A stretch of DNA of 64,000 nt, taken from a virus. The position numbers and the translations under genes are program-made. A model generated the notes under the pieces. The model had not been told where the DNA came from. It made no database searches and saw nothing but the letters and a program-made list of their open reading frames with translations. Location of the stretch: positions 62,001 through 126,000 of IMG/VR virus record IMGVR_UViG_3300009034_000002. One strand, written 5' to 3'. The first letter of the stretch is position 1. The number at the start of each line of letters is the position of its first letter. Positions 1 to 64,000 of the stretch are shown in pieces.

Positions 1-565
1 GTTTCGAGCAGTATTCAAACTTCCACCAAGAGACCAGGTTGCGCCATCGTATTCTTCCGTTGTTGCCAACCATGATCCACCAAAACTAAGCCCCGCGTTC
101 TGACTACCGCAACCGGCTAATGAGTCACGTGGTTGATTTAGGCTGCCACCAACGGTCCAAGTTGCGCCGTTATATTCCTCCGTGGCTCCCGACAAAGTGG
201 CGCCATCCCAACCGCCAAAGGAAAGACCTGCACTTTGAGTTCCAGCTCCAGCTAGATATCCACGGCCAGTATTGAGATTACCACCTAGTGACCATACTGA
301 GCCGTCGTATTCCTCGGATAATGGGGAAATGCCGTTTGTATATCCGCCAAAGGAAAGACCAGCGACTTGGGTGCCACAACCGGCTAGAAACCTTTTTTTG
401 TTGTTTAAGTTACCGCCTACAGCCCAAGAAGCTCCATTATATTCTTCCGTGTCCTTCACAAGAGTATATGCTGGGTATTCTCCACCAAAGGAGAGACCGG
501 CATTTTGTGTGCCACATCCTGCGAGCCACTTACGCGCTTTATTCAAATTGCCACCAAGTGTCCAA
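1..565 (-). repeat. In-frame tandem repeats, about 132-141 bp, kelch-like
   Basis: Coding tandem repeats of the partial gene at the left edge. Each unit encodes a copy of GGxLNxxRxxLAGCGxQxAGLSFGG and TEEYxGxxW. Unit length varies by a few codons in the segment between the two motifs. Confidence 0.85.
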
Positions 566-660
566 CCACCAACTATGTAACCAGTAGCTTTAAAATCAAG
601 GTTATTTAAAACACCCTCATTAAAGTCTTCAATTTCTGTCCAAGTTTTTGTTTGAATCAT
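1..660 (-). CDS. Kelch-like repeat fibre protein, 3' end cut by window edge
   Basis: Open from the ATG at 660 to the left edge (220 codons seen), so the C-terminus is missing. The start has a strong SD, AAAGGAGGTGA. The N-terminus MIQTKTWTEIEDF matches the MATKTWT start of the proteins at 9174 and 32329, suggesting a shared virion attachment segment. Four complete and one partial repeat of about 44 residues follow, each with LAGCGTQxAGLSFGG and TEEYxGxxW. Such repeats are common in fibre-like proteins of environmental phages and resemble kelch propeller blades. The role in receptor binding or virion decoration is inferred from that resemblance and from the neighbouring glycan genes. Confidence 0.8.
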   Translation of the reverse strand, partial: MIQTKTWTEIEDFNEGVLNNLDFKATGYIVGGWTLGGNLNKARKWLAGCGTQNAGLSFGGEYPAYTLVKDTEEYNGASWAVGGNLNNKKRFLAGCGTQVAGLSFGGYTNGISPLSEEYDGSVWSLGGNLNTGRGYLAGAGTQSAGLSFGGWDGATLSGATEEYNGATWTVGGSLNQPRDSLAGCGSQNAGLSFGGSWLATTEEYDGATWSLGGSLNTARN

Positions 661-809
661 ATCTTAAATCACCTCCTTTTCAAAACGATTTATGCAAATT
701 ATAAGTTTCTTGACGTTTTAACCGCAGTCATATGCGTTGGCATCTTAATGAACATACCTTTCAATGTTTTCATCGTGTTTAACAAATTGTCAATTAAACC
801 TTTTATCAA
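661..809 (-). other. Intergenic leader before the left-edge fibre gene
   Basis: 149 bases without a gene. Reading leftward it holds a TTGACA (788-793) with no convincing -10 at the right spacing, and a TATAAT (698-703) with no good -35. One of these may belong to a promoter for the left-edge fibre gene, but neither pair is complete. Confidence 0.3.
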
Positions 810-1226
810 TTAAGTTGGATCAACAACCTCTTCCGAAGGAAAACGGCTATCCACACCAATATGATCTGTAATACTGAACACCGGTACAGTTACTGGGTCG
901 CCAGTTTCAGGATCCGTTCCTTCATGTTCGGGCATTAATGCCTTACCAAGTGTGTCAGCATCAGCTTGTGAGATATGAGTTACATAACCGGCTCCTTCAT
1001 TCTTCACCCAGTAAGCCAAATCGACTTCATCACCAGCAATTAAACAAACCGTCCTTAAATCGGCTCCGTCCCCATAAGTTTCAACCAAGTCGTACTTATG
1101 AGCAATAAACGCGAAGTCAATATCGGGATAGTGCATATTGGGCCATTTTGTGTATGGCCTGTAACCACGTAATATATCCGTTTCAATTACCGGAACAATC
1201 TGTAAACACTTTACTATTCGTGCCAT
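810..1226 (-). CDS. Hypothetical protein, 138 aa
   Basis: Not recognised. ATG at 1226 has a strong SD (AGGAGGAGGTG). The protein is acidic and soluble, with no signal peptide, membrane segment or cysteine motif. It ends with a proline- and acid-rich tail. It lies between a fibre gene and the sugar-nucleotide genes, directly downstream of a candidate promoter (1269-1297), so it may be the first gene of a transcript that continues into the left-edge fibre gene. A small virion or fibre-accessory role is possible but unproven. Confidence 0.6.
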   Translation of the reverse strand: MARIVKCLQIVPVIETDILRGYRPYTKWPNMHYPDIDFAFIAHKYDLVETYGDGADLRTVCLIAGDEVDLAYWVKNEGAGYVTHISQADADTLGKALMPEHEGTDPETGDPVTVPVFSITDHIGVDSRFPSEEVVDPT

Positions 1227-1268
1227 CTTAACACCTCCTCCTATTATGCGTAGTATACATTCAATTAT

Positions 1269-1297
1269 ATTTTAGAATTGAACCCTTAACTTTACAA
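1269..1297 (-). promoter_or_regulatory. Candidate sigma70-like promoter TTGTAA-17-TAAAAT
   Basis: On the minus strand, -35 TTGTAA is at 1292-1297 and -10 TAAAAT at 1269-1274, with a 17-base spacer. It lies about 40 bases upstream of the ATG at 1226. The same -10 hexamer occurs at the candidates at 41678 and 63399. Confidence 0.4.
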
Positions 1298-1322
1298 ATA
1301 TTAAAATCCCAAAGGAACGTAC

Positions 1323-2507
1323 TTATTTCAAACGTTTACACTTTTCCCTTTGTCCAGACCAACGAATATCTGGAACAAGTACATACCTCTTTTCTTCGAT
1401 CCGATCTTTATATTTAATTAAATCCTTAAACATTCTTTTTAATTCATTTCTTATATCATGACTTGGCTTATAACCAAGGTCAAGTAAATGTTGATGATCG
1501 GGATTATAATAATGTTCTTCAAGTTCAATTCTTGGATTTTCAATATTCCAAATCTTACAATCTAAATCAAACTTGTTACCAACTTCTTTAACAATTTCAG
1601 CCAGTTGGTAAATTGAATATAATTCCTCAAATTGATTAAATGTTCTATATTCGCCCTTCTTTGGAGGATTTTCAAGCGCAAGGGTTAAACATTGCATTGA
1701 ATCACGTAGAGGTAAGAAGCCACGCGTCTGATGACCTTTGCCATAAGGTGTTAATTCATGCCCGATCACGGCCTGGGCAACAAATCTATTAATAGCTGTT
1801 CCGAAGCATTGGTCCACGTCAAATCGTGTTAGTAGCCGTTCATCATCTCCCATTTCATCAATTCGTGTTCCATATACTACACCTTGCATAATATCTGTAG
1901 ATCGTAGATTCCAAAATTTACAAGCCATTATGATATTGTGGGTATCATGAACTTTAGTCTGATGGTACCAACTCCCAGCTTGTCTCGGAAAGATAAGTGT
2001 ATCTTTACGTCCTCTATACTCTATGTCAAAGAAGCCTTCCGGGATGTCCACACACGGAGTGCCGTACTCGCCCATCGAACCGAGTTTAATAAGCGAGGCT
2101 CCAGGGCATGCCTCTTTCATCGCATACAGTATATTTAACGTGCCCATCAAATTATTCGTTTGAGTAAAAACACAATGGTCAACATCCAACATGGAATAAG
2201 GAGCGCTTGGCATCTCGCCAAGATGTACAATTGCATCAGGTTTAAATGATCTTAGAAGATTCCAAACAAAGTTATAGTTCGTTAGATCTCCTTTAATAAA
2301 TTGTAAACTCTTGCCATACCTCTGTCTAAATGCGTGTAGTCGCTCGGTCATTCGGTAAATTGGCGTCACGGAATGTGATCCCATTTCCGCTACCCATTCG
2401 CGTCTAAAATAGTTATCACAACCTGAGACTTCGTGTCCACGCGCTACAAGATATTGTGCTAATGCAAAACCAATATAGCCATCAACGCCGGCAATAAAGA
2501 CCCTCAC
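1323..2507 (-). CDS. sqd1: UDP-sulfoquinovose synthase (SQD1/Agl3 type)
   Basis: Extended short-chain dehydrogenase (SDR) that in known members converts UDP-glucose plus sulfite to UDP-6-sulfoquinovose. The 394-residue length is normal. The NAD-binding Rossmann motif is G7xxG10xxG13. Family hallmarks include SAPYS (101-105), KLGSMGEYGTP (141-151), YHQTK with catalytic Tyr181 and Lys185, QGVVYG (209-213), YGKGHQTRG and EEHYYN. The usual catalytic Thr in KLGTMGEYG is Ser144, a conservative change. The start is GTG at 2507, five bases after AGGAGG. It follows the UDP-glucose dehydrogenase gene with a 9-base gap, its SD overlapping that gene's stop. Assignment is by extended motif similarity recalled for plant and archaeal enzymes. 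Confidence 0.85.
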   Translation of the reverse strand: MRVFIAGVDGYIGFALAQYLVARGHEVSGCDNYFRREWVAEMGSHSVTPIYRMTERLHAFRQRYGKSLQFIKGDLTNYNFVWNLLRSFKPDAIVHLGEMPSAPYSMLDVDHCVFTQTNNLMGTLNILYAMKEACPGASLIKLGSMGEYGTPCVDIPEGFFDIEYRGRKDTLIFPRQAGSWYHQTKVHDTHNIIMACKFWNLRSTDIMQGVVYGTRIDEMGDDERLLTRFDVDQCFGTAINRFVAQAVIGHELTPYGKGHQTRGFLPLRDSMQCLTLALENPPKKGEYRTFNQFEELYSIYQLAEIVKEVGNKFDLDCKIWNIENPRIELEEHYYNPDHQHLLDLGYKPSHDIRNELKRMFKDLIKYKDRIEEKRYVLVPDIRWSGQREKCKRLK

Positions 2508-2516
2508 GACTACCTC

Positions 2517-3362
2517 CTACCAATTCTTCTTTGTTCTCCAACGTAAATTCGTTCTCCAAATTTCACTCAGTAAATAGGGGATGTAACCTAACTCTTTGAC
2601 CCTGTATATCAGTGCACGTAGATCCTTTGGCAAGCAACTTCCACCAAAGCCCAAATCTCCATTCGGTCCCGGAACGTCACACTTGCCTGGTCCAAACCGT
2701 TTATCAAGAGCTACACATTCTGCAAGTTTATCATAATTAACACCTAGGAGTTGAGCAATGTTATACATTTCGTTTGCAAAACTCACCTTCAAGGCCAAGA
2801 ATGCATTATTGAATGACTTAATTAGTTCTGCAGTTGTTAAATCGACATATATGATTGTGCAGGTAAAATCCGCTATAAGAAACACACGCTCAACCAATTC
2901 AAAAACCGCTTTTTCTTCTGTGCCAATAATAATTCTATCCGCGTTTCTCAAATCCTCAACTGCATGTTTCTCACGAAGGAACTCCGGGTTCATTGCAAAA
3001 CTAATTGTTGGATATTGTGACTTTGGATAATGAAACAGATTTGAGTACTTTGTTTCTAAGCCTTTCGTAAAACCGGCAGGCATAGTTGAACGAATTACAA
3101 TAATCAATCGTCTTTTTAATTTGAGCTCTTTTGCACGTTCCACTAGATTGTCTACCGCTTCCTTGACAATACTAACATCGCACTCGCCGGATTTCTTCAT
3201 AGGTGTAGGCACGCAAACAAAAATTACCTCAGCTTCCCTTACCATTTCATAAATTGATCCAACGTCCTTATACTTATCATATAAGTATATTTCATGATAC
3301 GGTTTTAATACCTCATGGGTTGCTCCCCCAACAAATCCAACTCCACAAATTCCAATTTTCAT
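2517..3362 (-). CDS. UDP-glucose/GDP-mannose dehydrogenase family, short form
   Basis: NAD-dependent oxidation of UDP-glucose to UDP-glucuronate is the family reaction most consistent with the pathway context. The Rossmann motif G7xG9xxG12 and the catalytic cysteine in GFGGSCLPKD (Cys243) are present, as is the LIKSFNNAF segment with the conserved Lys and Asn. At 281 residues it stops about 40 residues after the catalytic Cys and lacks the C-terminal UDP-binding domain of the usual 390-450-residue enzymes, so it may need a partner or have altered specificity. ATG at 3362 has only a weak GGGGG SD about 13 bases upstream. Confidence 0.8.
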   Translation of the reverse strand: MKIGICGVGFVGGATHEVLKPYHEIYLYDKYKDVGSIYEMVREAEVIFVCVPTPMKKSGECDVSIVKEAVDNLVERAKELKLKRRLIIVIRSTMPAGFTKGLETKYSNLFHYPKSQYPTISFAMNPEFLREKHAVEDLRNADRIIIGTEEKAVFELVERVFLIADFTCTIIYVDLTTAELIKSFNNAFLALKVSFANEMYNIAQLLGVNYDKLAECVALDKRFGPGKCDVPGPNGDLGFGGSCLPKDLRALIYRVKELGYIPYLLSEIWRTNLRWRTKKNW

Positions 3363-3377
3363 AAAGTTTGTAACCCC

Positions 3378-3968
3378 CTACTTATTCATTGTATGTGTCC
3401 AATTACCTTCAGAATCGCCAGGCTTTATCTTTCGTATACTCCACACTGATCTTGCGACTAACCAAGGCATATAACGCTTTGGAGTTGTCTCTAACAATAC
3501 GGTCCCGATAGCTGGATAAACGCCAACAGCATGAAAATCGTGACCGACCAGAAAGCCGCCCGTCTTCAGATGTGGATCCCAAGCCAGAATATCCGCACGG
3601 ACGCCTTCAAATGAATGGTCGCCATCAAGAAAGATCAAATCCGCCTTCTTCCCAAACGTTTCGGCAACCTTAGTGCTTTCATTATTTATTATTGTAATAT
3701 AGTTTGAATAATGTTTCAAGTTTTCTTTAATTGCTTCAAAGAGTTCTTCCTCCGAACATTTCCAATTGAAAGCATAGGAACCACATTCAATCGTGTAAAT
3801 ATGTCGATGTGTGGTTACACAACACTCGGCCATAACCTTTGTAAATGTTGCATCTCTTCCGGTACCAACTTCTACAATTATTGCATCGTCGGGTAAACCG
3901 CGTATAATAGCTCTGACTAACTCTTGTTCAACTATCCCCTGTGCTTTGTCAAAGATATTGAAATCCAT
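3378..3968 (-). CDS. Class I SAM-dependent methyltransferase (Methyltransf_24-like)
   Basis: Rossmann-fold methyltransferase of the small group often found in glycan clusters. Motif I is IIVEVGTGRDA (about 30-40), and an acidic post-strand segment is DLIFLDGDHSFEGVRAD, followed by GGFLVGHDFHAVGV. The substrate is probably a sugar or glycan hydroxyl, inferred from the flanking sugar-nucleotide and glycosyltransferase genes. ATG at 3968 lies 13 bases after AAAGGAGG, which overlaps the end of the upstream coding region; this suggests translational coupling. Length 196 residues. Confidence 0.65.
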   Translation of the reverse strand: MDFNIFDKAQGIVEQELVRAIIRGLPDDAIIVEVGTGRDATFTKVMAECCVTTHRHIYTIECGSYAFNWKCSEEELFEAIKENLKHYSNYITIINNESTKVAETFGKKADLIFLDGDHSFEGVRADILAWDPHLKTGGFLVGHDFHAVGVYPAIGTVLLETTPKRYMPWLVARSVWSIRKIKPGDSEGNWTHTMNK

Positions 3969-3973
3969 AAAGG

Positions 3974-4981
3974 CTATATAACCTCCTTTACCTTACCTGC
4001 AAATACTTCAAGGTCCCTTGGGCAACCAAGTTCAAACTGATCAAGTGGAGGAAGCCTTAAAAATCGCGCGGCATCTTTTACAACTTTCACTTCATGGAAC
4101 GGACTTTCCCTTTTATTAAAATAATGCACAATTCCACAAATCAAATCAATACGCAAACCATCCCTAAACTGGATCTTTTCCAATATATTCCTGACCTTTT
4201 CAAGATCAAGCTCGTTCAACAATAACGCTGCGGTCACAACAACGTCCTGATCGCCACCATATTTTTCCGCAACTTTAGCCGCGAGAATAGCCACCCGTTT
4301 AACCCATTTTTTATCACTAATGCTAATACCATGTTCTTCCAACTGTCGTATTCGAGTGTCAAGGTCAAGTCCAATGCATTGACCTGTCCAATCCGTTGTA
4401 ATTCGTGACTTCAAAGAATCCTTCCATACAAAGGAAATTTCCCATATGTCTGGGTTCTTAATTGTTGTTAATTCAAATACCAAAGGGTCTTTCTCTTTTA
4501 ATACATGTAGCCATTTCCCATCCTTTGTTGTAAATCGTTCTTGTTTCAAAAAATACCGATTTGACGTGAAGATTAACTCGTCACCAATATAATAACAAAC
4601 CCACCGGTGGTAACTAAAACCAATTAGTATCTCTAAATAACAAGACGGTAAACTGACATACCCAGCCTTACCAACTCTACACAGTTCGTCGCACATTTTA
4701 ACTGGATCTTCAACGTGTTCCAACACATGTCGACAGAAAACGAAGTCCAATGCCTTATTTTTAAATGGCAAGTCTTGACCATCACCAACAATAAAGGGTC
4801 TATGGTCTATCTTGGAGAACCACCTACCTAATTTTTCCCATCCTTTACGTCCCCCAATGGGTTTGTCAGGACCATGTAAGTCCAAACAAACATCGGTACG
4901 TTCAAACGGATTCTGACCGGAACCGACTTCAAGGACTACATCGTTTTCTTTAATTTCGTAATCGTGAATGAAATATGACAT
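3974..4981 (-). CDS. Methyltransferase fused to a degenerate HD-like domain
   Basis: The N-terminal part (about 1-150) is a class I methyltransferase: VVLEVGSGQNP is motif I and LDFVFCRHVLEHVEDP is the typical motif-II region of Methyltransf_11 proteins. The C-terminal part (about 210-335) looks like an HD-type helical bundle, but the expected His-Asp in the AALLHD position reads LLLNELD, so metal-dependent hydrolysis is unlikely. A longer reading from TTG at 4996 exists. I chose ATG at 4981 because GGGAG lies 8 bases before it and the overlap with the upstream gene disappears. A sugar methyltransferase role is inferred from context. Confidence 0.65.
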   Translation of the reverse strand: MSYFIHDYEIKENDVVLEVGSGQNPFERTDVCLDLHGPDKPIGGRKGWEKLGRWFSKIDHRPFIVGDGQDLPFKNKALDFVFCRHVLEHVEDPVKMCDELCRVGKAGYVSLPSCYLEILIGFSYHRWVCYYIGDELIFTSNRYFLKQERFTTKDGKWLHVLKEKDPLVFELTTIKNPDIWEISFVWKDSLKSRITTDWTGQCIGLDLDTRIRQLEEHGISISDKKWVKRVAILAAKVAEKYGGDQDVVVTAALLLNELDLEKVRNILEKIQFRDGLRIDLICGIVHYFNKRESPFHEVKVVKDAARFLRLPPLDQFELGCPRDLEVFAGKVKEVI

Positions 4982-4983
4982 CT

Positions 4984-5886
4984 TTAGAACTCCCAACTTT
5001 CATCATACGGAAATGGCTTCTCATCCCACTTCCATTGACTGAAGGGGTGATCCATCATAACCTCGGGATGTGGCCCATGATATTCCCTTATAAACACGCC
5101 ATTAACCCAATCGAAATCCAATGTAAATGGTAACTGATGACGAACCCACTCTTCCTTCGTCCACTTGCGGCCATCCAACTCCTTATGTGGTGTATCGTGA
5201 GAGCCCGCCAGCCTTTCCCAACCGTTCCAAATAAGCCACCTCATTTTATAAGCAATCCACTGCGGCCTCCGGACGTAACTATAATGATAAAAACTTTCCC
5301 ATAACTGAACGGCACCACCGGTAGACTTGCCTCCAAAGAAGTTCATTGCAAGATCCGGTCCAGCACAATGTACTCCATCGCCCTCGGGAACTTTTTGAAA
5401 CTTTAAATGCGACTGATGCCAACATCCTCTAGTGTCAGAATAAATTACATGTTTAAAGTCACCCCAAAAGTTCAACTTATATATCCCTATCTTTCCAGGT
5501 GATGGCCGACGACACTGTACAAGTGTACGTACCCGTTCAAATAGTTTTGCTGAATAGATCTCATCTGCATCTGTCCAAAGTATCCAGTCGCCAGGTTCAA
5601 AATGTTGCATGAAGATTTTACCAAGTTCAAGATCGGTTTTCTGCTCTTTAAGTAGTCCATACTGAATAAATTTAATCTTTCCTAACGGATCTGGAAAGTT
5701 CTTTACAATTTCCGCCGTGTTGTCAACTGAAAGTCCGTCTTCAGTGACCCACTTTGGGTTTGCCATTTTGTTCCAGCGATCAGCACATTCAATAATTACA
5801 ATTTTGTCTACTTGATGGTACAGGGAATACAAAGTATACCATATATAATCCTGTTCATTAAGTACCTTTAACGCAGCAATTAACAT
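4984..5886 (-). CDS. GT2-like glycosyltransferase
   Basis: GT-A fold glycosyltransferase candidate. KVLNEQDY near the N-terminus and the metal-binding-type DADE in WILWTDADEIY (about residue 100) fit family 2. It is a paralogue of the next gene upstream, sharing VLNExDY, VTEDGLSxDxTxEIxKNFPDPxGKI and a C-terminal HxxPFTLDFDWVNGV-like segment. An open frame extends to TTG at 5910, but ATG at 5886 follows GAGGAGGAGAGG with 8-base spacing and is preferred. Acceptor and donor are unknown; UDP-xylose, UDP-glucuronate or UDP-sulfoquinovose from the adjacent genes are reasonable donors. Confidence 0.7.
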   Translation of the reverse strand: MLIAALKVLNEQDYIWYTLYSLYHQVDKIVIIECADRWNKMANPKWVTEDGLSVDNTAEIVKNFPDPLGKIKFIQYGLLKEQKTDLELGKIFMQHFEPGDWILWTDADEIYSAKLFERVRTLVQCRRPSPGKIGIYKLNFWGDFKHVIYSDTRGCWHQSHLKFQKVPEGDGVHCAGPDLAMNFFGGKSTGGAVQLWESFYHYSYVRRPQWIAYKMRWLIWNGWERLAGSHDTPHKELDGRKWTKEEWVRHQLPFTLDFDWVNGVFIREYHGPHPEVMMDHPFSQWKWDEKPFPYDESWEF

Positions 5887-5910
5887 AAGCCTCTCCTCCT
5901 CAACGTTCAA

Positions 5911-7080
5911 TCAAAAGATTGAAAACTTCTTATAACTATACTCCCCGGACTTGAACTTTTCCATCTGCTCTTGATAATGGCTTTCAACATCCTTCATATT
6001 CAATGGCTTCCCATCCCAACACAACGCATGAAAGTATGGATGGAGATAAGGAAAAATTAGAGTTTCTGGATAATTAAAAATCTCCTTCTCGTAAAATGGT
6101 GCTATTTTTATATTATCGATATTTTTGCATGTAACACCGTTCACCCAATCCCAATTATTCTTAAAGAATACCTGATGATTGACCCATTCCTGCTCGGTAT
6201 ACTTCTTACCATCAAGTTCGCGAATATTTTTTATACAATTAGTCACAAGACACCGATCCCACCCCACGCTTACAAGATACTTCAATTTGGCGTAGATCCT
6301 CCAATCTGGCCGCGCGTATGCCATGTGACAGTAACACGGTATACGCATTCCAACTCCACCGCCACCCGGATTAGTACATTGGATTCGCACGTTGGAAGGA
6401 TTTGAATTCTCACATAGTGGATGCTTCATTTCCCTAAAGATAGTAATATCTCCATGCCATAATCCCATTGTATCCTCTAAAATAACATGTTGCAAATCGT
6501 GCCAAAACTGATACGCCATAACAGTCATCACGGTGGTCTTTGGACGTCGATACAGAAAGATTTCTTTAATTCTTCTTAACGACCAATCGTACCAAACTTC
6601 ATCACCATCTATGTGAAAGAAGATATCGCCATCGTCGATATAGGGAAACCAATAATGACCTAACTGATTTAACGTTTCCCCAAAGAAGCCTGCTTGGATA
6701 TATACAATTTTACCTTCCGGGTCCGGAAAGTTTTTTATAATCTCAGATGTGCCATCAATAGAAAGTCCATCTTCTGTAACCATTTCTGGCGCAACGCGTT
6801 TAAAGTGATTAGTGCAGCCTTCAACAATGACAATTCGATGCGCATGCGGATAAATACTCCGTAACGAAGGCTCCAAGTAGTCTGCTTCATTAAGAACTTT
6901 ATAACAAGGCACAAGACGCACTTCATCGCGTTGGGTATCGTGACTGGAAGTACGTAACGGAACCCTATTACTTTCAGCTTCTTCTCGGAAGGTTTCCTGT
7001 TTAATAATTTCATCCTCTTCTAACCAAACTACACCTTCATGTTCTTTTACAACCGCCTTTGGTGATTTACTCGTTCCCAA
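5911..7080 (-). CDS. GT2-like glycosyltransferase, paralogue of downstream gene
   Basis: GT-A type transferase of 389 residues. It has CYKVLNEADY, IVIVEG, and HIDGDEVWYD where family 2 carries its DxD. Regions VTEDGLSIDGTSEIIKNFPDPEGKI and EWVNHQVFF align with the neighbouring gene at 4984, so the pair arose by tandem duplication and then diverged. The first 35 residues before KVLNE are low-complexity and charged. A longer frame begins at 7188 inside the upstream gene. TTG at 7080 is chosen because AGGAG lies 5 bases before it, leaving a 13-base gap to the upstream stop. Confidence 0.68.
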   Translation of the reverse strand: MGTSKSPKAVVKEHEGVVWLEEDEIIKQETFREEAESNRVPLRTSSHDTQRDEVRLVPCYKVLNEADYLEPSLRSIYPHAHRIVIVEGCTNHFKRVAPEMVTEDGLSIDGTSEIIKNFPDPEGKIVYIQAGFFGETLNQLGHYWFPYIDDGDIFFHIDGDEVWYDWSLRRIKEIFLYRRPKTTVMTVMAYQFWHDLQHVILEDTMGLWHGDITIFREMKHPLCENSNPSNVRIQCTNPGGGGVGMRIPCYCHMAYARPDWRIYAKLKYLVSVGWDRCLVTNCIKNIRELDGKKYTEQEWVNHQVFFKNNWDWVNGVTCKNIDNIKIAPFYEKEIFNYPETLIFPYLHPYFHALCWDGKPLNMKDVESHYQEQMEKFKSGEYSYKKFSIF

Positions 7081-7093
7081 TGTATCTCCTCCA

Positions 7094-8059
7094 CTAACAT
7101 ATTTTTGAAATTTCACTTTCTTCCTCTGGATGATAAAATTTAAAGTACAGCTCATAAAATGCACGATAAATATCAGTTGGACGTTCAATATTATCCGTAG
7201 ACGGAATCCAAGTACGTTTATCCTTGTTCTTTATAATCCAGCTCTTAAACTCAGCTGAGATACTACCACCCTTCATTCGGCTAACAATTTGTTGGGAATC
7301 CACTATCCCATCCCTCTTCGTGATTTCTACCAACTCCTTTGCATCTTCTGGATCAATTCCACAACACTCGGGTCTTTCCAATGCAGTCAAGTACAATACC
7401 CACATTGCCGATTCCCACAGTGACTGTAACGTTTTCATCACAAACACAGGATAAGGAGCCCATAAATGTTTGTCCACGCCACTTAGTCCGCAGTGTGGAC
7501 CCGTACACTGCCAAAATAACTCAGGACATTTCTTCCATAGCCAATATCTGGTATACCATTTAAGGGGTGGGCCACTTAGATGTTCCTTAATGACGAAGCC
7601 TTTGTCCATCGGTAGATATCGAAATGGACGTTCAGGGATGCCATCCTGAATCTTAATTCCCGGTAACTGAACAACAACAATATTTTCTTTCTCGCAACGC
7701 TCAATAATTAAATCCAAATTCTCAAGTAGGGTTCGACTGGGAATTTCGTCATCCTCAAGAAATAACACCCAATCTCCCTCATTGTTCAATGATGTTAAAT
7801 AATTAATAGCGCCTTCAAAGTCATTATTCCACTCGCATTGAAACAGTTCAATATTTTTAAACCGATTTGCGCCCTTGATATCCGGAGGCTCTAAATATCC
7901 AACGCCACGTTTTGATGCATAATCTCTTATCCACTCAACTGTACCATCTGTGGAGCCGGTATCTAGAACGATTATTTTATCAACATATTCCATTACTTTT
8001 CCACAAATTAGCTTTACGTTAAACAAATGATTCCTTGTCAAAATATTTACTACTTTCAT
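7094..8059 (-). CDS. GT2 family glycosyltransferase
   Basis: Classic family 2 N-terminal signatures are present: IIVLDTGSTDGT (about 30-41) and WVLFLEDDEIPS with the acidic DxD-like cluster near residue 100. The rest (to 321) is all-soluble with several Trp/Cys pairs in the acceptor region. ATG at 8059 has GAGGTG 8 bases upstream. It is unlike the two paralogous transferases just downstream, so a different linkage is likely. Cytosolic transfer of a sugar to a growing glycan or virion protein is the inferred role. Confidence 0.75.
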   Translation of the reverse strand: MKVVNILTRNHLFNVKLICGKVMEYVDKIIVLDTGSTDGTVEWIRDYASKRGVGYLEPPDIKGANRFKNIELFQCEWNNDFEGAINYLTSLNNEGDWVLFLEDDEIPSRTLLENLDLIIERCEKENIVVVQLPGIKIQDGIPERPFRYLPMDKGFVIKEHLSGPPLKWYTRYWLWKKCPELFWQCTGPHCGLSGVDKHLWAPYPVFVMKTLQSLWESAMWVLYLTALERPECCGIDPEDAKELVEITKRDGIVDSQQIVSRMKGGSISAEFKSWIIKNKDKRTWIPSTDNIERPTDIYRAFYELYFKFYHPEEESEISKIC

Positions 8060-8126
8060 AGTCTAACACCTCATGCCGTCGACCATTTATACCCTTTAGG
8101 CGACACAATGCCTCCATCAATCATAT

Positions 8127-8789
8127 TTAACATCCTGGGCCATAGTTCAAAGAAACATCAGTTACAACAGGTGTTGCAGAAATTTTTACTTGACAAAGTA
8201 ACGTGCCAACTGCTGCACCCTCGGTCTCGTCCCAGACTCGGAACTCGTACCAATTACCCTCAATGGCATCACTACAGCTTATTGCGTATTGGTGTTCTTC
8301 ATGATAAACACCCTGCACGACCCCCCAAAGTACTGCATTACTACCCTCGTGTTCTTGACCGTCTTCGTGATTTGCCGGATTAGTTGCAGTAACGCCTTCC
8401 TCACCATGAGTTACAGCATTTCCATCTACTAAATCCGTATTACTTCCGTACTTTAACTCACCACTACTGCTTAGTGCAGCAAAACTGCCGCCGGTTGACA
8501 CATTACGCCATTCTAATCTTAAAGTACTACTGGCATCCTTATGTTCGCCACTTTCACACATCGCGGCGACAATAAATTCAGCATCCTTAAAAACATGTAC
8601 ATCGACGTCTTGACCTACTTGCCACACCCTTGTAGCATTTGCTATCCTACCACCTTTGAAATCAAAGTCTGAGCCTGCACCTATCAAGTAAGGTGGAATA
8701 GGAAGGTCTAACTTCTTGAAGACATGACAAAGGTGAATTGGCTTCCAATTCTTTAATCTTGTGTGTAGTCGGCTAAGCTTCCTTTTCAT
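8127..8789 (-). CDS. Probable virion surface protein with NYGPGC C-terminus
   Basis: No enzyme motif. After a basic N-terminal segment (1-35) the protein is beta-rich, with Gly, Ser and Asn and acidic stretches, as in fibre or decoration proteins. The C-terminus VVTDVSLNYGPGC is nearly the same as VQDVSQNYGPGC of the small protein at 32329, including the terminal Cys. Those two proteins are otherwise unrelated, so the tail may be an assembly or attachment tag. ATG at 8789 has AAGGAAGG 8 bases upstream. Lies between glycosyltransferases and a cysteine-cluster gene. Confidence 0.55.
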   Translation of the reverse strand: MKRKLSRLHTRLKNWKPIHLCHVFKKLDLPIPPYLIGAGSDFDFKGGRIANATRVWQVGQDVDVHVFKDAEFIVAAMCESGEHKDASSTLRLEWRNVSTGGSFAALSSSGELKYGSNTDLVDGNAVTHGEEGVTATNPANHEDGQEHEGSNAVLWGVVQGVYHEEHQYAISCSDAIEGNWYEFRVWDETEGAAVGTLLCQVKISATPVVTDVSLNYGPGC

Positions 8790-8793
8790 ACCT

Positions 8794-9132
8794 CTAACCT
8801 TCCTTTTGATATCTAATTACACAATCCTCATTTGGTTGTTGATTTGGACTATCACTACAACAAGAGAACGACGCTTTATTACCACCTTCACAAAACCACA
8901 TATTCCCGACTTTATTTACATATTTACAATATGTCTTCCCATCAATCTCCTTAGTTCCTAAATACCAATTATCGAGAACTTCACAACACTTACCACAAAG
9001 GTTACAACGCGAAGTTTTTTTGTATAGAGACCCATCAGGTTCACTAATCATAAATGACTCCCTACCTAAAAATATATATACTCTTCTATCTGTTGCCCAG
9101 TCTGGCACTTCAACCAAAAACTTTCTTCCCAT
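8794..9132 (-). CDS. Small CxxCxxCC protein (YkgJ-like metal-cluster family)
   Basis: 112 residues with CNLCGKCC at 43-50, followed by further cysteines in KYCKYV, FCEGG and SCCSDSP. This spacing resembles YkgJ/UPF0153 proteins, which bind zinc or an iron-sulfur cluster and are poorly characterised. A frame extends to 9147, but that first ATG overlaps the SD; ATG at 9132 has GGAGGTGA with 5-base spacing. It sits immediately upstream of a virion-type gene with a 4-base gap. A protein-modifying role on virion or glycan proteins is possible; nothing in the sequence settles it. Confidence 0.6.
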   Translation of the reverse strand: MGRKFLVEVPDWATDRRVYIFLGRESFMISEPDGSLYKKTSRCNLCGKCCEVLDNWYLGTKEIDGKTYCKYVNKVGNMWFCEGGNKASFSCCSDSPNQQPNEDCVIRYQKEG

Positions 9133-9173
9133 TGGATTCACCTCCATACCTTACGTTCTTTAACAAGTTAGGG

Positions 9174-11129
9174 TTAAGTTGGAATTGCAACGAGCACCAA
9201 CTGTAACCTACACCATCGATTGTCTGGTACTTCAATATCTTGAGGTTGTGACTTATAATAGTTAGTGGCGATGGGATACCATACTATGCCACTACTACTA
9301 TACTCTTCAGTTGTTGCAACATATGTAGTTGTATAACCACCGAAGGAGAGTCCTGCACTTTGACTACCGCATCCAGCTAAACGGCTTCTTGCTGTATTGA
9401 GGTCACCACTAGAAAACCAACTTGTACCATTATATTCTTCAGTTGTTGGAATGTGTATAATTGTACCGCCGAAGGATAGTCCTTCGGTCTGGCTACCGCA
9501 TCCAGCTAAATAACATCTTGATATATTAAGGTCACCTCCAGCGGCCCAACTTGTACCGTTATATTCTTCAGTTGTTGGAACTGAGATTTCTTCTATATAA
9601 CCACCGAAGGAGAGTCCTGCACTCGGGCTACCGCATCCAGCTAAATTGTTTCTTGCTGTACTTAGGTCACCTCCAGCCGCCCAACTTGTGCCATTATATT
9701 CTTCAGTTGTTGCAACATATGTACCCGTATCACCACCGAAGGAGAGTCCTGCGGTCTGACTACCGCATCCAGCTAAGACTTCTCTGGCTGTATTCAGGCC
9801 ACCTCCAGCCGCCCAACTTGTACCATTATATTCTTCAGTTGTTGCAACAACTACAGTTGTATAACCACCAAAGGAGAGTCCTGCACTCTGGCTACCGCAT
9901 CCAGCTAAACTTCTTCTTGCTGTATTAAGGCCACCTCCAGCGGCCCAACTTGTACCATTATATTCTTCAGTTGTTACAACATTGGAACCTGTATCACCAC
10001 CGAAGGAGAGTCCCGCGGTCTGGCTACCACATCCAGCTAAACTGCTTCTTGCTATACTAAGGTCACCTCCAGCGGACCAAACCGGGTCTGCAAGTTCTGA
10101 CTGAGTTGGAGCCGATTTACATTTGGCATATACTTTCTTACTCTGCGTTTCGGTCCAACTTAAGAAGCCCCAACCGCAAGAGGCTATACCAGAGTCAAAG
10201 TCAACAATCCAAGTACCTAATTCAAAGTATTCTTCTGTAGTAGCAGCGTTTGTAGCTGAATAACCCATCCAATAACCTCCACCGAAGGAGAGTCCTGTAC
10301 TCTGGCTACCACATCCAGCTAAGCCGTATCTGGCTGTATTCAGGTCAATCCCAGCCGTCCAACTTGTGCCAATATATTCTTCAGTTGTTGGAATGGTTCT
10401 AGTTGTTTCTCCACCAAAGGAAAGTCCTGCGGTCTGGGTGCCACATCCAGCTAAGGCGTATCTTACTGTATTTAAGTTGTTGCAGCCGGACCAACTTGTA
10501 CCGTTATATTCTTCAGTTGTTCCAATAAATACATCCGTATAACCACCGAAGGAGAGTCCTGCGGTCTGGCTACCGCATCCAGCTAAATGCCATCTGGCTG
10601 TATTAAGGCCACCTCCAGCGGACCAACTTGTACCATTATATTCTTCAGTTGTTGCAACAAATGTACTCACCCAACCACCGAAGGAGAGTCCTGCGGTCTG
10701 GCTACCACATCCAGCTAACTGACGTCTTGCTGTATTCAGGCCGCCTCCAGCCGTCCAAATTGTGCCATTATATTCTTCAGTTGTTCCAACAACTACAGTT
10801 GTATAACCACCGAAGGAGAGTCCTGCGGTCTGGCTACCGCATCCAGCTAAGACTTCTCTTGCTGTATTTAGATCACCGCCAGCCGCCCAACTTGTACCGT
10901 TGTACTCTTCAGTTGTTACAACATATGTAGTAGTATAACCACCGAAGGAGAGTCCTGCGGACTGACTACCGCATCCAGCTAAGCCGAATCTGGCTGTATT
11001 CAAGTTTGCGCCATCAATCCAACGACCAACTTCTGTGCCGTCTAACGCAAGTTTGTCGTCAGCACCGGTAACGTCGTCGTATGTTCCCCCATCAAAATCA
11101 CTAGTTGTGGTCCAAGTTTTAGTTGCCAT
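9174..11129 (-). CDS. Kelch-like repeat fibre protein, 12 repeats in two blocks
   Basis: 651 residues. N-terminus MATKTWTTTSDFDGG is shared with the proteins at the left edge and at 32329. Twelve repeats of about 44 residues (GGxLNTARxxLAGCGSQxAGLSFGG, TTEEYNGTSW) form two blocks of six, separated by a non-repeat module with DFDSGIASCGWGFLSW (about 300-350). The same module occurs, uninterrupted by repeats, in the 155-residue protein at 32329. The C-terminus DNRWCRLQLVLV also matches that protein but stops before its NYGPGC tail. Beta-propeller blades are the likely fold; receptor or glycan binding is inferred. ATG at 11129 has only a weak GGAAG-type SD. Confidence 0.75.
   Translation of the reverse strand: MATKTWTTTSDFDGGTYDDVTGADDKLALDGTEVGRWIDGANLNTARFGLAGCGSQSAGLSFGGYTTTYVVTTEEYNGTSWAAGGDLNTAREVLAGCGSQTAGLSFGGYTTVVVGTTEEYNGTIWTAGGGLNTARRQLAGCGSQTAGLSFGGWVSTFVATTEEYNGTSWSAGGGLNTARWHLAGCGSQTAGLSFGGYTDVFIGTTEEYNGTSWSGCNNLNTVRYALAGCGTQTAGLSFGGETTRTIPTTEEYIGTSWTAGIDLNTARYGLAGCGSQSTGLSFGGGYWMGYSATNAATTEEYFELGTWIVDFDSGIASCGWGFLSWTETQSKKVYAKCKSAPTQSELADPVWSAGGDLSIARSSLAGCGSQTAGLSFGGDTGSNVVTTEEYNGTSWAAGGGLNTARRSLAGCGSQSAGLSFGGYTTVVVATTEEYNGTSWAAGGGLNTAREVLAGCGSQTAGLSFGGDTGTYVATTEEYNGTSWAAGGDLSTARNNLAGCGSPSAGLSFGGYIEEISVPTTEEYNGTSWAAGGDLNISRCYLAGCGSQTEGLSFGGTIIHIPTTEEYNGTSWFSSGDLNTARSRLAGCGSQSAGLSFGGYTTTYVATTEEYSSSGIVWYPIATNYYKSQPQDIEVPDNRWCRLQLVLVAIPT
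9290..10076 (-). repeat. Second block of six kelch-like coding repeats
   Basis: Six in-frame units of about 132 bp within the gene at 9174, very similar at nucleotide level, encoding the GLSFGG and TTEEYNGTSW motifs. Confidence 0.85.
10230..11005 (-). repeat. First block of six kelch-like coding repeats
   Basis: Six in-frame units of about 132 bp within the gene at 9174. The sixth carries an insertion (GGYWMGYSATNA) and runs into the conserved TEEY of the interposed module. Confidence 0.85.
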
Positions 11130-11131
11130 CT

Positions 11132-12091
11132 TTAGTCTTCCAAGTTTCTCCTGATATATTCCAAAGTACTCTGTAAACCTAAGTCTAAGGAAATTAGGGG
11201 TTCCCAGTTGAACAAACTTTGTGCCAATTTAATTGACGGTTGACGTTTGATTTGTTCATCTAAGTTACCCGGTTTAAAAACGATTTTCGAACTTGAGCCA
11301 GTTAATTGCTTTACCTTAACTGCTAAGTCGTAAATTGAAATATGTTCCTTTGGATTGCCAAGATTAACAGGTTCACAACAAGCCTCAAGTTGACAACGGG
11401 ATAACCCTAACAAGCCTTCAACCATGTCTGACACAAAACAGAAAGAACGTGTTTGACTGCCAGAATCATATATAACAATGTCCTCATCCTTTAATGCCCA
11501 CGACATAAATTTAGGAATCACAAGTCCGTCTGTTATTTTCATGTTTGGTCCATAAGTATTGAATATCCTAGCAATTTTTACGTCAAGTCCATAGAGTTTA
11601 TGAAATAACAATGCCGCAGTTTCTCCAAACCTCTTTGACTCGGTATATGGACAACGACTACTTGCGAAATGTGTTGTACAATTATCCGATTCACATTGGG
11701 GAACGTCTATACCTCCATAAACCTCTGAAGAGCTAGTAAAAAAGAATTGTGCATCCCTTTCCCTCGCAAACTCCAACAACTTTAACGTGCCAACCGAATT
11801 GACCAACAAGGTATTCAAAACGTCGGTTTCACAACTAAATTTTGGAATTGCAGGGGAAGCCAAATGGAAAATTACATCTACTTCCGGCATTTCATCTAAA
11901 CCCTTATCTGGGAAATGCAAAACATCATGCTTGTAAAACATAAAATTTTTGTGATCGAGCAGTGGTTGAATATTCCGTTTATTACCGGTGTAAAAGTAAT
12001 CAACACAATAAACAGTATGTCCTTCATTAAGGAGTCGTTTACACAAGTTTGATCCAATAAAGCCAGCTCCTCCGGTAACAAAATACTTCAC
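11132..12091 (-). CDS. uxs: UDP-glucuronate decarboxylase (UDP-xylose synthase)
   Basis: Extended SDR that decarboxylates UDP-glucuronate to UDP-xylose. Evidence includes the NAD motif TGGAGFIGS (6-14), VDYFYTGNKRNI, FHLASPA (75-81), SSSEVYG with Glu123, YTESK with Tyr149 and Lys153, ARIFNTYGP, SGSQTRSF and PVNLGNPKEH, all features of the UXS branch. Length 319 is normal for bacterial forms. With the UDP-glucose dehydrogenase at 2517 it completes UDP-glucose to UDP-xylose. It sits two bases upstream of the kelch-like gene start and three bases after the next glycosyltransferase, so one transcript is likely. Confidence 0.85.
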   Translation of the reverse strand: MKYFVTGGAGFIGSNLCKRLLNEGHTVYCVDYFYTGNKRNIQPLLDHKNFMFYKHDVLHFPDKGLDEMPEVDVIFHLASPAIPKFSCETDVLNTLLVNSVGTLKLLEFARERDAQFFFTSSSEVYGGIDVPQCESDNCTTHFASSRCPYTESKRFGETAALLFHKLYGLDVKIARIFNTYGPNMKITDGLVIPKFMSWALKDEDIVIYDSGSQTRSFCFVSDMVEGLLGLSRCQLEACCEPVNLGNPKEHISIYDLAVKVKQLTGSSSKIVFKPGNLDEQIKRQPSIKLAQSLFNWEPLISLDLGLQSTLEYIRRNLED

Positions 12092-12094
12092 AGC

Positions 12095-13129
12095 TTAATC
12101 CTCCCAACTAATCAGGTCACCAGGAATCAGTTTCGCAAGTTTTAATTCATTCATATATTCCAAGGCCTTATGATAAACTCTAAGTGGCTTTAATGCTCTC
12201 ATACAACGAACTACCTGATTAATACAAACATTTCGATGCCTCTTTTCGCCCGCTTGCCATTCCCAACACGGGACGCAAGGAACTTCCTCTGCAACAATTG
12301 CACGGCAACGATTGTAATTTTTGATTCTAATCTCCGGAGGTAATGAACCAAATAGTGCAAGTGTAGGTATATCAAATCCGGCCGTTAGATGTAAAAACAA
12401 TGTATCTACGGTTACAAAAAAGTCACACCGTTTTGTCAAAGCAATCGATTGTTCTAATGTCAATAATCCACATGTGTTGATCAAACCAGAGGACTCAAAT
12501 CCTCTATCGGAGTCATCACCTAAGAGTATAAGACGATAGAAGGTTTTGTCAAATAGAGAAACAAACTCCCTTGCGTAAATCTCAAACCAACTTCGTAATC
12601 TAAATCTCGCAAAGGGTGAAAAGCCAATAGTTACAACTTCCGGTGACAGCTTTTGTTTACAGAATTCCTCTGCCCATTTCTCAGCTTGACGATCTTTTGG
12701 AATAATTAACCGATAGTCAGATATTGTAATATCGCACAACTTTGCAATGGCATCAATCCTTGGAATTCGGTTTACTTCATCTACATATTGTTCAAGCTTG
12801 CCTTCAAGATTAAAAAAGAGATCAAACTTATCAACATCGACAGGATCCGTTCTATAATCGGGCCAACCTGGCCCGTGATACTGACTTTCGATATTAGCCA
12901 AATGATCAATATACTTATTTCCCTTCAGAAGAGGAAAGTTCTCAGTCTTCGTGAAGTAGGTAAGGTCACAGCCTTTATACTTTCCCTTTAACGCTCTGAT
13001 AATCGGCGTCGACATAAGTATATCACCAGCGCCTCCTGAACGAAGAAAGCCAATAGATGAAATCCGTCCAGACCGTTTGGACTGGATAACTTTATTTCTG
13101 GAAGTGAAATCAGCGCGCCCGATCTTCAT
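12095..13129 (-). CDS. GT9-like glycosyltransferase (heptosyltransferase family)
   Basis: GT-B fold family 9 member of 344 residues. The N-terminal lobe has IGFLRSGGAGDILMSTPIIRAL, matching the GxGDxLLTTP motif of ADP-heptose:LPS heptosyltransferases. The C-terminal lobe has FFVTVDTLFLHLTAGFDIPTLALFG, matching the DSGxxHxAxAxxxPxxALFG nucleotide-sugar motif. A late CxxC in EVPCVPC is shared with the second GT9 gene at 17276. ATG at 13129 has GGGAGG 9 bases upstream. Substrate unknown; a phosphoheptose isomerase gene at 49976 makes heptose chemistry plausible. Confidence 0.8.
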   Translation of the reverse strand: MKIGRADFTSRNKVIQSKRSGRISSIGFLRSGGAGDILMSTPIIRALKGKYKGCDLTYFTKTENFPLLKGNKYIDHLANIESQYHGPGWPDYRTDPVDVDKFDLFFNLEGKLEQYVDEVNRIPRIDAIAKLCDITISDYRLIIPKDRQAEKWAEEFCKQKLSPEVVTIGFSPFARFRLRSWFEIYAREFVSLFDKTFYRLILLGDDSDRGFESSGLINTCGLLTLEQSIALTKRCDFFVTVDTLFLHLTAGFDIPTLALFGSLPPEIRIKNYNRCRAIVAEEVPCVPCWEWQAGEKRHRNVCINQVVRCMRALKPLRVYHKALEYMNELKLAKLIPGDLISWED

Positions 13130-13151
13130 TTATCATGTCCTCCCGAAAAAA

Positions 13152-14294
13152 CTATTTCCTCCCAAAGTTTCCAGGGTGAATTGCACCCGGCGTGGCAACA
13201 ATGTATATTGGATGAGCATCAAGTGTCACTTTTCCCGTGGCGACGTTAATACGTTGACCGTACATATCATATATCGGGAAATCAAATTGGTATTCTCGAA
13301 CTAATTCAGCACCACCCGACAACCAAATTACATGTATTTCACTACCATCTTCAAACACATGCCAATTAAATTTGTCCGTAAGCCAACGTTCCTGAACAGT
13401 GGTACTTGGAAGTGCTTTAAATTGTTTCACATACTCAGCTCCTTTAAGAAGGAAACCTAAGCCCTTAAACGCTTTATAACTTAATCGAGGCTTGCCACTT
13501 TCGTCCAACAAACCCCAACCGTTATACTTTAAGGCAAACCAAATCGCATAGTCAATTCCCATCGAATTGAAAAGAATGTGTTGTTCAACCAACGAGATAG
13601 CCTGGCGTTCCTCCGTCTGGATAATGTGATAAAACCTTGGATCCCCGGCACACGGTACGCCACATTCAGAAACAACAACCGGTTTGTCAATACCATATCT
13701 AGCGAGAATTTCGGAAACTTTTAAACATCCCACATAAATATTCTTCGTACCGCCATAACCATATAAATAAAAGTTCAAAGAAATAAAGTCAAGATAGTCT
13801 CCAATACCGAGTTCACAACAACTTTTGAAGAATTCACTACGATCTTCGTTACCAAAGTATCCGTTAAACGTAGGAGTCAACCAGCCACAACCACCAATGA
13901 TATTGTCAGGATTAATAGACTTTCCAATTTCGTAGTAGCCCTTTGTTAACTTAACAAACTCTTCTGGAGTACCATCAAATCTACAACCTTGTTGCCAAGG
14001 TCGAATTTCGGGTTCGCCGCCAAAATCGTAAATCTTTATTACATCTTTAAACCGACGGAACGAGTCTTCGACAAACTTGACGGGTAACCCCTTTTGGTTC
14101 ATTGGAAGAATGAACTTTGCAATCAACTGGGTGTCCTTATCCGTAACCGCTTTACAAGCATCTATTGACGGAAAACCAAGATGCATCTGGAGTTGCACCA
14201 AGTCTGGGTCCAATTTATTAATTGCTTCAACGTGATGATCAAGTTTTGATGTCACTGCTACACCTAGTTGTTCGAATTTAAAGTTCAGTTTCAT
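13152..14294 (-). CDS. Clan GH-A glycoside hydrolase-like protein
   Basis: 380-residue TIM-barrel glycosidase candidate with a C-terminal beta domain (about 310-380). The acid/base position is Glu94 in YDFGGEPE, where most clan members have Asn-Glu-Pro, so Asn is replaced by Gly. The nucleophile is Glu210 in VVVSECGVP. There is no signal peptide, so it acts in the cytosol or on the virion. It resembles GH39/GH5-like barrels but I cannot fix the family. Placed among glycosyltransferases, it may trim host glycan, act as a fibre depolymerase, or serve as a transglycosidase. ATG at 14294 follows AAGGAGG by 5 bases; a GTG at 14297 is too close. Confidence 0.7.
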   Translation of the reverse strand: MKLNFKFEQLGVAVTSKLDHHVEAINKLDPDLVQLQMHLGFPSIDACKAVTDKDTQLIAKFILPMNQKGLPVKFVEDSFRRFKDVIKIYDFGGEPEIRPWQQGCRFDGTPEEFVKLTKGYYEIGKSINPDNIIGGCGWLTPTFNGYFGNEDRSEFFKSCCELGIGDYLDFISLNFYLYGYGGTKNIYVGCLKVSEILARYGIDKPVVVSECGVPCAGDPRFYHIIQTEERQAISLVEQHILFNSMGIDYAIWFALKYNGWGLLDESGKPRLSYKAFKGLGFLLKGAEYVKQFKALPSTTVQERWLTDKFNWHVFEDGSEIHVIWLSGGAELVREYQFDFPIYDMYGQRINVATGKVTLDAHPIYIVATPGAIHPGNFGRK

Positions 14295-14304
14295 CACTGC
14301 CTCC

Positions 14305-15015
14305 TTAGTGTAATGACTTGTTTTGTTTATCGCGGGCCTTTGGTAATCGAATCATATACCCATATTTACCGATGTGTACTAACTTAATTGACGTATCGGC
14401 ATAAAGTTCAAAGCCGGATTGAATTGCGCGTTCACAAAAAGCCCAATCCTCCGACAAATATTCCTTTTTTCCAGAACGGTGGGCCCACCCACAGTCCAGT
14501 GGCCACGCATGAATGAAAGGTTGATATAAAGCGTACGTGATGTCATTGACTGAGAAATCCCAATATTCCAAATCCCCATAGTCCTTAATCATCTTCAGTA
14601 CTACTGTACGCTTAATTAGCATACAACCGCTACTCAAACGGTGCATCTTAATCAACCGGCCGTCCATTACACATGGCTCTTTCGGATCCATTGGTATCGA
14701 CGTTATCTCATCCTTTCCCTTCATAGGATACAAACCACCTACAATATCTAAATTTCGACTAATCATTTTATCAAGAGGATTAAAACTAAAATCTAACACT
14801 CCAATATCAGCATCCCAAGACAACAAATAGTCATACCCCCCACGAATGAAGTCACCCAAGTGTGAATTCCTACCACGAGACACAAGGGACTCTTGCGCAA
14901 TGTAATTCCGGTCAACGGTATGTTTTGATGATCGTTCGATATGCTCCCACGTAATTGCAGCGCTTAATTCCGGCCGACCTTCAAGTACTAACAAACTCAT
15001 AAATACTCTAGCCAT
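14305..15015 (-). CDS. GT-A glycosyltransferase-like protein, phage type
   Basis: 236 residues. YDYLLSWDADIG supplies the DxD-type metal site, and SSGCMLIKRTVV plus SEDWAFCERA are typical of a compact transferase group seen in phage genomes. There is no membrane segment. ATG at 15015 follows TAGGAGG with a 7-base spacer. The gene precedes the glycosidase by 10 bases. The donor is unknown. Confidence 0.7.
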   Translation of the reverse strand: MARVFMSLLVLEGRPELSAAITWEHIERSSKHTVDRNYIAQESLVSRGRNSHLGDFIRGGYDYLLSWDADIGVLDFSFNPLDKMISRNLDIVGGLYPMKGKDEITSIPMDPKEPCVMDGRLIKMHRLSSGCMLIKRTVVLKMIKDYGDLEYWDFSVNDITYALYQPFIHAWPLDCGWAHRSGKKEYLSEDWAFCERAIQSGFELYADTSIKLVHIGKYGYMIRLPKARDKQNKSLH

Positions 15016-15054
15016 TTTGTTTACCTCCTAAGGCGTATTTGGTTTCATGAACCT

Positions 15055-15930
15055 TTATCTAATGTTAACTCTACCAGGTTGTTTTTCACCTGTGTCTTGT
15101 TCATCAGGCGCAGGTAACTCATCCTTAACCGGTTTATCTGTAAGTTCGGGGAAGAGGTTGCCTTGTGTAAGTTGTTTTCGTAGTCCAACGTTTTCAGGAT
15201 GATTAGCAGCCATAACGTACTGACCTAATAAGTTTCGCGCTTCCGCTGGACCTACTTTAGCACCCGCAACTTTACAAGCCTCAATTTCCCTATGGAACCG
15301 TAACAAACTACTTCGTGGTTGATGATGTTCATATGACTCAATTCCGAACTCCATGTTAGGTATAAGCTCCCGTTTTATAGTTTCGTGAGTTTTAATTTCC
15401 CGAATTCTATCTTTCGCCACACGCATCATATTCTTTGCAACAAATATGTTCTGCTCCAAGTCTATTTTCTTCTTCTTTACTCGATATTCCGATCGTACCT
15501 TTTCCAATGTATCGGGTGAATCAATTTGAACACATTTCCGTTCAAGTTCTGCCAATTCATACTCTTGAAGTTTCATCTTTTCCCGTAACTTACGAAACTC
15601 AAAGGATAACATAACCAATTCGTGGAAGTGTACGTCTTGTTCGCGTACCATTTGCCAATACTTTGCATCGGGACCGGGAAACCTTACATCATTAAGTACA
15701 CTATTGCGTAGTTCGTACTCTGACCGAAAGACTTGATTCTTCCTAAAGGTATCCTCTAACGCTGGCTTGAGTTCCACCAACAGATTAAGGTCTTCCTTTG
15801 ATAAAATGTTGGTACCCTTAATTACGTCCAACGAGATTTCACTGTAGGGTACACTACAACTCGTCAGTTTACCCGAGCCTTCGTCAACCTTAATCTCTTC
15901 CTTTTCATGGACTTCTTTAACCTCTTTCAT
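15055..15930 (-). CDS. Coiled-coil hypothetical protein
   Basis: 291 residues, not recognised. The centre (about 95-200) is a long charged helix rich in Lys, Glu, Arg and Leu, likely a coiled coil. The N-terminal 30 residues and the last 40 (PVKDELPAPDEQDTGEKQ) are disordered-looking. ATG at 15930 has AGGAGG 9 bases upstream. The tRNA-synthetase-like gene starts immediately upstream. A scaffold, adaptor or virion-assembly role is possible; there is no catalytic motif. Confidence 0.6.
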   Translation of the reverse strand: MKEVKEVHEKEEIKVDEGSGKLTSCSVPYSEISLDVIKGTNILSKEDLNLLVELKPALEDTFRKNQVFRSEYELRNSVLNDVRFPGPDAKYWQMVREQDVHFHELVMLSFEFRKLREKMKLQEYELAELERKCVQIDSPDTLEKVRSEYRVKKKKIDLEQNIFVAKNMMRVAKDRIREIKTHETIKRELIPNMEFGIESYEHHQPRSSLLRFHREIEACKVAGAKVGPAEARNLLGQYVMAANHPENVGLRKQLTQGNLFPELTDKPVKDELPAPDEQDTGEKQPGRVNIR

Positions 15931-15956
15931 TTTTTCGAGCCTCCTGTTTTTTTTAA

Positions 15957-17276
15957 CTACGTTTTCAACTGTTTTGTAAAATCTTTCTCGTCAATACAAA
16001 TATGTTCCGTTGGTATCCTACTTGGGTTGAACTTTGATATCAAATCCTCTATACTAGATATTTTTGGACTGTCAATTAAATTAGCCCTGAATGCTAACTC
16101 ACCTAACACAACTTCAGGACGAGAAAAACTTAAAAAGTGTTCAACCGGTAGCGACCTTACCGTTTTTGATAATTTATAACCGTTTTCGTTTATAATCAAA
16201 CCGTGATACATATTATTAGCCTTGTAGTCAATTAGTTGTCCTGCTTCACGTTCCAGAGTGTCCCCGAACGACTCAATATCAGAACCACGAATTGAATGTG
16301 ACACGCCAAATTCCTTATCGTCAATGGCAGACGTTAAAGCAAGATCCGGCAAGCCGCCAAAGTAAATACCTACATCTAGCTGATAACACCTTTTCCTCAC
16401 AACCGTTTTTGGGTCGGAAAGGTCTAAATTTAATTTCCTTCCTCTACAATAGTCATCATAATAATACTCAAGTCGAACTTGACGATAGAAGTCATCAAAA
16501 TGCATCGATAAACTAGATGTATTCACCGGAGAAAAGATAAAACTCTCGGTTTGATGTCTCCGTATCCATTCAGGTCGTTTTTCCTGAAAACAATAACGAC
16601 CCGATTTCTCAATTCTAAGTAAAAGTTCATTGTCATTCCAAAAAGAGAACACTCGTAGCGGTTCCTCAAACCAAACAATCTTAATAGCTTGAATATAACT
16701 TTTCTTATCAAAGTGAAAACTCAAACCAGCTTTGCGTTCCAACATATAATGTAACGCGTAAGGCATAAAGGTTGTAAGGTCTTCCTTTAGTACATTGTCC
16801 GGTTCAAAACCTTGTACAACCGGCGTGAACGAAGTCACCTTTGGTACAATCTCTTCACCCTCAGGACTGAAAAACTTTATACTTTGAATTGAACATGGCG
16901 GTGGATACTTATCATCACGCGCCAATCTAGGATGACCTTTCTTATTGCATCTAAGAGCAATTTCCTGTTCAGTACAGTTACAAAAGTAAAGTTGATCAGA
17001 TGTGGTAAGCAACCTCTTTACAGTCTCAAGATAAAGTTTTCTCCGTTCCGATTGAAATACAACAAAGTCTGACTTTAAACCAAAACGATCCAAAACACGA
17101 ATGAAACCTTCTCGCATTTCAATCCGCCAATCAGGCATCTTTTGTCCATCGACGCGTAAAAAGAACTTTCCATTAAACTTCCTAGCATATAGAAAGTTTA
17201 ACAAACAATTAAACAGTGACCCTAAATGTGTCTCGCCAGATGCTGTAGGTGCCCATCTTGTTACTACATTACTCAT
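15957..17276 (-). CDS. Glutamyl-tRNA synthetase-like class I enzyme
   Basis: Class Ic aminoacyl-tRNA synthetase fold. RWAPTASGETHLGS (7-20) replaces RFAPSPTGxLHIGG, with HLGS as the HIGH motif. CNC (99-101) plus YPPPC (124-128) matches the CxC...YxxxC zinc site of GluRS and GluQ-RS. DVGIYFGGLPDLALTSAIDD and HSIRGSDI match the GluRS VDD and RGEDL region. KLSKT at about 368 is the KMSKS motif. There is a large insertion (about 130-250), and only about 70 residues follow KLSKT, so a full anticodon-binding domain is missing, as in GluQ-RS. It overlaps the stop of the GT9 gene (TGATG). It may aminoacylate tRNA or another acceptor such as a glycan. Confidence 0.75.
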   Translation of the reverse strand: MSNVVTRWAPTASGETHLGSLFNCLLNFLYARKFNGKFFLRVDGQKMPDWRIEMREGFIRVLDRFGLKSDFVVFQSERRKLYLETVKRLLTTSDQLYFCNCTEQEIALRCNKKGHPRLARDDKYPPPCSIQSIKFFSPEGEEIVPKVTSFTPVVQGFEPDNVLKEDLTTFMPYALHYMLERKAGLSFHFDKKSYIQAIKIVWFEEPLRVFSFWNDNELLLRIEKSGRYCFQEKRPEWIRRHQTESFIFSPVNTSSLSMHFDDFYRQVRLEYYYDDYCRGRKLNLDLSDPKTVVRKRCYQLDVGIYFGGLPDLALTSAIDDKEFGVSHSIRGSDIESFGDTLEREAGQLIDYKANNMYHGLIINENGYKLSKTVRSLPVEHFLSFSRPEVVLGELAFRANLIDSPKISSIEDLISKFNPSRIPTEHICIDEKDFTKQLKT

Positions 17277-18229
17277 CAATGCACATCTCCTTTCTGAAGT
17301 AATTTCATAACATCTTTAAAGACCATTTCTTCTGTTATTTTATTTAAACACTCTTTGTATCTGGGTGTATTGAAACATTTACTGAAATCATAACACGGGA
17401 CACACGGCAACTCCGCAAGACAAATCGTACGGTACTGGTTGTAATATCGACAACGGAAGTCTGGTTTAACTGTGCCAAACAAACCAACGAATGGCACGTT
17501 CAAGAAACCAGCGATATGTAAAATACCACTGTCAACACAAACAACGGCATCTAACTCATTCAAAACGGCGCACAACTCCGTTAAATTGAGCGTACCGGAC
17601 AAATTTAAAAAGTCAGGTCGCGCAACAGTTTGAACAACCTTGTTATGTAACAATACAACTCCAAAACCTTTTTCATTTAACTTATCAACAAGGTGAGTCC
17701 AATTATTCCATGTTCTTACCTTCGCAAACGCGAAGGGCGCAATTCCAATCTTACGTTTGCCAACTAGATTTTCCAACCGTTGCTTTGCACGATGTTTCTC
17801 TAAATCACTTACAACTATCCTATATGCAGTATCAACATGGTTGAAGTCAATGCCAATGTAATCCGCAATTAAATTAAGCCTATGACCCAAAGTACAAACC
17901 GGTTTGTAATCAATAACGCCCTGTAAATTTAGGTAGCACTGACCAGGTTCTTTAGAACCATCTAAATATACGTTGTCTACCAAATTTAAACCTTTAATAA
18001 ACTCAACATACTTCTTACCTGTTATTAAATTCAATTGTGGATTCAACTTCTTTAACTGTAACTTACATGCCTTAGCAACAAGTGAAACAAACAAAACGTC
18101 GCCAAGGCCTCCAACCCTCCTTAGCCAAATTTCTAAGTTACCCTTCGAAGTTTCGATTAATGTATCAAAACAGCTTCGAAAAATCTTAAAGTCAACATTT
18201 ACTTCGATCTTGCTTCCAAATTTTGGCAT
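17276..18229 (-). CDS. GT9-like glycosyltransferase (heptosyltransferase family)
   Basis: 317 residues from ATG at 18229. The longer open frame to 18307 overlaps the upstream gene and is not preferred, although the SD of the chosen start is weak (GGA). LRRVGGLGDVLFVSLVAKA is the N-terminal GT9 motif. VVCVDSGILHIAGFLNVPFVGLFG is the nucleotide-sugar-binding motif. The CVPC segment near the end is shared with the GT9 at 12095, so the two are distant paralogues. Its TGA overlaps the ATG of the synthetase-like gene, implying coupled translation. Confidence 0.8.
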   Translation of the reverse strand: MPKFGSKIEVNVDFKIFRSCFDTLIETSKGNLEIWLRRVGGLGDVLFVSLVAKACKLQLKKLNPQLNLITGKKYVEFIKGLNLVDNVYLDGSKEPGQCYLNLQGVIDYKPVCTLGHRLNLIADYIGIDFNHVDTAYRIVVSDLEKHRAKQRLENLVGKRKIGIAPFAFAKVRTWNNWTHLVDKLNEKGFGVVLLHNKVVQTVARPDFLNLSGTLNLTELCAVLNELDAVVCVDSGILHIAGFLNVPFVGLFGTVKPDFRCRYYNQYRTICLAELPCVPCYDFSKCFNTPRYKECLNKITEEMVFKDVMKLLQKGDVH

Positions 18230-18240
18230 AAAAAGTCCGT

Positions 18241-18681
18241 TTAAGCTGTAATAAACAAAGTCCAATCCACTTCCATACCTTCGTATGTATCGCCAACACC
18301 TATCCAAATCTTATCCATCTCAAGATCTCCAATAGCAAGTGAGTACGACCTGCCAACAATATCTGAATCAAGAACAAGGTGATCGTTGGTTAGGAGGTTA
18401 AATATCAATTTAATTTTCTTTGCGCCACTCCAAATAATAACGCCTGAAACACCGGGGACTCTGGGAGTGCACAAACCTAACACGGCTTCCATCTTTTGAC
18501 GTAACTCTTCTCCAACATCCAACTCTGTTAAAACGCCGGTATCCGGCGCAGTACCGGTGTATACTTTATATACTATACAATCACCTGGTAACGTTCTAGA
18601 CCGAGCTAACTTATCAAACTTTTTCATCTCCGCATCATCTCTAGTTATGTTCGGGTCTTTGTGTCTAACCTTGTCAAACAT
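18241..18681 (-). CDS. Hypothetical protein, tandem paralogue (copy 1)
   Basis: 146 residues, not recognised. It is a clear paralogue of the next gene upstream (18712): MFDxVRHxDPNIxRDDAEMKKFDKLARSRTLPG, CTPRVPGVxGVxxWSGxKKIKLxFN and DLxMDKIWI are shared. Predicted largely beta in the second half. ATG at 18681 has AAAGGAG about 10 bases upstream. Small paired proteins near tail and virion-enzyme genes are often virion components, but this is context only. Confidence 0.6.
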   Translation of the reverse strand: MFDKVRHKDPNITRDDAEMKKFDKLARSRTLPGDCIVYKVYTGTAPDTGVLTELDVGEELRQKMEAVLGLCTPRVPGVSGVIIWSGAKKIKLIFNLLTNDHLVLDSDIVGRSYSLAIGDLEMDKIWIGVGDTYEGMEVDWTLFITA

Positions 18682-18711
18682 GGTCTTCCCTCTCCTTTTG
18701 TTTTATAGTAT

Positions 18712-19143
18712 TTAAGTTGTAACAAATAATGTAAAATCAACATCAACACCACTGTCGGACGCAATCCAAATCTTATCCATCTGAAGATCTCCAATAGCAA
18801 GCGAAAATACTCTACCAATCAAATCCGAGTCAAGTATAAGTTCATCCTCAGACACATCATTAAACTTTAATTTAATTTTCTTGCCTCCAGACCACATAAC
18901 TACGCCAGTAACACCCGGTACTCTGGGAGTACACTTGCCTAACTCGGCCTCCATTAACACACGTAAATCTTCTCCAGTATCTAACGCTATCCACGTGCCA
19001 GCCGCTAGTGCAGTATCGGTATATACTTTATACACTATACAAGCGCCTGGTAGTGTTCTGGACCGAGCTAACTTATCGAACTTCTTCATCTCCGCATCAT
19101 CTCTAGCAATGTTCGGATCTCTGTGTCTAACCTCGTCAAACAT
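18712..19143 (-). CDS. Hypothetical protein, tandem paralogue (copy 2)
   Basis: 143 residues, paralogous to the gene at 18241 over the full length. ATG at 19143 follows AAGGAGG with 8 bases. Most differences fall between residues 40 and 70 and at the C-terminus. The strong nucleotide similarity of the two genes indicates a fairly recent tandem duplication. Function unknown. Confidence 0.6.
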   Translation of the reverse strand: MFDEVRHRDPNIARDDAEMKKFDKLARSRTLPGACIVYKVYTDTALAAGTWIALDTGEDLRVLMEAELGKCTPRVPGVTGVVMWSGGKKIKLKFNDVSEDELILDSDLIGRVFSLAIGDLQMDKIWIASDSGVDVDFTLFVTT

Positions 19144-19146
19144 AAT

Positions 19147-20715
19147 CTATTCCTCCTTATTTAATCTTTTAACAAACTTAACTTCTTTCCACCAAACCTG
19201 AATACCGTGTGGCTTTACAACTTCTTTTGGCGGATCAAACGTTGCAACCAATTCAAAGGTGTAAACATAACATTCCTTAACTTTTGGCCACCATTTCTTC
19301 CAGTCTTCAGGTAAAATTTTATGTTGTTTAAACAACTTTTCCTTCACATCTCCAATAGGAACAGGTCCTTCCACGGTTAGTAGTTTCAAAATGCCATATA
19401 CATGATTTTCCTCTAAGAAGTATACCTCTTGACCAAGATACTTTTCAAACTTCTTCGACTTAACAATTAACGTCTTCGTTCCGTCAGCAATCATACTTGC
19501 ATGAGGCTTAACGAGGTATACACCAGGGAGTTTACGAAGTCGTGCTAATTCTTCGTCACGCCAAATTGGTTCAACCTCAACTTCTACAACTTTAGGTTCC
19601 TCTATCGGTTTAATTGGCTTTAGTAAATCCCAAGCACTTCTAACCATTTCCCCATTACGAATCTCCTTTATAACCCTTACATAAGCGTCATTCTCATTGT
19701 CAACAACATTGTGGGTCTTGTTTAGTAACACTTCCACAATTCTACTATCCTGCCGAACAAGTTCCATATCAAATTCAGTTACTTCTCTAATCAAACCCGC
19801 TTCATCCCACAAAGCTTTAAAAGACTCAACTAACTCGGGATTCCAGATCTTATTCCTTTCCCAATCCAGCCTATAATCACCTCGATTTCTTAACCTATAT
19901 ATGGCACTCAACTCAGCAAAACTTTCCTTTGCATATTCTTCAGCAGCATCTCGTGGGAAACCGCCAACTATCTTTTTCTTAAAACTTTCGGCATATTCAT
20001 TCACTGGCGTTTTTGCAAGCTTCAAGTTCTTTCTGAATTCCATTTTCAAACGTAAAGCTTTACGATTTTTCGAAAACTTCCAGAACATGTGTGCAGATTC
20101 ATGAGTCATAGCATAATTAAACAGGCCAAACTTTTTCATACGATATGTGGATAACCTTATGGTTCTTGTGATATAGTCAGCCTCACCAACAAGATCACGA
20201 GCCTTAGGAAATATTGTTGATTTAATTTTTGGTTGCAATTCAATTGCTTTAACATACCTTGTGAAACCTATCGGTAGAGTATTAAAAATGAAGGCAGTTT
20301 GATCTTTAAATGAAGCCGGCACACCTTTACCAAGTGTAATTAATCCAGAAACTCGATCTTTAATGAAAATCCGTTGTCCGGACTTTGTGGTAATCCAATG
20401 GCCCATCATTTTCAACACTTTATTAAATACAATTTTAAACAAGCGGGATACTTCATCAGCAGAATGTTCATCTAATGCAAATGAATCTTCAACAAACCAA
20501 TCCTCATCCCACATCCTCCAAATTGGTTCAACCTCAACTTCAATGATAGATTTAGATTCAGGTTTTGGCAACTGTAAAACGTTCCATGTTGACTCAATTA
20601 GTTCATCTTCCTCATTATACTTGGATACTAACTCCCAGAAGGCATTCTTCGAGCCCTCGGGAACGTAGTTGAAATCCTTATCAAGAAACGTTTTAATTTC
20701 GTCAATCTTGCTCAT
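19147..20715 (-). CDS. Zincin metallopeptidase with C-terminal ASCH/PUA-like domain
   Basis: 522 residues. Order: linker domain ending VEVEPIWR (1-65); GHWITTKSGQRIFIKDRVS motif (about 104); zincin domain with HESAH at about 205 and ESFAELS about 60 residues later, a gluzincin-like HExxH plus Glu pattern; a second linker domain (about 330-390, again ending EVEVEPIWR); and a C-terminal domain (395-522) with LVKPHASMIADGTKTLIVKSK, which resembles ASCH/PUA RNA-binding folds at low confidence. ATG overlaps the upstream stop (ATGA). Probably a virion-associated or co-injected protease; the target is unknown. Confidence 0.65.
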   Translation of the reverse strand: MSKIDEIKTFLDKDFNYVPEGSKNAFWELVSKYNEEDELIESTWNVLQLPKPESKSIIEVEVEPIWRMWDEDWFVEDSFALDEHSADEVSRLFKIVFNKVLKMMGHWITTKSGQRIFIKDRVSGLITLGKGVPASFKDQTAFIFNTLPIGFTRYVKAIELQPKIKSTIFPKARDLVGEADYITRTIRLSTYRMKKFGLFNYAMTHESAHMFWKFSKNRKALRLKMEFRKNLKLAKTPVNEYAESFKKKIVGGFPRDAAEEYAKESFAELSAIYRLRNRGDYRLDWERNKIWNPELVESFKALWDEAGLIREVTEFDMELVRQDSRIVEVLLNKTHNVVDNENDAYVRVIKEIRNGEMVRSAWDLLKPIKPIEEPKVVEVEVEPIWRDEELARLRKLPGVYLVKPHASMIADGTKTLIVKSKKFEKYLGQEVYFLEENHVYGILKLLTVEGPVPIGDVKEKLFKQHKILPEDWKKWWPKVKECYVYTFELVATFDPPKEVVKPHGIQVWWKEVKFVKRLNKEE

Positions 20716-23195
20716 TTAACCTTCTCCCACCATGGTCTACCAGGTTCAAAAATCTTAGCTCGTCCCCATATGTCTTTAAACGCTTTAATGGTTAATGGAT
20801 TTCTAGACTCCATCTGCTGCCACTGACTGGAATAGTGTTTTCTAACACGATAAAGTCCAGATAACTCAGCAAACGTCTCCGATGCGATACGTTTATGTCC
20901 CATTTTGCCAAAGTTGTCTGCAATTCGTTTAGTCAGAAACGGTTCCTTGTGCACGGCCATAGAAAAATTGTGTCTAAACGGCATCCAGTGCTTCGTAGTC
21001 AAGACATTTCTCCAAGTGTGGTGACCGCAGATATGTCCCACAACTCTTGAAGGCCTTCGTCCACCCGCGGAAAAGGCGCCTGTATATATCCTCATCACGC
21101 CGGGGCCAGAAAAATATTCAGAAAATACAGCCTTCTGCGGGGCAAGTTTAATAGCGGGTTTCAGCCACCCCGGCGTCTTAAACAGTTCTATTCGTTTCAA
21201 ATTATGTGTAAAGGCCGCCGGCATTGTGTTAAATAAGAACGCAAACTGGCCATGGGTCTGTTTTGTCACTCCACGGCCAACTTTTATCAAATTAGACACT
21301 TTATCAGGTATAAAAAACTTCTGACCAGTCTTTGTAGTAATCCAATGACCCAATTCGCCAGTTACTTTATTCTTTATAAGTGCAAATAAACGTGAAATTA
21401 TATTATATGAACTTTCACGCCAAATAGGTTCAACTTCAACTTCCTCCACTTTCGGTATCATTTCTTCAGGTTTTGTAACTTTCATTGGGATCCAAGCGTT
21501 ATTAACCAACTTGCCATCTAAATAGGTCTTTACAACCTTCAACAATGCACGTTCCGGGTCTTCAACGGGAGCAAAACTCTTGTCTAGAAACACCTCCAAC
21601 GTATCGACTGCAACATCAACTTTTTCCTCAACTTGTCGTTGTAAACGAGTGGCTTCCAACATCTCTTTAAACGCTTTCACAGTACCAGGACCCTCAGTCT
21701 GTAGTTGATTCCATAACCTTTTGTAACCCGACTTTCTGCGGTGTGCATGTAAAACTGCAATTTCCGCAAAGCTTTCATCCACCCAAGTTTCAGGCCTACT
21801 TTGTCGCATCCAATTTGCATAGGGTGAAATAAAAGGACCTTCATCACGTAATGCAGCCGCAAATTTAATATTCATCGGTTCTAGCCGTGGATTTTCAAAG
21901 ACAAGATGTCCACAATCATGAGTAATAGCATGTCGTAATCTCCCGCTCATTCTCTTAAATACAACATCATGATAAATTGTAACTTTGCCAGTTCTATAAT
22001 CAGCTAACGCAGCAGGTATCGCTTTGTAAACGTCAACAACTTTTGTTCCCGGCCACTTTTTTATTTCAATTTCTTTAATATAGCGAGTCAAGTGTGTAGG
22101 CAATGTGTTAAACAGAAACGAGTACCTATCCTTAATTCCTCCGGGAAGACCAAGGTCAACTTTAATTAGCTTTGACACTTTATCCTCAATAAAAAACCGT
22201 TGTCCAGACTTTGTAGTAATCCAATGGCCAAGTTTACCTGTTAATTTATTAATAACCAGTTTCCAAAACGCGCGTGAAATATTATGCTCATCATCGCGCC
22301 AAATTGGTTCAACCAGTACATCAACAACCTTTGGCACAATTTCCTTTTCCAATTTAACTGTTTTTAACGCAATCCATCTACTACTAATTAGTTCATCATC
22401 AATATATTCTTTCTCAACACGATACCACGCCTTTTCGAAACTATCTACAACGTTAAAGTCGTTATCAAGTAATATAGTAAGCCGTTTCGGAACTTCACGC
22501 GCCAATTCATCACCAAGTACTTCCGGCATACTTCTTACCAATTTTGCATCATTCCATAACTCCTTGAACGCGGCAACCGTTCCGGGCGCACGTTTCTCCA
22601 TGGTAATCCACTTTGGCTTAACTTTAGGATTCCTCCTTAGTCGATATATACTTGAAAGATCTGCAAAACTTTCACGATGCCATGGTTTCGTCAAACCCAT
22701 CTTCCTAAAAAGTTTGGCATATGTGGTCGGTGAAACCTTTTCCTTATTTAATGCACTCGCAAATGCCTGTTTCGCTTTCATAGCGCGAGTCGACCGCGAA
22801 AACCGCCAGTAGAAATGTGCACCTTCATGGGTCAAAACCCAGCTTGCTGTCCAGTCAGGTCTAGTTCTCGTGAAATTGGCCGGGAATAATTTTATTGTTC
22901 TTGCCTTATAAACTGCTTGTCCTATGTCCCCAGACACTATACCAGGAAAAATTTCAGACGGCCGTTCAAGTCGAATTGTTTTGAGATATCGCGTGAACCC
23001 AGAAGGTAAGGTATTGAAGATAAAACTCATCCTACCCACCTGAGTTGACCGAACACCCTCGCCAAGCGAAAATAAACCGGAAACTTTATCCTCAATGAAG
23101 AACCGTTGTCCGGACTTTGTGGTAATCCAATGGCCAAGTTTACCAGTTAATTTATTAGTAACCAATTTCCAGAAAGCTCTTAACATGGTATCCAT
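20712..23195 (-). CDS. Triple zincin-module protein, two modules lacking the catalytic Glu
   Basis: 827 residues with three tandem modules. Each has a GHWITTKxGQ motif (about 21, 321 and 616), an FNTLPxxxTRxLKxIE segment, a HxxxH site and an E(S/T)FAxL segment. Sites are HEGAH (123-127, intact), HDCGH (426-430) and HICGH (721-725). The latter two lack the HExxH glutamate, so they probably bind metal or substrate without normal catalysis. Linker domains of about 60 residues ending VEPIWR separate the modules. ATG at 23195 follows AAGGAG by 8 bases. Looks like a polyprotein; processing between modules is possible. Confidence 0.7.
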   Translation of the reverse strand: MDTMLRAFWKLVTNKLTGKLGHWITTKSGQRFFIEDKVSGLFSLGEGVRSTQVGRMSFIFNTLPSGFTRYLKTIRLERPSEIFPGIVSGDIGQAVYKARTIKLFPANFTRTRPDWTASWVLTHEGAHFYWRFSRSTRAMKAKQAFASALNKEKVSPTTYAKLFRKMGLTKPWHRESFADLSSIYRLRRNPKVKPKWITMEKRAPGTVAAFKELWNDAKLVRSMPEVLGDELAREVPKRLTILLDNDFNVVDSFEKAWYRVEKEYIDDELISSRWIALKTVKLEKEIVPKVVDVLVEPIWRDDEHNISRAFWKLVINKLTGKLGHWITTKSGQRFFIEDKVSKLIKVDLGLPGGIKDRYSFLFNTLPTHLTRYIKEIEIKKWPGTKVVDVYKAIPAALADYRTGKVTIYHDVVFKRMSGRLRHAITHDCGHLVFENPRLEPMNIKFAAALRDEGPFISPYANWMRQSRPETWVDESFAEIAVLHAHRRKSGYKRLWNQLQTEGPGTVKAFKEMLEATRLQRQVEEKVDVAVDTLEVFLDKSFAPVEDPERALLKVVKTYLDGKLVNNAWIPMKVTKPEEMIPKVEEVEVEPIWRESSYNIISRLFALIKNKVTGELGHWITTKTGQKFFIPDKVSNLIKVGRGVTKQTHGQFAFLFNTMPAAFTHNLKRIELFKTPGWLKPAIKLAPQKAVFSEYFSGPGVMRIYTGAFSAGGRRPSRVVGHICGHHTWRNVLTTKHWMPFRHNFSMAVHKEPFLTKRIADNFGKMGHKRIASETFAELSGLYRVRKHYSSQWQQMESRNPLTIKAFKDIWGRAKIFEPGRPWWEKVK

Positions 23196-23208
23196 TCAGT
23201 TATCTCCT

Positions 23209-23439
23209 TCATGTATCCCTTTCGGGCATCGGAACCTTTACAGGAATTTCTTTTTCTTCCGTTGGACCTTCCTTAGGAATGGGCTTCTCCGAAGGTAGTT
23301 CGCCAACCAAAAGAAACTCCTCACTTTCAACTTGTCCATTTTCATCCAACAAGTGTCTGACAACAAATGTAGCTTGAACTTCATCCTCAACCGGGACCAT
23401 GTTTTCATCAAAGTATGTTACAATTTGATACTCTTTCAT
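23209..23439 (-). CDS. Free-standing linker-domain protein
   Basis: 76 residues. It matches the repeated linker domain of the zincin proteins (TYFDENMVPVEDEVQATFVVRHLLDENGQVESEEF against LDxxFxxVxDxExAxxxVxKxYxDGELVxSxW) but stands alone and ends in a Pro/Glu-rich tail. ATG at 23439 overlaps the stop of the upstream gene (ATGA). It could be a detached piece of the adjacent polyprotein-like gene or a docking partner. Confidence 0.6.
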   Translation of the reverse strand: MKEYQIVTYFDENMVPVEDEVQATFVVRHLLDENGQVESEEFLLVGELPSEKPIPKEGPTEEKEIPVKVPMPERDT

Positions 23440-25133
23440 TTCCCTGCCCCTTTGTAAATTTCTTCAAAGATACTTGTAATCCCAGGACTCGACTTTTGTA
23501 ACTTCGACCACTGACTTTTGTACCGACTACGCCGATATCTATACACTACTGACATTTCCGCAAAATTCTCGGTAGTAAACAAATCTCTAAACCGTTTCGA
23601 ACCCTCTTGGCCTTTCGTACTTTTCCACAACCGTTCGTAGCGTTTAGCATATGGGGTAGCGCCCCCTTCACTTTCTGAAGCCGAAGCAAACTTTTTTAAC
23701 AAGTTGCGTTCACTGCTGCTCCGTTTACCATACCAATAAGAATGGCCAGTCTCATGTGTAATAGTATCCGCAAGTCTTCGTTTTAACCTTTTCTGTTGTC
23801 CAACGTTTATAAGCATTCTTTGTTGTTGCGGATAAAACACACCGAAAGGATGAATATCCTTTTTGCCAAGTAAAAATTGTTTCCATTTTGGCACACTTTC
23901 GGGAACCTTAACAATATGAATCTGTTTAAGGTCTCCCGTAAACCTTTGAGGTAAAACGTTAAAAGAAGTCACAACATTACCAAGATCAGTTTTGGTCAAC
24001 TTGGAATCAACAAGCATACGGTTCGAAACATGGTCCATTATACAAATACGCCTTCCATCAGGTAAGGTCACCCAATGGCCTTTCTTACCAGTTGGACATT
24101 TTATCAACTTAAATTTTGTCCCTGGATCCTCAAACTTAGGATTCGTAGCCAATCTATAACCTTCTCGTAAAGCAGCCCATGACCCAAGTGCACCCGCGCC
24201 TGCGGCTACTGGATGTGCCTTCAACACCGTCCAAACCTTACTTGCCACAGCAACAATCCTCTCAACGCATGCCTCTTCATTCTCTAACGTTTCACATTCC
24301 AATATCTGAGCACCAGTCTTTGGGACTGTTGTCTTTTCTAAGACCCAAACATCTGTGCCTTCCTCACGACTAGCTATCCAATACCCTTTTAAGCCGCCGG
24401 ACTTACACCAAAACGTCTTAACGGTTGGAGAATCCTGAATTATCGTTGCAACGCCCTTCGTCACTCGTTCCATCCAACCCGGAGTGTCTTTTGTGGGATT
24501 ACAGAACCCTCCTGGCTCACAGTAACCATCATAACAGAAAGCTTTTCGTTTCTTGCAGCGTGAAAAATTACAAAGCGTTTTCTTTTCTTCCAACGGATTA
24601 CGGAAACAAGTTAAATGAAAATGATTTTTTGAATTGTCCAAAATTCTCAAATCCCAATGGAAAAAACTAGGACCGCGTCTTGTAACTCTCCTCTTCCTAA
24701 AGTAATGATATTGGAAACAGTATGGAACCTCCGCTCGTAGTATATCAGTCACGCCCAATATATCAGTTAAAACTTGTACGTCCCCTGGTAACGAGTATAA
24801 AAAATCAACTCCATGCGGATAATCAACCAAAATAAAAGCACATTCAAACTTGTTCTCGCCTTTATGGATTGTCTTCTTTTCAATCGGCGTTAATCTTAGT
24901 TGGTCGCAAATTTTATCAACATCAGCCTCTTTAACTTCATCACCAAACTTAGAAACTCGAATGCACCAACCGGTATGATATCCGTCCTTAACAAAGAAGT
25001 ACTGATCTGGCCAAATATGCACTCTCAATTGACCAACAAGCCAAGTATTAGTACCCTCCCGTTCCCAATATTCAGGGATACGCGCAAGGAAGAATATAAA
25101 CTCTTCAGCCACCAATCTTGTCAAATCTAGCAC
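23436..25133 (-). CDS. LigD-phosphoesterase-like domain fused to zincin metallopeptidase
   Basis: About 565 residues. The N-terminal half has QYHYFRKRR followed by HWDLRI (about 142-164), which resembles the His...HxDxR active site of LigD-type 3'-phosphoesterases with an enlarged spacer. A cysteine-rich stretch (CNFSRC, CYDGYC, FC) follows. After GHWVTLPDGRRICIMDHVS comes a zincin domain with HETGH (460-464) and ENFAEMS. I chose GTG at 25133, 4 bases after AAGGAGG; another GTG at 25157 has a poor SD. Joining a nucleic-acid end enzyme to a protease suggests a virion-delivered multifunctional protein. Confidence 0.6.
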   Translation of the reverse strand: MLDLTRLVAEEFIFFLARIPEYWEREGTNTWLVGQLRVHIWPDQYFFVKDGYHTGWCIRVSKFGDEVKEADVDKICDQLRLTPIEKKTIHKGENKFECAFILVDYPHGVDFLYSLPGDVQVLTDILGVTDILRAEVPYCFQYHYFRKRRVTRRGPSFFHWDLRILDNSKNHFHLTCFRNPLEEKKTLCNFSRCKKRKAFCYDGYCEPGGFCNPTKDTPGWMERVTKGVATIIQDSPTVKTFWCKSGGLKGYWIASREEGTDVWVLEKTTVPKTGAQILECETLENEEACVERIVAVASKVWTVLKAHPVAAGAGALGSWAALREGYRLATNPKFEDPGTKFKLIKCPTGKKGHWVTLPDGRRICIMDHVSNRMLVDSKLTKTDLGNVVTSFNVLPQRFTGDLKQIHIVKVPESVPKWKQFLLGKKDIHPFGVFYPQQQRMLINVGQQKRLKRRLADTITHETGHSYWYGKRSSSERNLLKKFASASESEGGATPYAKRYERLWKSTKGQEGSKRFRDLFTTENFAEMSVVYRYRRSRYKSQWSKLQKSSPGITSIFEEIYKGAGK

Positions 25134-25147
25134 GGGTCCTCCTTCAA

Positions 25148-25345
25148 CTAAAACCACCCTTTTTCGGCCTTTCGTTGACGGTTACAAACTTTGTTACATA
25201 CGACGGTAGTTCCTTTCCAGGTTGTAAAAGCACCGCCGAAACATTTACATCGTCTACACTCGTCAAGAGATATGTTACCTTTTTTACACTTTACTTTGCC
25301 ATCAACTACCGGAATATGTAAATACTTACGAAGTTTAAAAATCAT
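25148..25345 (-). CDS. Small cysteine-rich protein
   Basis: 65 residues, basic, with six cysteines in CKKG, CRRCKC and CNKVCN, consistent with one or two zinc sites. ATG at 25345 overlaps the upstream stop (ATGA), so its translation is coupled to the phosphoesterase-like gene. No family recognised; a nucleic-acid-binding accessory role is possible. Confidence 0.6.
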   Translation of the reverse strand: MIFKLRKYLHIPVVDGKVKCKKGNISLDECRRCKCFGGAFTTWKGTTVVCNKVCNRQRKAEKGWF

Positions 25346-26364
25346 GCCCTTGTCTCTTTTCGACGCCCTAAAGCATTTAATACCCGCTGTATAAAATCTT
25401 CATCCATTCCATGAATCTCAAAGTACTCCCAAATATCTTCAACACTAAGAAATTCATCCTCATCATACTCTAACAAGTTTTCGGAATTTGATATACGAAT
25501 TACGTCTTCCTTAAGGAAGAACGAGCGTAAACCCTTCCTACGATCCAACGCTTGATCTCCCGTTACTTCCCAAAACTTCAAATCATCAGGAACTTGATCA
25601 CGTAACTCCCGTGGCATGGCCGAAACACCTTTTGGAGGTAACCATCTCTTCAGAATTGCCCTACGTGACAATACATACGGACTTTGATCAACCGCTTGTA
25701 TAATCCACCAGGAAATTGTGCCTGGTTGGATCTCAGGTGGCATTGCAGGAGGAAGTTTTGCACCTGGTTTCAACTTTAAAGGCTTTGGTGTTTCTTGCAA
25801 CTTCTTAACATCCTTTGGGGTTAGCTTCCTCGCAAGTCGTACAACGTACCTCCCAGGTTTTAATACTTTATTATGATGCAGCCAATATTCATGGAAATAT
25901 ACTTTTTGGGCCCCGAATTCAATTTGTCCAGAATCAACTTGTTTCATAAAGCCATCCAACGTAGGAGTTGCGCCAACTGTGCCCTTTTTAAACTTCGCTT
26001 CCTTAATTTCCATCCAAGCTTTCGGCTCGGGCGCTTTACTCGTGCCAAGCAGGTAGGTTTGAACAACCTTACCGCCCCTTCGTTGTCGGAGTTTAAACTT
26101 ACCTGTGTCTAAATCAATCTTATAACACGCCGGCTTCTTCCAAATTAAATCTTTAAACTCCTGTAAAGTTGTCGGACGTTTCCACCTGCATTCTTTCCAA
26201 ATGAACCATGTCCAGCCAAGCACGAGATCCGGGTCACCGAATTCGGCTCTAAAATCAACATGTACAACGGTATGCAAGTGAAACTGAATCGACCAGTTAT
26301 AAATTTTATCTTCAGACGGATTAGTCATATATGGATTGATCCTTACAATTTCGTCGTTACTCAC
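25342..26364 (-). CDS. LigD-type 3'-phosphoesterase-like protein
   Basis: 340 residues. The N-terminal domain carries His29, His35, Asp37 and Arg39 in FHLHTVVHVDFR, the same H-x5-HxDxR spacing as the active site of LigD 3'-phosphoesterase domains, which trim 3' ribonucleotides and phosphates. A downstream EFGAQKVYFHEYW segment may supply further His/Tyr residues. The C-terminal third (about 230-330) is an uncharacterised helical region. GTG at 26364 has AGGAGG 6 bases upstream and overlaps the end of the ligase-like gene by 8 bases, so they are probably co-translated. Confidence 0.65.
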   Translation of the reverse strand: MSNDEIVRINPYMTNPSEDKIYNWSIQFHLHTVVHVDFRAEFGDPDLVLGWTWFIWKECRWKRPTTLQEFKDLIWKKPACYKIDLDTGKFKLRQRRGGKVVQTYLLGTSKAPEPKAWMEIKEAKFKKGTVGATPTLDGFMKQVDSGQIEFGAQKVYFHEYWLHHNKVLKPGRYVVRLARKLTPKDVKKLQETPKPLKLKPGAKLPPAMPPEIQPGTISWWIIQAVDQSPYVLSRRAILKRWLPPKGVSAMPRELRDQVPDDLKFWEVTGDQALDRRKGLRSFFLKEDVIRISNSENLLEYDEDEFLSVEDIWEYFEIHGMDEDFIQRVLNALGRRKETRA

Positions 26365-27313
26365 TGCCTTCCTCCTCTTTACCCTTTACAGCTAAAAGAT
26401 GTGCACGTTTTGCAACTTCAATTACTTCTTTAAAGCTATTTGGTAATTTTGCTTCTTCAAGGATTTCATCCACCGCCGTTTCATAAAGTCGCAATCGATT
26501 GCCTTTCTTCTCTTTATATAGGTTTGCGGTATGGAACCTGATAACCAAGATATCGCCGGGCTTGGCAAAGAGCTTGGTGTTGAAAGTACGTCCGCTAGCG
26601 GTTATTTTTCTACCGGCTATAGTCTTAATTGTGTTGGATTGAACGCCGTCATCAGTATCAAATCGTACGCCAAAGTCGTAATTATAGACGCCGTGTGTTT
26701 TAGTTCGAACACGTCGCCAAACCATTACGAGAATCTGTATATATTTCTTCAACTTAAATACATTACGCGTCCTTCCAGTTAGTTCATAAGGAGTATCCAA
26801 TTTTATCATGGCCCCTTCCAGTTGAGGAACACTAAAGAAGTCTTGAATTGCTTGATCCAACGCCACTTTAGTTTCAGCAACTTTCGTAACACACTTATTA
26901 AAATGCGAAAGTTCTGGGTCCAAATCAGCGACTCGATGTTGTTTAAACTTGATCTTATCGAGATATGCCAAACGTTCACTCAGGGGTAACTTATGGATAT
27001 CCTTGCCAAACCAAATACAATCAAACACATTAAGAACAATCCATTTATCCTCAGGAGTGCCGATCTCAAATAAACTACCGCTTGTCACCTCCCTCGGCTG
27101 ATGTTTCCCTTCCCTCCACATTTCACATTCACTCAGCAGAATGCATTCACCAGGGGTACCCGGTAAATGAACTAGTTCTTCAACACAGGACGGCAAACGG
27201 ACCGTCACATCTTGTCCATCGTCCGTAAGGATTTGTACCTTATTGCCACGTTTGTACACAATCAACATTATACCGTCGTACTTTCCCTGAGCAAACAATT
27301 TCAATTTAGCCAC
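26357..27313 (-). CDS. ATP-dependent DNA ligase-like nucleotidyltransferase
   Basis: 318 residues. Ligase motifs in order: I, K11-Y-D13-G14 (nucleotidyl-lysine site); III, LLSECEMW; IIIa, VFDCIWFGKDIHKLPLSERL; IV, LEGAMIKLDTPYELTGR; V, FKLKKY. An OB-like segment (about 200-270) follows. The spacing fits the small ATP-dependent ligase core of LigD and archaeal/phage enzymes, and no key residue is lost. The first motif starts unusually close to the N-terminus. GTG at 27313 has AGGGGG upstream. It lies between a pol-beta-type nucleotidyltransferase and a phosphoesterase-like gene, together resembling separated LigD parts. Confidence 0.75.
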   Translation of the reverse strand: MAKLKLFAQGKYDGIMLIVYKRGNKVQILTDDGQDVTVRLPSCVEELVHLPGTPGECILLSECEMWREGKHQPREVTSGSLFEIGTPEDKWIVLNVFDCIWFGKDIHKLPLSERLAYLDKIKFKQHRVADLDPELSHFNKCVTKVAETKVALDQAIQDFFSVPQLEGAMIKLDTPYELTGRTRNVFKLKKYIQILVMVWRRVRTKTHGVYNYDFGVRFDTDDGVQSNTIKTIAGRKITASGRTFNTKLFAKPGDILVIRFHTANLYKEKKGNRLRLYETAVDEILEEAKLPNSFKEVIEVAKRAHLLAVKGKEEEGSE

Positions 27314-27330
27314 TTACGTAATACCCCCTC

Positions 27331-28512
27331 TTAACTCCACTCCAAACCTTTCTTTTTTGCAAACTCGTCTAAAAAGTTCCAGAAGTCTTCGCTTGACCAT
27401 TTTCTGCTCTTCTGCACGCCAATAAACGCTAATTCGGAGTGACGCCGGTAAAAGAACCAAAATAATCTCAACTTATCGTTTGTCTTACACCACTCAGCCT
27501 GTTTAACCTGCTCTTTCGTAGTCACCGTACGCGAAAGATCAAATTCTGTAACGTTGGCTGACATTTGAATAACATGATTCTCTTTGTTTACACGTTCCAG
27601 GTAAAATTGAAAAATTAGCTTCGCGCCCTCGGGTGGCTCAGCACACACAACCTGTACCCTCGGCCAAAGATGATGTGGAAGTTGTCGGTAAATTCTAAAT
27701 TTAAACGGCGTAATGAAATGAACCGTAACAGTCTCAAGTGGCACATAAACCTTCAAAATGTTTAAATTGTCGCGGTTACTTTCCACATTTGCATAAGCAA
27801 AGATGTTTAAATCAACATTTTCATCGCCAACCGTTTCAATAAAATCAGGCAACGTTATCCTCTCTTTAGGTACAACAGTTGACGGAAAGACTGGTGCAAG
27901 TTCACCTCTACAAGGCTCGCATTTCTTGGGTCCACTACTAACACGTTTAACGTTTAAATTATACAATGGAAGAAAACAAGTAAATGGACCAAGAAAGTTA
28001 TCTCCGAAGAAGTGTGTAGGAATATCACTCCAACGCTTTGATAATGCATCTGTTACAATATCATAAAAGTTGACTCCTTCTATATCCTTAATCAACACGT
28101 CAACATCGCCCTCAGATGTGCCCCAATTACAAACGCCTCCTACTGCGCGAACATAAAGGAACTTCAACCTAAAACCTTGCAGTTTGTCAATGAAAAATGT
28201 AAACTCATTGAACGTCCTTAAGGATTCAGGCAACGTCTTCCCTAGTGGTTTATCCGTATTGACTTCGTAGTTGAGTTCATGCATCTTCTTGATAATTTGT
28301 TTATACAAATGCACTATATGCTTCTTCGTCATTTCATCGCCCTTCTTAACTTTAAATGAATTCAGAATTATATCTTTCCTCAATCTTAGTTTCTTACCGG
28401 CGGCAAGCTTCTTATATAAAGCATGCAAAATGGCGTGTGTGTTAAGCAGTTGTTTCTTAAGCAACGATGTATAATCCTTAGCAGGCGTAGTAAGTTCCTT
28501 CTGAATTGGCAT
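27331..28512 (-). CDS. Pol-beta superfamily nucleotidyltransferase
   Basis: 393 residues. AVGGVCNWGTSEGDVDVLI carries Gly125-Gly126, nine residues, then Asp136-x-Asp138, exactly the hG[GS]-x9-13-Dh[DE]h signature of the pol-beta nucleotidyltransferase fold. The N-terminal 110 residues are helical and basic. The C-terminal 150 include FQFYLERVNKENH and a Trp/Phe-rich end. There is a CEPC motif near 205. ATG at 28512 follows GGGGTG by 8 bases. As the first gene of the ligase/phosphoesterase run, it may add nucleotides to DNA ends; an RNA substrate is the alternative. Confidence 0.65.
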   Translation of the reverse strand: MPIQKELTTPAKDYTSLLKKQLLNTHAILHALYKKLAAGKKLRLRKDIILNSFKVKKGDEMTKKHIVHLYKQIIKKMHELNYEVNTDKPLGKTLPESLRTFNEFTFFIDKLQGFRLKFLYVRAVGGVCNWGTSEGDVDVLIKDIEGVNFYDIVTDALSKRWSDIPTHFFGDNFLGPFTCFLPLYNLNVKRVSSGPKKCEPCRGELAPVFPSTVVPKERITLPDFIETVGDENVDLNIFAYANVESNRDNLNILKVYVPLETVTVHFITPFKFRIYRQLPHHLWPRVQVVCAEPPEGAKLIFQFYLERVNKENHVIQMSANVTEFDLSRTVTTKEQVKQAEWCKTNDKLRLFWFFYRRHSELAFIGVQKSRKWSSEDFWNFLDEFAKKKGLEWS

Positions 28513-28530
28513 TTTTGTAACACCCCAAAT

Positions 28531-28857
28531 TTATTTTACTAACAGTACCAGTTCTTCTTCGGTGAGATTGAGTGCAGTTTTCAGTTTGTTTCGTAAGGCA
28601 GCTATTTTTTGTTGTTTAATTTTGTTCTCAGCTATGTAAGGAGCTTCTTTGAGGCTCCTTATTCCAATAGGGTTATCACTTTCATCAAGCTCAAATTCGT
28701 TAAAAATCTCGTCGCCTGCTTCCAACCTCTTAATTATAGGTTCATTTTCATCTAGTAAGAAATACTTACAATTCTCTTTGGTAACTAACCCGCCCCCATT
28801 TGCCATTCCGTGATAGTTATTATCTTTATCGTAAAAAATTTGAATCTTTCCTTTCAT
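28531..28857 (-). CDS. Hypothetical protein after propeller gene
   Basis: 108 residues from ATG at 28857, 5 bases after GGGGG; a longer frame to 28911 overlaps the tail gene and lacks an SD. The C-terminus (ALRNKLKTALNLTEEELVLLVK) is helical. A truncated second copy of this C-terminal part lies at 30738-30815, so the gene was once duplicated together with the tail protein. Possibly a fibre chaperone, by position directly after a tail-fibre-like gene; not recognised by family. Confidence 0.55.
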   Translation of the reverse strand: MKGKIQIFYDKDNNYHGMANGGGLVTKENCKYFLLDENEPIIKRLEAGDEIFNEFELDESDNPIGIRSLKEAPYIAENKIKQQKIAALRNKLKTALNLTEEELVLLVK

Positions 28858-28870
28858 GTTTTTCCCCCAA

Positions 28871-30721
28871 TTAATTTGTTGCTTCCCAATAAACGGTTCC
28901 GCCACTAGCATAGTTCGCTATGGTAACTGTAAAGCCATCGTTATCCATGCTAGTATAGGTCGCTCGAAAGCGTATTGTCCCATCACCATCTGAAAGAGCA
29001 AAGCAATTAGAGTTTCCAGAGAAACTCCTAATATCACCATCCACGCCTGTCTGGTGTGCCCAACAAATTACACGTTGAGTACCGTCATCTACCATACTGC
29101 CAACACCGAAAACTATAGCAGTCTGAGTACCTGTAGCATAAGTAACCAGGAAAGATACCTTTTTGGGTTTGAAGTTAAGTCCAGATACGGCAATAGCTCC
29201 GTCCCCCGAAACAACGAAACTACCACTAGTTACTTTATGTTCACTGCGACCGACCCAACCTTTCGTTTGCATTCCAGCAAATCTAACAAATGTGTCAGAA
29301 TGAAAAGGCACAAAGTAGATGTATCTACCATCAAAAGCTGCACCCGCATAAGCGTGGTCTAAAGCTGCACTACCTTGGGCAGTGGACATGGACATTATCT
29401 GCCAGTCGGATAAGTTTGTGAAAGCACCTTGAGTATCGAATCTAACAAATGTATCCGAATTATCAGGTACAAAGTAGACATATCTTCCATCGAAGGTTGC
29501 ACCCAAGTATGCTTCATTTAATGCCACACTACCTTGTACGGTGGACATGGACATTTGTTGCCAGTCTAATACATTTGTGAAAGTTCCTTGAGTATCGAAT
29601 CTAACAAATGTGGCAGAATTCTTGGGTACAAAGTAGATGTATCTACCATCAAAGGTTGTATACTTATAAGAACCCGAAGCCACACCACCTTGCACAGTGG
29701 TCTTGGACATTTGTTGCCAGTCAGATGCATTTGTGAAAGTTCCTTGAGTATCGAATCTAACAAATGAACCAGCATACTCAGGTACAAAGTAGACATACCT
29801 GCCATCAAAGGATGCACCGTAGTATGCTTCATCACCGGTCGCGCCTCCTTGTGCGGTGGACATGGACATTTGTTGCCAGTCGGAGGAATTTGTGAAAGTT
29901 CCTTGAGTATCAAATCTAACAAATGTGTTAGCAGAATAAGGCACAAAGTAGATGTATCTACCATCAAAGGATGCGCCAATGTAAGCATGATCTAAAGCTG
30001 CGCCGCCTTGCGCAGTGGACATGGACATTCGTTGCCAGTCAGATTCGGTTGTGAAAGTTCCTTGAGTATCGAATCTAACAAATGTGTCAGACCGATAAGG
30101 TACAAAGTAGACATATCTTCCATCAAAGGTTGTGCCAGTGTATGGAGGATTAGTACCCGGAGCCGCTCCTTGGGCGGTGGATATGGACATTTGTTGCCAG
30201 TCGGATGCGTTTGTGAAAGTTCCTTGAGTATCGAATCTAACAAACGTGTCCGAATTCTTAGGTGCAAAGTAGATGTATCTACCATCAAAGGTTGCATCCA
30301 AGTATGCATAGTCTATTGGTGCACTACCTTGTGCAGTTGACATGGCCATTCTAGTCCAGTTAGCTTCTTTCGTTAAATCTGTAATTGTGTGGATTAAACT
30401 CTTTGCTAATTCAAACGACTCAGTTTCAAAGCCAAAGTTCTTTGCTGCTTTCATAATTTCAAGTATATCTAAGTGGTCATGGAATGGTTCTGAAACGGGC
30501 ATAACAGAAGACCACTCCACTGAAGTCAAATTAGCTGTTAACGCGTCAGAAGTTGGTTTTAGTGTTACAGTAGTATCTGCTGAGTATGATGAACTATAAA
30601 TAGTTCCATACTTATAACCGTCAACTCCACAGTTGCACTTAACTTTCCGATTGGCGACGAATATGCTCGTCTGATCACCGCTTACAGTAAAAGATGTTGA
30701 TGAGACGTAAGATGCATTCAA
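28871..30721 (-). CDS. Tail fibre-like protein, seven-repeat propeller plus C-terminal domain
   Basis: 616 residues. The N-terminal domain (1-130) has FTVSGDQTSIF, NRKVK, YGTIYSSSYS and TTVTLKP, common in phage tail-fibre proteins. Seven repeats follow, each with FDGRY(I/V)YFxP and FVRFDTQGTFT, and the count of seven fits a closed seven-bladed beta-propeller. The C-terminal domain (about 490-616) has SGSFVVSGDGAIAVSGLNF and ends ASGGTVYWEATN, a type often found at receptor-binding tips. The start is TTG at 30721, 10 bases after GGAGG; the paralogue at 30830 also uses TTG. Confidence 0.75.
   Translation of the reverse strand: MNASYVSSTSFTVSGDQTSIFVANRKVKCNCGVDGYKYGTIYSSSYSADTTVTLKPTSDALTANLTSVEWSSVMPVSEPFHDHLDILEIMKAAKNFGFETESFELAKSLIHTITDLTKEANWTRMAMSTAQGSAPIDYAYLDATFDGRYIYFAPKNSDTFVRFDTQGTFTNASDWQQMSISTAQGAAPGTNPPYTGTTFDGRYVYFVPYRSDTFVRFDTQGTFTTESDWQRMSMSTAQGGAALDHAYIGASFDGRYIYFVPYSANTFVRFDTQGTFTNSSDWQQMSMSTAQGGATGDEAYYGASFDGRYVYFVPEYAGSFVRFDTQGTFTNASDWQQMSKTTVQGGVASGSYKYTTFDGRYIYFVPKNSATFVRFDTQGTFTNVLDWQQMSMSTVQGSVALNEAYLGATFDGRYVYFVPDNSDTFVRFDTQGAFTNLSDWQIMSMSTAQGSAALDHAYAGAAFDGRYIYFVPFHSDTFVRFAGMQTKGWVGRSEHKVTSGSFVVSGDGAIAVSGLNFKPKKVSFLVTYATGTQTAIVFGVGSMVDDGTQRVICWAHQTGVDGDIRSFSGNSNCFALSDGDGTIRFRATYTSMDNDGFTVTIANYASGGTVYWEATN
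29275..30345 (-). repeat. Seven coding repeats of the propeller-like region
   Basis: Seven in-frame units of about 140 bp within the gene at 28871. Each codes for FDGRY(I/V)YF, FVRFDTQGTFT and MSMSTAQG segments, with high nucleotide similarity to each other and to the block at 30845. Confidence 0.85.
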
Positions 30722-30737
30722 TCTAATTTACCCTCCA

Positions 30738-30815
30738 TTAAATTAATTTCACTAAAAGTTCCAATACTTTTTCAGTAAGATTGAGTTCAACTTTTAGTTT
30801 GTTTCGTAAGCACAT
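30738..30815 (-). pseudogene. Remnant of duplicated copy of the gene at 28531
   Basis: The short frame codes for MCLRNKLKVELNLTEKVLE and a further six residues, matching the C-terminus of the protein at 28531 (ALRNKLKTALNLTEEELVLLVK). An ATG with AGGGAG about 9 bases upstream is present, so a 25-residue peptide could still be made. Its position after the truncated propeller gene shows the two-gene unit was duplicated and then partly deleted. Confidence 0.65.
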
Positions 30816-30829
30816 TATTTTTTGCTCCC

Positions 30830-32302
30830 TTACCACCCTCTTGTTTGCATTCCAGCAAATCTAACAAATGTGTCAGCATTCATAGGTACAAAGTAGATAT
30901 ATCTGCCATCAAAGGTTGCGTCAATGTACGCACTATTTAAAGTTGTACCGCCTTGGGCAGTGGACATGGACATTTGCTGCCAGTCGGATGCGTTTGTGAA
31001 AGTTCCTTGAGTATCAAATTTAACAAATGTATCCGAACTCTTAGGTGTAAAGTAGACATATCTGCCATCAAAGGTCATACCATCATATGCATCACCTAAA
31101 GCCGTACCGCCTTGGGCAGTGGACATGGACATTTGTTGCCAGTCGGAAGAGTTGGTAAAAGTGCCTTGAGTATCAAATCTAACGAATGTGGCAGCCGCGT
31201 AAGGTGCAAAGTAGACATATCTACCATCGAAGGCTGCACTTCGGCATACTTCTTCCTCAACCATACCACCATGGGCAGTGGACGTGGACATTCTCTGCCA
31301 ATCGGATACGTTTGTGAAAGTTCCTTGAGTATCAAATCTAACAAATGTGATAGAAATAAAAGGCACAAAGTAGACATATCTGCCATCAAAAACTGCGTTT
31401 TGGTATCCATCTTGTAAACGCGCACTTCCTTGTGCAGTGGACACAGACATTCCCTGCCAGTCGGACGAGTTTGTGAAAGTTCCTTGAGTATCAAATCTAA
31501 CAAATGACAACGAATCATTAGGAACAAAGTAGACATATCTGCCATCAAAGGTTGCGCCAAAGTATGCACTGTTAAAAGTTGCACTGCCTTGTGCAGTGGA
31601 CATGGACATTTGTTGCCAGTCGGAAGAGTTGGTAAAAGTGCCTTGCGTATCGAATCTAACGAATGTATCAGAATTATAAGGTACAAAATAGACATACCTG
31701 CCATCAAAGGTTGTGCCTGCGTACGCAACGTCTAAAGTTGCGCCACCTTGGGCCGTGGACATGGACATTTTCTGCCAATCGGATGAGTTTGTGAAAGTTC
31801 CTTGAGTATCAAATCTAATGAAAGTGTCAGAACTATAAGGTACAAAGTAGATGTATCTACCATCAAAGGTTGCACCTTGATATGCATTGTCTAAAGTTGC
31901 ACCACCTTGTGCAGTGGACATGGACATTCTAGTCCAGTTAGCTTCTTTCGCTAAATTCGTAATCGTATGAATTGCTTTCTTTACAAGTGTGAATGACTCG
32001 GTTTCAAAGCCAAAATTCTTTGCTGCTTTCATAATTTCAAGTATGTCTAAGTGGTCATGAAATGGACATGAAGCGGGCATGACGGAAGACCACTCTACAG
32101 CAGTCAAATTAGACGTTAACGCGTCAGAAGTTGGTTTCAGCGTTACTGTAGTATTTGGAGCTCCATAAGATGAACTATAAATAGTTCCATACTTATAATC
32201 ATCAACTCCACAGTCGCACTTAACTTTGCGATTGACGACGAATATACTCGTCTGATCACCGCTTACAGTAAAAGATGTTGCTGAGACGAAAACTGCATTC
32301 AA
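30830..32302 (-). CDS. Tail fibre-like seven-repeat propeller, lacks C-terminal domain
   Basis: 490 residues, paralogue of the gene at 28871. The N-terminal domain is almost identical (MNAVFVSATSFTVSGDQTSIF) and there are again seven FDGRYxYF repeats, but the protein stops at GMQTRGW, where the other copy continues (GMQTKGWVGRSE) into a 126-residue receptor-type domain. So the duplicate lost its tip domain, by deletion or recombination. TTG at 32302 with a GGGGG SD. It may be a shorter fibre variant or a decaying copy. Confidence 0.72.
   Translation of the reverse strand: MNAVFVSATSFTVSGDQTSIFVVNRKVKCDCGVDDYKYGTIYSSSYGAPNTTVTLKPTSDALTSNLTAVEWSSVMPASCPFHDHLDILEIMKAAKNFGFETESFTLVKKAIHTITNLAKEANWTRMSMSTAQGGATLDNAYQGATFDGRYIYFVPYSSDTFIRFDTQGTFTNSSDWQKMSMSTAQGGATLDVAYAGTTFDGRYVYFVPYNSDTFVRFDTQGTFTNSSDWQQMSMSTAQGSATFNSAYFGATFDGRYVYFVPNDSLSFVRFDTQGTFTNSSDWQGMSVSTAQGSARLQDGYQNAVFDGRYVYFVPFISITFVRFDTQGTFTNVSDWQRMSTSTAHGGMVEEEVCRSAAFDGRYVYFAPYAAATFVRFDTQGTFTNSSDWQQMSMSTAQGGTALGDAYDGMTFDGRYVYFTPKSSDTFVKFDTQGTFTNASDWQQMSMSTAQGGTTLNSAYIDATFDGRYIYFVPMNADTFVRFAGMQTRGW
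30845..31925 (-). repeat. Seven coding repeats of the second propeller-like region
   Basis: Seven in-frame units of about 140 bp in the gene at 30830, homologous to the block at 29275. The two blocks are substrates for homologous recombination within the genome. Confidence 0.85.
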
Positions 32303-32328
32303 TTTAATTTACCCCCATTTGAATTAAT

Positions 32329-32796
32329 TTAACACCCCGGGCCGTAGTTCTGGGAAACATCCTGAACGGTCGGAGTGGAACCTTCTACTAAAACCACCTC
32401 CAGTTGTAACCATCTATTATCGACAGCTTCGTTATCAACTGGAGAAGACTCATAATAACTGGTATACGTAGCTCCAGCAAGTCCGCCTTCATCCGAAGCC
32501 GACCGAGCCCGTAACTTTACGTTGGAAGAGGCGGGTTCAGTTGCATTCCAACTGAGATTCCCCCACCCACAGCTTACGATTCCTGAGTCAAAATTGGTAC
32601 GCCAATAACCGCGTTGGACATATTCTGTCTCGTCACCAATCCACTCTTCAACCTCATCGGTTTCGCCGAGCCACGTCTTCGACTGCCATGGTTTCCTTAA
32701 ATGTAGCAATAACTCGTCGTTTTGCCACTTAACACCATCAAAGTCGCCATGGGTTTCAGCAAAGTCTGGATTTTCTGTCCATGTCTTTGTTGCCAT
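32329..32796 (-). CDS. Small fibre-module protein, repeat-free relative of kelch protein
   Basis: 155 residues. MATKTWTENPDF at the N-terminus, NFDSGIVSCGWGNLSW in the middle and DNRWLQLEVVLV near the end match the non-repeat parts of the kelch-like protein at 9174. Here the parts are contiguous, without repeats. The C-terminus VQDVSQNYGPGC matches the protein at 8127. It is probably a virion decoration or baseplate-attached protein and represents the basic unit into which kelch repeats were inserted. ATG at 32796 follows AAGGAGG by 4-5 bases. Confidence 0.65.
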   Translation of the reverse strand: MATKTWTENPDFAETHGDFDGVKWQNDELLLHLRKPWQSKTWLGETDEVEEWIGDETEYVQRGYWRTNFDSGIVSCGWGNLSWNATEPASSNVKLRARSASDEGGLAGATYTSYYESSPVDNEAVDNRWLQLEVVLVEGSTPTVQDVSQNYGPGC

Positions 32797-32871
32797 TTAA
32801 CCTCCTTACAAAGTTCAAAACTTATTGTATACTTATACAGTTCTCCTTCTCCTTAATGCCTTCTAGTCTAT

Positions 32872-34581
32872 TTACAGTACCAACGAGGGTACGATTTTTT
32901 GTATGTGCTCCTCCTTCCCATAGAATCTCCCATCCCCAGCATGGATAACAGGAATATCTAACGCTAACCAAATCCGAATTCCTAAACGTTGACATTCCTG
33001 AAAGAAGTATGAGTCTTCACCTAAATGCTTCGGCTGAACTGATTGTGTCCTAAAGAACGGTCTCCCAATCTTCTGCAACGCATACGTAGAAATTAAACAA
33101 GCGCCTAATCCGGACATAACAAATCGATACTTATCGGAATTAACTTGAGTTTCAGAAAAAGAGCTAATATCCATAGCACGATTATCACTCTTACGAGCAA
33201 CTCGCGCTACCGGAACTAGCATATCGTTATCTTTATAATAATAGTTTGCAACAACAACGTCGACATCGTTTTTAAGTGCGCGTTCCATCATCTCATTTAA
33301 GAACGTTCGGTACACATAAATATCATCATCGATTAACAACAGCCAATCCGCTTTCTTATAAACAGTTAAACTACCAGCAACATTACGAGCTTGATCAATT
33401 GGCATTCCAACAACTTCCTCAACTTGCATATCATATGGTGCATACCACCTTATGTTGCTAAAGTTACGTTTAGAATTTCCTCTAAGTGAACAACACACGC
33501 CCAAGATCTTTTGGTTATAACCTTCTAATTCCTCATACTCCAGTAGTCGTCCAATCATGCGGTCAGCCAAACGTTCATAATCCCAAGCTGAATATGAACC
33601 TCTATTTATGTTATTCATACGGTCTAACGTTCCAGATCTTGTCGATTCAACTACCGACCGAATATACATATCCTGAAACTGACTTGACGCTGGATCACCG
33701 GGTATAATTATCCCGTTCTCGCCATTACAAATCTTCTCCACTAAAGCGCCTAACTGAGAAGTAACAGGTGAAGTTCCGGCATGGAGACAACAGTTTAATA
33801 TGTGACAAGAAGTCTCAATAAATGTAGAAGGATACAGTAAAGCTTTACACTTCTCAATTTCTCGAACCAATTCAGAATGATTCAAGCCGCCTAACCATTC
33901 AACGCCCTCTATATTCTGATCATAAAGTTCCTTGCCAACAGATAAAAGTTCCTCCCTTTGTTCATTTACAGCTTCTTCGTTTCCACCAACATTGTACATC
34001 TTTACAGAGCCAGCAACTTTTAATTTATACTCAGGAAGTTGAGTATGTATTTGTGGCCACATCTTCAAAAGTATATCCAACCCTCTATTTGGTGCTGAAG
34101 CATATATGAAAGCGTTCTCTTTCTGAATAGACTTATCAAACAGTTTTAAATCAATTCCATTCTCAAGCATCAATGACTGCCGTTCAGGAGATAATGTTGG
34201 TAGTTGTTTGATAAACTCGCCTTTCTGGAAATGTGAAAGAAAGATAAGTCTATCAATCTTACCCTGTTGTATCAACACCTGTAAAGTTCCAATGGCAAAC
34301 TCGTTTGGTAAATCCTGAAAGAATACAGCATTTATTTTACCTCTAACCTGAAAAAGTGGCGCCGGCGACCTGTAAGCTAATACAAGATCATACGACTTAC
34401 CGGAAACGAATTCTTTGAAGTCTCCGCTATCTCTAAAGAAAACATCAAGTTCGCAATCCGATCTCTTTTTAAGTGCACGTATCATAAACAAGAGTGCTGT
34501 TTCAGACCCGCCTAAAGGTTTTGTCAATGCTTCTTCATCAAAATAGTTGTTATTTGGTTCTACCAATAAAATTTTGTGCAT
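32872..34581 (-). CDS. Bifunctional GT4-GT2 glycosyltransferase
   Basis: 569 residues. The first half (about 1-360) is a GT-B/family 4-like transferase: GGSETALLF, ENGIDLKLFDK, APNRGLDILLKMWP and ETSCHILNCCLHAG, the last at the usual E(x7)E-like donor site. The second half (about 365-569) is GT-A/family 2-like, with ADWLLLIDDDIYV as the DxD region and EDSYFFQECQRLG. ATG at 34581 is 6 bases after GGGGGG if counted from the second of two adjacent ATGs; a longer frame to 34761 overlaps the upstream gene. It lies among tail genes, so it may glycosylate the fibres. Confidence 0.75.
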   Translation of the reverse strand: MHKILLVEPNNNYFDEEALTKPLGGSETALLFMIRALKKRSDCELDVFFRDSGDFKEFVSGKSYDLVLAYRSPAPLFQVRGKINAVFFQDLPNEFAIGTLQVLIQQGKIDRLIFLSHFQKGEFIKQLPTLSPERQSLMLENGIDLKLFDKSIQKENAFIYASAPNRGLDILLKMWPQIHTQLPEYKLKVAGSVKMYNVGGNEEAVNEQREELLSVGKELYDQNIEGVEWLGGLNHSELVREIEKCKALLYPSTFIETSCHILNCCLHAGTSPVTSQLGALVEKICNGENGIIIPGDPASSQFQDMYIRSVVESTRSGTLDRMNNINRGSYSAWDYERLADRMIGRLLEYEELEGYNQKILGVCCSLRGNSKRNFSNIRWYAPYDMQVEEVVGMPIDQARNVAGSLTVYKKADWLLLIDDDIYVYRTFLNEMMERALKNDVDVVVANYYYKDNDMLVPVARVARKSDNRAMDISSFSETQVNSDKYRFVMSGLGACLISTYALQKIGRPFFRTQSVQPKHLGEDSYFFQECQRLGIRIWLALDIPVIHAGDGRFYGKEEHIQKIVPSLVL

Positions 34582-34630
34582 CATGTGCCCCCTATTTTTT
34601 TTTAAAAAAATATTTCTCAAACTTGATCTC

Positions 34631-35350
34631 CTATTTTCCGGATTTCCTGAAATCGGTTTGAGCAAAAGCTTCCATATACCACGTCGGTAGCATACTGAAC
34701 CCTTTGTCAAGTAAGTGCCAACATAAATCTTGAGACGATGCATTTGCCAATTTAATTTCATGTCTACTTAAAAAGCCTGATGTGACACGCCGCGTTTTCT
34801 CAATAGCACGTTTATATATCCGCCACGCATATAAGCCGTTCTTTCTAATGTTATCCAACTCCTTCTGCAATTTTCGGCTAACAATATTTTCAAATTTCCA
34901 TTCGCCATCTTGCGTCGACCAAGTTCCCACAACAGTACGACGAGGATCAAGAAAGTAGCCTGATAAATCAGCCCACGGCTCAAGTGGGAAAGGACTTATG
35001 GTATCTGGTTTCGCTATCATTGTAGGCTCTTCAACAAGCCGGACTTCTTCGCGATTCGCCTTCGACACTATGGTATAACCAATATTAATCAACGCTTTCC
35101 GTAATTCGTACAGGGGACAGTCGGCCAAACCGTACCGAAACAGGATTGTCGTGCCATCCGTAAGGTCGACATCCCAAAGTGCAGAACCAGGTACGCCGTC
35201 TTTCCTCCAACGCGTCATAGTATTGTAAAGGTCTGGCGCAAGTTGTTCGTAAACATCAAACAACAAATTGCCTGCTACATACCTAAAAATGCCAACCGTC
35301 ATTCTGTCCGTCAAACGAACGAAGTATCCACTTGAGCCGCCTGGAATCAT
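34631..35350 (-). CDS. Hypothetical protein downstream of portal region
   Basis: 239 residues, not recognised. Mixed alpha/beta composition with WADLSGYF, AWRIYKRAIEKTRR and LPTWYMEAF stretches, no membrane segment or cysteine motif. ATG at 35350 follows GGGGGG by 8 bases. It is the first phage gene after the portal fusion once the homing endonuclease is set aside, so a head, neck or connector role is possible from position only. Confidence 0.5.
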   Translation of the reverse strand: MIPGGSSGYFVRLTDRMTVGIFRYVAGNLLFDVYEQLAPDLYNTMTRWRKDGVPGSALWDVDLTDGTTILFRYGLADCPLYELRKALINIGYTIVSKANREEVRLVEEPTMIAKPDTISPFPLEPWADLSGYFLDPRRTVVGTWSTQDGEWKFENIVSRKLQKELDNIRKNGLYAWRIYKRAIEKTRRVTSGFLSRHEIKLANASSQDLCWHLLDKGFSMLPTWYMEAFAQTDFRKSGK

Positions 35351-35353
35351 GAT

Positions 35354-35959
35354 TTAAACCCCCCCAATTATAATTGCGTTGTAAAACGCAGTATGCCATT
35401 CACGATCGAAGTTTGCTTTAGAGTTACATGACTTACACAGTGTTATTAAATTGCTAGGATCGCAGTTCTTTTTGTTATAGTCAATATGATGTCTAGTCAA
35501 AGCACGCGACTTTCCGTTGCACATGGGATTCTGGCAATGGTAACCGTCGCGTTCTTTTATCATCTCTTTAAACTCTTTAAAGTTCCAATCGAAACAATAT
35601 GGTTCTGCTGAAATACCGCCTTTCCAGTTCCAACTGTTTGGACCACAAAACTTACCTTTAAGTGATTCAGACCTTTTACGATTTGACTCTGGAGTATGTT
35701 GTTTACCATACCAAGGATGATCGGGACCACACATTCCATACATTGGATGATCTGGACCACACCTTCCGAACATTGGATTATTGGGACCTTTCTGTGAAAT
35801 AAATATTTTGGAACGATGTAAGTTGCAATTACATGCTTTGTCCCTTATACTCGACCAAGACCGACCTGGGAGAACTGCTAACAGCTTTTCCTTTGTCCAA
35901 TCGTAGTATCCCCTCTCCAAAATTTCTAACTCAATTTTATTCCAACGTTTTCCCTTCAT
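35354..35959 (-). CDS. HNH homing endonuclease with NUMOD3 repeats
   Basis: 201 residues. The N-terminal part has a helix-turn-helix-like segment (KIELEILERGYYDWTKEKLLAVLPGRSWSSI) and repeated GPxxPMFG/GPDHPxYGK motifs typical of NUMOD3 DNA-binding elements. The C-terminal HNH nuclease shows CQNPMC, RHHIDYNKKNCDPSNLITLCKSCN. It is a free-standing selfish element between the portal gene and the next structural gene. ATG at 35959 overlaps the portal stop by one base (TAATG). A further in-frame ATG at 35995 lies inside the portal gene. Confidence 0.88.
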   Translation of the reverse strand: MKGKRWNKIELEILERGYYDWTKEKLLAVLPGRSWSSIRDKACNCNLHRSKIFISQKGPNNPMFGRCGPDHPMYGMCGPDHPWYGKQHTPESNRKRSESLKGKFCGPNSWNWKGGISAEPYCFDWNFKEFKEMIKERDGYHCQNPMCNGKSRALTRHHIDYNKKNCDPSNLITLCKSCNSKANFDREWHTAFYNAIIIGGV

Positions 35960-38900
35960 TACATCTCGCCCATCTCCTTTAGTGCTGTCTCCCATGCGTC
36001 GATCAACTCAATCGTTAGAGGATCTGTACCTAATTTTGGATCTTTCTTTATGATTCGTCTCAATTCCAACAACAATCTCTTTTTCATTTCTGGATCTAAA
36101 ATCTCCTCCGACCTCAACAATTTTTCTATCATCGCTTTTCTTAATGCTAAAAGTTTGGTAACGGTCGTCTTCGGGAGTGTTTCCTTCAACACGAATTGAC
36201 GTACAATAGCTTCAATTTCATCTACCACTTGTACAGCACTTCCGCGAGCAACTACAGGAGATGTTACTGACAAAGCAAATGCATTAGCAAAAATATCTGA
36301 TGGATCCGCTAAACAATATGATCTTAAACTCAATGGATATCCAGACTTCATCCCATCCATCATACTTGAAAGCTTTGTTGAGTCAATAAAGTGCCACGGG
36401 TCCTTTAGTACCTTAACGTACTCTCTCTCCAACCACCTAACATTTTTCGGTGTTAACTTGTAAACCTTTGCGTTAATAATTAATGAACTAAGGAGCCACC
36501 TTCTTAATTCAAGCACGCGAGCCCTGGCTTCAGGATTTGGAGCAATATAAATCTTCCAAATATGGTGTCCCATTTCATGTGCCGTTGGATACACCTCTGG
36601 AACCGTAAATATTGAATATTTCGACTTAACACCAAAGTTTCTTAATAGAGTGGGATCGACCACGGTAGTCTCAGAATATTTGCACAGTGCAAAGTTATCA
36701 TGCACAACTAAAGCTCGTAAGTCCTTAAAAAACTCCTTCCGTCGTAAACCTGGATACCGGGTTAACATTTCCTCAAGCCACGTAAGACCCTCTCTTCGTT
36801 GTGCTGCGGTCATCGTCTTTGTAAAAGCAGGCGTGACCAATTTTAAAATGTCCGGAATCTTATGGTCCGCCCTCCAAGGTACACGAGCCGCCTTTCTGAC
36901 TAATCGAATATACTCCCTGGGATGGATCTTATTAACATGAGTCCAAAGAAATTCTTGAAATACTGGTGCCCACGGTAACCTTCTGAAGCCTTCATAGTCA
37001 GTAATAAACCAAGAAAAGTTCTTTTTCATAAATTCGTCAATATTAAAAAACGACTTGGGATCCATCCACCAATCAATATCAAGTTTATGCTTTCTAAAGA
37101 ACGAAGGTAATTTTGGATTACGTCCAGCAATTACAATGTTACGAAATTCCTTTTCAACAAATGCATAACGTTCTGGCCCAACCAGTTTTACTGGAACCTT
37201 TACCTTTAATGTCCTCGCAGCATCGTCTAACATGTTTGTCGTAATCTTCTTGGCCTCCCTTAAATACACTCTATAATACTCATCTCGTATGTCAAACATT
37301 ATTTTACCAAATACTGAATTCACCAAATCAGGAATCTGGGCTTCAGCTCGTTTCCACGGTTGTAAAGCTTCAACAAACTGAGTTACATGTGAATCCTTAA
37401 ATGGCTTCGGTACCATTATAGTGCGTATTCCATCCTTCATGCTAGATCTAACTGTCCTTAAACCGGGCACATCCTTAACAACGACTCCAGCCCAATATTC
37501 CTTGCGCATAGCACCCGGAATACGATTCCACAAAAGTTGTGCAGTTGCTGTATTCGAAAGTTTAAATTGAGGTATAAAGCTTTCCCATTTAAAAGTTGGA
37601 TCGCCCTTCAGCCAACGCTTAACATTAAACAGTCGTCCAACAAATTTACTCTCTTGAGCATACTCTCTCAAGACTGGAATTAAAATACACCTGCAATTCG
37701 TGCAACAAGGCAAATCAGCACTTTTCGGCCTCATTGGCAACTCATAAGCAGAAAATTCAATTCCAGCTAATTGTGCGCATACTTTACAGGAATTACCGTC
37801 GCCCATGCCAACCCAAAGGAACCTTCTGTATTCCCGAGGCACAGAAATGGCTTTTAAACCTTCAATCAACGGGATATTAGCAACATCCCCCAAAACAGAC
37901 GCATACAATGCTACCTGCCATACCCAACCAGTAAGTGTGGTATTAATCTTATTTAATAAATCTGTACGTTCCTCAGGCGAAGCATCAGATAATTGTCTGA
38001 CGGAAGGATACAAATGTCTCTCCGCATAAGATCTCGGCCAGTCAAGTTTCTCCTCCGTTAGTTCTCGTTTTTGAGTACTTAAATCTACACTACCCCAGTT
38101 AACACCGCCTACCGGTTTGTAATAATGATCTGAATTCCATTTTCCTAAATCGGTAGCCTTATTAAAGTAGTCATCTACAATAGGTGACCACTCATCAATC
38201 ATATTATTTAATTGGGTTTCGGCATCATCGGCTACGGCTCTTGTAATTAAACCACGTTGGACAACCAAGCCTTCTACCGATTTTTTAAACTTAAAGTATG
38301 AGGTGTACAGTTTACCACGATATTCGTGAATTAATTTACGTCTCTTCTCAATAAATTCTTGTTCGTGTGGTCCGTAAACTCGACTTCCAGTTAAAGCACT
38401 AATCCGGTAGTTCTTAGCGCGTGCTTCAACAGGTTCTTTCTTTGCCTGTCGTTCGAGTGGAATTGGTTCTTGCTCTTCCTCTACTTCCTCTACTTCAACA
38501 GCTCTCAGTTCTTCGACTTTTCCTTCGCCTAATTCTTTTGGAGTTGTTAATCCTGTAGGTGACTTTACATATAGTATATCGCCGCCCTTCACAGGAGCCA
38601 AACTCCAAACCTTACGACCTGCATTTAATGTAATTAAACCAGAGGTCACCAATCCTTGGACTTCTTCAGGCCTTATTCGTTTTGTAAGTACAAACTTTGC
38701 TTTCATGCCGGCCAACAAGAATGTGTTTAACTTTTCCTCAAGATGTTCCGAAAGTAAATCTACCAAGGACGAAGTTTTATCAAGACCGTCAAAGAAGCCA
38801 AAACCCTTCTCAATAACCTTATCACAATAGTCAATAATTGGTTTTACACTTAACTCACGGAAGTTATTATCAAAAGGAACCCATCCCAATTTTTCAACGC

Positions 38901-39660
38901 CGTCAATGATACGCATTGCATCATCGGTTTGTAATGCGGTACCAAAAGACTTTTCGGCTCTATCTCGAGCTTCTTTACCAATTTCAGACATATGCAAAAC
39001 GCCAAAAGGATTCTTTCGTTTCGAACCCTGCTTCGACCAGGAACTTAACCAATTGAGTACTCCAGAAATCTCACTTGCAATTGAACAAATAATTGGCTCT
39101 CCTCGCTTAGTGTATGTCTTTGGAAAACCTTTCACAAATACAATTTCATCAATGGAAAAGTCGATCTCTTTCTTCTGTCCATTCACGGTTGCAATTTGTT
39201 TATAACCTGTGATAGTTCCAAACGTATCCATCTTCTCTTTGAAAGTTGAAGCATCGCGGCAAAAAACTTCTACCACACTATTAGCATTAGAAAGTACTTT
39301 CTGTAGTACGCCTTTATCAAGAACTAGGATGTCGGATAAGAATTGCCAAAGAACATCAAAGAATGTTTCGCGTCCCGAATTTGCAACGTCATTTAAAAGA
39401 AATCCTTCCTTCTTTCCAACAAAACCCCAATTCTGATCAAGGAGTGTCTGTTTACAAACTTGGTCAATACATCTTCGTACTGCAGGCATCCTGAAATAAC
39501 AATTTCTTAACACTTCAGGCGACCACTCTCCTTCTACAGCTTGAACAAACTCCCACAACATCGTCCAAGCGGTATGTGCTCCTTTCTTTTCTTCGCGGAT
39601 AATCTCGTTTGGTTTCTCAAACGGTTTCTTCAAATTCCTGAAAAAATATCCCCAATCCAT
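35959..39660 (-). CDS. Portal-MuF-zincin fusion protein
   Basis: 1233 residues, far longer than a portal. Residues 1-390 fit an HK97-type portal (SIDEIVFVKGFPKTYTKRGEP, long C-terminal helices). After a Glu-rich linker (about 380-410), residues 430-680 form a MuF-like head-morphogenesis domain with GNSCKVC (about 618), LP and CTNCRC (about 653). The C-terminal half holds a zincin-type metallopeptidase with YPTAHEMGHHIW at about 1033, then helices. The portal is a dodecameric DNA gate; a tethered protease could mature head proteins or act after entry. ATG at 39660 has GAGGTGA. It follows terL by 13 bases. Confidence 0.82.
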   Translation of the reverse strand: MDWGYFFRNLKKPFEKPNEIIREEKKGAHTAWTMLWEFVQAVEGEWSPEVLRNCYFRMPAVRRCIDQVCKQTLLDQNWGFVGKKEGFLLNDVANSGRETFFDVLWQFLSDILVLDKGVLQKVLSNANSVVEVFCRDASTFKEKMDTFGTITGYKQIATVNGQKKEIDFSIDEIVFVKGFPKTYTKRGEPIICSIASEISGVLNWLSSWSKQGSKRKNPFGVLHMSEIGKEARDRAEKSFGTALQTDDAMRIIDGVEKLGWVPFDNNFRELSVKPIIDYCDKVIEKGFGFFDGLDKTSSLVDLLSEHLEEKLNTFLLAGMKAKFVLTKRIRPEEVQGLVTSGLITLNAGRKVWSLAPVKGGDILYVKSPTGLTTPKELGEGKVEELRAVEVEEVEEEQEPIPLERQAKKEPVEARAKNYRISALTGSRVYGPHEQEFIEKRRKLIHEYRGKLYTSYFKFKKSVEGLVVQRGLITRAVADDAETQLNNMIDEWSPIVDDYFNKATDLGKWNSDHYYKPVGGVNWGSVDLSTQKRELTEEKLDWPRSYAERHLYPSVRQLSDASPEERTDLLNKINTTLTGWVWQVALYASVLGDVANIPLIEGLKAISVPREYRRFLWVGMGDGNSCKVCAQLAGIEFSAYELPMRPKSADLPCCTNCRCILIPVLREYAQESKFVGRLFNVKRWLKGDPTFKWESFIPQFKLSNTATAQLLWNRIPGAMRKEYWAGVVVKDVPGLRTVRSSMKDGIRTIMVPKPFKDSHVTQFVEALQPWKRAEAQIPDLVNSVFGKIMFDIRDEYYRVYLREAKKITTNMLDDAARTLKVKVPVKLVGPERYAFVEKEFRNIVIAGRNPKLPSFFRKHKLDIDWWMDPKSFFNIDEFMKKNFSWFITDYEGFRRLPWAPVFQEFLWTHVNKIHPREYIRLVRKAARVPWRADHKIPDILKLVTPAFTKTMTAAQRREGLTWLEEMLTRYPGLRRKEFFKDLRALVVHDNFALCKYSETTVVDPTLLRNFGVKSKYSIFTVPEVYPTAHEMGHHIWKIYIAPNPEARARVLELRRWLLSSLIINAKVYKLTPKNVRWLEREYVKVLKDPWHFIDSTKLSSMMDGMKSGYPLSLRSYCLADPSDIFANAFALSVTSPVVARGSAVQVVDEIEAIVRQFVLKETLPKTTVTKLLALRKAMIEKLLRSEEILDPEMKKRLLLELRRIIKKDPKLGTDPLTIELIDAWETALKEMGEM

Positions 39661-39673
39661 ATTTCACCTCACA

Positions 39674-41095
39674 TTAAATTGCCCATACTGATATACGTCC
39701 ACGTTCGGCAAGTGAATCTAACGAACGTACCGCCTCTCTTGCAAAAAAACTCGCAAGTACGCAGTCTTTATACTTCGTATTTGGCCAATATAACACTTCA
39801 TTCATAAAGCCGCACCAACCACACTGACATTCAACCGAGTGTTTAAATTTTGGAACTCGCCACATGCGATTTGCCATTTCCATAAACATCGAAGCAAGTC
39901 CCAACTGTGGATCCCATTTCGATTTACCCGTTGTGAAATAAGCCTTAAGCGGCAACTTCTTCATCTCAGAAGTCCATTCCAATAAGGCCTTTTGATATGT
40001 ATTACTTTCAACCAATATTATTTCAGATTTGAACTGTTCATAAGTGTCAATTATTACCCGACCCTGATTAGGCGAACCTTGTCGTAAACGTTTAATATCT
40101 ATAGGAATTCTAATTCCATTCTCATCTACCGCAATTGTAAACACAACAGTCCAAGCCTTATCCCTCGAGATTGCCGGATCAACCCCTGTATACTTAGGGA
40201 AATCCTTGGTAAAGTCCACGACGTTTGAAATTGTTAATGGATCAAATTCATCCATTAACATATCCTTCGTTACAGTAGATTGAGGCTCACCATAAGGTAT
40301 TAATCTGTATGCCCTATTGGCCGATTCCTCATCTTCCTCAAATTCTGCAATCAATGCCTCACGAGGCCAAATTTCCGGCCACAGCGGTGTAAAGTCTTCA
40401 TCAATTATATATACAAACTTCTTGAAACGTTTACTTTCCCTCCAAATGTGCATGGTCAGATCATCTTCAAACCATGGAGTTCCAATATAAATAACTTTAT
40501 TCCACCGAGGATCCGTCATCTTCATCCATGTATCGTCCCAGCTCCGCCTAATCGACTTACGTAATCCAGCCGTACAGCTGTTTCGACGGTCTACAACATC
40601 ATCAGCAATGAGAACATCACAACGACCACCAGTTACAGAAGAAGTAATTCCATTAACCTCAAGAGTTGCATCCTTCAAAAATTGATCTCTCTGTACAGTT
40701 AACTTGTTACTTGTCCAAGGATCCCCAGGCCTAATATTGGGGAAAATCTTGTGATACTTCTCATTCTGTTCAAAATTGGTAAGGTGCCACTGACCAATCT
40801 CACTCCCCTTGTCCGAACTACATGTGGCTACCTTAACCCTCAAATCAGGATTATTGCCAATCTTCCAAGAAACCCAATGTAAAGTTATAACGCTACTCTT
40901 ACCATGCCCGCGTGGAGCAGCAATAAATATAAAATCGTTTTCCTCTATTGCTTGGAGCCACTCCAGATGCATAGGACACAATGGCATGCCAAATGCATAT
41001 GATTGAAAAGCCGCAGGATCAGTCCGACAAGTTTCAACAAGTTCGGTCTCTAGCTCCCGTTTCCTCTTTATTAACTTTCGATTATCGGAGCCCAT
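39674..41095 (-). CDS. terL: Terminase large subunit
   Basis: 473 residues, DNA-packaging ATPase and nuclease. Walker A is APRGHGKSS (60-68), Walker B CDVLIADDVV (159-168), and the coupling motif follows in YIGTPW. The RNase H-like nuclease starts with YTGVDPAIS (Asp306), with later acidic residues in ILVESN and near YKDCVLA. The C-terminal CQCGWCGF adds a possible zinc site. The ATG overlaps the terS stop by one base (TAATG). Together with the portal this fixes the window as a tailed phage. Confidence 0.93.
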   Translation of the reverse strand: MGSDNRKLIKRKRELETELVETCRTDPAAFQSYAFGMPLCPMHLEWLQAIEENDFIFIAAPRGHGKSSVITLHWVSWKIGNNPDLRVKVATCSSDKGSEIGQWHLTNFEQNEKYHKIFPNIRPGDPWTSNKLTVQRDQFLKDATLEVNGITSSVTGGRCDVLIADDVVDRRNSCTAGLRKSIRRSWDDTWMKMTDPRWNKVIYIGTPWFEDDLTMHIWRESKRFKKFVYIIDEDFTPLWPEIWPREALIAEFEEDEESANRAYRLIPYGEPQSTVTKDMLMDEFDPLTISNVVDFTKDFPKYTGVDPAISRDKAWTVVFTIAVDENGIRIPIDIKRLRQGSPNQGRVIIDTYEQFKSEIILVESNTYQKALLEWTSEMKKLPLKAYFTTGKSKWDPQLGLASMFMEMANRMWRVPKFKHSVECQCGWCGFMNEVLYWPNTKYKDCVLASFFAREAVRSLDSLAERGRISVWAI

Positions 41096-41577
41096 TACTC
41101 CGTATCAACCCCCGAACCCTCTTCTTTAAAAGACTTAAGTTGGACTTCTTGTATCCTTTTCATCTCTTCCTCTAACCTTTTTACTTGTTCTTCAAGGGTT
41201 TCACTTTCGTCTGGCTTCCTGCCTTTTGTCATTTCTCGTATAAACTTAAATGTGCTCATAACATCCGACCAATTCTTAGGCTTAATAATACCTTGAATGA
41301 CCGGAAGAAGTGCTTTTGTAAATAACAAATGGCACATCAAATGTTCATGTCGATATAGGTTTAGTATGCGTTCCCTCATTTCTGGAGGAAACAACTCACA
41401 AACTGTTGATGCAGCTTCTTTCCTTAGTTCAAGAGCTCGATCATCCCAATTTTCCTCCTGCCTCCATTTATGAAGAGTGGAATTTGGAATACTCGTTAAC
41501 TTTTCAACAGCAGCAATTTCACCGTGTTGACAATATAACTCAAATGCCTTAGCTCTTTCTTTCGCGGTATGTGCCAT
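41095..41577 (-). CDS. terS: Terminase small subunit
   Basis: 160 residues. The N-terminal helix-turn-helix (MAHTAKERAKAFELYCQHGEIAAVEKLTSIPNSTLHKWRQEENW) is typical of phBC6A51-like small terminases that recognise packaging sites. The central helices would oligomerise and the C-terminal EEQVKRLEEEMKRIQE is a coiled coil. It directly precedes terL. No good SD is seen before ATG at 41577. It sits about 100 bases downstream of a candidate promoter, consistent with the first gene of the late operon. Confidence 0.85.
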   Translation of the reverse strand: MAHTAKERAKAFELYCQHGEIAAVEKLTSIPNSTLHKWRQEENWDDRALELRKEAASTVCELFPPEMRERILNLYRHEHLMCHLLFTKALLPVIQGIIKPKNWSDVMSTFKFIREMTKGRKPDESETLEEQVKRLEEEMKRIQEVQLKSFKEEGSGVDTE

Positions 41578-41623
41578 TTAAGTTGACATTTTCTACCAAG
41601 ATTAAGCTTTTTTGTTTGAACCT

Positions 41624-41655
41624 TCAAAAAAGTCAAAAAGCCTAGCGTCTTTTTG
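41624..41655 (-). terminator. Possible attenuator or weak terminator hairpin in terS leader
   Basis: On the minus strand, CAAAAAG (41649-41655) pairs with CTTTTTG (41634-41640) across an 8-base loop. After it comes AC and a run of six T. The stem is short and AT-rich. It lies after the candidate promoter at 41678, so it would act as an attenuator of terS or is incidental. Confidence 0.25.
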
Positions 41656-41677
41656 GCAGAAAACCTCCAATATTTTA

Positions 41678-41706
41678 ATTTTAATAGAAAATTGTCTCAG
41701 GTTCAA
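41678..41706 (-). promoter_or_regulatory. Candidate promoter TTGAAC-17-TAAAAT before terS
   Basis: -35 TTGAAC at 41701-41706, -10 TAAAAT at 41678-41683, spacer 17, on the minus strand in the 131-base gap between the overlapping gene at 41709 and terS. It is well placed to drive the packaging and structural genes. Confidence 0.45.
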
Positions 41707-41708
41707 GT

Positions 41709-42143
41709 CTAAACGTAAAGCAAAACGTCAAATAATGGCGCCACTTTCAGATTTTTCCATGCAAACTGAGGAATTTCGTCAGAAAGATTATTTAATGTAC
41801 AAACTGACATCACAGGATAATTGGATTTGGAATAACAAAAGAGTGGGATATAGTCTTGCGGACAGTTTTGGACTACTTCATAAAATCTCTGAAAGGGTTT
41901 AAAACTACTAGGACGAACGATAAAATCCTTTATAGGAAACCAACAGGCATCAAACTCAATGTACACCGCTGGACCATCAAGTTCCTTTAGTATCGTTACG
42001 AACTGTACCAGCGCTTTTAAATTGTGACTGCTTGGTAGTTGATCCCCCAGTATCAGCTTTTGGCGCCACTGTTTCCACATCTTCAGAAACCTCTTCAGCG
42101 GGTACTCCTTCGCAAGTTCGGAAAAATTGCCTATATCCAGCAT
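41709..42143 (-). CDS. Hypothetical protein overlapping the recombinase 3' end
   Basis: 144 residues, not recognised. It overlaps the last 167 bases of the RecA-like gene in another frame. Support is the ATG at 42143 with GGAGG 6 bases upstream, inside the recombinase coding region, and ordinary protein-like composition past the overlap (LVQFVTILKELDGPAVYIEF, FDACWFPIKDF). Without it the 270 bases after the recombinase would be empty. Either an overlapping gene started by an internal SD or, less likely, a frameshift extension of the recombinase. Confidence 0.6.
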   Translation of the reverse strand: MLDIGNFSELAKEYPLKRFLKMWKQWRQKLILGDQLPSSHNLKALVQFVTILKELDGPAVYIEFDACWFPIKDFIVRPSSFKPFQRFYEVVQNCPQDYIPLFCYSKSNYPVMSVCTLNNLSDEIPQFAWKNLKVAPLFDVLLYV

Positions 42144-43104
42144 AATCAACCTCCGGGAACACTGACTTAACAACTTGTTCGACAACCGTATTAACGGCCT
42201 CCTCCTGCCGGACCCCTTTGTTTTTTCCGGGGAGAGGTTCACCATCCGGACCGTAGTAAAAGCCGGAACGTTTGGTTAACAGTTTAGCGTCAACTGCCAA
42301 CTGCATAATACATTTAGTATCGTCAAAGCCGGTTTCCCAATTCAAATCCACCGTAGTTTCCTTAAATGGGAAAGACACCTTATTCTTAACACATTTCAAT
42401 TTTACCAAAATTCCGTCTGGTTCAGCGTGTTGTCTGTTCATCTCCAACTGAATTGCAGCGTGATAATCCACAGCATATCCACCTAACTTACCAACGGCCC
42501 TGCCCCAAGCCATAGGTTTGCTCTTCAACTGTGAAACAACAACTAAACTAATCTTACTGTCGTAAAGTTGTTTACCAATGGCTCTGAACGATTTCGAAAG
42601 GATCCTTGCATGTTGTCCTAACGCTTTATCCGACATATCCTCTTCGACCTCTTCCTCAGTTGCAATTGACAGTGAATCAATACATAAAATCACAGGTTTG
42701 TCAAAATTTGACTCCCTAATATGCTTAATGGTAAATGGTATTTGTTCCCGGACCATTTGTTGAAGATGATCTGGCTGTACTATCACGATGGGTTTAAGTT
42801 CAAATACAGCAGCAAATTCCTTTGTGTACGACTGTTCCGTATCCCAAAGAACCACCTCTCCGCCAAGTTTTTGAAAACTCGACATCATTCGCATGCATAG
42901 GGCAGACTTACCGGAACTTGGCCAACCGGCTATTTCAATAATCCTACCTAGAGGCAATCCAGGACGGCCAATTATATAATCTACGGAAAAGACACCTGTC
43001 GGAATAAAGGTATTTCGCCTTTCCATCAAATCGGGATCGTCAAGATATGTTACAGCAGAACCATACTTCTTTTGTAACTTCTTAACCCAATCGGTTCCCT
43101 TCAT
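41977..43104 (-). CDS. RecA/UvsX-like recombinase
   Basis: 375 residues. Walker A GWPSSGKS (60-67), the catalytic-type Glu90 in WDTEQS, Walker B VILCIDSLS (Asp143), VVVSQLKSKP and a loop-2-like KLGGYAVDY place it in the RecA/UvsX group. The C-terminal 60 residues (EEVSEDVETVAPKADTGG) are acidic and disordered-looking. ATG at 43104 follows GGAGGTGA with 6 bases; TTG at 43107 is also possible. It overlaps the deoxyribosyltransferase end by 23 bases. It probably works with the gp32-like and UvsY-like proteins upstream. Confidence 0.88.
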   Translation of the reverse strand: MKGTDWVKKLQKKYGSAVTYLDDPDLMERRNTFIPTGVFSVDYIIGRPGLPLGRIIEIAGWPSSGKSALCMRMMSSFQKLGGEVVLWDTEQSYTKEFAAVFELKPIVIVQPDHLQQMVREQIPFTIKHIRESNFDKPVILCIDSLSIATEEEVEEDMSDKALGQHARILSKSFRAIGKQLYDSKISLVVVSQLKSKPMAWGRAVGKLGGYAVDYHAAIQLEMNRQHAEPDGILVKLKCVKNKVSFPFKETTVDLNWETGFDDTKCIMQLAVDAKLLTKRSGFYYGPDGEPLPGKNKGVRQEEAVNTVVEQVVKSVFPEVDYAGYRQFFRTCEGVPAEEVSEDVETVAPKADTGGSTTKQSQFKSAGTVRNDTKGT

Positions 43105-43546
43105 CAAGTATCACCTCCATTTTGATCACATAATCAATAACTTTCACAAGCTCATCATAGCTTTCCCCATTGTAATAAATGTTGTCACATGACGACTCGC
43201 CCATCATAAGATTGATATGTGTATCCTTTTCGATCAATCTAAAATCGGTTCTAAGCGTAATAACCGTTTTGCCAATACCAAATCCAAAGCCATGTTCCCA
43301 ACACGTGCCAGAATCAGCGTCAGGACCATCCATCACGGCAAATACAACATCACTCGTACCGAGACCGTCAATATCGCTATGGAATACAGCTTGATTACAT
43401 TCCTTACGCTTATTTGCCTCAGATTCCTGTGGAAGAAACACCTCATAACCAAGTTGACGAAGTCTGGTAACAACTTCTTTGTTCCACAATCTTTCAGCCA
43501 TTGAAAAAAGCGGCGCAGCGAAGTAAATCCTTATCGGTTTATTCAT
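43082..43546 (-). CDS. Nucleoside 2-deoxyribosyltransferase
   Basis: 154 residues. Family motifs are YFAAPLFSMAERLWN (8-22), Asp/Ser in the DVVFAVMDGPDADSGT region (66-81) and catalytic Glu84 in WEHGFG. It would exchange bases between deoxynucleosides or hydrolyse deoxynucleotides in salvage. ATG at 43546 follows GGGGGG by 6-7 bases. Fits with dUTPase, MazG-like and phosphoribosyltransferase genes for reshaping the nucleotide pool. Confidence 0.82.
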   Translation of the reverse strand: MNKPIRIYFAAPLFSMAERLWNKEVVTRLRQLGYEVFLPQESEANKRKECNQAVFHSDIDGLGTSDVVFAVMDGPDADSGTCWEHGFGFGIGKTVITLRTDFRLIEKDTHINLMMGESSCDNIYYNGESYDELVKVIDYVIKMEVILDEGNRLG

Positions 43547-43588
43547 AGTTAACCCCCCATATTCGGTTTGGAGGTACAGTTAATCAGC

Positions 43589-44467
43589 TTAAAATGCTAT
43601 TTCCCCAAACACTTCCTTTAGGTCCTTCTCCAACTGTTCATCAACTTGAGGATCCACCACGGGCGTTTCCGTGTCCTTTATCTGAGTAGGAACAGGTTCA
43701 ACCTTTGCAGGCTCTGTTTTAACCTCAGGTTTTGTTTCAGTCGTGGAAGTCGGCCCTGGCAATTGAGCGGCTGAATTGTCTCCAAATTCACCTATCACGT
43801 CCTTTCCAACCAACAGATGTTCAGACTCAGGATTCCCTATTGGGTTCTGAATTGTCTTTGTAGTTAAAGCCTTCTTTATGGCTTCGTTTGTAGGACAGGT
43901 AAACATATCATCCAACTGTACAAGCTGATCCAACCAAGTCATATCTTGCAATGCCGTATGATCTGGATCTGGACGAAACTGAAACTCAGAATCAAGGCCT
44001 TTACCCGTTCTGCCAATAGTACAATTCCGACCTGTTTGTGGATGAGTAAGATTACCCCAACGTGGATCTCGAATGTAACCCAAAATGGTGCTTATCATTC
44101 TAGAACCACAACTCCAAACCTGAACGCCACTTTTTATGTCTTTCAAGTCAATGATGTTTAAGTAGAAACGTTTCTTCGCCAGAAACAGTTTTGCACGTTC
44201 CGGTTGTTTCGGAAGAAACTTTCTGTAAAGTGCACACAGTAAGCATGGCTTGCTCCACATTGTCTCTCTACATGGAAATGCCTTTTCTGTTGGACCGATG
44301 TTCCAATGCATAAAAGCCACAAAGAAAAACCTACCAAGCTCGTTCCACGGTGGTAACATCCGAATGTAGTTATCGGGAACTGCTTTAGGCGTCCAGATTG
44401 TCATTCTCTTCAGATCACTTTCCGTTTGATCTAAAAAGTTAGCATCTAAATCCCAATTGTTAACCAT
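43589..44467 (-). CDS. gp32-like single-stranded DNA-binding protein
   Basis: 292 residues. His in FMHWNIGP, then Cys, Cys and CxxC in FPCRETMWSKPCLLC give H-x11-C-x8-C-x2-C, nearly the zinc-site spacing of T4 gp32. The core OB-fold region follows (to about 200). The C-terminal 60 residues are Pro/Glu/Thr-rich, ending in an acidic tail DLKEVFGEIAF typical of SSB proteins that recruit partners. ATG at 44467 with AAGGGGG upstream. Pairs with the recombinase and the UvsY-like gene. Confidence 0.75.
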   Translation of the reverse strand: MVNNWDLDANFLDQTESDLKRMTIWTPKAVPDNYIRMLPPWNELGRFFFVAFMHWNIGPTEKAFPCRETMWSKPCLLCALYRKFLPKQPERAKLFLAKKRFYLNIIDLKDIKSGVQVWSCGSRMISTILGYIRDPRWGNLTHPQTGRNCTIGRTGKGLDSEFQFRPDPDHTALQDMTWLDQLVQLDDMFTCPTNEAIKKALTTKTIQNPIGNPESEHLLVGKDVIGEFGDNSAAQLPGPTSTTETKPEVKTEPAKVEPVPTQIKDTETPVVDPQVDEQLEKDLKEVFGEIAF

Positions 44468-44553
44468 CGATTTAACCCCCTTGTTTATTTATGTTTCCTT
44501 ACACAACTAAAAATGGCACGTACTACAATGGCTCGTATCACCTCCCTTTATAC
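44468..44553 (-). other. Gap with an orphan Shine-Dalgarno sequence
   Basis: 86 bases. AAAGGGAGGTGA on the minus strand is a near-perfect SD but has no ATG, GTG or TTG at normal distance. The only frame uses the GTG inside it (44539-44541) and codes for 18 residues. No promoter seen. Confidence 0.3.
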
Positions 44554-44766
44554 TTATAAAAATCCAAGTGGTCCTATGGGACGCAATCCATCATAAGAAT
44601 CACTTCCAAAATCAGTTTCCTTAGGTTTCGGCGTAAAATTTGGACAATCCCATACACCTACCACCAAGTCATAAGCCTTACACAGAGCATCTATTATAAT
44701 AACAACAGGACAATCCTCATCTTTTTTATGCTTTTTACAGTTGTCACATAATACCCGATTGGACAT
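44554..44766 (-). CDS. Small cysteine-containing protein
   Basis: 70 residues with CDNC, DCP, LC and DCPNF, enough for one zinc site. ATG at 44766 follows AGAGGT by 6 bases and overlaps the upstream stop by one base. No family recognised. Confidence 0.6.
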   Translation of the reverse strand: MSNRVLCDNCKKHKKDEDCPVVIIIDALCKAYDLVVGVWDCPNFTPKPKETDFGSDSYDGLRPIGPLGFL

Positions 44767-45062
44767 TATCTACCTCTTTCTTCCAATCTAATCTGTCTTT
44801 CTCTTAAATCTTGTAACTCTTTATTCTGCTCGCGAATCTGGTCAAAATACTTTTCATTAACTTTGTGTTGCTGTTTTAGCATCTGTTGTATTACGTCATA
44901 ATCAGCTTTTTGTTCATGTAAACCATTAACATTCCCTTGTATTAATTCGATCTGTCTGTCTTGTCGTTCATTGTTTGCAGCTTGGACATCAACAAAAATG
45001 TAACCTCCAATGGCCAGTACCAAAGCGAGAACGAATGTCAGTATAACCCGTGTATTGTTCAT
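44766..45062 (-). CDS. Small membrane-anchored coiled-coil protein
   Basis: 98 residues. One N-terminal membrane segment (about 5-27, VILTFVLALVLAIGGYIFV) followed by a long charged helix (30-98), giving an inner-membrane protein with a periplasmic coiled coil, or the reverse. This layout resembles i-spanins, but there is no second spanin gene or lysis cassette beside it. ATG at 45062 follows AAAGGAGGTG by 6 bases; a longer frame to 45107 has no SD. Confidence 0.6.
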   Translation of the reverse strand: MNNTRVILTFVLALVLAIGGYIFVDVQAANNERQDRQIELIQGNVNGLHEQKADYDVIQQMLKQQHKVNEKYFDQIREQNKELQDLRERQIRLEERGR

Positions 45063-45081
45063 TGTAACACCTCCTTTAATG

Positions 45082-45549
45082 TTAATCGATACTAAAATCA
45101 GGGTCACTTTTAGGATTCAAACCAGCAATAGCAGCATCGCACTCTAACTTTTTCAACCTCAACAAGTTGCCAATTTGGTCATTTTTCTTAACAAAACTGT
45201 CTCGTAAGGCTCGTACAAGAGCTAAGTTGTATTCAGCATCAATAACTTGTTGTTTCAACGCAACCCAAGCAGGGTCAAGTAGACACGCTCGTTCAATATC
45301 ATATCTATATATCGTCTTCTTCTTTGATTCCTTCTTGTCGTCTACACTCGGAGTTATAGCAGAACTTTTCAATTTCCTGCCCACATCAGCTTCATAGCGT
45401 GACAGTTGAAATTCAAGCAAATTCAACCTCTTTTGAGCAAGGCATACTGCTGTTGCGTAGTAAGCAAAGTATCCACCAAGCGTCTTTATTTCATTATCTA
45501 AATTAGATTCATCTACTTCAAACGTCTTAATATACTTCTTATCCGCCAC
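45082..45549 (-). CDS. UvsY-like recombination mediator candidate
   Basis: 155 residues, almost all helical. A long helix pair around KKTIYRYDIERACLLDPAWVALKQQVIDAEYNLALVRALRDSFVKKNDQIGNLL resembles phage UvsY-type mediators, where a DPEY-like motif precedes such a helix. Its position beside the gp32-like and RecA/UvsX-like genes supports the idea. GTG at 45549 has AAGGAGG 6 bases upstream. It could equally be another small helical DNA-metabolism protein. Confidence 0.5.
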   Translation of the reverse strand: MADKKYIKTFEVDESNLDNEIKTLGGYFAYYATAVCLAQKRLNLLEFQLSRYEADVGRKLKSSAITPSVDDKKESKKKTIYRYDIERACLLDPAWVALKQQVIDAEYNLALVRALRDSFVKKNDQIGNLLRLKKLECDAAIAGLNPKSDPDFSID

Positions 45550-45564
45550 CTGTTTCCTCCTTTG

Positions 45565-45924
45565 TTAAGATTTTGGTCCTGAACCATACGGAGGTATAAT
45601 TGTTGAAGGTGGCACAGTTAAACCTGTGACACTTTCAATAAATTTTGAACGCAAAGTTGGCTCAGCATCAGACATTACTACATTACGAGGATAATAAATT
45701 TCCACTTTATCAGCGCCACCAAAGACAGGTACTAACGCAAGGCCAGTCTCACCTTGTGGAGTTTTAACTGGGACCGCTTGTCTAACGGGCTTAATTATCA
45801 TTAAAAGTGGAGATATATCTTTTATGCACCCAACCAACATACTCCCCTGGACAACGAACAATTTCACATTCATCATTTTGTTTTCCTTTTCGACCGTTCC
45901 GCCGGTAATTATGGAATCTTTCAT
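45565..45924 (-). CDS. Hypothetical beta-rich protein
   Basis: 119 residues, not recognised. VKLFVVQGSMLVGCIKDISPLLMIIKPVR looks like a small beta-barrel (Sm- or SH3-like) start, and the C-terminus is Pro/Gly-rich (VPPSTIIPPYGSG). ATG at 45924 follows AAAGGAGG with 5 bases. It sits within the replication genes. Confidence 0.55.
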   Translation of the reverse strand: MKDSIITGGTVEKENKMMNVKLFVVQGSMLVGCIKDISPLLMIIKPVRQAVPVKTPQGETGLALVPVFGGADKVEIYYPRNVVMSDAEPTLRSKFIESVTGLTVPPSTIIPPYGSGPKS

Positions 45925-45935
45925 TACAACCTCCT

Positions 45936-46394
45936 TTAATCTAATTCTTTTTTAATCAAGTTAATAAATTTAATATCCTCTGTTGATAAGTTAAACCGAT
46001 CGGTATTGATTTTTAAACTTCGCTCAAACTTTCCGTTTTTATGATACTTAGTAGCAGCCACCCAATCACAAGCCATTTCAATTAAGTCGATAATGGACAT
46101 CCTACTAATGTCGCCCTGGTAGTACTCAGGATGATGACTGTTCTTAGCCCAATGGCGCTTTAAAACTGGAAAAATTGAACAGCCTAACTTTTTATATTCT
46201 TTACTACCATATTCGATATCCGAAAAGTTTTCCGCAACCTTTATGAAACCTTTCATCTCTGTAAGTGTGAACTTTGACCAATCATGTTTAATACCAGCCC
46301 AAATTAGTTTGAATGCGATCAAAAACATGTACCAACCCACAAGCCATTTATGTTTCGCGGTCCTGCAAAAGTGAGACAATATTCCACAGTACAT
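45936..46394 (-). CDS. DUF5662-like phage protein
   Basis: 152 residues. HDWSKF, HHPEYY and MACDWVAATKYHK match the conserved His/Asp pattern of DUF5662, a family frequent in phages with an HD-like helical look and unknown activity. ATG at 46394 follows AAGGAG by 11 bases; a TTG at 46421 inside the polymerase gene has no SD. It begins six bases after the polymerase stop. Confidence 0.6.
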   Translation of the reverse strand: MYCGILSHFCRTAKHKWLVGWYMFLIAFKLIWAGIKHDWSKFTLTEMKGFIKVAENFSDIEYGSKEYKKLGCSIFPVLKRHWAKNSHHPEYYQGDISRMSIIDLIEMACDWVAATKYHKNGKFERSLKINTDRFNLSTEDIKFINLIKKELD

Positions 46395-46402
46395 ATTCTT
46401 CT

Positions 46403-48718
46403 TTACTCCTTGTCTAGCCAATAGTCAGATACTTCAAAATCAATCGGAAGCACACAATTAATAACCGGAATTGGTTTCTCCATTTCTTCATGCAAAATTT
46501 GATGTACTACTTGTTCTTCTTCCATTTTTCTATAAAGGAGAAGTTCATCATGCACTTGACTGACAACCCTTGATGCAAGACCTAACTCCAAAAACCTTGG
46601 CACGATGCCTCTAATCGCTCTATTCATAGCGCATGCCACTGTAGACTGACAATGAAAGTTTACCGCTTGCCGTAACCACTGATGTTGAACTTCACAAAAT
46701 TTAGGCCACGCTCGACGAAGGCCATAGACATTTCGAATTGTTCGTTTGGTATATACATCATCAAAAACATTCTTTCTCCAATCGGCAACCTCTTCGTAAA
46801 GCTGAAAGAACTTACTAATCCACTGTTTTGCTTCATCCTCGGTAATGCCAATTTGTTCCGAAATACTTGCAGCGCCTCGGCCATAAATTAAGCCAAACAC
46901 AACCCCCTTTGCAATCACTCGTTGTAACTTCGTGACTTGTTCAGGCGGAATTCCAAACAGCTCACTTGCAATCTGTTTATGTACGTCCTCGTAGGACAAT
47001 TGTTTAATTAACTTTTTACAACGTGACAGATATGCAAGTACTCTTAATTCGGCTTGAGAATAGTCAACAGATAGAAACTTAAAGCCGGGAGGTGCAATAA
47101 AGAACGACCTAATTCCGCCAGTACGTGGAATGTTTTGAAGGTTAGGCCTCCTACTGGCCCACCTTGCCGTTGGCGTGGTATCCAAGTTAAATTCGGAAAA
47201 CACGAGTCCATCCTGGTTAATCCAACGAAACATACCAGCTTCGCCCGATCTCCCATCCAAATAAGTTGTCTTCAATTTTTCGAGCTTCCTAATCTTTAAA
47301 AGTACATCTGGAACATTATGAAACTTTGTAAGTCGTTTGAGCACTTTCTTGTCAGTCTTCGGTGTTGGTTTTTTACTATCAGTCAATCCTTGGATGGGGA
47401 GATTCAAATCCTCAAACAACACTTTTACCAACTGTGGATGTGATCGATAGTTGAAGACGTGACCAACCTGTTCAAATAGTGAATTTTGTAACTTTTCGGT
47501 TTTAATTTGATTTTCCTTAGCAACTTCCTTAAGTTGTTCCTTGGAAGCTAACATCCCTTCGCGTTCTATATGACTTGCACAAGGAATAAGTGGTTTCACT
47601 TCGTTAATATAATAATTCCACAGGTCTGCCTTCTTAAGTCGATCAGTAATTGCTAACTTGCACATCCATGTGACATTGACGTCCCATGCAACCCTTCGGT
47701 AGTAAACATCCAATGGAGCCAATTTTTTCTTTTTGAAGTAGTTTGTAAGCTCCGACTTCCACTCCGGAACAGAACAATAAAACGAGCCAAGACATCCTAA
47801 ACCCTTCGGTAAATCTTCATAAAGCAAATGATGTGCATGTGCTGTATCCATAAAGAAATTTTTTACATCAATATTAGAACTGTGCATCATCTGAATATCA
47901 AATCTGGTATGTGAAGACTTTTCTACCGAGGAAGTAAAAATTTTGTTCAAACAAGCCATCACTATAGATTCTGGAAGCAACCATTGACCTTCATATTGTA
48001 ATGGAATTATACATGCAACTCTATCTTGCCAAGATGGATAAAAGCCAATACAAATCATGGAATCCTTCCGACAATCTGTTCCAGTTGATTCGATATCCCA
48101 ACACCACTCATGTTCACATAACCATCTTGTTGCCGCCAATAACTTCTCTTCGGTATCAGCAACAGCATACCCAACCTTGTTAACCGTTTCTAATTGTCCA
48201 CGAAATAGATTACCAAACTTAACTAAATCCGAGAAGAAAAGTGGAGATGACTCTGGTGAACGATGTGGCAAAATCATTGCTGGATGAACAGTAGGCAAGT
48301 ACGTCTTGTTGTCTTTCTCATGGATATAGCCTCTCATTTTCATAATACCTGAATGGCCTAGAGCTGAAGACAAAGCTGCATCACCTAACAATAATACATA
48401 CTTTTCCGGATAGTATTCAAGTTCCGCTTTCAACCTATCAGCACAATAATCCGGAGGCACAACATTGTAGCACAAACAAGCGTTGGTAATTCTTTGAAGA
48501 CTTCGCGGTAGTTGTATTGCCTTTGTAGTACTCTGAAGTATTTGACCAGTTTCTCCAACAAATGGTTCCTTTTGTTCCCACTCATTCCGCCCAGGACACT
48601 CGCCAACTACAATGAATCCTCCAGGCTGAAGAGGCTCTAAAGGAGGAACTATTCGTTCCTTATAAGGACAATTAGCACAAATCTCAGCAGCTTTTGGAGG
48701 TAGTCTATCTAAAAACAT
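46403..48718 (-). CDS. Uracil-DNA glycosylase/3'-5' exonuclease/DNA polymerase A fusion
   Basis: 771 residues. 1-175 is a family 4/5-type uracil-DNA glycosylase: CANC (14-17), VVGECPGRNEWEQKEPFVG (37-54), CLC and C92 as further cluster ligands, TVHPAMIL (143-150). Exonuclease: WDIESTG with Asp208/Glu210. Polymerase: motif A DYSQAELR (about 552), motif B RVIAKGVVFGLIYG with Phe, motif C VHDELLL (about 720). The glycosylase could keep uracil from being fixed during synthesis or serve as a structural template reader. ATG at 48718 with AAGGA upstream. It is the replicative polymerase of the phage. Confidence 0.9.
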   Translation of the reverse strand: MFLDRLPPKAAEICANCPYKERIVPPLEPLQPGGFIVVGECPGRNEWEQKEPFVGETGQILQSTTKAIQLPRSLQRITNACLCYNVVPPDYCADRLKAELEYYPEKYVLLLGDAALSSALGHSGIMKMRGYIHEKDNKTYLPTVHPAMILPHRSPESSPLFFSDLVKFGNLFRGQLETVNKVGYAVADTEEKLLAATRWLCEHEWCWDIESTGTDCRKDSMICIGFYPSWQDRVACIIPLQYEGQWLLPESIVMACLNKIFTSSVEKSSHTRFDIQMMHSSNIDVKNFFMDTAHAHHLLYEDLPKGLGCLGSFYCSVPEWKSELTNYFKKKKLAPLDVYYRRVAWDVNVTWMCKLAITDRLKKADLWNYYINEVKPLIPCASHIEREGMLASKEQLKEVAKENQIKTEKLQNSLFEQVGHVFNYRSHPQLVKVLFEDLNLPIQGLTDSKKPTPKTDKKVLKRLTKFHNVPDVLLKIRKLEKLKTTYLDGRSGEAGMFRWINQDGLVFSEFNLDTTPTARWASRRPNLQNIPRTGGIRSFFIAPPGFKFLSVDYSQAELRVLAYLSRCKKLIKQLSYEDVHKQIASELFGIPPEQVTKLQRVIAKGVVFGLIYGRGAASISEQIGITEDEAKQWISKFFQLYEEVADWRKNVFDDVYTKRTIRNVYGLRRAWPKFCEVQHQWLRQAVNFHCQSTVACAMNRAIRGIVPRFLELGLASRVVSQVHDELLLYRKMEEEQVVHQILHEEMEKPIPVINCVLPIDFEVSDYWLDKE

Positions 48719-48997
48719 TTAACGATCCTTCCTCGAATTACGGCGTTCCAATTCTTTCAGTTTCTTGTGTACTATTTGAGATAAATCCATGTTTAAATGT
48801 TTGGCTATAATTACTGTGGAAATAAATACATCGGCTAGTTCATCTGCAATTTGTTCAGTTAAATCATTCCCATCACGCCACATCTTCTTAAAGACATTAG
48901 CCAACTCGCCAGCTTCACCCACCAAACCAATAATCCAGTAAGGAGTAGGTTTATTTCCTTCCGGCTTTATCTTTGAATACAGGTCATCTAAAGTCAT
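48719..48997 (-). CDS. MazG-like nucleotide pyrophosphohydrolase
   Basis: 92 residues, single-domain MazG type. IGLVGEAGELANVFKKMW and IADELADVFISTVIIAKHL supply the EExxE...ExxD metal site. Such enzymes hydrolyse (d)NTPs to monophosphates, cleaning pools or lowering alarmones. ATG at 48997 overlaps the upstream stop (ATGA); AGAGG is 6 bases away. Ends one base before the polymerase start. Confidence 0.85.
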   Translation of the reverse strand: MTLDDLYSKIKPEGNKPTPYWIIGLVGEAGELANVFKKMWRDGNDLTEQIADELADVFISTVIIAKHLNMDLSQIVHKKLKELERRNSRKDR

Positions 48998-49353
48998 GAC
49001 TTATCCTCTTCTAAGGCGTTATAGCCAATTCTTTTAAACATACTAAAATCGCAATGAGTTCTCCACCTATGCCGGCCATGCTCATCATAATACGAAACCA
49101 TAACGCCATGATTAGGCTGAAACGGAATTAACACAATTCTCTCTTTAGTCCGTTCTTCAACAATATGGATTCGGCCATCTTTAAAATATACACTGACAAA
49201 TTTACCTTTGCCGAGAGCCGGCCACATCTCGTCATAAAAGTTAACGTTGCATGCCTTGCAGATTAATTTATGGTACTTCCTAAACCAAGTATGAGATTTC
49301 CGAAATTGTACACTCCACCACCACAATGAATATTTTAAATTCCACAACAGCAT
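48994..49353 (-). CDS. Hypothetical protein
   Basis: 119 residues, not recognised. Trp-rich N-terminus (LWNLKYSLWWWSVQF), then CKAC, and a C-terminal beta-rich part (YFKDGRIHIVEERTKERIVLIPF) with HGRHRWRTHCDF. ATG at 49353 has AGGAGG 5 bases upstream. Lies between dUTPase and MazG-like genes. Confidence 0.55.
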   Translation of the reverse strand: MLLWNLKYSLWWWSVQFRKSHTWFRKYHKLICKACNVNFYDEMWPALGKGKFVSVYFKDGRIHIVEERTKERIVLIPFQPNHGVMVSYYDEHGRHRWRTHCDFSMFKRIGYNALEEDKS

Positions 49354-49362
49354 ATGTACCTC

Positions 49363-49767
49363 CTATACAACGCCCGTCGAACCTTTACCGGACTCTCCTC
49401 TTTCGGTTGGCTCAAAGGATTCAACTTTACGTAGAATGTTATGTTCCTTTGGAATTAAAATTATTTGACAAAAACGTTCGCCGGTCCGTATTGACACATG
49501 TGAATTACTTGTGTTTGTAACAAACGGGTCTAACGGCCCTTGATAGCCTGTGTCAATGATACTTTGTATGACCAATCCTTTCCGACGCATTGAAGACCGA
49601 GGAACTATCAATACAAAACAATTCTTAGGTATGTTAATACGAGTGCTGACTTTCACTTCAACAGTTTCATGCGGCCAAATAAGGACGGTTTCAGCACAAT
49701 ACAAATCAAAACCGGCGTCATCATCATATTTCCGATATGGTTTTTCCCCTACATATTCCAAAATCAC
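49363..49767 (-). CDS. dut: dUTPase
   Basis: 134 residues, trimeric dUTPase. All five motifs are seen: DAGFDLY, PRSSM, IDTGYQGPLDPFV (usually IDSxYRGEI), FCQIILIP and RGESGKGSTG near the C-terminus. It hydrolyses dUTP to dUMP, which fits the uracil-glycosylase domain on the phage polymerase. GTG at 49767 follows GGAGGT by 5-6 bases. Confidence 0.92.
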   Translation of the reverse strand: MILEYVGEKPYRKYDDDAGFDLYCAETVLIWPHETVEVKVSTRINIPKNCFVLIVPRSSMRRKGLVIQSIIDTGYQGPLDPFVTNTSNSHVSIRTGERFCQIILIPKEHNILRKVESFEPTERGESGKGSTGVV

Positions 49768-49787
49768 AAGCTACCTCCAGTTCAATG

Positions 49788-50021
49788 TCAGCCAAATGCT
49801 TTTCGTATCTTCTTCATTCCAAACAAATAGTTAGGCTGAACAGTATTAACTTGTTCGTAAATTTTTGGGTCTAGTCCATTCTTTAGAAACTTCTTTAATA
49901 ACTTCGTACCCGGTGGATTCACACAATGATGAGCACCCTTCTGTGTCTTCTTCTTGCCAAATGGGTAGTTTGGGGTTACTTCTGGCTTTTTGTTTTTTTG
50001 TTCGTCATGCGACTTTTGCAT
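49788..50021 (-). CDS. Small basic hypothetical protein with internal repeat
   Basis: 77 residues, Lys-rich. Two similar segments (VTPNYPFGKKKTQKG and VQPNYLFGMKKIRKA) form an internal repeat, likely nucleic-acid binding. ATG at 50021 follows GGGAGG by 7 bases and overlaps the end of the isomerase gene by 46 bases; a longer frame to 50048 has no SD. Confidence 0.5.
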   Translation of the reverse strand: MQKSHDEQKNKKPEVTPNYPFGKKKTQKGAHHCVNPPGTKLLKKFLKNGLDPKIYEQVNTVQPNYLFGMKKIRKAFG

Positions 50022-50743
50022 AAATCTACCTCCCCTGAATAATGCCAATCAACTAATGCACAAATTGTATGACCTATCGTTATGTGGACTTCTTGAATTC
50101 TCGGAGTATCAGTAGAACGAACCCATAAATATACATCAGCCAATCCAGGAAAATGAGGTTGAGAAACCTCCATCATTCCGCCCCCAAACAAAATTGTAGT
50201 TAAGCCAAATTCCTTTGCAGCGACCAACCCATTAATAATACTTGGAGACTTACCGCTTGTGGTTATTCCAATTGCAACATCTCCCTTACATCCGAGTGCA
50301 CTAATCTGCTTTGCAAAAACAATATCATATGAACGATCATTACTAATACTCGTAAGCACCGAACCATCCGTGGTTAATGCAATAGCTGGCAACGCTCGTC
50401 TTTCTAACTTAAAACGATTTACAAACTCCGCGGCTAGATGTTGTGCATCCGAAGCACTACCACCATTACCAAACAATAATAATTTATTTCCACGTTCAAA
50501 AGCACACACAATCTCGCGTGAAGCTTCAAGTATGTACTTTGCGCCATTGGAAACCTTTAAGAAAGCGTGTTTATGCTTAATGCTACGGGAGAAACAATTC
50601 GCAATTACATCAAACGCTTCGCCTTCAAAGGTTGTACCATCACCCGCGCCTCGCTCGAGCCATTTAATGTCATCTGAAGGCTTGTAAATCCAATCTGGTT
50701 GTTTCTCTTCACAAGATATAGTTGGTTCAAATAGTTTCTTCAT
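49976..50743 (-). CDS. gmhA: Sedoheptulose-7-phosphate isomerase-like (GmhA) SIS protein
   Basis: 255 residues with a SIS domain. LLFGNGGSASDAQHLAAEFVNRF, LTTDGSVLTSISNDRSYDIVFAKQI and GITTSGKSPSIINGL are hallmark GmhA segments, making D-glycero-D-manno-heptose 7-phosphate. An N-terminal extension (1-45) is unusual. The C-terminus is basic and overlaps the next gene. ATG at 50743 has AAGGAGG 8 bases upstream. May feed heptose to the two GT9 enzymes of the glycan island. Confidence 0.8.
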   Translation of the reverse strand: MKKLFEPTISCEEKQPDWIYKPSDDIKWLERGAGDGTTFEGEAFDVIANCFSRSIKHKHAFLKVSNGAKYILEASREIVCAFERGNKLLLFGNGGSASDAQHLAAEFVNRFKLERRALPAIALTTDGSVLTSISNDRSYDIVFAKQISALGCKGDVAIGITTSGKSPSIINGLVAAKEFGLTTILFGGGMMEVSQPHFPGLADVYLWVRSTDTPRIQEVHITIGHTICALVDWHYSGEVDLCKSRMTNKKTKSQK

Positions 50744-50756
50744 GTGGTTGGCCTCC

Positions 50757-51560
50757 TTAAGCCATCAAAAGTTTCAAGTGCCAATTACCATCAGAACAAA
50801 CAGCACTAAATTGGTGAATACTCTCTTCAGACTCAACATAAATGCACTTATCGAGTACATAGGGACTAAGGCCATTCAGAGTTGTACGTGCAATCCTTGC
50901 CACATCTTCAACAAAGGTAGGAAGTTTTTCACATTTAAGTGCAATCTGTAATTCGCCATCACGCTTTAGTAACAACTTTGGAGTTACAAATTGTTTCCGT
51001 AAGGTATCAATTATATGAGGAACATTTCCAAACAATGGAACTTCACATGTAACCGTCAAAAATGCACGTTGCATATGTGGCACCCCTTTACCAACATGTT
51101 TACAAAGTTCCAATGAACACGGACACGTTGAAATAAGCTGTATCGTAAATGTACAAACCTTCTTGGGCACTTGAAGGCCATTTGTGGACAAAGAAACAGC
51201 TAATGGCACGGTTGTACCATCCTTACAAAAGTATAAACCAGATACTGTTACGTAACCGTCCTGAGCATGTTGTTTATCGGCCACATTTCGCAAAAATATG
51301 TCAAGCTGCGTATCCTTGGCAGAACTTAGATGTTTTATACATTCAATAAACCGAGACATATGTACACCACGAGTTTTCTTCAAATCTACCAATGCAGAAA
51401 TTTTACATGTTTGAGTGTTGCCAAAGAACTCAAGCGAATGTTGCACGCCTTTCACGCCGACCTTATTAAGTGGGTCGCTTACAGGCGTCCTTTGTAAATC
51501 AGGCAAATCCTTGTTGTTTTTATTAAATACCGCGGCATAACCATCTGTTATATTAACCAT
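50757..51560 (-). CDS. folE2: GTP cyclohydrolase IB
   Basis: 267 residues, type IB (FolE2/MptA). DLPDLQRTPV...VGVKG near the N-terminus, LKKTRGVHMSRF (60-71), CPCS (146-149) and HMQR (162-165) correspond to the conserved metal and catalytic residues. The product, a dihydroneopterin triphosphate, feeds folate, 7-deazaguanine or pterin paths. No QueC/D partner is seen in the window. ATG at 51560 follows TAGGAGG by 6 bases and overlaps the primase end. Confidence 0.8.
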   Translation of the reverse strand: MVNITDGYAAVFNKNNKDLPDLQRTPVSDPLNKVGVKGVQHSLEFFGNTQTCKISALVDLKKTRGVHMSRFIECIKHLSSAKDTQLDIFLRNVADKQHAQDGYVTVSGLYFCKDGTTVPLAVSLSTNGLQVPKKVCTFTIQLISTCPCSLELCKHVGKGVPHMQRAFLTVTCEVPLFGNVPHIIDTLRKQFVTPKLLLKRDGELQIALKCEKLPTFVEDVARIARTTLNGLSPYVLDKCIYVESEESIHQFSAVCSDGNWHLKLLMA

Positions 51561-52419
51561 TTAACATCCTCCTATCGGTACAAACTTCCCTTAACTTACC
51601 AAGTTCAATGTCAAACACATCAAACACAGGCTGTTCAAATAGTTCCTCATGGGAATACCAAGACGGTGAGTTGTACTTTGTTAATTTCACAGCAAACCCG
51701 CTAATGCCATCAAAGATTAACTTTTTTAATTCCTTGCGTGACATTTGAAAAGCATCGACATCAAAAGCAATAAATACTTGGCTGAACTTTTTTAACAAAC
51801 TAATTTGTACCCGAGTAAGTGAGGTGCCTAACGTGCCAACGCCAATGTCTTTATGCTTTAAACAATCCAATGGACCTTCCATAAGTAAAACACTCCTTGT
51901 TTTTACAAAATCGTAATTATATAAATACTTTGACTTGCTGAAGTTCTTAGCCGTATAGTAAAACTTGTTGTCAATATACCTCTTTTGCCAACCCACTAAT
52001 TCGCCGGCAAAAAAGATTGGAAAGACTGGATTTTCATCTTCCATATCCACCCAAGCAAATCCACCGGGCACAATTTTACGCTCTTCAAAAAAGTCTGAAA
52101 CTTTCTTACAAAGTTTCAAATTGTTCAATTTTACAACTGTATCTGGTAATGCTTCAACTTCTCCCTTGGGCTCTACGGAAGGAAAATACCTAGCTCCGCC
52201 TTCCAGCCTCCCTCCGGCGGAACATCTCCAACAATTCCAAAGCCCTTTCTGTTCATTAATCTGAAGGTTACCTGTTTCATCAACGCTGCCAATTCTCTCC
52301 GGACACCAAGGACAGTAAAAGAGCAACTCATCCCCAACCTGCTTAAGAAACCTAGTCATCTTTAATCTTCTTAACTCGGCTTCTTTTAAAATTGAACCAG
52401 AAATACTTACCTCCAACAA
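51553..52419 (-). CDS. DnaG/T7-type primase
   Basis: 288 residues as drawn. Zinc ribbon CPWC...CWRC near residues 36-67, then a Toprim domain with LLMEGPLDCLK (catalytic Glu) and FIAFDVDAF (DxD). There is no helicase domain; the DnaB-like gene at 53177 is separate. The start is uncertain: TTG at 52419 coincides with the SD. GGAGG is followed after 5 bases by an in-frame ATT (52404), a rare start codon, and the first ATG is at 52359. Confidence 0.82.
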   Translation of the reverse strand: MLEVSISGSILKEAELRRLKMTRFLKQVGDELLFYCPWCPERIGSVDETGNLQINEQKGLWNCWRCSAGGRLEGGARYFPSVEPKGEVEALPDTVVKLNNLKLCKKVSDFFEERKIVPGGFAWVDMEDENPVFPIFFAGELVGWQKRYIDNKFYYTAKNFSKSKYLYNYDFVKTRSVLLMEGPLDCLKHKDIGVGTLGTSLTRVQISLLKKFSQVFIAFDVDAFQMSRKELKKLIFDGISGFAVKLTKYNSPSWYSHEELFEQPVFDVFDIELGKLREVCTDRRMLNG

Positions 52420-52448
52420 ACAAAAAGGTAGATAGACAAAGGATTAAT

Positions 52449-52799
52449 TTAAGTTAAATTGTCTATCGTCTTACCATGATCATTCATTATAAACACTCGG
52501 CCTTCGCCAAGAATTACCAAATGTTTACCGTGTTCCTCTAGACCTTCGGCGTCTCCTGTAATCCTCCACAGTGTTACATGAAGGAACTCAAAACTCCCCT
52601 TTTCAGGGACAGAGCCTTCACAAAGCACTTCATGCCATTTTTCCAGATATGCATCAAACTCAGCTTCGTTTTTCACACATACCTTTTTAAAGCCAACACT
52701 TTCGCATTCGTATAAATAACACACCTTTGGTAAAACCGTGTCCCTTCCGTGTGTTACGCCTTCTTCTTCCGTTAAAACTCTAACTACCTTCACGTACAT
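52449..52799 (-). CDS. Hypothetical protein
   Basis: 116 residues, acidic, mostly beta-strand pattern, three Cys in the first half (CYLYECESVGFKKVC). Not recognised. ATG at 52799 follows GGGAGG with 9 bases and overlaps the upstream gene end by 20 bases. Between helicase and primase. Confidence 0.55.
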   Translation of the reverse strand: MYVKVVRVLTEEEGVTHGRDTVLPKVCYLYECESVGFKKVCVKNEAEFDAYLEKWHEVLCEGSVPEKGSFEFLHVTLWRITGDAEGLEEHGKHLVILGEGRVFIMNDHGKTIDNLT

Positions 52800-53175
52800 A
52801 GCTATCTTCCTCCCTTTCTTTACTTCCTTCCTGTCTATCTACCTTCAAACTGTTAACGACATCAATTACTTGGTCAAATGAAACTCTTCGTGGAATACCA
52901 TAATACTTTATGATAGGCGTTTCATGTTGTAGAAATATGTACAAATCTGGCTCAACATAGTACGCATCTCTAATTGCCATTGCTACCGATAAATAATCGC
53001 AATAAAGAAAGCCGACCCAACCTACCTTTGGCTTGTTCCCATACTTTGCAGGATATTTTTTCCATGCGTTTAAAACTTGTAGCAGTTTCTTCTTGTTCCT
53101 GCACACAATACAAAGTTTCCAAGGCCGATTCTTTGAAGTTATTGCCATTCGTAACCACGTCCAATTCTGTACCAT
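52780..53175 (-). CDS. Hypothetical protein after the helicase
   Basis: 131 residues. LCIVCRNKKKLLQVLNAWKKYP and a conserved-looking PDLYIFLQHETPIIKYYGIPR segment suggest a Rossmann-like alpha/beta core, with an acidic/basic tail. Not recognised. I start it at ATG 53175, one base past the helicase stop, with GGTGG 5 bases upstream; the longer frame to 53235 lies inside the helicase gene. Confidence 0.55.
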   Translation of the reverse strand: MVQNWTWLRMAITSKNRPWKLCIVCRNKKKLLQVLNAWKKYPAKYGNKPKVGWVGFLYCDYLSVAMAIRDAYYVEPDLYIFLQHETPIIKYYGIPRRVSFDQVIDVVNSLKVDRQEGSKEREEDSYVREGS

Positions 53176-53176
53176 A

Positions 53177-54496
53177 TTATCCACCAAGTAATGCTTCACT
53201 ATTCTCAATAGTTTCTTCAATGCCGACAGTGCCATCCGGCATCATTTTCAACTTTCCGCGCTCAACTAAGCTTTGCCGTTCGTAATTTATACTGTAGACT
53301 AACTCCCTTCCAGAAGGTGTATGTTTTGCGGCATCAAGATAAATTCGCAACGTGCCTTCATCCTTTTCCTTCGGAACAAGTTGGTTCAATGTAAAGAAAA
53401 AGTCACATGCAAAGATCTTTCCAAATGAGAAAGCAACATGTCTCCGGTCAGCACGTATTCTGTTAAAACCAGCTTTACTTAACTGAGTCGCAGTCCAAAT
53501 CGGCAAGTCCAATACTTTTGACAAGCCAGATAAATGGTTAAACTTCTCAAACAGTTGGAAGAAGTATTCTTGTTTACTCGCAGCAGACTTGATTAGGTCG
53601 CCATAATCAATAACAATTAAGTCAACTTTCCTCCCAGACTTTATTATCTCAGCCACTTTTGATTCAATATCGGTTGTTGTCAAGGAATAACTTGGATACG
53701 GAATTATTGAAAGTAGTTCATCAATATAAGCATAGTCCCTTGATACGTGTTCTTTGATATTATCCCACTCAACTCCCAGATCCTCCCTTGGGACGCCAGT
53801 TAAACATGACATAAAACGTTGGACGGTCATATTCTTAGATTCTTCAAGTGGAAAGTATACAACGCCGTACTTCTTCTTTAATACATTAACCGCAATATTA
53901 ATTAAAACGCAGGTCTTGCCTACACTTTTACTTCCGGCCAAAATGCCAAATTCACTCTTTCCAAGGCCACCAAACATAAGTTTATCGAGTTCGGTGTAAC
54001 CTGTGGGAATTGTATCCCGGAGAAAGCACATCTCTTGTAAAATCTGATTAAAGGTTGTAGCCTCTCCCCCGCCGCCAAATTGTGAAGAAAGCAAGTACTG
54101 TTCCGCAAGCTTAAGATCGCCATCGCGTGCTTGGATTAACGCCCTACTGAGAAGTTGTCTTTTCACAATATCTTTAACGGCATCTTTTACATAGTCAATA
54201 TTGTTGACACTGATACCATCAAAACAACGGTTGGCAATTGTAGTAAATTCCTCTTTCTCCTCAGGCGTAAACTTACGTTGTTCTACATACTTAAGTAGTT
54301 CTCGAAAGAAGACAACCTTTGATGGAGAATCAGTATAAACCCTGTAGTAATCTTGCAAACATTTCCTACAAATTTCCTTAACGGAAGAAGAAAAGATGGG
54401 TACGTCATTCTGTAATAACTGACGGGCAAAGCCTGAATCCGTTAACAGTAACTTGAGAACTTCAAATTCAAAATGTAAATCAATCGATTCTGTCAA
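53177..54496 (-). CDS. dnaB: DnaB-like replicative helicase
   Basis: 439 residues. The N-terminal helical domain (1-140) is followed by a RecA-type ATPase: TGYTELDKLMFGGLGKSE, Walker A AGSKSVGKT (187-195), Walker B VDLIVIDYGDLI and sensor region WTATQLSKAG. The Walker A is Lys-Ser-Val rather than the common PGxGKT. TTG at 54496 is the start, 8 bases after GGGAG. Acts with the separate primase two genes downstream. Confidence 0.88.
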   Translation of the reverse strand: MTESIDLHFEFEVLKLLLTDSGFARQLLQNDVPIFSSSVKEICRKCLQDYYRVYTDSPSKVVFFRELLKYVEQRKFTPEEKEEFTTIANRCFDGISVNNIDYVKDAVKDIVKRQLLSRALIQARDGDLKLAEQYLLSSQFGGGGEATTFNQILQEMCFLRDTIPTGYTELDKLMFGGLGKSEFGILAGSKSVGKTCVLINIAVNVLKKKYGVVYFPLEESKNMTVQRFMSCLTGVPREDLGVEWDNIKEHVSRDYAYIDELLSIIPYPSYSLTTTDIESKVAEIIKSGRKVDLIVIDYGDLIKSAASKQEYFFQLFEKFNHLSGLSKVLDLPIWTATQLSKAGFNRIRADRRHVAFSFGKIFACDFFFTLNQLVPKEKDEGTLRIYLDAAKHTPSGRELVYSINYERQSLVERGKLKMMPDGTVGIEETIENSEALLGG

Positions 54497-54500
54497 ATCA

Positions 54501-54791
54501 CTATCTCCCGTCTTGAATAAACTTTATATATCTATTTAAAGCACTCTTCGAAGCTAGTTGATTCGGGAAGATTACGCCGGAATCGAAATTTGCTCTCATG
54601 TAGATATCCAAATAATTAAATATTCCAAGTTCCATCAAAAACTTGCAACATTTACGGAAGTGTTTCCAATTATTAGACAATTCTGGGTTATTATCCGGAA
54701 GTGCTTTATAATAGGGTTGATACGCCCTGCGAAAGCACTCGTACACCGAAGCAACTTTCATAATGTCAACACTATAACAGTTAAATGGCAT
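54501..54791 (-). CDS. Hypothetical protein upstream of helicase
   Basis: 96 residues, helical, Tyr/Asn-rich (AYQPYYKALPDNNPELSNNWKHF). Not recognised. Neither ATG at 54791 nor ATG at 54761 has a good SD. It is the first full gene after a candidate promoter (54849-54877). A helicase-loader role is suggested only by its place before the helicase gene. Confidence 0.5.
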   Translation of the reverse strand: MPFNCYSVDIMKVASVYECFRRAYQPYYKALPDNNPELSNNWKHFRKCCKFLMELGIFNYLDIYMRANFDSGVIFPNQLASKSALNRYIKFIQDGR

Positions 54792-54808
54792 TTATTTACT
54801 TACACAAA

Positions 54809-54877
54809 TTAGGAGTCATTTATTATATCTATTGATACTCTAAGATTTACTTTAACATATTCTATGACCCTAGTCAA
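54809..54877 (-). CDS. Possible 22-residue peptide
   Basis: A short frame starting TTG at 54877 codes for TRVIEYVKVNLRVSIDIIND-type sequence. Its support is a strong SD, GAGGAGG, about 10 bases upstream, just after the radical SAM gene. The same bases also read as a promoter, so either interpretation may hold. Confidence 0.35.
   Translation of the reverse strand: MTRVIEYVKVNLRVSIDIINDS
54849..54877 (-). promoter_or_regulatory. Candidate promoter TTGACT-17-TAAAGT
   Basis: -35 TTGACT at 54872-54877, -10 TAAAGT at 54849-54854, spacer 17, upstream of the hypothetical gene at 54501 and the helicase-primase genes. Confidence 0.4.
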
Positions 54878-54905
54878 GTGTAAGAAACCTCCTCGTACTC
54901 AAACC

Positions 54906-55637
54906 TTAAGGATATACGGGAAAAACAGCACAAGCATTATACTTGATCAAGTCGATGACAAACGAATCCTTCAAAGCACTTGTGCCAAATCTTTGTGCCA
55001 ACGTTGCCTTAAACGCGACTAACTCTTTTCCAGGGTTTGTAAAAGTTAAATAAAACGAAACTCCAGAATTAACAACCACATCCAGATTGTTCCAAAACAG
55101 TTTTGAATTAAATGGCCTCCTTGTATTCTGTAAAAAGTTCTCAGGCGAAGTACCTTTGATATCTACAGCAAGTAAAACATTCTTGTTGATATATCGGAGA
55201 TACTCCTTTTTATAGGGCTTTTCAATAAGTAGTAGGTCACTATGAAATACAAACCGCTCAGGTAATCTCTCCACAATATCAAACCAGTCCTCAACATACA
55301 AACCGGGAGCACCTCCCATCAAATGGAAAACCTCCTGACCTGAATTAAGGAATGTTTTAACTAATTCATTACTATGGTAAATTTTGTAATCTCCCCAGAT
55401 TCCATCTGGAGTAACATAACAATAGAAACAATCCAGCGGACATCCAAAAAGTTGCACTACAAATTGATTATGTAATCTTTTCCCAAACCTACGATCATAG
55501 ATATAAGGAAACTTATCATAGCCGCTGCCACTTCTGTAAACATCACATTTTCTAAAATCGCCATCACATAGAAGATCGTCGCGTCTAATATCTAACTTTT
55601 GCCTTTCACAAATAGGTACTACCTTCCAATTTTTCAC
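54906..55637 (-). CDS. Radical SAM protein
   Basis: 243 residues. FGCPLDCFYC gives Cys66, Cys70 and Cys73, the CxxxCxxC site for the [4Fe-4S] cluster. HLMGGAPGLY matches the glycine-rich SAM-binding strand of PflA- and QueE-like proteins. An N-terminal region with two more Cys (C24, C31) precedes it. Reaction unknown. QueE (CX14CX2C) is less likely by cysteine spacing. GTG at 55637 lies just after the stop of the upstream gene; AAGGAGAAGG is upstream. Confidence 0.75.
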   Translation of the reverse strand: MKNWKVVPICERQKLDIRRDDLLCDGDFRKCDVYRSGSGYDKFPYIYDRRFGKRLHNQFVVQLFGCPLDCFYCYVTPDGIWGDYKIYHSNELVKTFLNSGQEVFHLMGGAPGLYVEDWFDIVERLPERFVFHSDLLLIEKPYKKEYLRYINKNVLLAVDIKGTSPENFLQNTRRPFNSKLFWNNLDVVVNSGVSFYLTFTNPGKELVAFKATLAQRFGTSALKDSFVIDLIKYNACAVFPVYP

Positions 55638-55644
55638 CTTATTG

Positions 55645-55953
55645 TTACGCCTTCTCCTTTTTCAATTCAATGTTTCTTTTACATTCACTAGAAACAACGG
55701 CTTGTTTCACAGGACCAAACTGTTCAACATCTTTATCCGTTAAGCCAGCCTCTTTAAAAAGTCCAAAGACCTTCTTGAAGAGTCCCCAAAGGTTGTTCTG
55801 AGCGGCATGTTCATCAGCAAATGCCAAATGATTAGGCATCCTTAGTATTATGTAGAGCGCATCCACCAAATATTTCAACTGCTCTTCCGACAAATGAAGT
55901 ACCATTGTATAATTACCGGTCATGTGTTTCGTAATGCAATCTCCAGGCCACAT
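55645..55953 (-). CDS. Hypothetical helical protein
   Basis: 102 residues, helical, with LHLSEEQLKYLVDALYIIL in the first half and a Lys-rich C-terminus. ATG at 55953 follows AAAGGAGGTG by 8 bases. Not recognised. Confidence 0.55.
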   Translation of the reverse strand: MWPGDCITKHMTGNYTMVLHLSEEQLKYLVDALYIILRMPNHLAFADEHAAQNNLWGLFKKVFGLFKEAGLTDKDVEQFGPVKQAVVSSECKRNIELKKEKA

Positions 55954-55999
55954 TATTTATCCACCTCCTTTACACTTTCCAATTTGGTTTTATACTGAT

Positions 56000-56305
56000 T
56001 TATGAGTCTTCCAAAAGTGGTCTATTAACTGAAACTCTGATCTTTGATTTAAACTTCTTAACTTCAGGCGGCCGACTGATAACCACCCTTGTGCCATTTA
56101 CAGCTTGGCCTCCACCCGCAAACGAGTAATGTGCATTGGCAAGAAATGGACCCGGTTTTTCAAACATCCTGTACGCATTTTTTTCATTAAAATCGGGGTA
56201 AAACTCATGGTCTAACTGTAAACTCAAATTTACATGGCTAATTGTAATTTGATAATCACCATCGAAAAATATTAAGGTTCCCTTACCGAAAGTAACTTCT
56301 GACAT
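56000..56305 (-). CDS. Hypothetical beta-rich protein
   Basis: 101 residues, strand-rich (GTLIFFDGDYQITISHVNLSLQL), Gly-rich FAGGGQAVNGT in the middle, basic toward the end. ATG at 56305 follows AAGGAGG by 7 bases. Not recognised. Confidence 0.55.
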   Translation of the reverse strand: MSEVTFGKGTLIFFDGDYQITISHVNLSLQLDHEFYPDFNEKNAYRMFEKPGPFLANAHYSFAGGGQAVNGTRVVISRPPEVKKFKSKIRVSVNRPLLEDS

Positions 56306-56332
56306 TTTAATTGCCTCCTTAGTTAAAAATAT

Positions 56333-56992
56333 TTATGGCGCTATTCCAGAATCGTCAGGGTCAAAATCAACGCCAAGTAGCTTTGCAATCTCACACAAAT
56401 ACCATTGTTTGTGATGACCCCCATCCGTTCCGATACCTTTTGACACCAACTTTTGTACTTCTGTCGTAACACCGGTATGGCCAGCTGGCATACTTGGGTG
56501 TTTTAATTCCATTTCGTTGCAGTTCATGCCACACGATGCTGCAATTTTGTTAAAACACCAATCTTTTACCTTTGGATCATCAGATGCCAATCCATGTATT
56601 GAGATCGCTTTTATTCCATCAAAATCACTTGGTTCATAAAATAACTTCTTCTCAATTTCGGATAACTCATCGTAGTCAAGCTGTAAGCCGTAAGTAAGAT
56701 CGATATAGTTGTGCATATCTTTGACGGTATCCACAACGCCTTCGTTCTTGGGCTTACTTCCTTTTCTAACTAAATTTGCCCATCGATCCAACTTTAAAAG
56801 TAGTAAGAAAAACGAATATCGAAACCAAGCCGGAAGTAAATGAAGTTTAAGAATTTCGAAGGCAAGTCCAACACGTTTAAAGTTGTCCAAAAAGTCTGCA
56901 TCATCTGCATAATCTGCCCCTTTACGTTCCATAAGTCCTAAACGTTCTTTATTCAACGCTTTACAAAGTGTAAAAAATTTCTCTATATTCAT
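56333..56992 (-). CDS. DUF1599-like (MazG-related) protein
   Basis: 219 residues. The N-terminal half has RKGADYADDADFLDNFKRVG, LKLDRWANL and DTVKDMHNYIDL, matching the KxxDYG...KxxR...DxxNY layout of DUF1599/nucleotide-modification-associated proteins, an all-alpha NTP-pyrophosphatase-like fold. The C-terminal half has Cys (CFNKIAASCGMNC) and GGHHKQWYLCEIAKLLG, which looks like a separate small domain. ATG at 56992 with GGGGG upstream. Probably nucleotide metabolism. Confidence 0.6.
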   Translation of the reverse strand: MNIEKFFTLCKALNKERLGLMERKGADYADDADFLDNFKRVGLAFEILKLHLLPAWFRYSFFLLLLKLDRWANLVRKGSKPKNEGVVDTVKDMHNYIDLTYGLQLDYDELSEIEKKLFYEPSDFDGIKAISIHGLASDDPKVKDWCFNKIAASCGMNCNEMELKHPSMPAGHTGVTTEVQKLVSKGIGTDGGHHKQWYLCEIAKLLGVDFDPDDSGIAP

Positions 56993-57001
56993 ACATCCCC
57001 C

Positions 57002-57196
57002 TTATTTCTTGCTTTCATACCAAGTAATCCAGCCACATGCACATTGCCAACCTAATTCGTATGGCCAGTCAATTTCCTTCATCTTTTTTGTGCATCTAGG
57101 ACAGAAAACTCTACCCAAAAGTCTATTCCAGAATGAAATATTGCGACCGTCAAAATCCGATTTCGGTTCCGGACTATCTTTAATGATTGCTCCCAT
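57002..57196 (-). CDS. Zinc-ribbon protein
   Basis: 64 residues. CPRC...CACG (VFCPRCTKKM, WQCACGWI) forms a four-cysteine zinc ribbon. ATG at 57196 follows GGAGG by 5-6 bases and directly follows the Ntn-hydrolase stop. Possible nucleic-acid or protein adaptor; no closer family. Confidence 0.65.
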   Translation of the reverse strand: MGAIIKDSPEPKSDFDGRNISFWNRLLGRVFCPRCTKKMKEIDWPYELGWQCACGWITWYESKK

Positions 57197-57197
57197 T

Positions 57198-57758
57198 TCA
57201 ATCCTCCTTATACTTTCCGAGTTTAAGTATGTGAAACGGTTTTCTCACACCGCCTGAAAACTGTTCAGCCGCTTCAAGTGCCATACGAACTTTCTCCTCC
57301 GGGGTTTGCGGTTGTTGTTCAAGCGCGAATAATGCGCCAATAGCGTAGTCTTGGCCACAGCCACATGCGTCGTAATTCTTCACAACCTTGCCAACCTGAA
57401 AATCGCCTTCAACGCTATATAAATTTCCTTTGTAACCAAGGAGAAATGATCCGCCTTTCACTTCGTTCTTATCTACCTCAGCAAAACCTTTCTTCTTAAA
57501 GCACTCAATCAGCTCATCGATAAACTTTGTACACAGATATTCGTAATCCGAGAGTCTCTTGGGGTGGTCAGGTGCTTTAAATGAGTATCTTAGTATCTGT
57601 CCCATCCGAAATGACGTAGTGAAACCAAAAATCATTTCATCATTAACGAACACCTTTTCGTCCGCCCTAACTCGTAAATCGTATCGGCCACCAACACCGG
57701 CCGAATCACCTCCAATATACACGGCGCCATCTTGAACATAGCCAACTATACAAGTCAT
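57198..57758 (-). CDS. Proteasome/HslV-like Ntn hydrolase
   Basis: 186 residues. The protein begins Met-Thr-Cys-Ile-Val-Gly, so Met removal exposes Thr1, the nucleophile of proteasome beta and HslV subunits. GGDSAGVGG and RADEKVF give the conserved Asp17-like and Lys33-like positions, and SFLLGYKGNLYSVEGDF plus GCGQDYAIGALFAL match the family core. The start ATG at 57758 with GGGAGG 8 bases before fixes this N-terminus; a longer frame to 57809 would bury Thr. Possibly a self-compartmentalised or head-maturation protease. No ATPase partner beside it. Confidence 0.78.
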   Translation of the reverse strand: MTCIVGYVQDGAVYIGGDSAGVGGRYDLRVRADEKVFVNDEMIFGFTTSFRMGQILRYSFKAPDHPKRLSDYEYLCTKFIDELIECFKKKGFAEVDKNEVKGGSFLLGYKGNLYSVEGDFQVGKVVKNYDACGCGQDYAIGALFALEQQPQTPEEKVRMALEAAEQFSGGVRKPFHILKLGKYKED

Positions 57759-57784
57759 ACTTTTATACCTCCCACTTATTTGCT

Positions 57785-58021
57785 TTAACCAACTTCGGTT
57801 TGGTTGCAAACTTTTACAACAAATTTCAAAAACGAAATTTTTAAATCGTTTTTCTTTTCTTCGTAGGCCTTAAGTAGTTCGAAGTGCCTATCCCACGTCA
57901 TGTCACTCGGACAATGACAAGCACCTATTCCATCAAACCATTCACATAGTTTGCAACATTTTAAAGGATTATACTTCCAAGGTCCCACATCGCACTTAAA
58001 TTTACTTAACGGACAATCCAT
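57785..58021 (-). CDS. Small cysteine-rich protein
   Basis: 78 residues. Eight Cys: C3, C10, KCCKLC and ACHC, then a basic helix. Two zinc sites or a cluster are plausible. ATG at 58021 follows AGGAGG by 7 bases. No family recognised. Confidence 0.6.
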   Translation of the reverse strand: MDCPLSKFKCDVGPWKYNPLKCCKLCEWFDGIGACHCPSDMTWDRHFELLKAYEEKKNDLKISFLKFVVKVCNQTEVG

Positions 58022-58032
58022 TCAAATACCTC

Positions 58033-59337
58033 CTAGCCGATAATTTTAGGTTCCCACCCAGATTGTTTACACCACTTCATCCTATTCCTTGACCAACGAT
58101 GAAGTGTGGGTTCATCTTGATCATACACATCAAAAATTAATAATATCTTGCCTTCCTTAAACCTAAGTCCTCTACCAACCTTTTGCTTCCAAGGGATTGG
58201 TCCACTCCCGCCGCCAGCAATAACCAAGACCTCAAAGTCATCAACATCCAAACCCTCTTCAACAACCTTTGTTCCAAATACAACCTGTTTCGTCCGTGCA
58301 AGCCGCAAACGATCATCGGGCTTAACATTCTGGTACAGGAACACCGAACCAGGAATTTGTTCCGAAAGGAGCTTACCGTGAGCAACTCTTCTAACAAATA
58401 CAAGTATTTTCTTTCCACACTTCCTTGACTTTTCCACAATGGACAGGACTTTTCTATTACGTGGTTCGTTATATACTATTCCAATTTCTTCAAGTTCGCT
58501 CAGATGGTTATATTTGTAACGTCTGGTATGTCTATGCTGAACAAACATTACTTTTGCTGGAGGAATATGACCATTTTTCTTCATATCCACAAGACCATAC
58601 TCATAAATAACTGGACCTGTAGCTGCAGTTTGTAACATATCCAATCCGTCTGACCTTCCTTTAGTGGTGCCAGATAAACCATACCTAAAATAAGCATTTT
58701 CCGCAGCCATCGATACATCAAACATCTGTTTTGCCGGGAGGTGATGCGACTCGTCGAAAAGGAGCAAGCCAAACGATTTAAGATCAAGTTTCTGTGCTGA
58801 AGCAAAACAAGCAACAATAATGTTTGCATCAAGTTGTTGCCTCTTTCCTCCTCCAATGGTGCCAACTTTACCAAGCCAGCTTCTGAACTTCTTTAAAGTT
58901 TGAAACTGTATTGTTGTACTTGGTACAACCAATAAGGTACGCAAACCAAGTATACGTGACAGTTCAGCCTCTACAAAAGTTTTCCCGCTAGCGGTTCCCA
59001 TACTCAATGTGCCTCTTCCAACTTCAATTGACCTCTGAACCGCTTCTTCTTGATAATCCCTTAATTCATAGAAGCCGGGGCCCCACTTAAATGGTTCCTT
59101 TTCCGGCCGAACTCTCTTATCCAAAACTTCAACATCAGGAAAGTACTTTTGAACTCGAGTAAGTAGTCCCGTCGGAAACGCATTCCTCCATAGCAGGACT
59201 TTAGGTCTTGGCCTACGATTTCGCTTTTTTGCTTGGATAAGTTCCCATCTAGGGTAAAATGATACCAGCTGACGGAAGAATTTCTGGTCAAACTCACCTT
59301 CAATTCTAGTTAATGAATTTCCAATTAGGAATTTCAC
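58033..59337 (-). CDS. UvsW-like superfamily 2 helicase
   Basis: 434 residues. The Q-like region is LRDYQEEAV. Motif I is MGTASGKT (113-120), II DESH (195-198), III SGTT, V GTKVVEEGLDV and VI QKVGRGLR. The 85-residue N-terminal extension and general layout resemble T4 UvsW, which handles branched DNA and recombination intermediates. GTG at 59337 follows GAGG by 8 bases. Fits the UvsX/gp32-type recombination set. Confidence 0.85.
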   Translation of the reverse strand: MKFLIGNSLTRIEGEFDQKFFRQLVSFYPRWELIQAKKRNRRPRPKVLLWRNAFPTGLLTRVQKYFPDVEVLDKRVRPEKEPFKWGPGFYELRDYQEEAVQRSIEVGRGTLSMGTASGKTFVEAELSRILGLRTLLVVPSTTIQFQTLKKFRSWLGKVGTIGGGKRQQLDANIIVACFASAQKLDLKSFGLLLFDESHHLPAKQMFDVSMAAENAYFRYGLSGTTKGRSDGLDMLQTAATGPVIYEYGLVDMKKNGHIPPAKVMFVQHRHTRRYKYNHLSELEEIGIVYNEPRNRKVLSIVEKSRKCGKKILVFVRRVAHGKLLSEQIPGSVFLYQNVKPDDRLRLARTKQVVFGTKVVEEGLDVDDFEVLVIAGGGSGPIPWKQKVGRGLRFKEGKILLIFDVYDQDEPTLHRWSRNRMKWCKQSGWEPKIIG

Positions 59338-59347
59338 GCTTCAGGCC

Positions 59348-59533
59348 TCACTCCGGACATTGCACTAAATGACCAAGTCTTTGTAGCATATCTTTGCACA
59401 TTAGTGAATAAATGTCGCCTCCAGGAAAAATTACTGCTGGAAGTTCAGACATCAATCTTGCTAGATTGTGCTTTAGTGAAATTAAATCCTCGTCACTGAT
59501 TATCCAGCGCTTCTGACAACATTGTTGTTCCAT
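59348..59533 (-). CDS. Small hypothetical protein
   Basis: 61 residues, helical, with Cys at 5-6, 46 and 59. ATG at 59533 follows GAGGTG by 4 bases. Not recognised. Confidence 0.5.
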   Translation of the reverse strand: MEQQCCQKRWIISDEDLISLKHNLARLMSELPAVIFPGGDIYSLMCKDMLQRLGHLVQCPE

Positions 59534-59556
59534 TTGTCACCTCGTAGTATAAAAAA

Positions 59557-59790
59557 CTAAGAACCTTTTTGTTCTGTCTTGACTAATTGCTTTTTTAATA
59601 TATTGAGATATTCCTCTATCTCAGCCGATGGGGTGTGATCATCATAAGTTGCATATAAGAGCGGTTGAGGCAAATGTGGATTCTGTTTAGCGTATTCCAG
59701 GAATCCCTTCAGGTGATTCGTAACTGCTTCCAGATCTTTAATACCTGAAAACACTAACGTGAAACATTTATCTGTACTAATTACATACAT
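59557..59790 (-). CDS. Small hypothetical protein
   Basis: 77 residues, mixed alpha/beta, soluble. ATG at 59790 follows AGGAGG by 8 bases and is close to the phosphoribosyltransferase stop. Not recognised. Confidence 0.5.
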   Translation of the reverse strand: MYVISTDKCFTLVFSGIKDLEAVTNHLKGFLEYAKQNPHLPQPLLYATYDDHTPSAEIEEYLNILKKQLVKTEQKGS

Positions 59791-59802
59791 TCCTAATACC
59801 TC

Positions 59803-60324
59803 CTAGAATATTAAACGATAGATTTGTGGAAGCTCACGGAGATGTCCACGGTAATTAAGTCCATATCCCACAATAAAACCGTTATCCAATTCAAAACCTA
59901 CATAATCTACGTTCACTGAAGTCTTTCGACGTTCAGATTTGTCAACTAATACGCAAATCTTTATTGATGCAGGGTTTTCCATTTCAACCCTCTTTTTCAA
60001 ATAATCCAATGTACTCCCGGTATCTATAATATCTTCGACAATGAGTACGTCTGTTCCCTCAAGAGACAATTCAATATCCTCTACCAATCTTATCTCACCG
60101 GGTTGCAAACTAGGACCATAACTTGTTGTCCTAACAAAATCGACCTTAACCGGAATGGTCATTTTCCTAACCAAATCGGCCATGAAGATAAACACTCCCG
60201 TTAGATTACCCAATAGTACTAGTTCCTTACCCGCGTAGTCATTGGAAATCATTGTGGCAAGCGATTGGACTCTCTCAGCAATCTGTTCATTGGTAAAAAC
60301 TAATTCTTTTTTTACAAAAGACAT
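59803..60324 (-). CDS. hpt: Hypoxanthine phosphoribosyltransferase-like protein
   Basis: 173 residues. The PRPP motif is VLIVEDIIDTGSTL (93-106). LLGNLTGVFIFMADL, FVRTTSYG, LVDKSERR and FELDNGFIVGYGLNYRGHLRELP match purine phosphoribosyltransferases (Hpt). It salvages hypoxanthine or guanine, or a base analogue, to nucleotide. ATG at 60324 with AAGG 11 bases upstream. No other purine-salvage gene is in the window. Confidence 0.85.
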   Translation of the reverse strand: MSFVKKELVFTNEQIAERVQSLATMISNDYAGKELVLLGNLTGVFIFMADLVRKMTIPVKVDFVRTTSYGPSLQPGEIRLVEDIELSLEGTDVLIVEDIIDTGSTLDYLKKRVEMENPASIKICVLVDKSERRKTSVNVDYVGFELDNGFIVGYGLNYRGHLRELPQIYRLIF

Positions 60325-60360
60325 AATTATTCACGCCTTGGTTTAACAAGATTCAAACAC

Positions 60361-60768
60361 TTAACTTTGGTAACGAACTTTAAGTGAACTATCCAGATAT
60401 CTAAACAAAGTGGTAACACTACACGCCATCAATGTGCCAGGAACCAGGGACATGCAATCTTTTATCTTTTGACCTTTCCAAAAGTCAAGAAAGTAATGTT
60501 GAGTCGTCGGAACATGTGTAAAATCTGGAATTTGTAAATTAGTTCCATGGGCCATCCAGACTTCATAGTTTGGTGATGAACGCTCAAGAAACATCTTTGC
60601 ACTGAGTACACAATCAAACACAAACAGCTTAGTATTATCAACAGGAAAAACCTCACAACCCGGAACGTAAATTAATTCCCATGGTCCTCGTAACGGCACA
60701 ATGGAAGTGAGTTTACCATCAGGATGATGGTAAAGTACCTTACAACAATTAGGTTTAAGTATGCTCAT
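60361..60768 (-). CDS. Hypothetical protein
   Basis: 135 residues from ATG at 60768, one base after the exonuclease stop. The longer frame to 60810 overlaps the exonuclease and has no SD; nor does the chosen start have one. Contains two Cys in the first and last third and PGTLMACSVTTLFRYL. Not recognised. Confidence 0.5.
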   Translation of the reverse strand: MSILKPNCCKVLYHHPDGKLTSIVPLRGPWELIYVPGCEVFPVDNTKLFVFDCVLSAKMFLERSSPNYEVWMAHGTNLQIPDFTHVPTTQHYFLDFWKGQKIKDCMSLVPGTLMACSVTTLFRYLDSSLKVRYQS

Positions 60769-60769
60769 T

Positions 60770-61285
60770 TCAAATTTTTGATAAGCCCATACCTTTGGTG
60801 ATACTTTCAACTAATGACTTATACGTTTGACAAGTATCACGGAAAGCTCGATGTGGCGGAATTGGCTCTCTAGTTTTTAATACCTCAAATAACAAACTAG
60901 TATCCCAGCCACAATAATGAAACGGCCAATCAAGATTGGCGTGTTTCAAAAGTTTCTGCATAAAAGACCACTCGAAGACAATACAATCAGACATCAAAAT
61001 GGGTCTCGCCCCCGCGCACTTTTCAACAACCAACTTTGCAACATCTGTGTAAATTTGAGCTTTTTCGATGTATTCAAGTTTACTTATCCTATGTACAACA
61101 CTAGCATTCCAATGTTGGTTTTCCCAGTATGTTGCATTAGTCACTTGAGGCCAAAGAATCAAGGTATCAATAGTGTGTACAATTTCCCAACTTGCATTAA
61201 GATATAAGCCGCCAATTTCAATCGGATAGTCTTCATCTGAAACCAGGCCGGTGGTTTCAAAATCAACTAGGAAGTACTTTATCAT
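60770..61285 (-). CDS. DnaQ-like 3'-5' exonuclease
   Basis: 171 residues. VDFETTGL holds the DxE motif (Asp8, Glu10) and PHRAFRDT the HxAxxD motif, both of the DEDDh type. Between them WSFMQKLL gives the second Asp/Trp region. ATG at 61285 follows CGGAGGTGA by 6-7 bases. Second DEDDh exonuclease of the window, besides the partial one at the right edge. Confidence 0.8.
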   Translation of the reverse strand: MIKYFLVDFETTGLVSDEDYPIEIGGLYLNASWEIVHTIDTLILWPQVTNATYWENQHWNASVVHRISKLEYIEKAQIYTDVAKLVVEKCAGARPILMSDCIVFEWSFMQKLLKHANLDWPFHYCGWDTSLLFEVLKTREPIPPHRAFRDTCQTYKSLVESITKGMGLSKI

Positions 61286-61314
61286 ATCATATCACCTCCG
61301 AGGGAGCCTAGCTA

Positions 61315-61497
61315 CTAAAGCTCCACTTTAATATCTCTAACAACAGTACGTCCAAAGTACACGCCGTTCAAACATTTATCCTTAGTAATTTCGATCTTTA
61401 CTACGTCACAATTGGTATTATCTTCAAAGTTCCGAAGTAACTGCTGAACTTGATGGATCAAATCTGTTTTCAATTTTTTAGCATCCATAAGTAGCAT
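61315..61497 (-). CDS. Small hypothetical protein
   Basis: 60 residues with a helix then strands, alternating acidic and basic. ATG at 61497 follows GGAGG by 6 bases. Not recognised. Confidence 0.5.
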   Translation of the reverse strand: MLLMDAKKLKTDLIHQVQQLLRNFEDNTNCDVVKIEITKDKCLNGVYFGRTVVRDIKVEL

Positions 61498-61521
61498 CTA
61501 AAACCTCCATGTGAAATTATT

Positions 61522-61598
61522 TGGTGGAACCGGAGGGATTTGAACCCTCAACTTCCTGCTTGCAAGGCAGGTGCTCTCCCAAATTGAGCTACGGCCCC
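61522..61598 (-). tRNA. tRNA-Ala (anticodon TGC)
   Basis: A complete cloverleaf on the minus strand. Acceptor GGGGCCG pairs with CGGTTCC and includes the G3:U70 alanine identity pair. Anticodon stem CCTGC/GCAGG with loop CTTGCAA gives TGC. The T-arm is GAGGGTTCAAATCCCTC. CCA is encoded. It would support GCA/GCG-rich or general translation of phage genes. Confidence 0.93.
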
Positions 61599-61604
61599 AT
61601 ACTT

Positions 61605-61685
61605 TCAACTCGGTGGCATTGGAACATTCCAAAAGAGATAAACCAAAATTACGCCAGTAATAGCCAAAACAACAAAACCCGCCAT
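61605..61685 (-). CDS. Small membrane protein, 26 residues
   Basis: Too short for normal gene finders. ATG at 61685, AGGGG about 10 bases upstream, stop at 61605. The protein MAGFVVLAITGVILVYLFW is a single membrane helix, then a short Pro-rich end. It starts just after the VIT-like gene, so the two membrane proteins may act together. Also resembles small phage membrane peptides. Confidence 0.5.
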   Translation of the reverse strand: MAGFVVLAITGVILVYLFWNVPMPPS

Positions 61686-61690
61686 TTTTA

Positions 61691-62173
61691 CTATACCCCT
61701 AATAAAAACATACCACTAATCCAGATGCCAAGGAAATAAGTTGAGGTTAAAACACAAGTAGCAATTCCTACATGTTCTAATATGACTTTCCAAGGCTCAA
61801 GATTTTGTGTTCTTGCAATATAGAAACTGAATACTGCAAGTAACACCATACCAAACATAATATTAACTATGATAGCAACTTGCAATGAAAAGAGTAAACA
61901 CGGTATAATAAACAATAAAGTAAACAAGAACTTTGATAAAACAGTCGAAATTGTAGATTCCCAAACTGACTTCATACATCTACCCTTTGACTCTTCTGAT
62001 AGATGAATCCCAAGTGCATCAGAAACGGAATCAGCAACAGCAATCATTAATATAACGCCAATAACCGCAAGTTGCAAGTGCGTTCCAGAATACATACCGA
62101 CCATTAATCCTAACGTTGTTATTACGCTAGAGGTCAATCCAAAACCAAAGCCTGTTTTTACGGAACGTTTCAT
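61691..62173 (-). CDS. VIT1/CCC1-like membrane protein
   Basis: 160 residues. VADSVSDALGIHLSEES corresponds to the DxxSxxxGxYxSxxSE-like signature of the VIT/CCC1 iron/manganese transporters. About four to five membrane segments (15-30, 35-50, 80-100, 102-120, 130-155) fit the family, though the cytosolic metal-binding loop is short. Iron or manganese transport in a phage would be unusual. ATG at 62173 without a clear SD; TTG at 62182 is another possibility. Confidence 0.7.
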   Translation of the reverse strand: MKRSVKTGFGFGLTSSVITTLGLMVGMYSGTHLQLAVIGVILMIAVADSVSDALGIHLSEESKGRCMKSVWESTISTVLSKFLFTLLFIIPCLLFSLQVAIIVNIMFGMVLLAVFSFYIARTQNLEPWKVILEHVGIATCVLTSTYFLGIWISGMFLLGV

Positions 62174-62304
62174 AATAACCAAACGTGTTATTCGAAAACG
62201 GATGCTTTCATAACTTCGAGGAATAGTTTTTTAATAAGCTTTCCCCTATTCTTTTAAGTGTTGGTTCAAATGCCATTAAGTGGATTTTCAACAAATCATT
62301 TTCT

Positions 62305-62329
62305 CCTATCGTGCTCTTGGAACGATAGG
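62305..62329 (-). promoter_or_regulatory. Inverted repeat covering an SD: possible operator or RNA hairpin
   Basis: CCTATCGT and ACGATAGG form a perfect 8-bp stem with a 9-base loop. In RNA the 3' arm overlaps the first bases of an AGGAG element, so the hairpin could hide a ribosome site. Lies some 20-40 bases after the candidate promoter. Confidence 0.4.
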
Positions 62330-62346
62330 GTGCATTTTAATTATCA

Positions 62347-62375
62347 GATATACTAAATGGCACTACTTCTGCCAA
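62347..62375 (-). promoter_or_regulatory. Candidate promoter TTGGCA-17-TATATC
   Basis: -35 TTGGCA at 62370-62375, -10 TATATC at 62347-62352, spacer 17. Upstream of the inverted repeat and the VIT-like gene. Confidence 0.35.
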
Positions 62376-62408
62376 TATAATCAAACTCTTTAACAATTCC
62401 TTGAAGAA

Positions 62409-62663
62409 TTACCGGGAGACTGTATCGCCAAAACATTGTTGTAAATTAACTTCCTTCAATTTTTCAGTTCTTCCAGCGTACAAATCACAACTGCTACAAC
62501 GGAAATGAATACAGTGTTGAAACTCATGCATTACAAGGTGGCCAATACACTCTGGATGCTGTGGACACCAAATGGTAGTGGCCAATAACCTAATTGGCTT
62601 CTCCCCCATACAGCCATACACAGGATCCACAATGTGATCAAAAGCAGGCTTACACTTTGACAT
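62409..62663 (-). CDS. Small cysteine/histidine-rich zinc protein
   Basis: 84 residues. WCPQHPEC, HEFQHC and FRCSSC make several possible zinc ligands. HEFQH is an HExxH string but sits between Cys pairs, so a zinc ribbon is likelier than a protease. The second of two adjacent ATGs (62663) is 6 bases from GGAGG. Not further recognised. Confidence 0.6.
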   Translation of the reverse strand: MSKCKPAFDHIVDPVYGCMGEKPIRLLATTIWCPQHPECIGHLVMHEFQHCIHFRCSSCDLYAGRTEKLKEVNLQQCFGDTVSR

Positions 62664-62676
62664 CATATGCCTCCGA

Positions 62677-63354
62677 TTAAATTATTTCGTCCAACAAACC
62701 AAATTCTTTTGCTTGTTCTGCTGAAAACCACAGGTCTTTCCGTTCCCACTTTTGTTCGATTTCTTCTGGAGACTTTTTCGTACGCAACGCTAATTCATCA
62801 CGCAACATTACATTCAACTTTTTCAATTCTGCTATTTCGTCTTCCAACTTGAAAAGGTCGCCCTCTAGGCCGGCCTTACCACAAACGTGAATCAATATCC
62901 TGGACATCTTATAAGCAATTCGTCTTGTACAAGCCTGTAAAATATCAGCTGCCATAGATGCCGCAAGACCTCTAACCTCTCCAATTATAACCTTCCCATT
63001 ACGTTGGGCATGTTTTATGGTATTAAAGATCAACAGTCCTGGAAAAACTTCGCCTCCTCTCGAGTTTATAATAATCACAATCTTATCACGGAACTTGGAA
63101 ACGTAATTGAAATCCCTCAAGAAATCTTTGGCAACATCATCGTCGATATCACCAAGTAAAGGCACATACCCATCGTCTAACAGGAGCTTCTGTTGATAAT
63201 CATGCAACATGTAACGTGGAGTACCATCTGCGCCAATTTGTGGCTTCAAACGTTCTTGCTCTTCGTCATCATCCACCTCCGCTTCAATCTGTTCTACTAC
63301 CACCTGTGGGCACATGGGATTAGGATCATGCCTTTTGTGAACATCACTGCACAT
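62677..63354 (-). CDS. ClpP-like serine protease
   Basis: 225 residues. Ser133 in GLAASMAAD, His156 in RILIHVCG and Asp207 in RKDLWFSAEQAKEFGL give the ClpP triad. The oxyanion region is INSRGGEVFPGLLIFN. An acidic N-terminal 40 residues is unusual. Phage ClpP relatives (S14) are often prohead proteases; here it is far from the portal. ATG at 63354, with AAAGGGGG 7 bases upstream; a longer frame to 63411 crosses the candidate -10. Confidence 0.85.
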   Translation of the reverse strand: MCSDVHKRHDPNPMCPQVVVEQIEAEVDDDEEQERLKPQIGADGTPRYMLHDYQQKLLLDDGYVPLLGDIDDDVAKDFLRDFNYVSKFRDKIVIIINSRGGEVFPGLLIFNTIKHAQRNGKVIIGEVRGLAASMAADILQACTRRIAYKMSRILIHVCGKAGLEGDLFKLEDEIAELKKLNVMLRDELALRTKKSPEEIEQKWERKDLWFSAEQAKEFGLLDEII

Positions 63355-63398
63355 AACAAAACCCCCTTTATCGGACAATATTAGTTTACTTATATCAA

Positions 63399-63428
63399 AT
63401 TTTAACTGCATTGATAAGGAACCTTCAA
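63399..63428 (-). promoter_or_regulatory. Candidate promoter TTGAAG-18-TAAAAT before clpP-like gene
   Basis: -35 TTGAAG at 63423-63428, -10 TAAAAT at 63399-63404, spacer 18, about 45 bases upstream of ATG at 63354. Same -10 as at 1269 and 41678. Confidence 0.4.
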
Positions 63429-63459
63429 CAAGAAACTAACCACATAGTTAAAAAGGCAA

Positions 63460-64000
63460 TTATGACCTTCCAAAGTAGGCCAGAACTCTTACTGTTTGAA
63501 TTGCATCGTCTAAAGCATCATGATGTTTTCCATCAATGGGAAGTTGTAACCTTTTTGATACGTTCTTCAAGCCCCAAGACTTTGGCTTTAGTCCACGTTT
63601 ACACATTTCCCACATTACAATACTTTTCAAATCCACACACCGCCGGTAAAAAGGACAATTGCGGTTAATCTTTTCATATTGTACACGGAGAAAACCGGCA
63701 TCAAAGGATACGCCCCAGGCTGCAAACTGTACGGACTTTGGATCCGTTAAAGCTTCCACCTTTTCCAATACTGGTTCCAGGGATGGCGCATTTAACAATA
63801 CCTCTTCGGGAATTTGGTGTACCATCATAGACTTAGGCCTTCTAGTAGCTTCCAGGGGCTTCACGTAACTGCCAAATGACTTAATGATAGTTAATGTTTG
63901 TTTACAAACCAACACCGCGCCAATCTGACAGATACTGTAAGCTGACATCGGATCAACGCCTGTTGCTTCAACGTCAATCACCAATAAATTCGTAGGAAAG
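63460..64000 (-). CDS. DnaQ-like 3'-5' exonuclease, 5' end cut by window edge
   Basis: Open from the stop at 63460 to the right edge; the frame reads FPTNLLVIDVEATG at the edge, so the start lies outside. A TTG at 63984 has no SD and is probably not the start. VIDVEATGVDP carries the DxE site and HHDALDDA the HxAxxD site of the DEDDh family, with QIPEEV and FDAGFL in between. Proofreading or RNase T-like trimming is the likely activity. Confidence 0.82.
   Translation of the reverse strand, partial: FPTNLLVIDVEATGVDPMSAYSICQIGAVLVCKQTLTIIKSFGSYVKPLEATRRPKSMMVHQIPEEVLLNAPSLEPVLEKVEALTDPKSVQFAAWGVSFDAGFLRVQYEKINRNCPFYRRCVDLKSIVMWEMCKRGLKPKSWGLKNVSKRLQLPIDGKHHDALDDAIQTVRVLAYFGRS

Follow-up and report, generated by a model that had tools for sequence, protein, structure and literature searches.

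A putative Ku-independent, LigD-like DNA end-healing kit encoded among viral head genes

We lean towards the view that four neighbouring genes of a virus encode a LigD-like machine that heals and seals DNA ends independently of Ku, that is built in the head module and that would most likely be put into the capsid. The virus is a tailed one, and the genes lie in a 64,000-nucleotide stretch (hereafter the window), positions 62,001 to 126,000 of IMG/VR record IMGVR_UViG_3300009034_000002, and encode a nucleotidyltransferase-like (NTase) protein, an ATP-dependent DNA ligase and two LigD-type phosphoesterase (PE) proteins, PE1 and PE2 (Table 1). An earlier note, made from the letters of the window alone, had read them as a dispersed LigD-like kit. 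The ligase, the two PE-fold proteins, the NTase signature, the lack of a Ku match and the structural-gene setting held up; "dispersed" did not, since the constant order of the parts and their fusion into single ORFs in relatives rule it out; as far as sequence comparison goes, the window kit is the split version of a protein that is often fused.

The coordinates and motifs given in the earlier note for all four genes were confirmed on re-checking: GG, nine residues and DVD in the NTase-like protein (G125, D136, D138), motifs I, III, IIIa, IV and V in the adenylation domain of the ligase, H29-x5-H35-x-D37-x-R39 in PE1, and a second H.D.R inside the PE-like domain of PE2. According to the ORF list of the window, the NTase and ligase genes are separated by 17 nt, the ligase and PE1 genes overlap by 8 nt, and a short cysteine-rich ORF bridges the PE1 and PE2 genes, overlapping the former by 4 nt and the latter by 10 nt. 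This ORF had no family match in Pfam and PHROGs scans, and may at most be a candidate member of the kit. All four proteins matched other viral contigs by BLASTP (NTase, 7.5e-9, to a protein of locus L006; ligase, 2.2e-41; PE1, 5.1e-35; PE2, 2.3e-14, to L009), and the four genes are collinear with four consecutive parts of a single protein of ANMV-1, a virus of a methane-seep archaeon. Because the window genes match the parts of this protein in order, and other viral contigs too, the resemblance is more than chance.

Table 1. Features of the kit and its surroundings (window positions)
Feature	Position	Strand	Evidence
Protein with one further zincin-like copy, HESAH	19147..20715	-	Window-copy similarity, motif
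Three tandem zincin-like copies: HEGAH, HDCGH, HICGH	20712..23195	-	Window-copy similarity, motifs
PE2 with C-terminal zincin-like domain (HETGH)	23436..25157	-	BLASTP, profile, hhalign, window-copy similarity
Zincin-like domain, HETGH	about 23442-24116	-	C-terminal part of gene 23436..25157
PE2 domain	about 24330-24728	-	Residues 144-276 of gene 23436..25157
Cysteine-rich ORF, 65 aa, bridging the PE1 and PE2 genes	25148..25345	-	ORF list, sequence
PE1, LigD-type phosphoesterase-fold protein, 340 aa	25342..26364	-	AlphaFold, Foldseek, VIA, hhalign
PE domain of PE1	about 25516-26337	-	Inside gene 25342..26364
ATP-dependent DNA ligase, 318 aa	26357..27313	-	Pfam DNA_ligase_A_M 1.6e-12, motifs
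NTase-like protein, 393 aa	27331..28512	-	GG-x9-DxD, BLASTP, ANMV-1 collinearity
NTase domain, partial weak repeat	about 27637-27717	-	Inside gene 27331..28512
NTase domain	about 27919-28191	-	Inside gene 27331..28512
Portal protein with weak MuF-type part	35959..39660	-	PHROGs portal 1e-8 at residues 6-243
Terminase large subunit	39674..41095	-	PHROGs 7.2e-51

The ANMV-1 protein (AJP62006, from KP703175) is a single chain of 866 residues with all four parts in the order of the window, where they are four genes, and is annotated only as "ATP-dependent DNA ligase"; the adjoining gene, annotated as a MutT-like hydrolase, matches portal families (PHROGs 2e-30). In its PE1 the R of H.D.R is M, its PE2 lacks H.D.R and, unlike the window PE2 gene, it has no zincin attached. 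Among GenBank phages ANMV-1 was the only one with a match that went beyond the ligase; the remaining matches covered no more than part of the ligase, as far as the matches listed go (15 of 24 records, with Bacillus phage genes named ligD left out). A first genome scan found no kit, and the whole ANMV-1 protein as query gave no match in the viral contigs.

Relatives were surveyed with HMMs iterated on one and the same set of loci, the window included. The counts leave out the window's own genes in a 241-kb record (L001-L003, L005), near copies (L010 and L023 of L009, L025 of L024), loci on contigs already represented (L022 with L009, L026 with L006, L035 with L008, L036 with L007) and ligase-only loci (L017-L021, L042). 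By HMM matches the order NTase-ligase-PE1-PE2 was unbroken in 26/26 loci; two or more of the four were found in 25 of them (L040, with a weak PE1 match of 6e-5, was scored for ligase and XkdF only), all four in 16, and in 11 all four form a single ORF. For L009, L027, L029 and L039 the counting script mistook PE1, which the PE2 model also hits, for the first PE2, and in each the true PE2 follows PE1. Ligase and PE profiles served to collect the loci, so that the presence of these parts is not independent evidence; several contigs end at the kit locus, some loci are close to each other (L013/L032; L030/L031/L041), and L012, L014 and L016 belong to a single MAG. In the record of L007 (76.8 kb) NTase and PE1 were present and no ATP-ligase was found. 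Of the contigs that have the kit, some were binned with methane-seep archaea and others with a bacterium.

The window ligase starts almost at motif I, without an N-terminal DNA-binding domain. Motif I is intact in 23/23 readable rows of the ligase alignment and motif IV in 24/24, and a simple pattern for motif VI (OB domain) was matched in 8/24 rows, the window ligase not being among them. Against PDB ligases the family profile had its best match in 4eq5 (5.9e-26), and it scores other DNA ligases above Rv0938, which we take to be LigD. Since the kit ligase matches DNA ligases, RNA repair could be ruled out. Near one end of the 241-kb record, an end that is possibly non-viral, there is a second, NAD-dependent ligase; the kit ligase therefore need not be the replication ligase, and this second ligase, together with the place of the gene, argues against a plain replication ligase.

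Taken on their own, the window NTase, PE1 and PE2 had no usable Pfam or PHROGs family, and relatives were therefore needed for their assignment. For the NTase, the signature and weak profile evidence suggest the assignment. G125, D136 and D138 are invariant in 20/20 rows, in agreement with G[GS]-x(8-13)-DxD, while the third acidic position is D in 18/21 rows and N in the window, L012 and L014; the domain is collinear with ANMV-1 residues 52-130 (E 5e-6). Pfam NTP_transf_2 matches 2/20 members (best 0.0048), and the family profile had a single weak match among PDB sequences, itself an NTase (E 0.56), which the trimmed profile did not find. With hhalign the NTase reached 41.7% against PolX palms, over 24 columns only, and 20.9% against MNT-type NTases, as compared with 40.0% for MNT against PolX and under 1% for negative controls. 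The AlphaFold model was poor (pLDDT 49), and a fold search with it gave no match. The proposal that a pol-beta-type enzyme replaces the primase-polymerase of LigD stands in part: a protein with an NTase signature occupies the place of the LigD polymerase, and its identity comes from that signature and weak profiles.

PE1 gave a good model (pLDDT 80.5), with which the top six Foldseek rows were all LigD-type PE. Six LigD PE entries had Z-scores of 8.9-13.5, the next family reaching 3.0, and 3p43 (124 long) superimposed with a VIA Z of 13.5 and 1.8 A over 121 residues. Profiles agree with this: hhalign against LigD_N gave 96.6% (5.1e-10; NTase control, 0.1%), LigD_N matched 4/19 PE1 members (best 2.1e-7), and all four PDB sequences matched by the PE1 profile, at weak E of 0.043 to 0.52, are LigD-type PE chains. 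The model thus confirms the PE fold expected in the earlier note. A transglutaminase family also matched 4/19 PE1 members (best 7.9e-4). In BFVD there was a hit, A0A516LT18 (E 1.7e-4). The stand-alone archaeal PE proteins 3p43, 3p4h and 5dmp have the fold and the metal triad in common with PE1, the first two being its best structural matches; PE1 differs in its greater length, in its insertions and C-terminal extension and in being part of a conserved set.

According to the available part of PMC8656161, the metal triad of LigD PE is His42, His48 and Asp50 (numbering of that paper), and both His84 and Tyr88 are needed. The corresponding triad of PE1 (H29, H35, D37) is invariant in 19/19 rows of an alignment without ANMV-1 and L027 and in 19/19 of a second one without L037, L038 and L040, so that the motif persists in homologues. 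Of the phosphate site Arg52/His84/Tyr88 only the R is kept (18/19 rows): by alignment the His84 position has E in 14 rows, Q in two and other residues in three, and the Tyr88 position has W in all 19. A candidate is the segment EFGAQK..HEYF, in which E-Y is invariant (19/19) and H occurs in 13/19 rows, and these residues could stand in for the lost ones. PE1 is, then, a PE-fold relative and not a LigD PE with a standard active site.

Profile similarity links PE2 to the LigD-type PE proteins (profile against the LigD PE 3p43, 6.8e-8; hhalign against LigD_N, 96.1% and 2.9e-9; BLASTP to ANMV-1, 3e-11). Its H.D.R is complete in 3/22 rows, that of the window included, and lost in 19. As most relatives have lost the active site, PE2 would probably bind DNA ends or hold the machine together. 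One might go further and regard the PE folds as mostly structural, binding ends or lining the capsid interior, with only the ligase, if any part, catalytic and sealing nicks, for example at annealed cohesive ends. The decay of PE2 and the missing His84 and Tyr88 equivalents of PE1 agree with this, but we consider it quite improbable: the conservation of H, H, D and R in PE1 is hard to explain without metal binding, and the EFGAQK..HEYF residues might make up for the loss. The zincin-like domain of the PE2 gene was overlooked in the earlier note; it recurs three times in gene 20712..23195 and once in gene 19147..20715, calls that come from similarity among the window copies and from HExxH.

LigD of bacteria and archaea (POL, PE and LIG, working with Ku) likewise has a PE fold and an ATP-dependent ligase in one end-processing set. 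The kit differs in having an NTase-signature protein in place of the primase-polymerase, two PE domains, replacements of the PE His84 and Tyr88, a ligase profile nearer to other DNA ligases and a location among viral structural genes. In agreement with the earlier note no Ku was found (PF02735: 0/1 own record and 0/18 others, records that may be fragments), and the LigD primase-polymerase (PF21686) was found in 0/17 records, which may also be fragments. LigD_N had no match in the window's own record and matched 5/20 records at E up to 0.01, one of them over the cut-off.

As the earlier note had claimed, the kit lies among structural genes. The portal gene is upstream in the same gene run, about 7.4 kb away, with fibre-like, glycosyltransferase and HNH genes between; residues 613-672 of its product have weaker PHROGs matches (E 2.8e-5 to 0.023), and the protein has a Pfam Phage_Mu_F match at 0.088. 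PHROGs found no major head protein among the ten window proteins scanned. In a scan of relatives (the window not included, and without a control set) that covered all 41 upstream and 54/56 downstream ORFs, two far ANMV-1 ORFs being left out, upstream neighbours matched portal, terminase and minor head proteins and downstream ones major head protein and head maturation protease; the neighbours of L037 gave no head family. In 6/26 loci the ligase ORF ends in an XkdF (Peptidase_S78_2) prohead protease (Pfam 1.5e-28 in L006, 1e-25 in L008), which supports a place for the kit in the capsid; L033 also has an XkdF fusion of this kind. XkdF was over the cut-off in 6/17 records; the window has no such fusion, and elsewhere in its record there is a partial match below the cut-off (82-121 of 126 positions). 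Proteases of this class act inside the procapsid. A repair kit in the virus particle is suggested because the four parts are often one protein, sometimes joined to a capsid-maturing protease, and on this sequence evidence carriage inside the particle is plausible. The set might instead work late in infection, repairing or recombining replicating or packaging genomes in the cell, without being carried, its place among head genes reflecting shared regulation. The window kit is indeed unfused to a structural protein, its gene run also has glycosyltransferase and HNH genes, and packaging is deduced from sequence; we nevertheless hold this to be unlikely, given the prohead protease fusions and the matching neighbours of relatives, which are mostly head-module families.

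In the available part of PMC5512222, polyvalent proteins are described as multidomain; their genes accompany those for portal/MuF and zincin-like peptidases, and the capsid is predicted to carry them. Within that part there is no mention of a DNA ligase, a PE of the LigD type or a repair set of the pol-beta type. The kit could accordingly be a counter-defence set of injected proteins of this kind, which reseals nicks and clears blocked 3' ends left by host nucleases on incoming DNA. Relatives have fused or adjoining LigT-type phosphoesterase (1.2e-9), DNA methylase (2.3e-8) and TGT-like domains and MuF with a zincin-like peptidase match below the cut-off, the window has its zincins, and such themes appear in that part of the paper. 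No particular defence is indicated, however, and only RNA ligases are mentioned there. We consider a counter-defence role doubtful, if conceivable; it overlaps with an injected end-healing kit and does not exclude it.

For such an end-healing kit, the parts would be freed or trimmed inside the capsid by a head protease, which would be XkdF in relatives and might be the zincins in the window, and would enter the cell together with the viral DNA. PE1 would convert 3'-phosphate or 3'-ribonucleotide ends to 3'-OH, the NTase would fill or extend the end, and the ligase would seal the nick, ahead of viral gene expression or independently of it. The N at the third acidic position of the NTase, the unrecognised motif VI, the absence of His84 and Tyr88 in PE1 and the degenerate PE2 of most relatives would argue against full function.

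Mycobacteriophages use a Ku of their own with the host LigD, and African swine fever virus has a polymerase X and a ligase; to our knowledge, few viruses of prokaryotes bring DNA repair enzymes in the particle. The kit may be new, since no description of it appears in the available parts of PMC4372165, PMC5512222, PMC10159854, PMC7719229, PMC8656161 and PMC7824862; PMC5567305 contains "LigD" and "prohead protease" once each. Tentatively, the Ku-free counterpart of LigD in archaeal and bacterial tailed viruses may be the front of a prohead protease precursor, matured in the capsid and injected with the genome, which mends or closes viral DNA before expression. The fused kits, such as those of L012 (921 aa) and L030 (1042 aa), are single chains that lend themselves to expression and assay. 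If the reading is true, a kit whose order is fixed and which in some contigs is attached to the protease that matures the capsid would serve as a natural model of LigD chemistry without Ku, and could account for the mending, on entry, of genomes that have spent a long time in sediment.

The virus record that holds the window is 173,109 bases long, the window being its positions 62001-126000, and the presence of terminase, portal, PolA, DnaB and helicase genes (the PolA with a uracil-DNA-glycosylase domain, the portal with a part that weakly resembles MuF) identifies the window as part of a tailed-virus genome. A second IMG/VR record, of 241,415 bases, has the kit ligase, the first phosphoesterase (PE1) and the pol-beta-signature nucleotidyltransferase-like protein (NTase) at 100% protein identity to the window; the ligase lies at 88747-89304 in one of the two records and at 89991-90548 in the other. 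The motifs that an earlier note had assigned to the four genes of a LigD-like kit were recovered at the positions tabulated below. NTase and ligase genes are separated by 17 nt, ligase and PE1 overlap by 8 nt, and the interval between PE1 and the second PE gene (PE2) is closed by a cysteine-rich ORF of 65 codons, which shares 4 and 10 nt with these neighbours.

Kit genes and other features of the window
Feature	Position	Strand	Remarks
NTase-like gene	27331-28512	-	
Ligase	26357-27313	-	
PE1	25342-26364	-	
PE2 gene	23436-25157	-	C-terminal zincin-like domain, HETGH
Zincin-like gene	20712-23195		three zincin-like copies, two without the E of HExxH
Zincin-like gene	19147-20715		
Family A DNA polymerase	46403-48718		uracil-DNA-glycosylase domain at N-terminus
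Partial glutamyl/glutaminyl-tRNA synthetase catalytic domain	15957-17279		residues 5-110, 2.2e-20
Fibre-like protein	28871-30721		repeated units around YIYFVP..SDTFVRFDTQGTFT, by eye; weak beta-propeller Pfam match

Among GenBank phages (tblastn), ANMV-1, a virus from methane-seep sediment whose host is an uncultured archaeon, ranked first for the ligase (E 3e-25) and was the sole relative for PE1 (E 3e-20). Both matches fall inside one gene, AJP62006, annotated as "ATP-dependent DNA ligase", whose translation carries an NTase signature ahead of the ligase and further sequence beyond PE1. BLASTP aligns residues 52-130 of this protein with the NTase gene (E 5e-6) and residues 741-864 with the second PE gene (E 3e-11). 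Since all four window genes map in order along this protein, they are, by alignment, four consecutive parts of a single ANMV-1 protein. AJP62006 adjoins a gene matching portal families (2e-30, PHROGs), as well as L004:5868-9368 of the same virus, which encodes 1166 residues, largely cysteine-rich repeats, with a C-terminus that is MuF-like by eye.

Profile scans, once duplicates and plain ligases had been taken out, yielded 26 loci. According to HMM matches the order NTase-ligase-PE1-PE2 was unbroken in all 26, with two or more of these parts in 25, all four in 16 and all four in a single ORF in 11. The prohead protease XkdF was present in 7/26 loci, in six of them within the ligase ORF; in L006 (1.5e-28) and L008 (1e-25) Pfam recognises it as the C-terminal part of the ligase protein, and a single ORF of 1766 residues in L033 holds all four parts plus XkdF. 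A reduced kit, in which the NTase is fused straight to PE1, was observed in L007:8426-10999, and no ATP-ligase match was found in the 76.8-kb record of that locus. Complete or incomplete kits occur in genome contigs whose titles name Methanosarcinales, Methanophagales, Euryarchaeota and Omnitrophota, and hosts of these viruses therefore probably include both archaea and bacteria, provided that the bins are right.

The identity of the ligase, already proposed in the earlier note, is certain (Pfam 1.6e-12). Against the PDB its family profile matches DNA ligases, e.g. 4eq5 (5.9e-26) and entries for DNA ligase 1 (close to 1e-21); the Rv0938 ligase 1vs0, which we take to be LigD, scores lower (4.6e-14). 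Motif I is intact in 23/23 readable rows and motif IV in 24/24; a motif VI pattern occurs in 8/24, the window ligase having no recognised one. The kit ligase is the sole ATP-ligase match in the 173-kb record, and an NAD-dependent ligase lies at 533-1282 of the 241-kb record.

The PE fold predicted for PE1 was borne out by an AlphaFold model of the window protein (mean pLDDT 80.5), for which the top six Foldseek rows are LigD-type PE entries (3p43, 3n9b twice, 3n9d, 3p4h and 5dmp; E 4.5e-5 to 0.029, probability at least 0.99, versus 0.03 in the seventh row). VIA-align gave Z 8.9 to 13.5 for six such entries, the next match having Z 3.0, and the superposition on 3p43 reached Z 13.5 with 1.8 A across 121 residues. 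The PE1 profile also matched LigD_N sequences from five genomes (hhalign 96.6%, 5.1e-10). The H, H and D residues are conserved in 19/19 aligned rows, R in 18/19. In contrast to Pseudomonas LigD, which requires His84 and Tyr88 (PMC8656161), PE1 lacks equivalents of both, having in the alignment E (14/19) or Q (2/19) at the first position and W (19/19) at the second.

PE2 matched 3p43 among PDB sequences (6.8e-8), and hhalign gave 96.1% with LigD_N and 94.7% with PE1, the NTase control scoring 0.1%. H.D.R is complete in 3/22 rows, one being the window copy. Five zincin-like copies spread over the PE2 gene and the two genes next to it make an array that looks like the duplication and decay of a metallopeptidase. 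Zincin-type peptidases have been proposed to process multidomain polypeptides (PMC5512222).

The NTase assignment is probable, and an activity of the window protein is putative. Its signature G, D and D are invariant in 20/20 rows, and Pfam NTP_transf_2 is matched by 2/20 members (best 0.0048). The profile reaches 41.7% with PolX palms, but over 24 columns round the signature only (controls <1%), about the same as MNT against PolX (40.0%), both accepted superfamily members. At the third acidic position 18/21 rows have D, and the window protein, L012 and L014 have N; the AlphaFold model was of too low a quality to be of use. By eye, a short helical motif ending like E-M-x-R-R-G-x-x-H precedes the NTase at the N-terminus of its gene, and similar motifs recur in kit-region proteins of L006, L007 and L009, with mostly weak Pyr_excise matches.

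PHROGs member counts differ from locus counts, and a single protein may match several families; so counted, the 41 ORFs upstream of kits matched portal most (nine members for the top family), followed by terminase large subunit (five) and minor head proteins, and the 54 downstream ORFs matched major head protein (six for each of the top two families) and head maturation protease (two for each family). The portal is immediately upstream in L009, L012 and L039, L033 has a minor-head/MuF-type neighbour, and downstream lie a major head protein (L009, L031) or a head protease (L012); two neighbours tested in L037 matched no head family. Within the window, some 7.4 kb with HNH, glycosyltransferase and fibre-like genes separate the kit from the portal gene. 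GTP cyclohydrolase, QueE-like and endonuclease families are also present among the pooled 41 upstream ORFs, and L034 has a TGT-like gene upstream. TGT-like, DNA methylase, LigT-type and homing-endonuclease domains occur in kit genes or neighbours of relatives (L006:7853-11758, L006:3873-6353, L008:2-3445, L009:1816-4014, L034:2725-3975); together with the QueE-like and GTP cyclohydrolase matches they may reflect DNA modification of the 7-deazaguanine type in the vicinity of the kit.

No description of the kit was found in the literature searched, although papers beyond those examined may hold one: the main text of the ANMV-1 paper (PMC4372165) contains neither "ligase" nor "portal", and the portions covered of the polyvalent-protein (PMC5512222) and jumbo-phage (PMC7824862) papers do not describe it, "LigD" occurring 0 times in the latter. 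Ku, of which the earlier note saw none, was found in 0/19 records, the window's own included, although some of these may be fragments and Ku may come from the host. The LigD primase-polymerase, which that note takes to be replaced, was found in 0/17 records, which may likewise be incomplete, and the NTase in its place is probable. LigD works by generating a 3'-OH with its PE domain, filling with its polymerase and sealing with its ligase (PMC8656161). The kit most likely keeps this logic, with the NTase standing in for the polymerase. Mainly because of the fusion to the prohead protease and the head-module neighbours, we suggest that its parts enter the procapsid, are set free inside it and travel with the DNA, where they may serve to mend damaged genomes, to close ends or to reverse nicking by the host.
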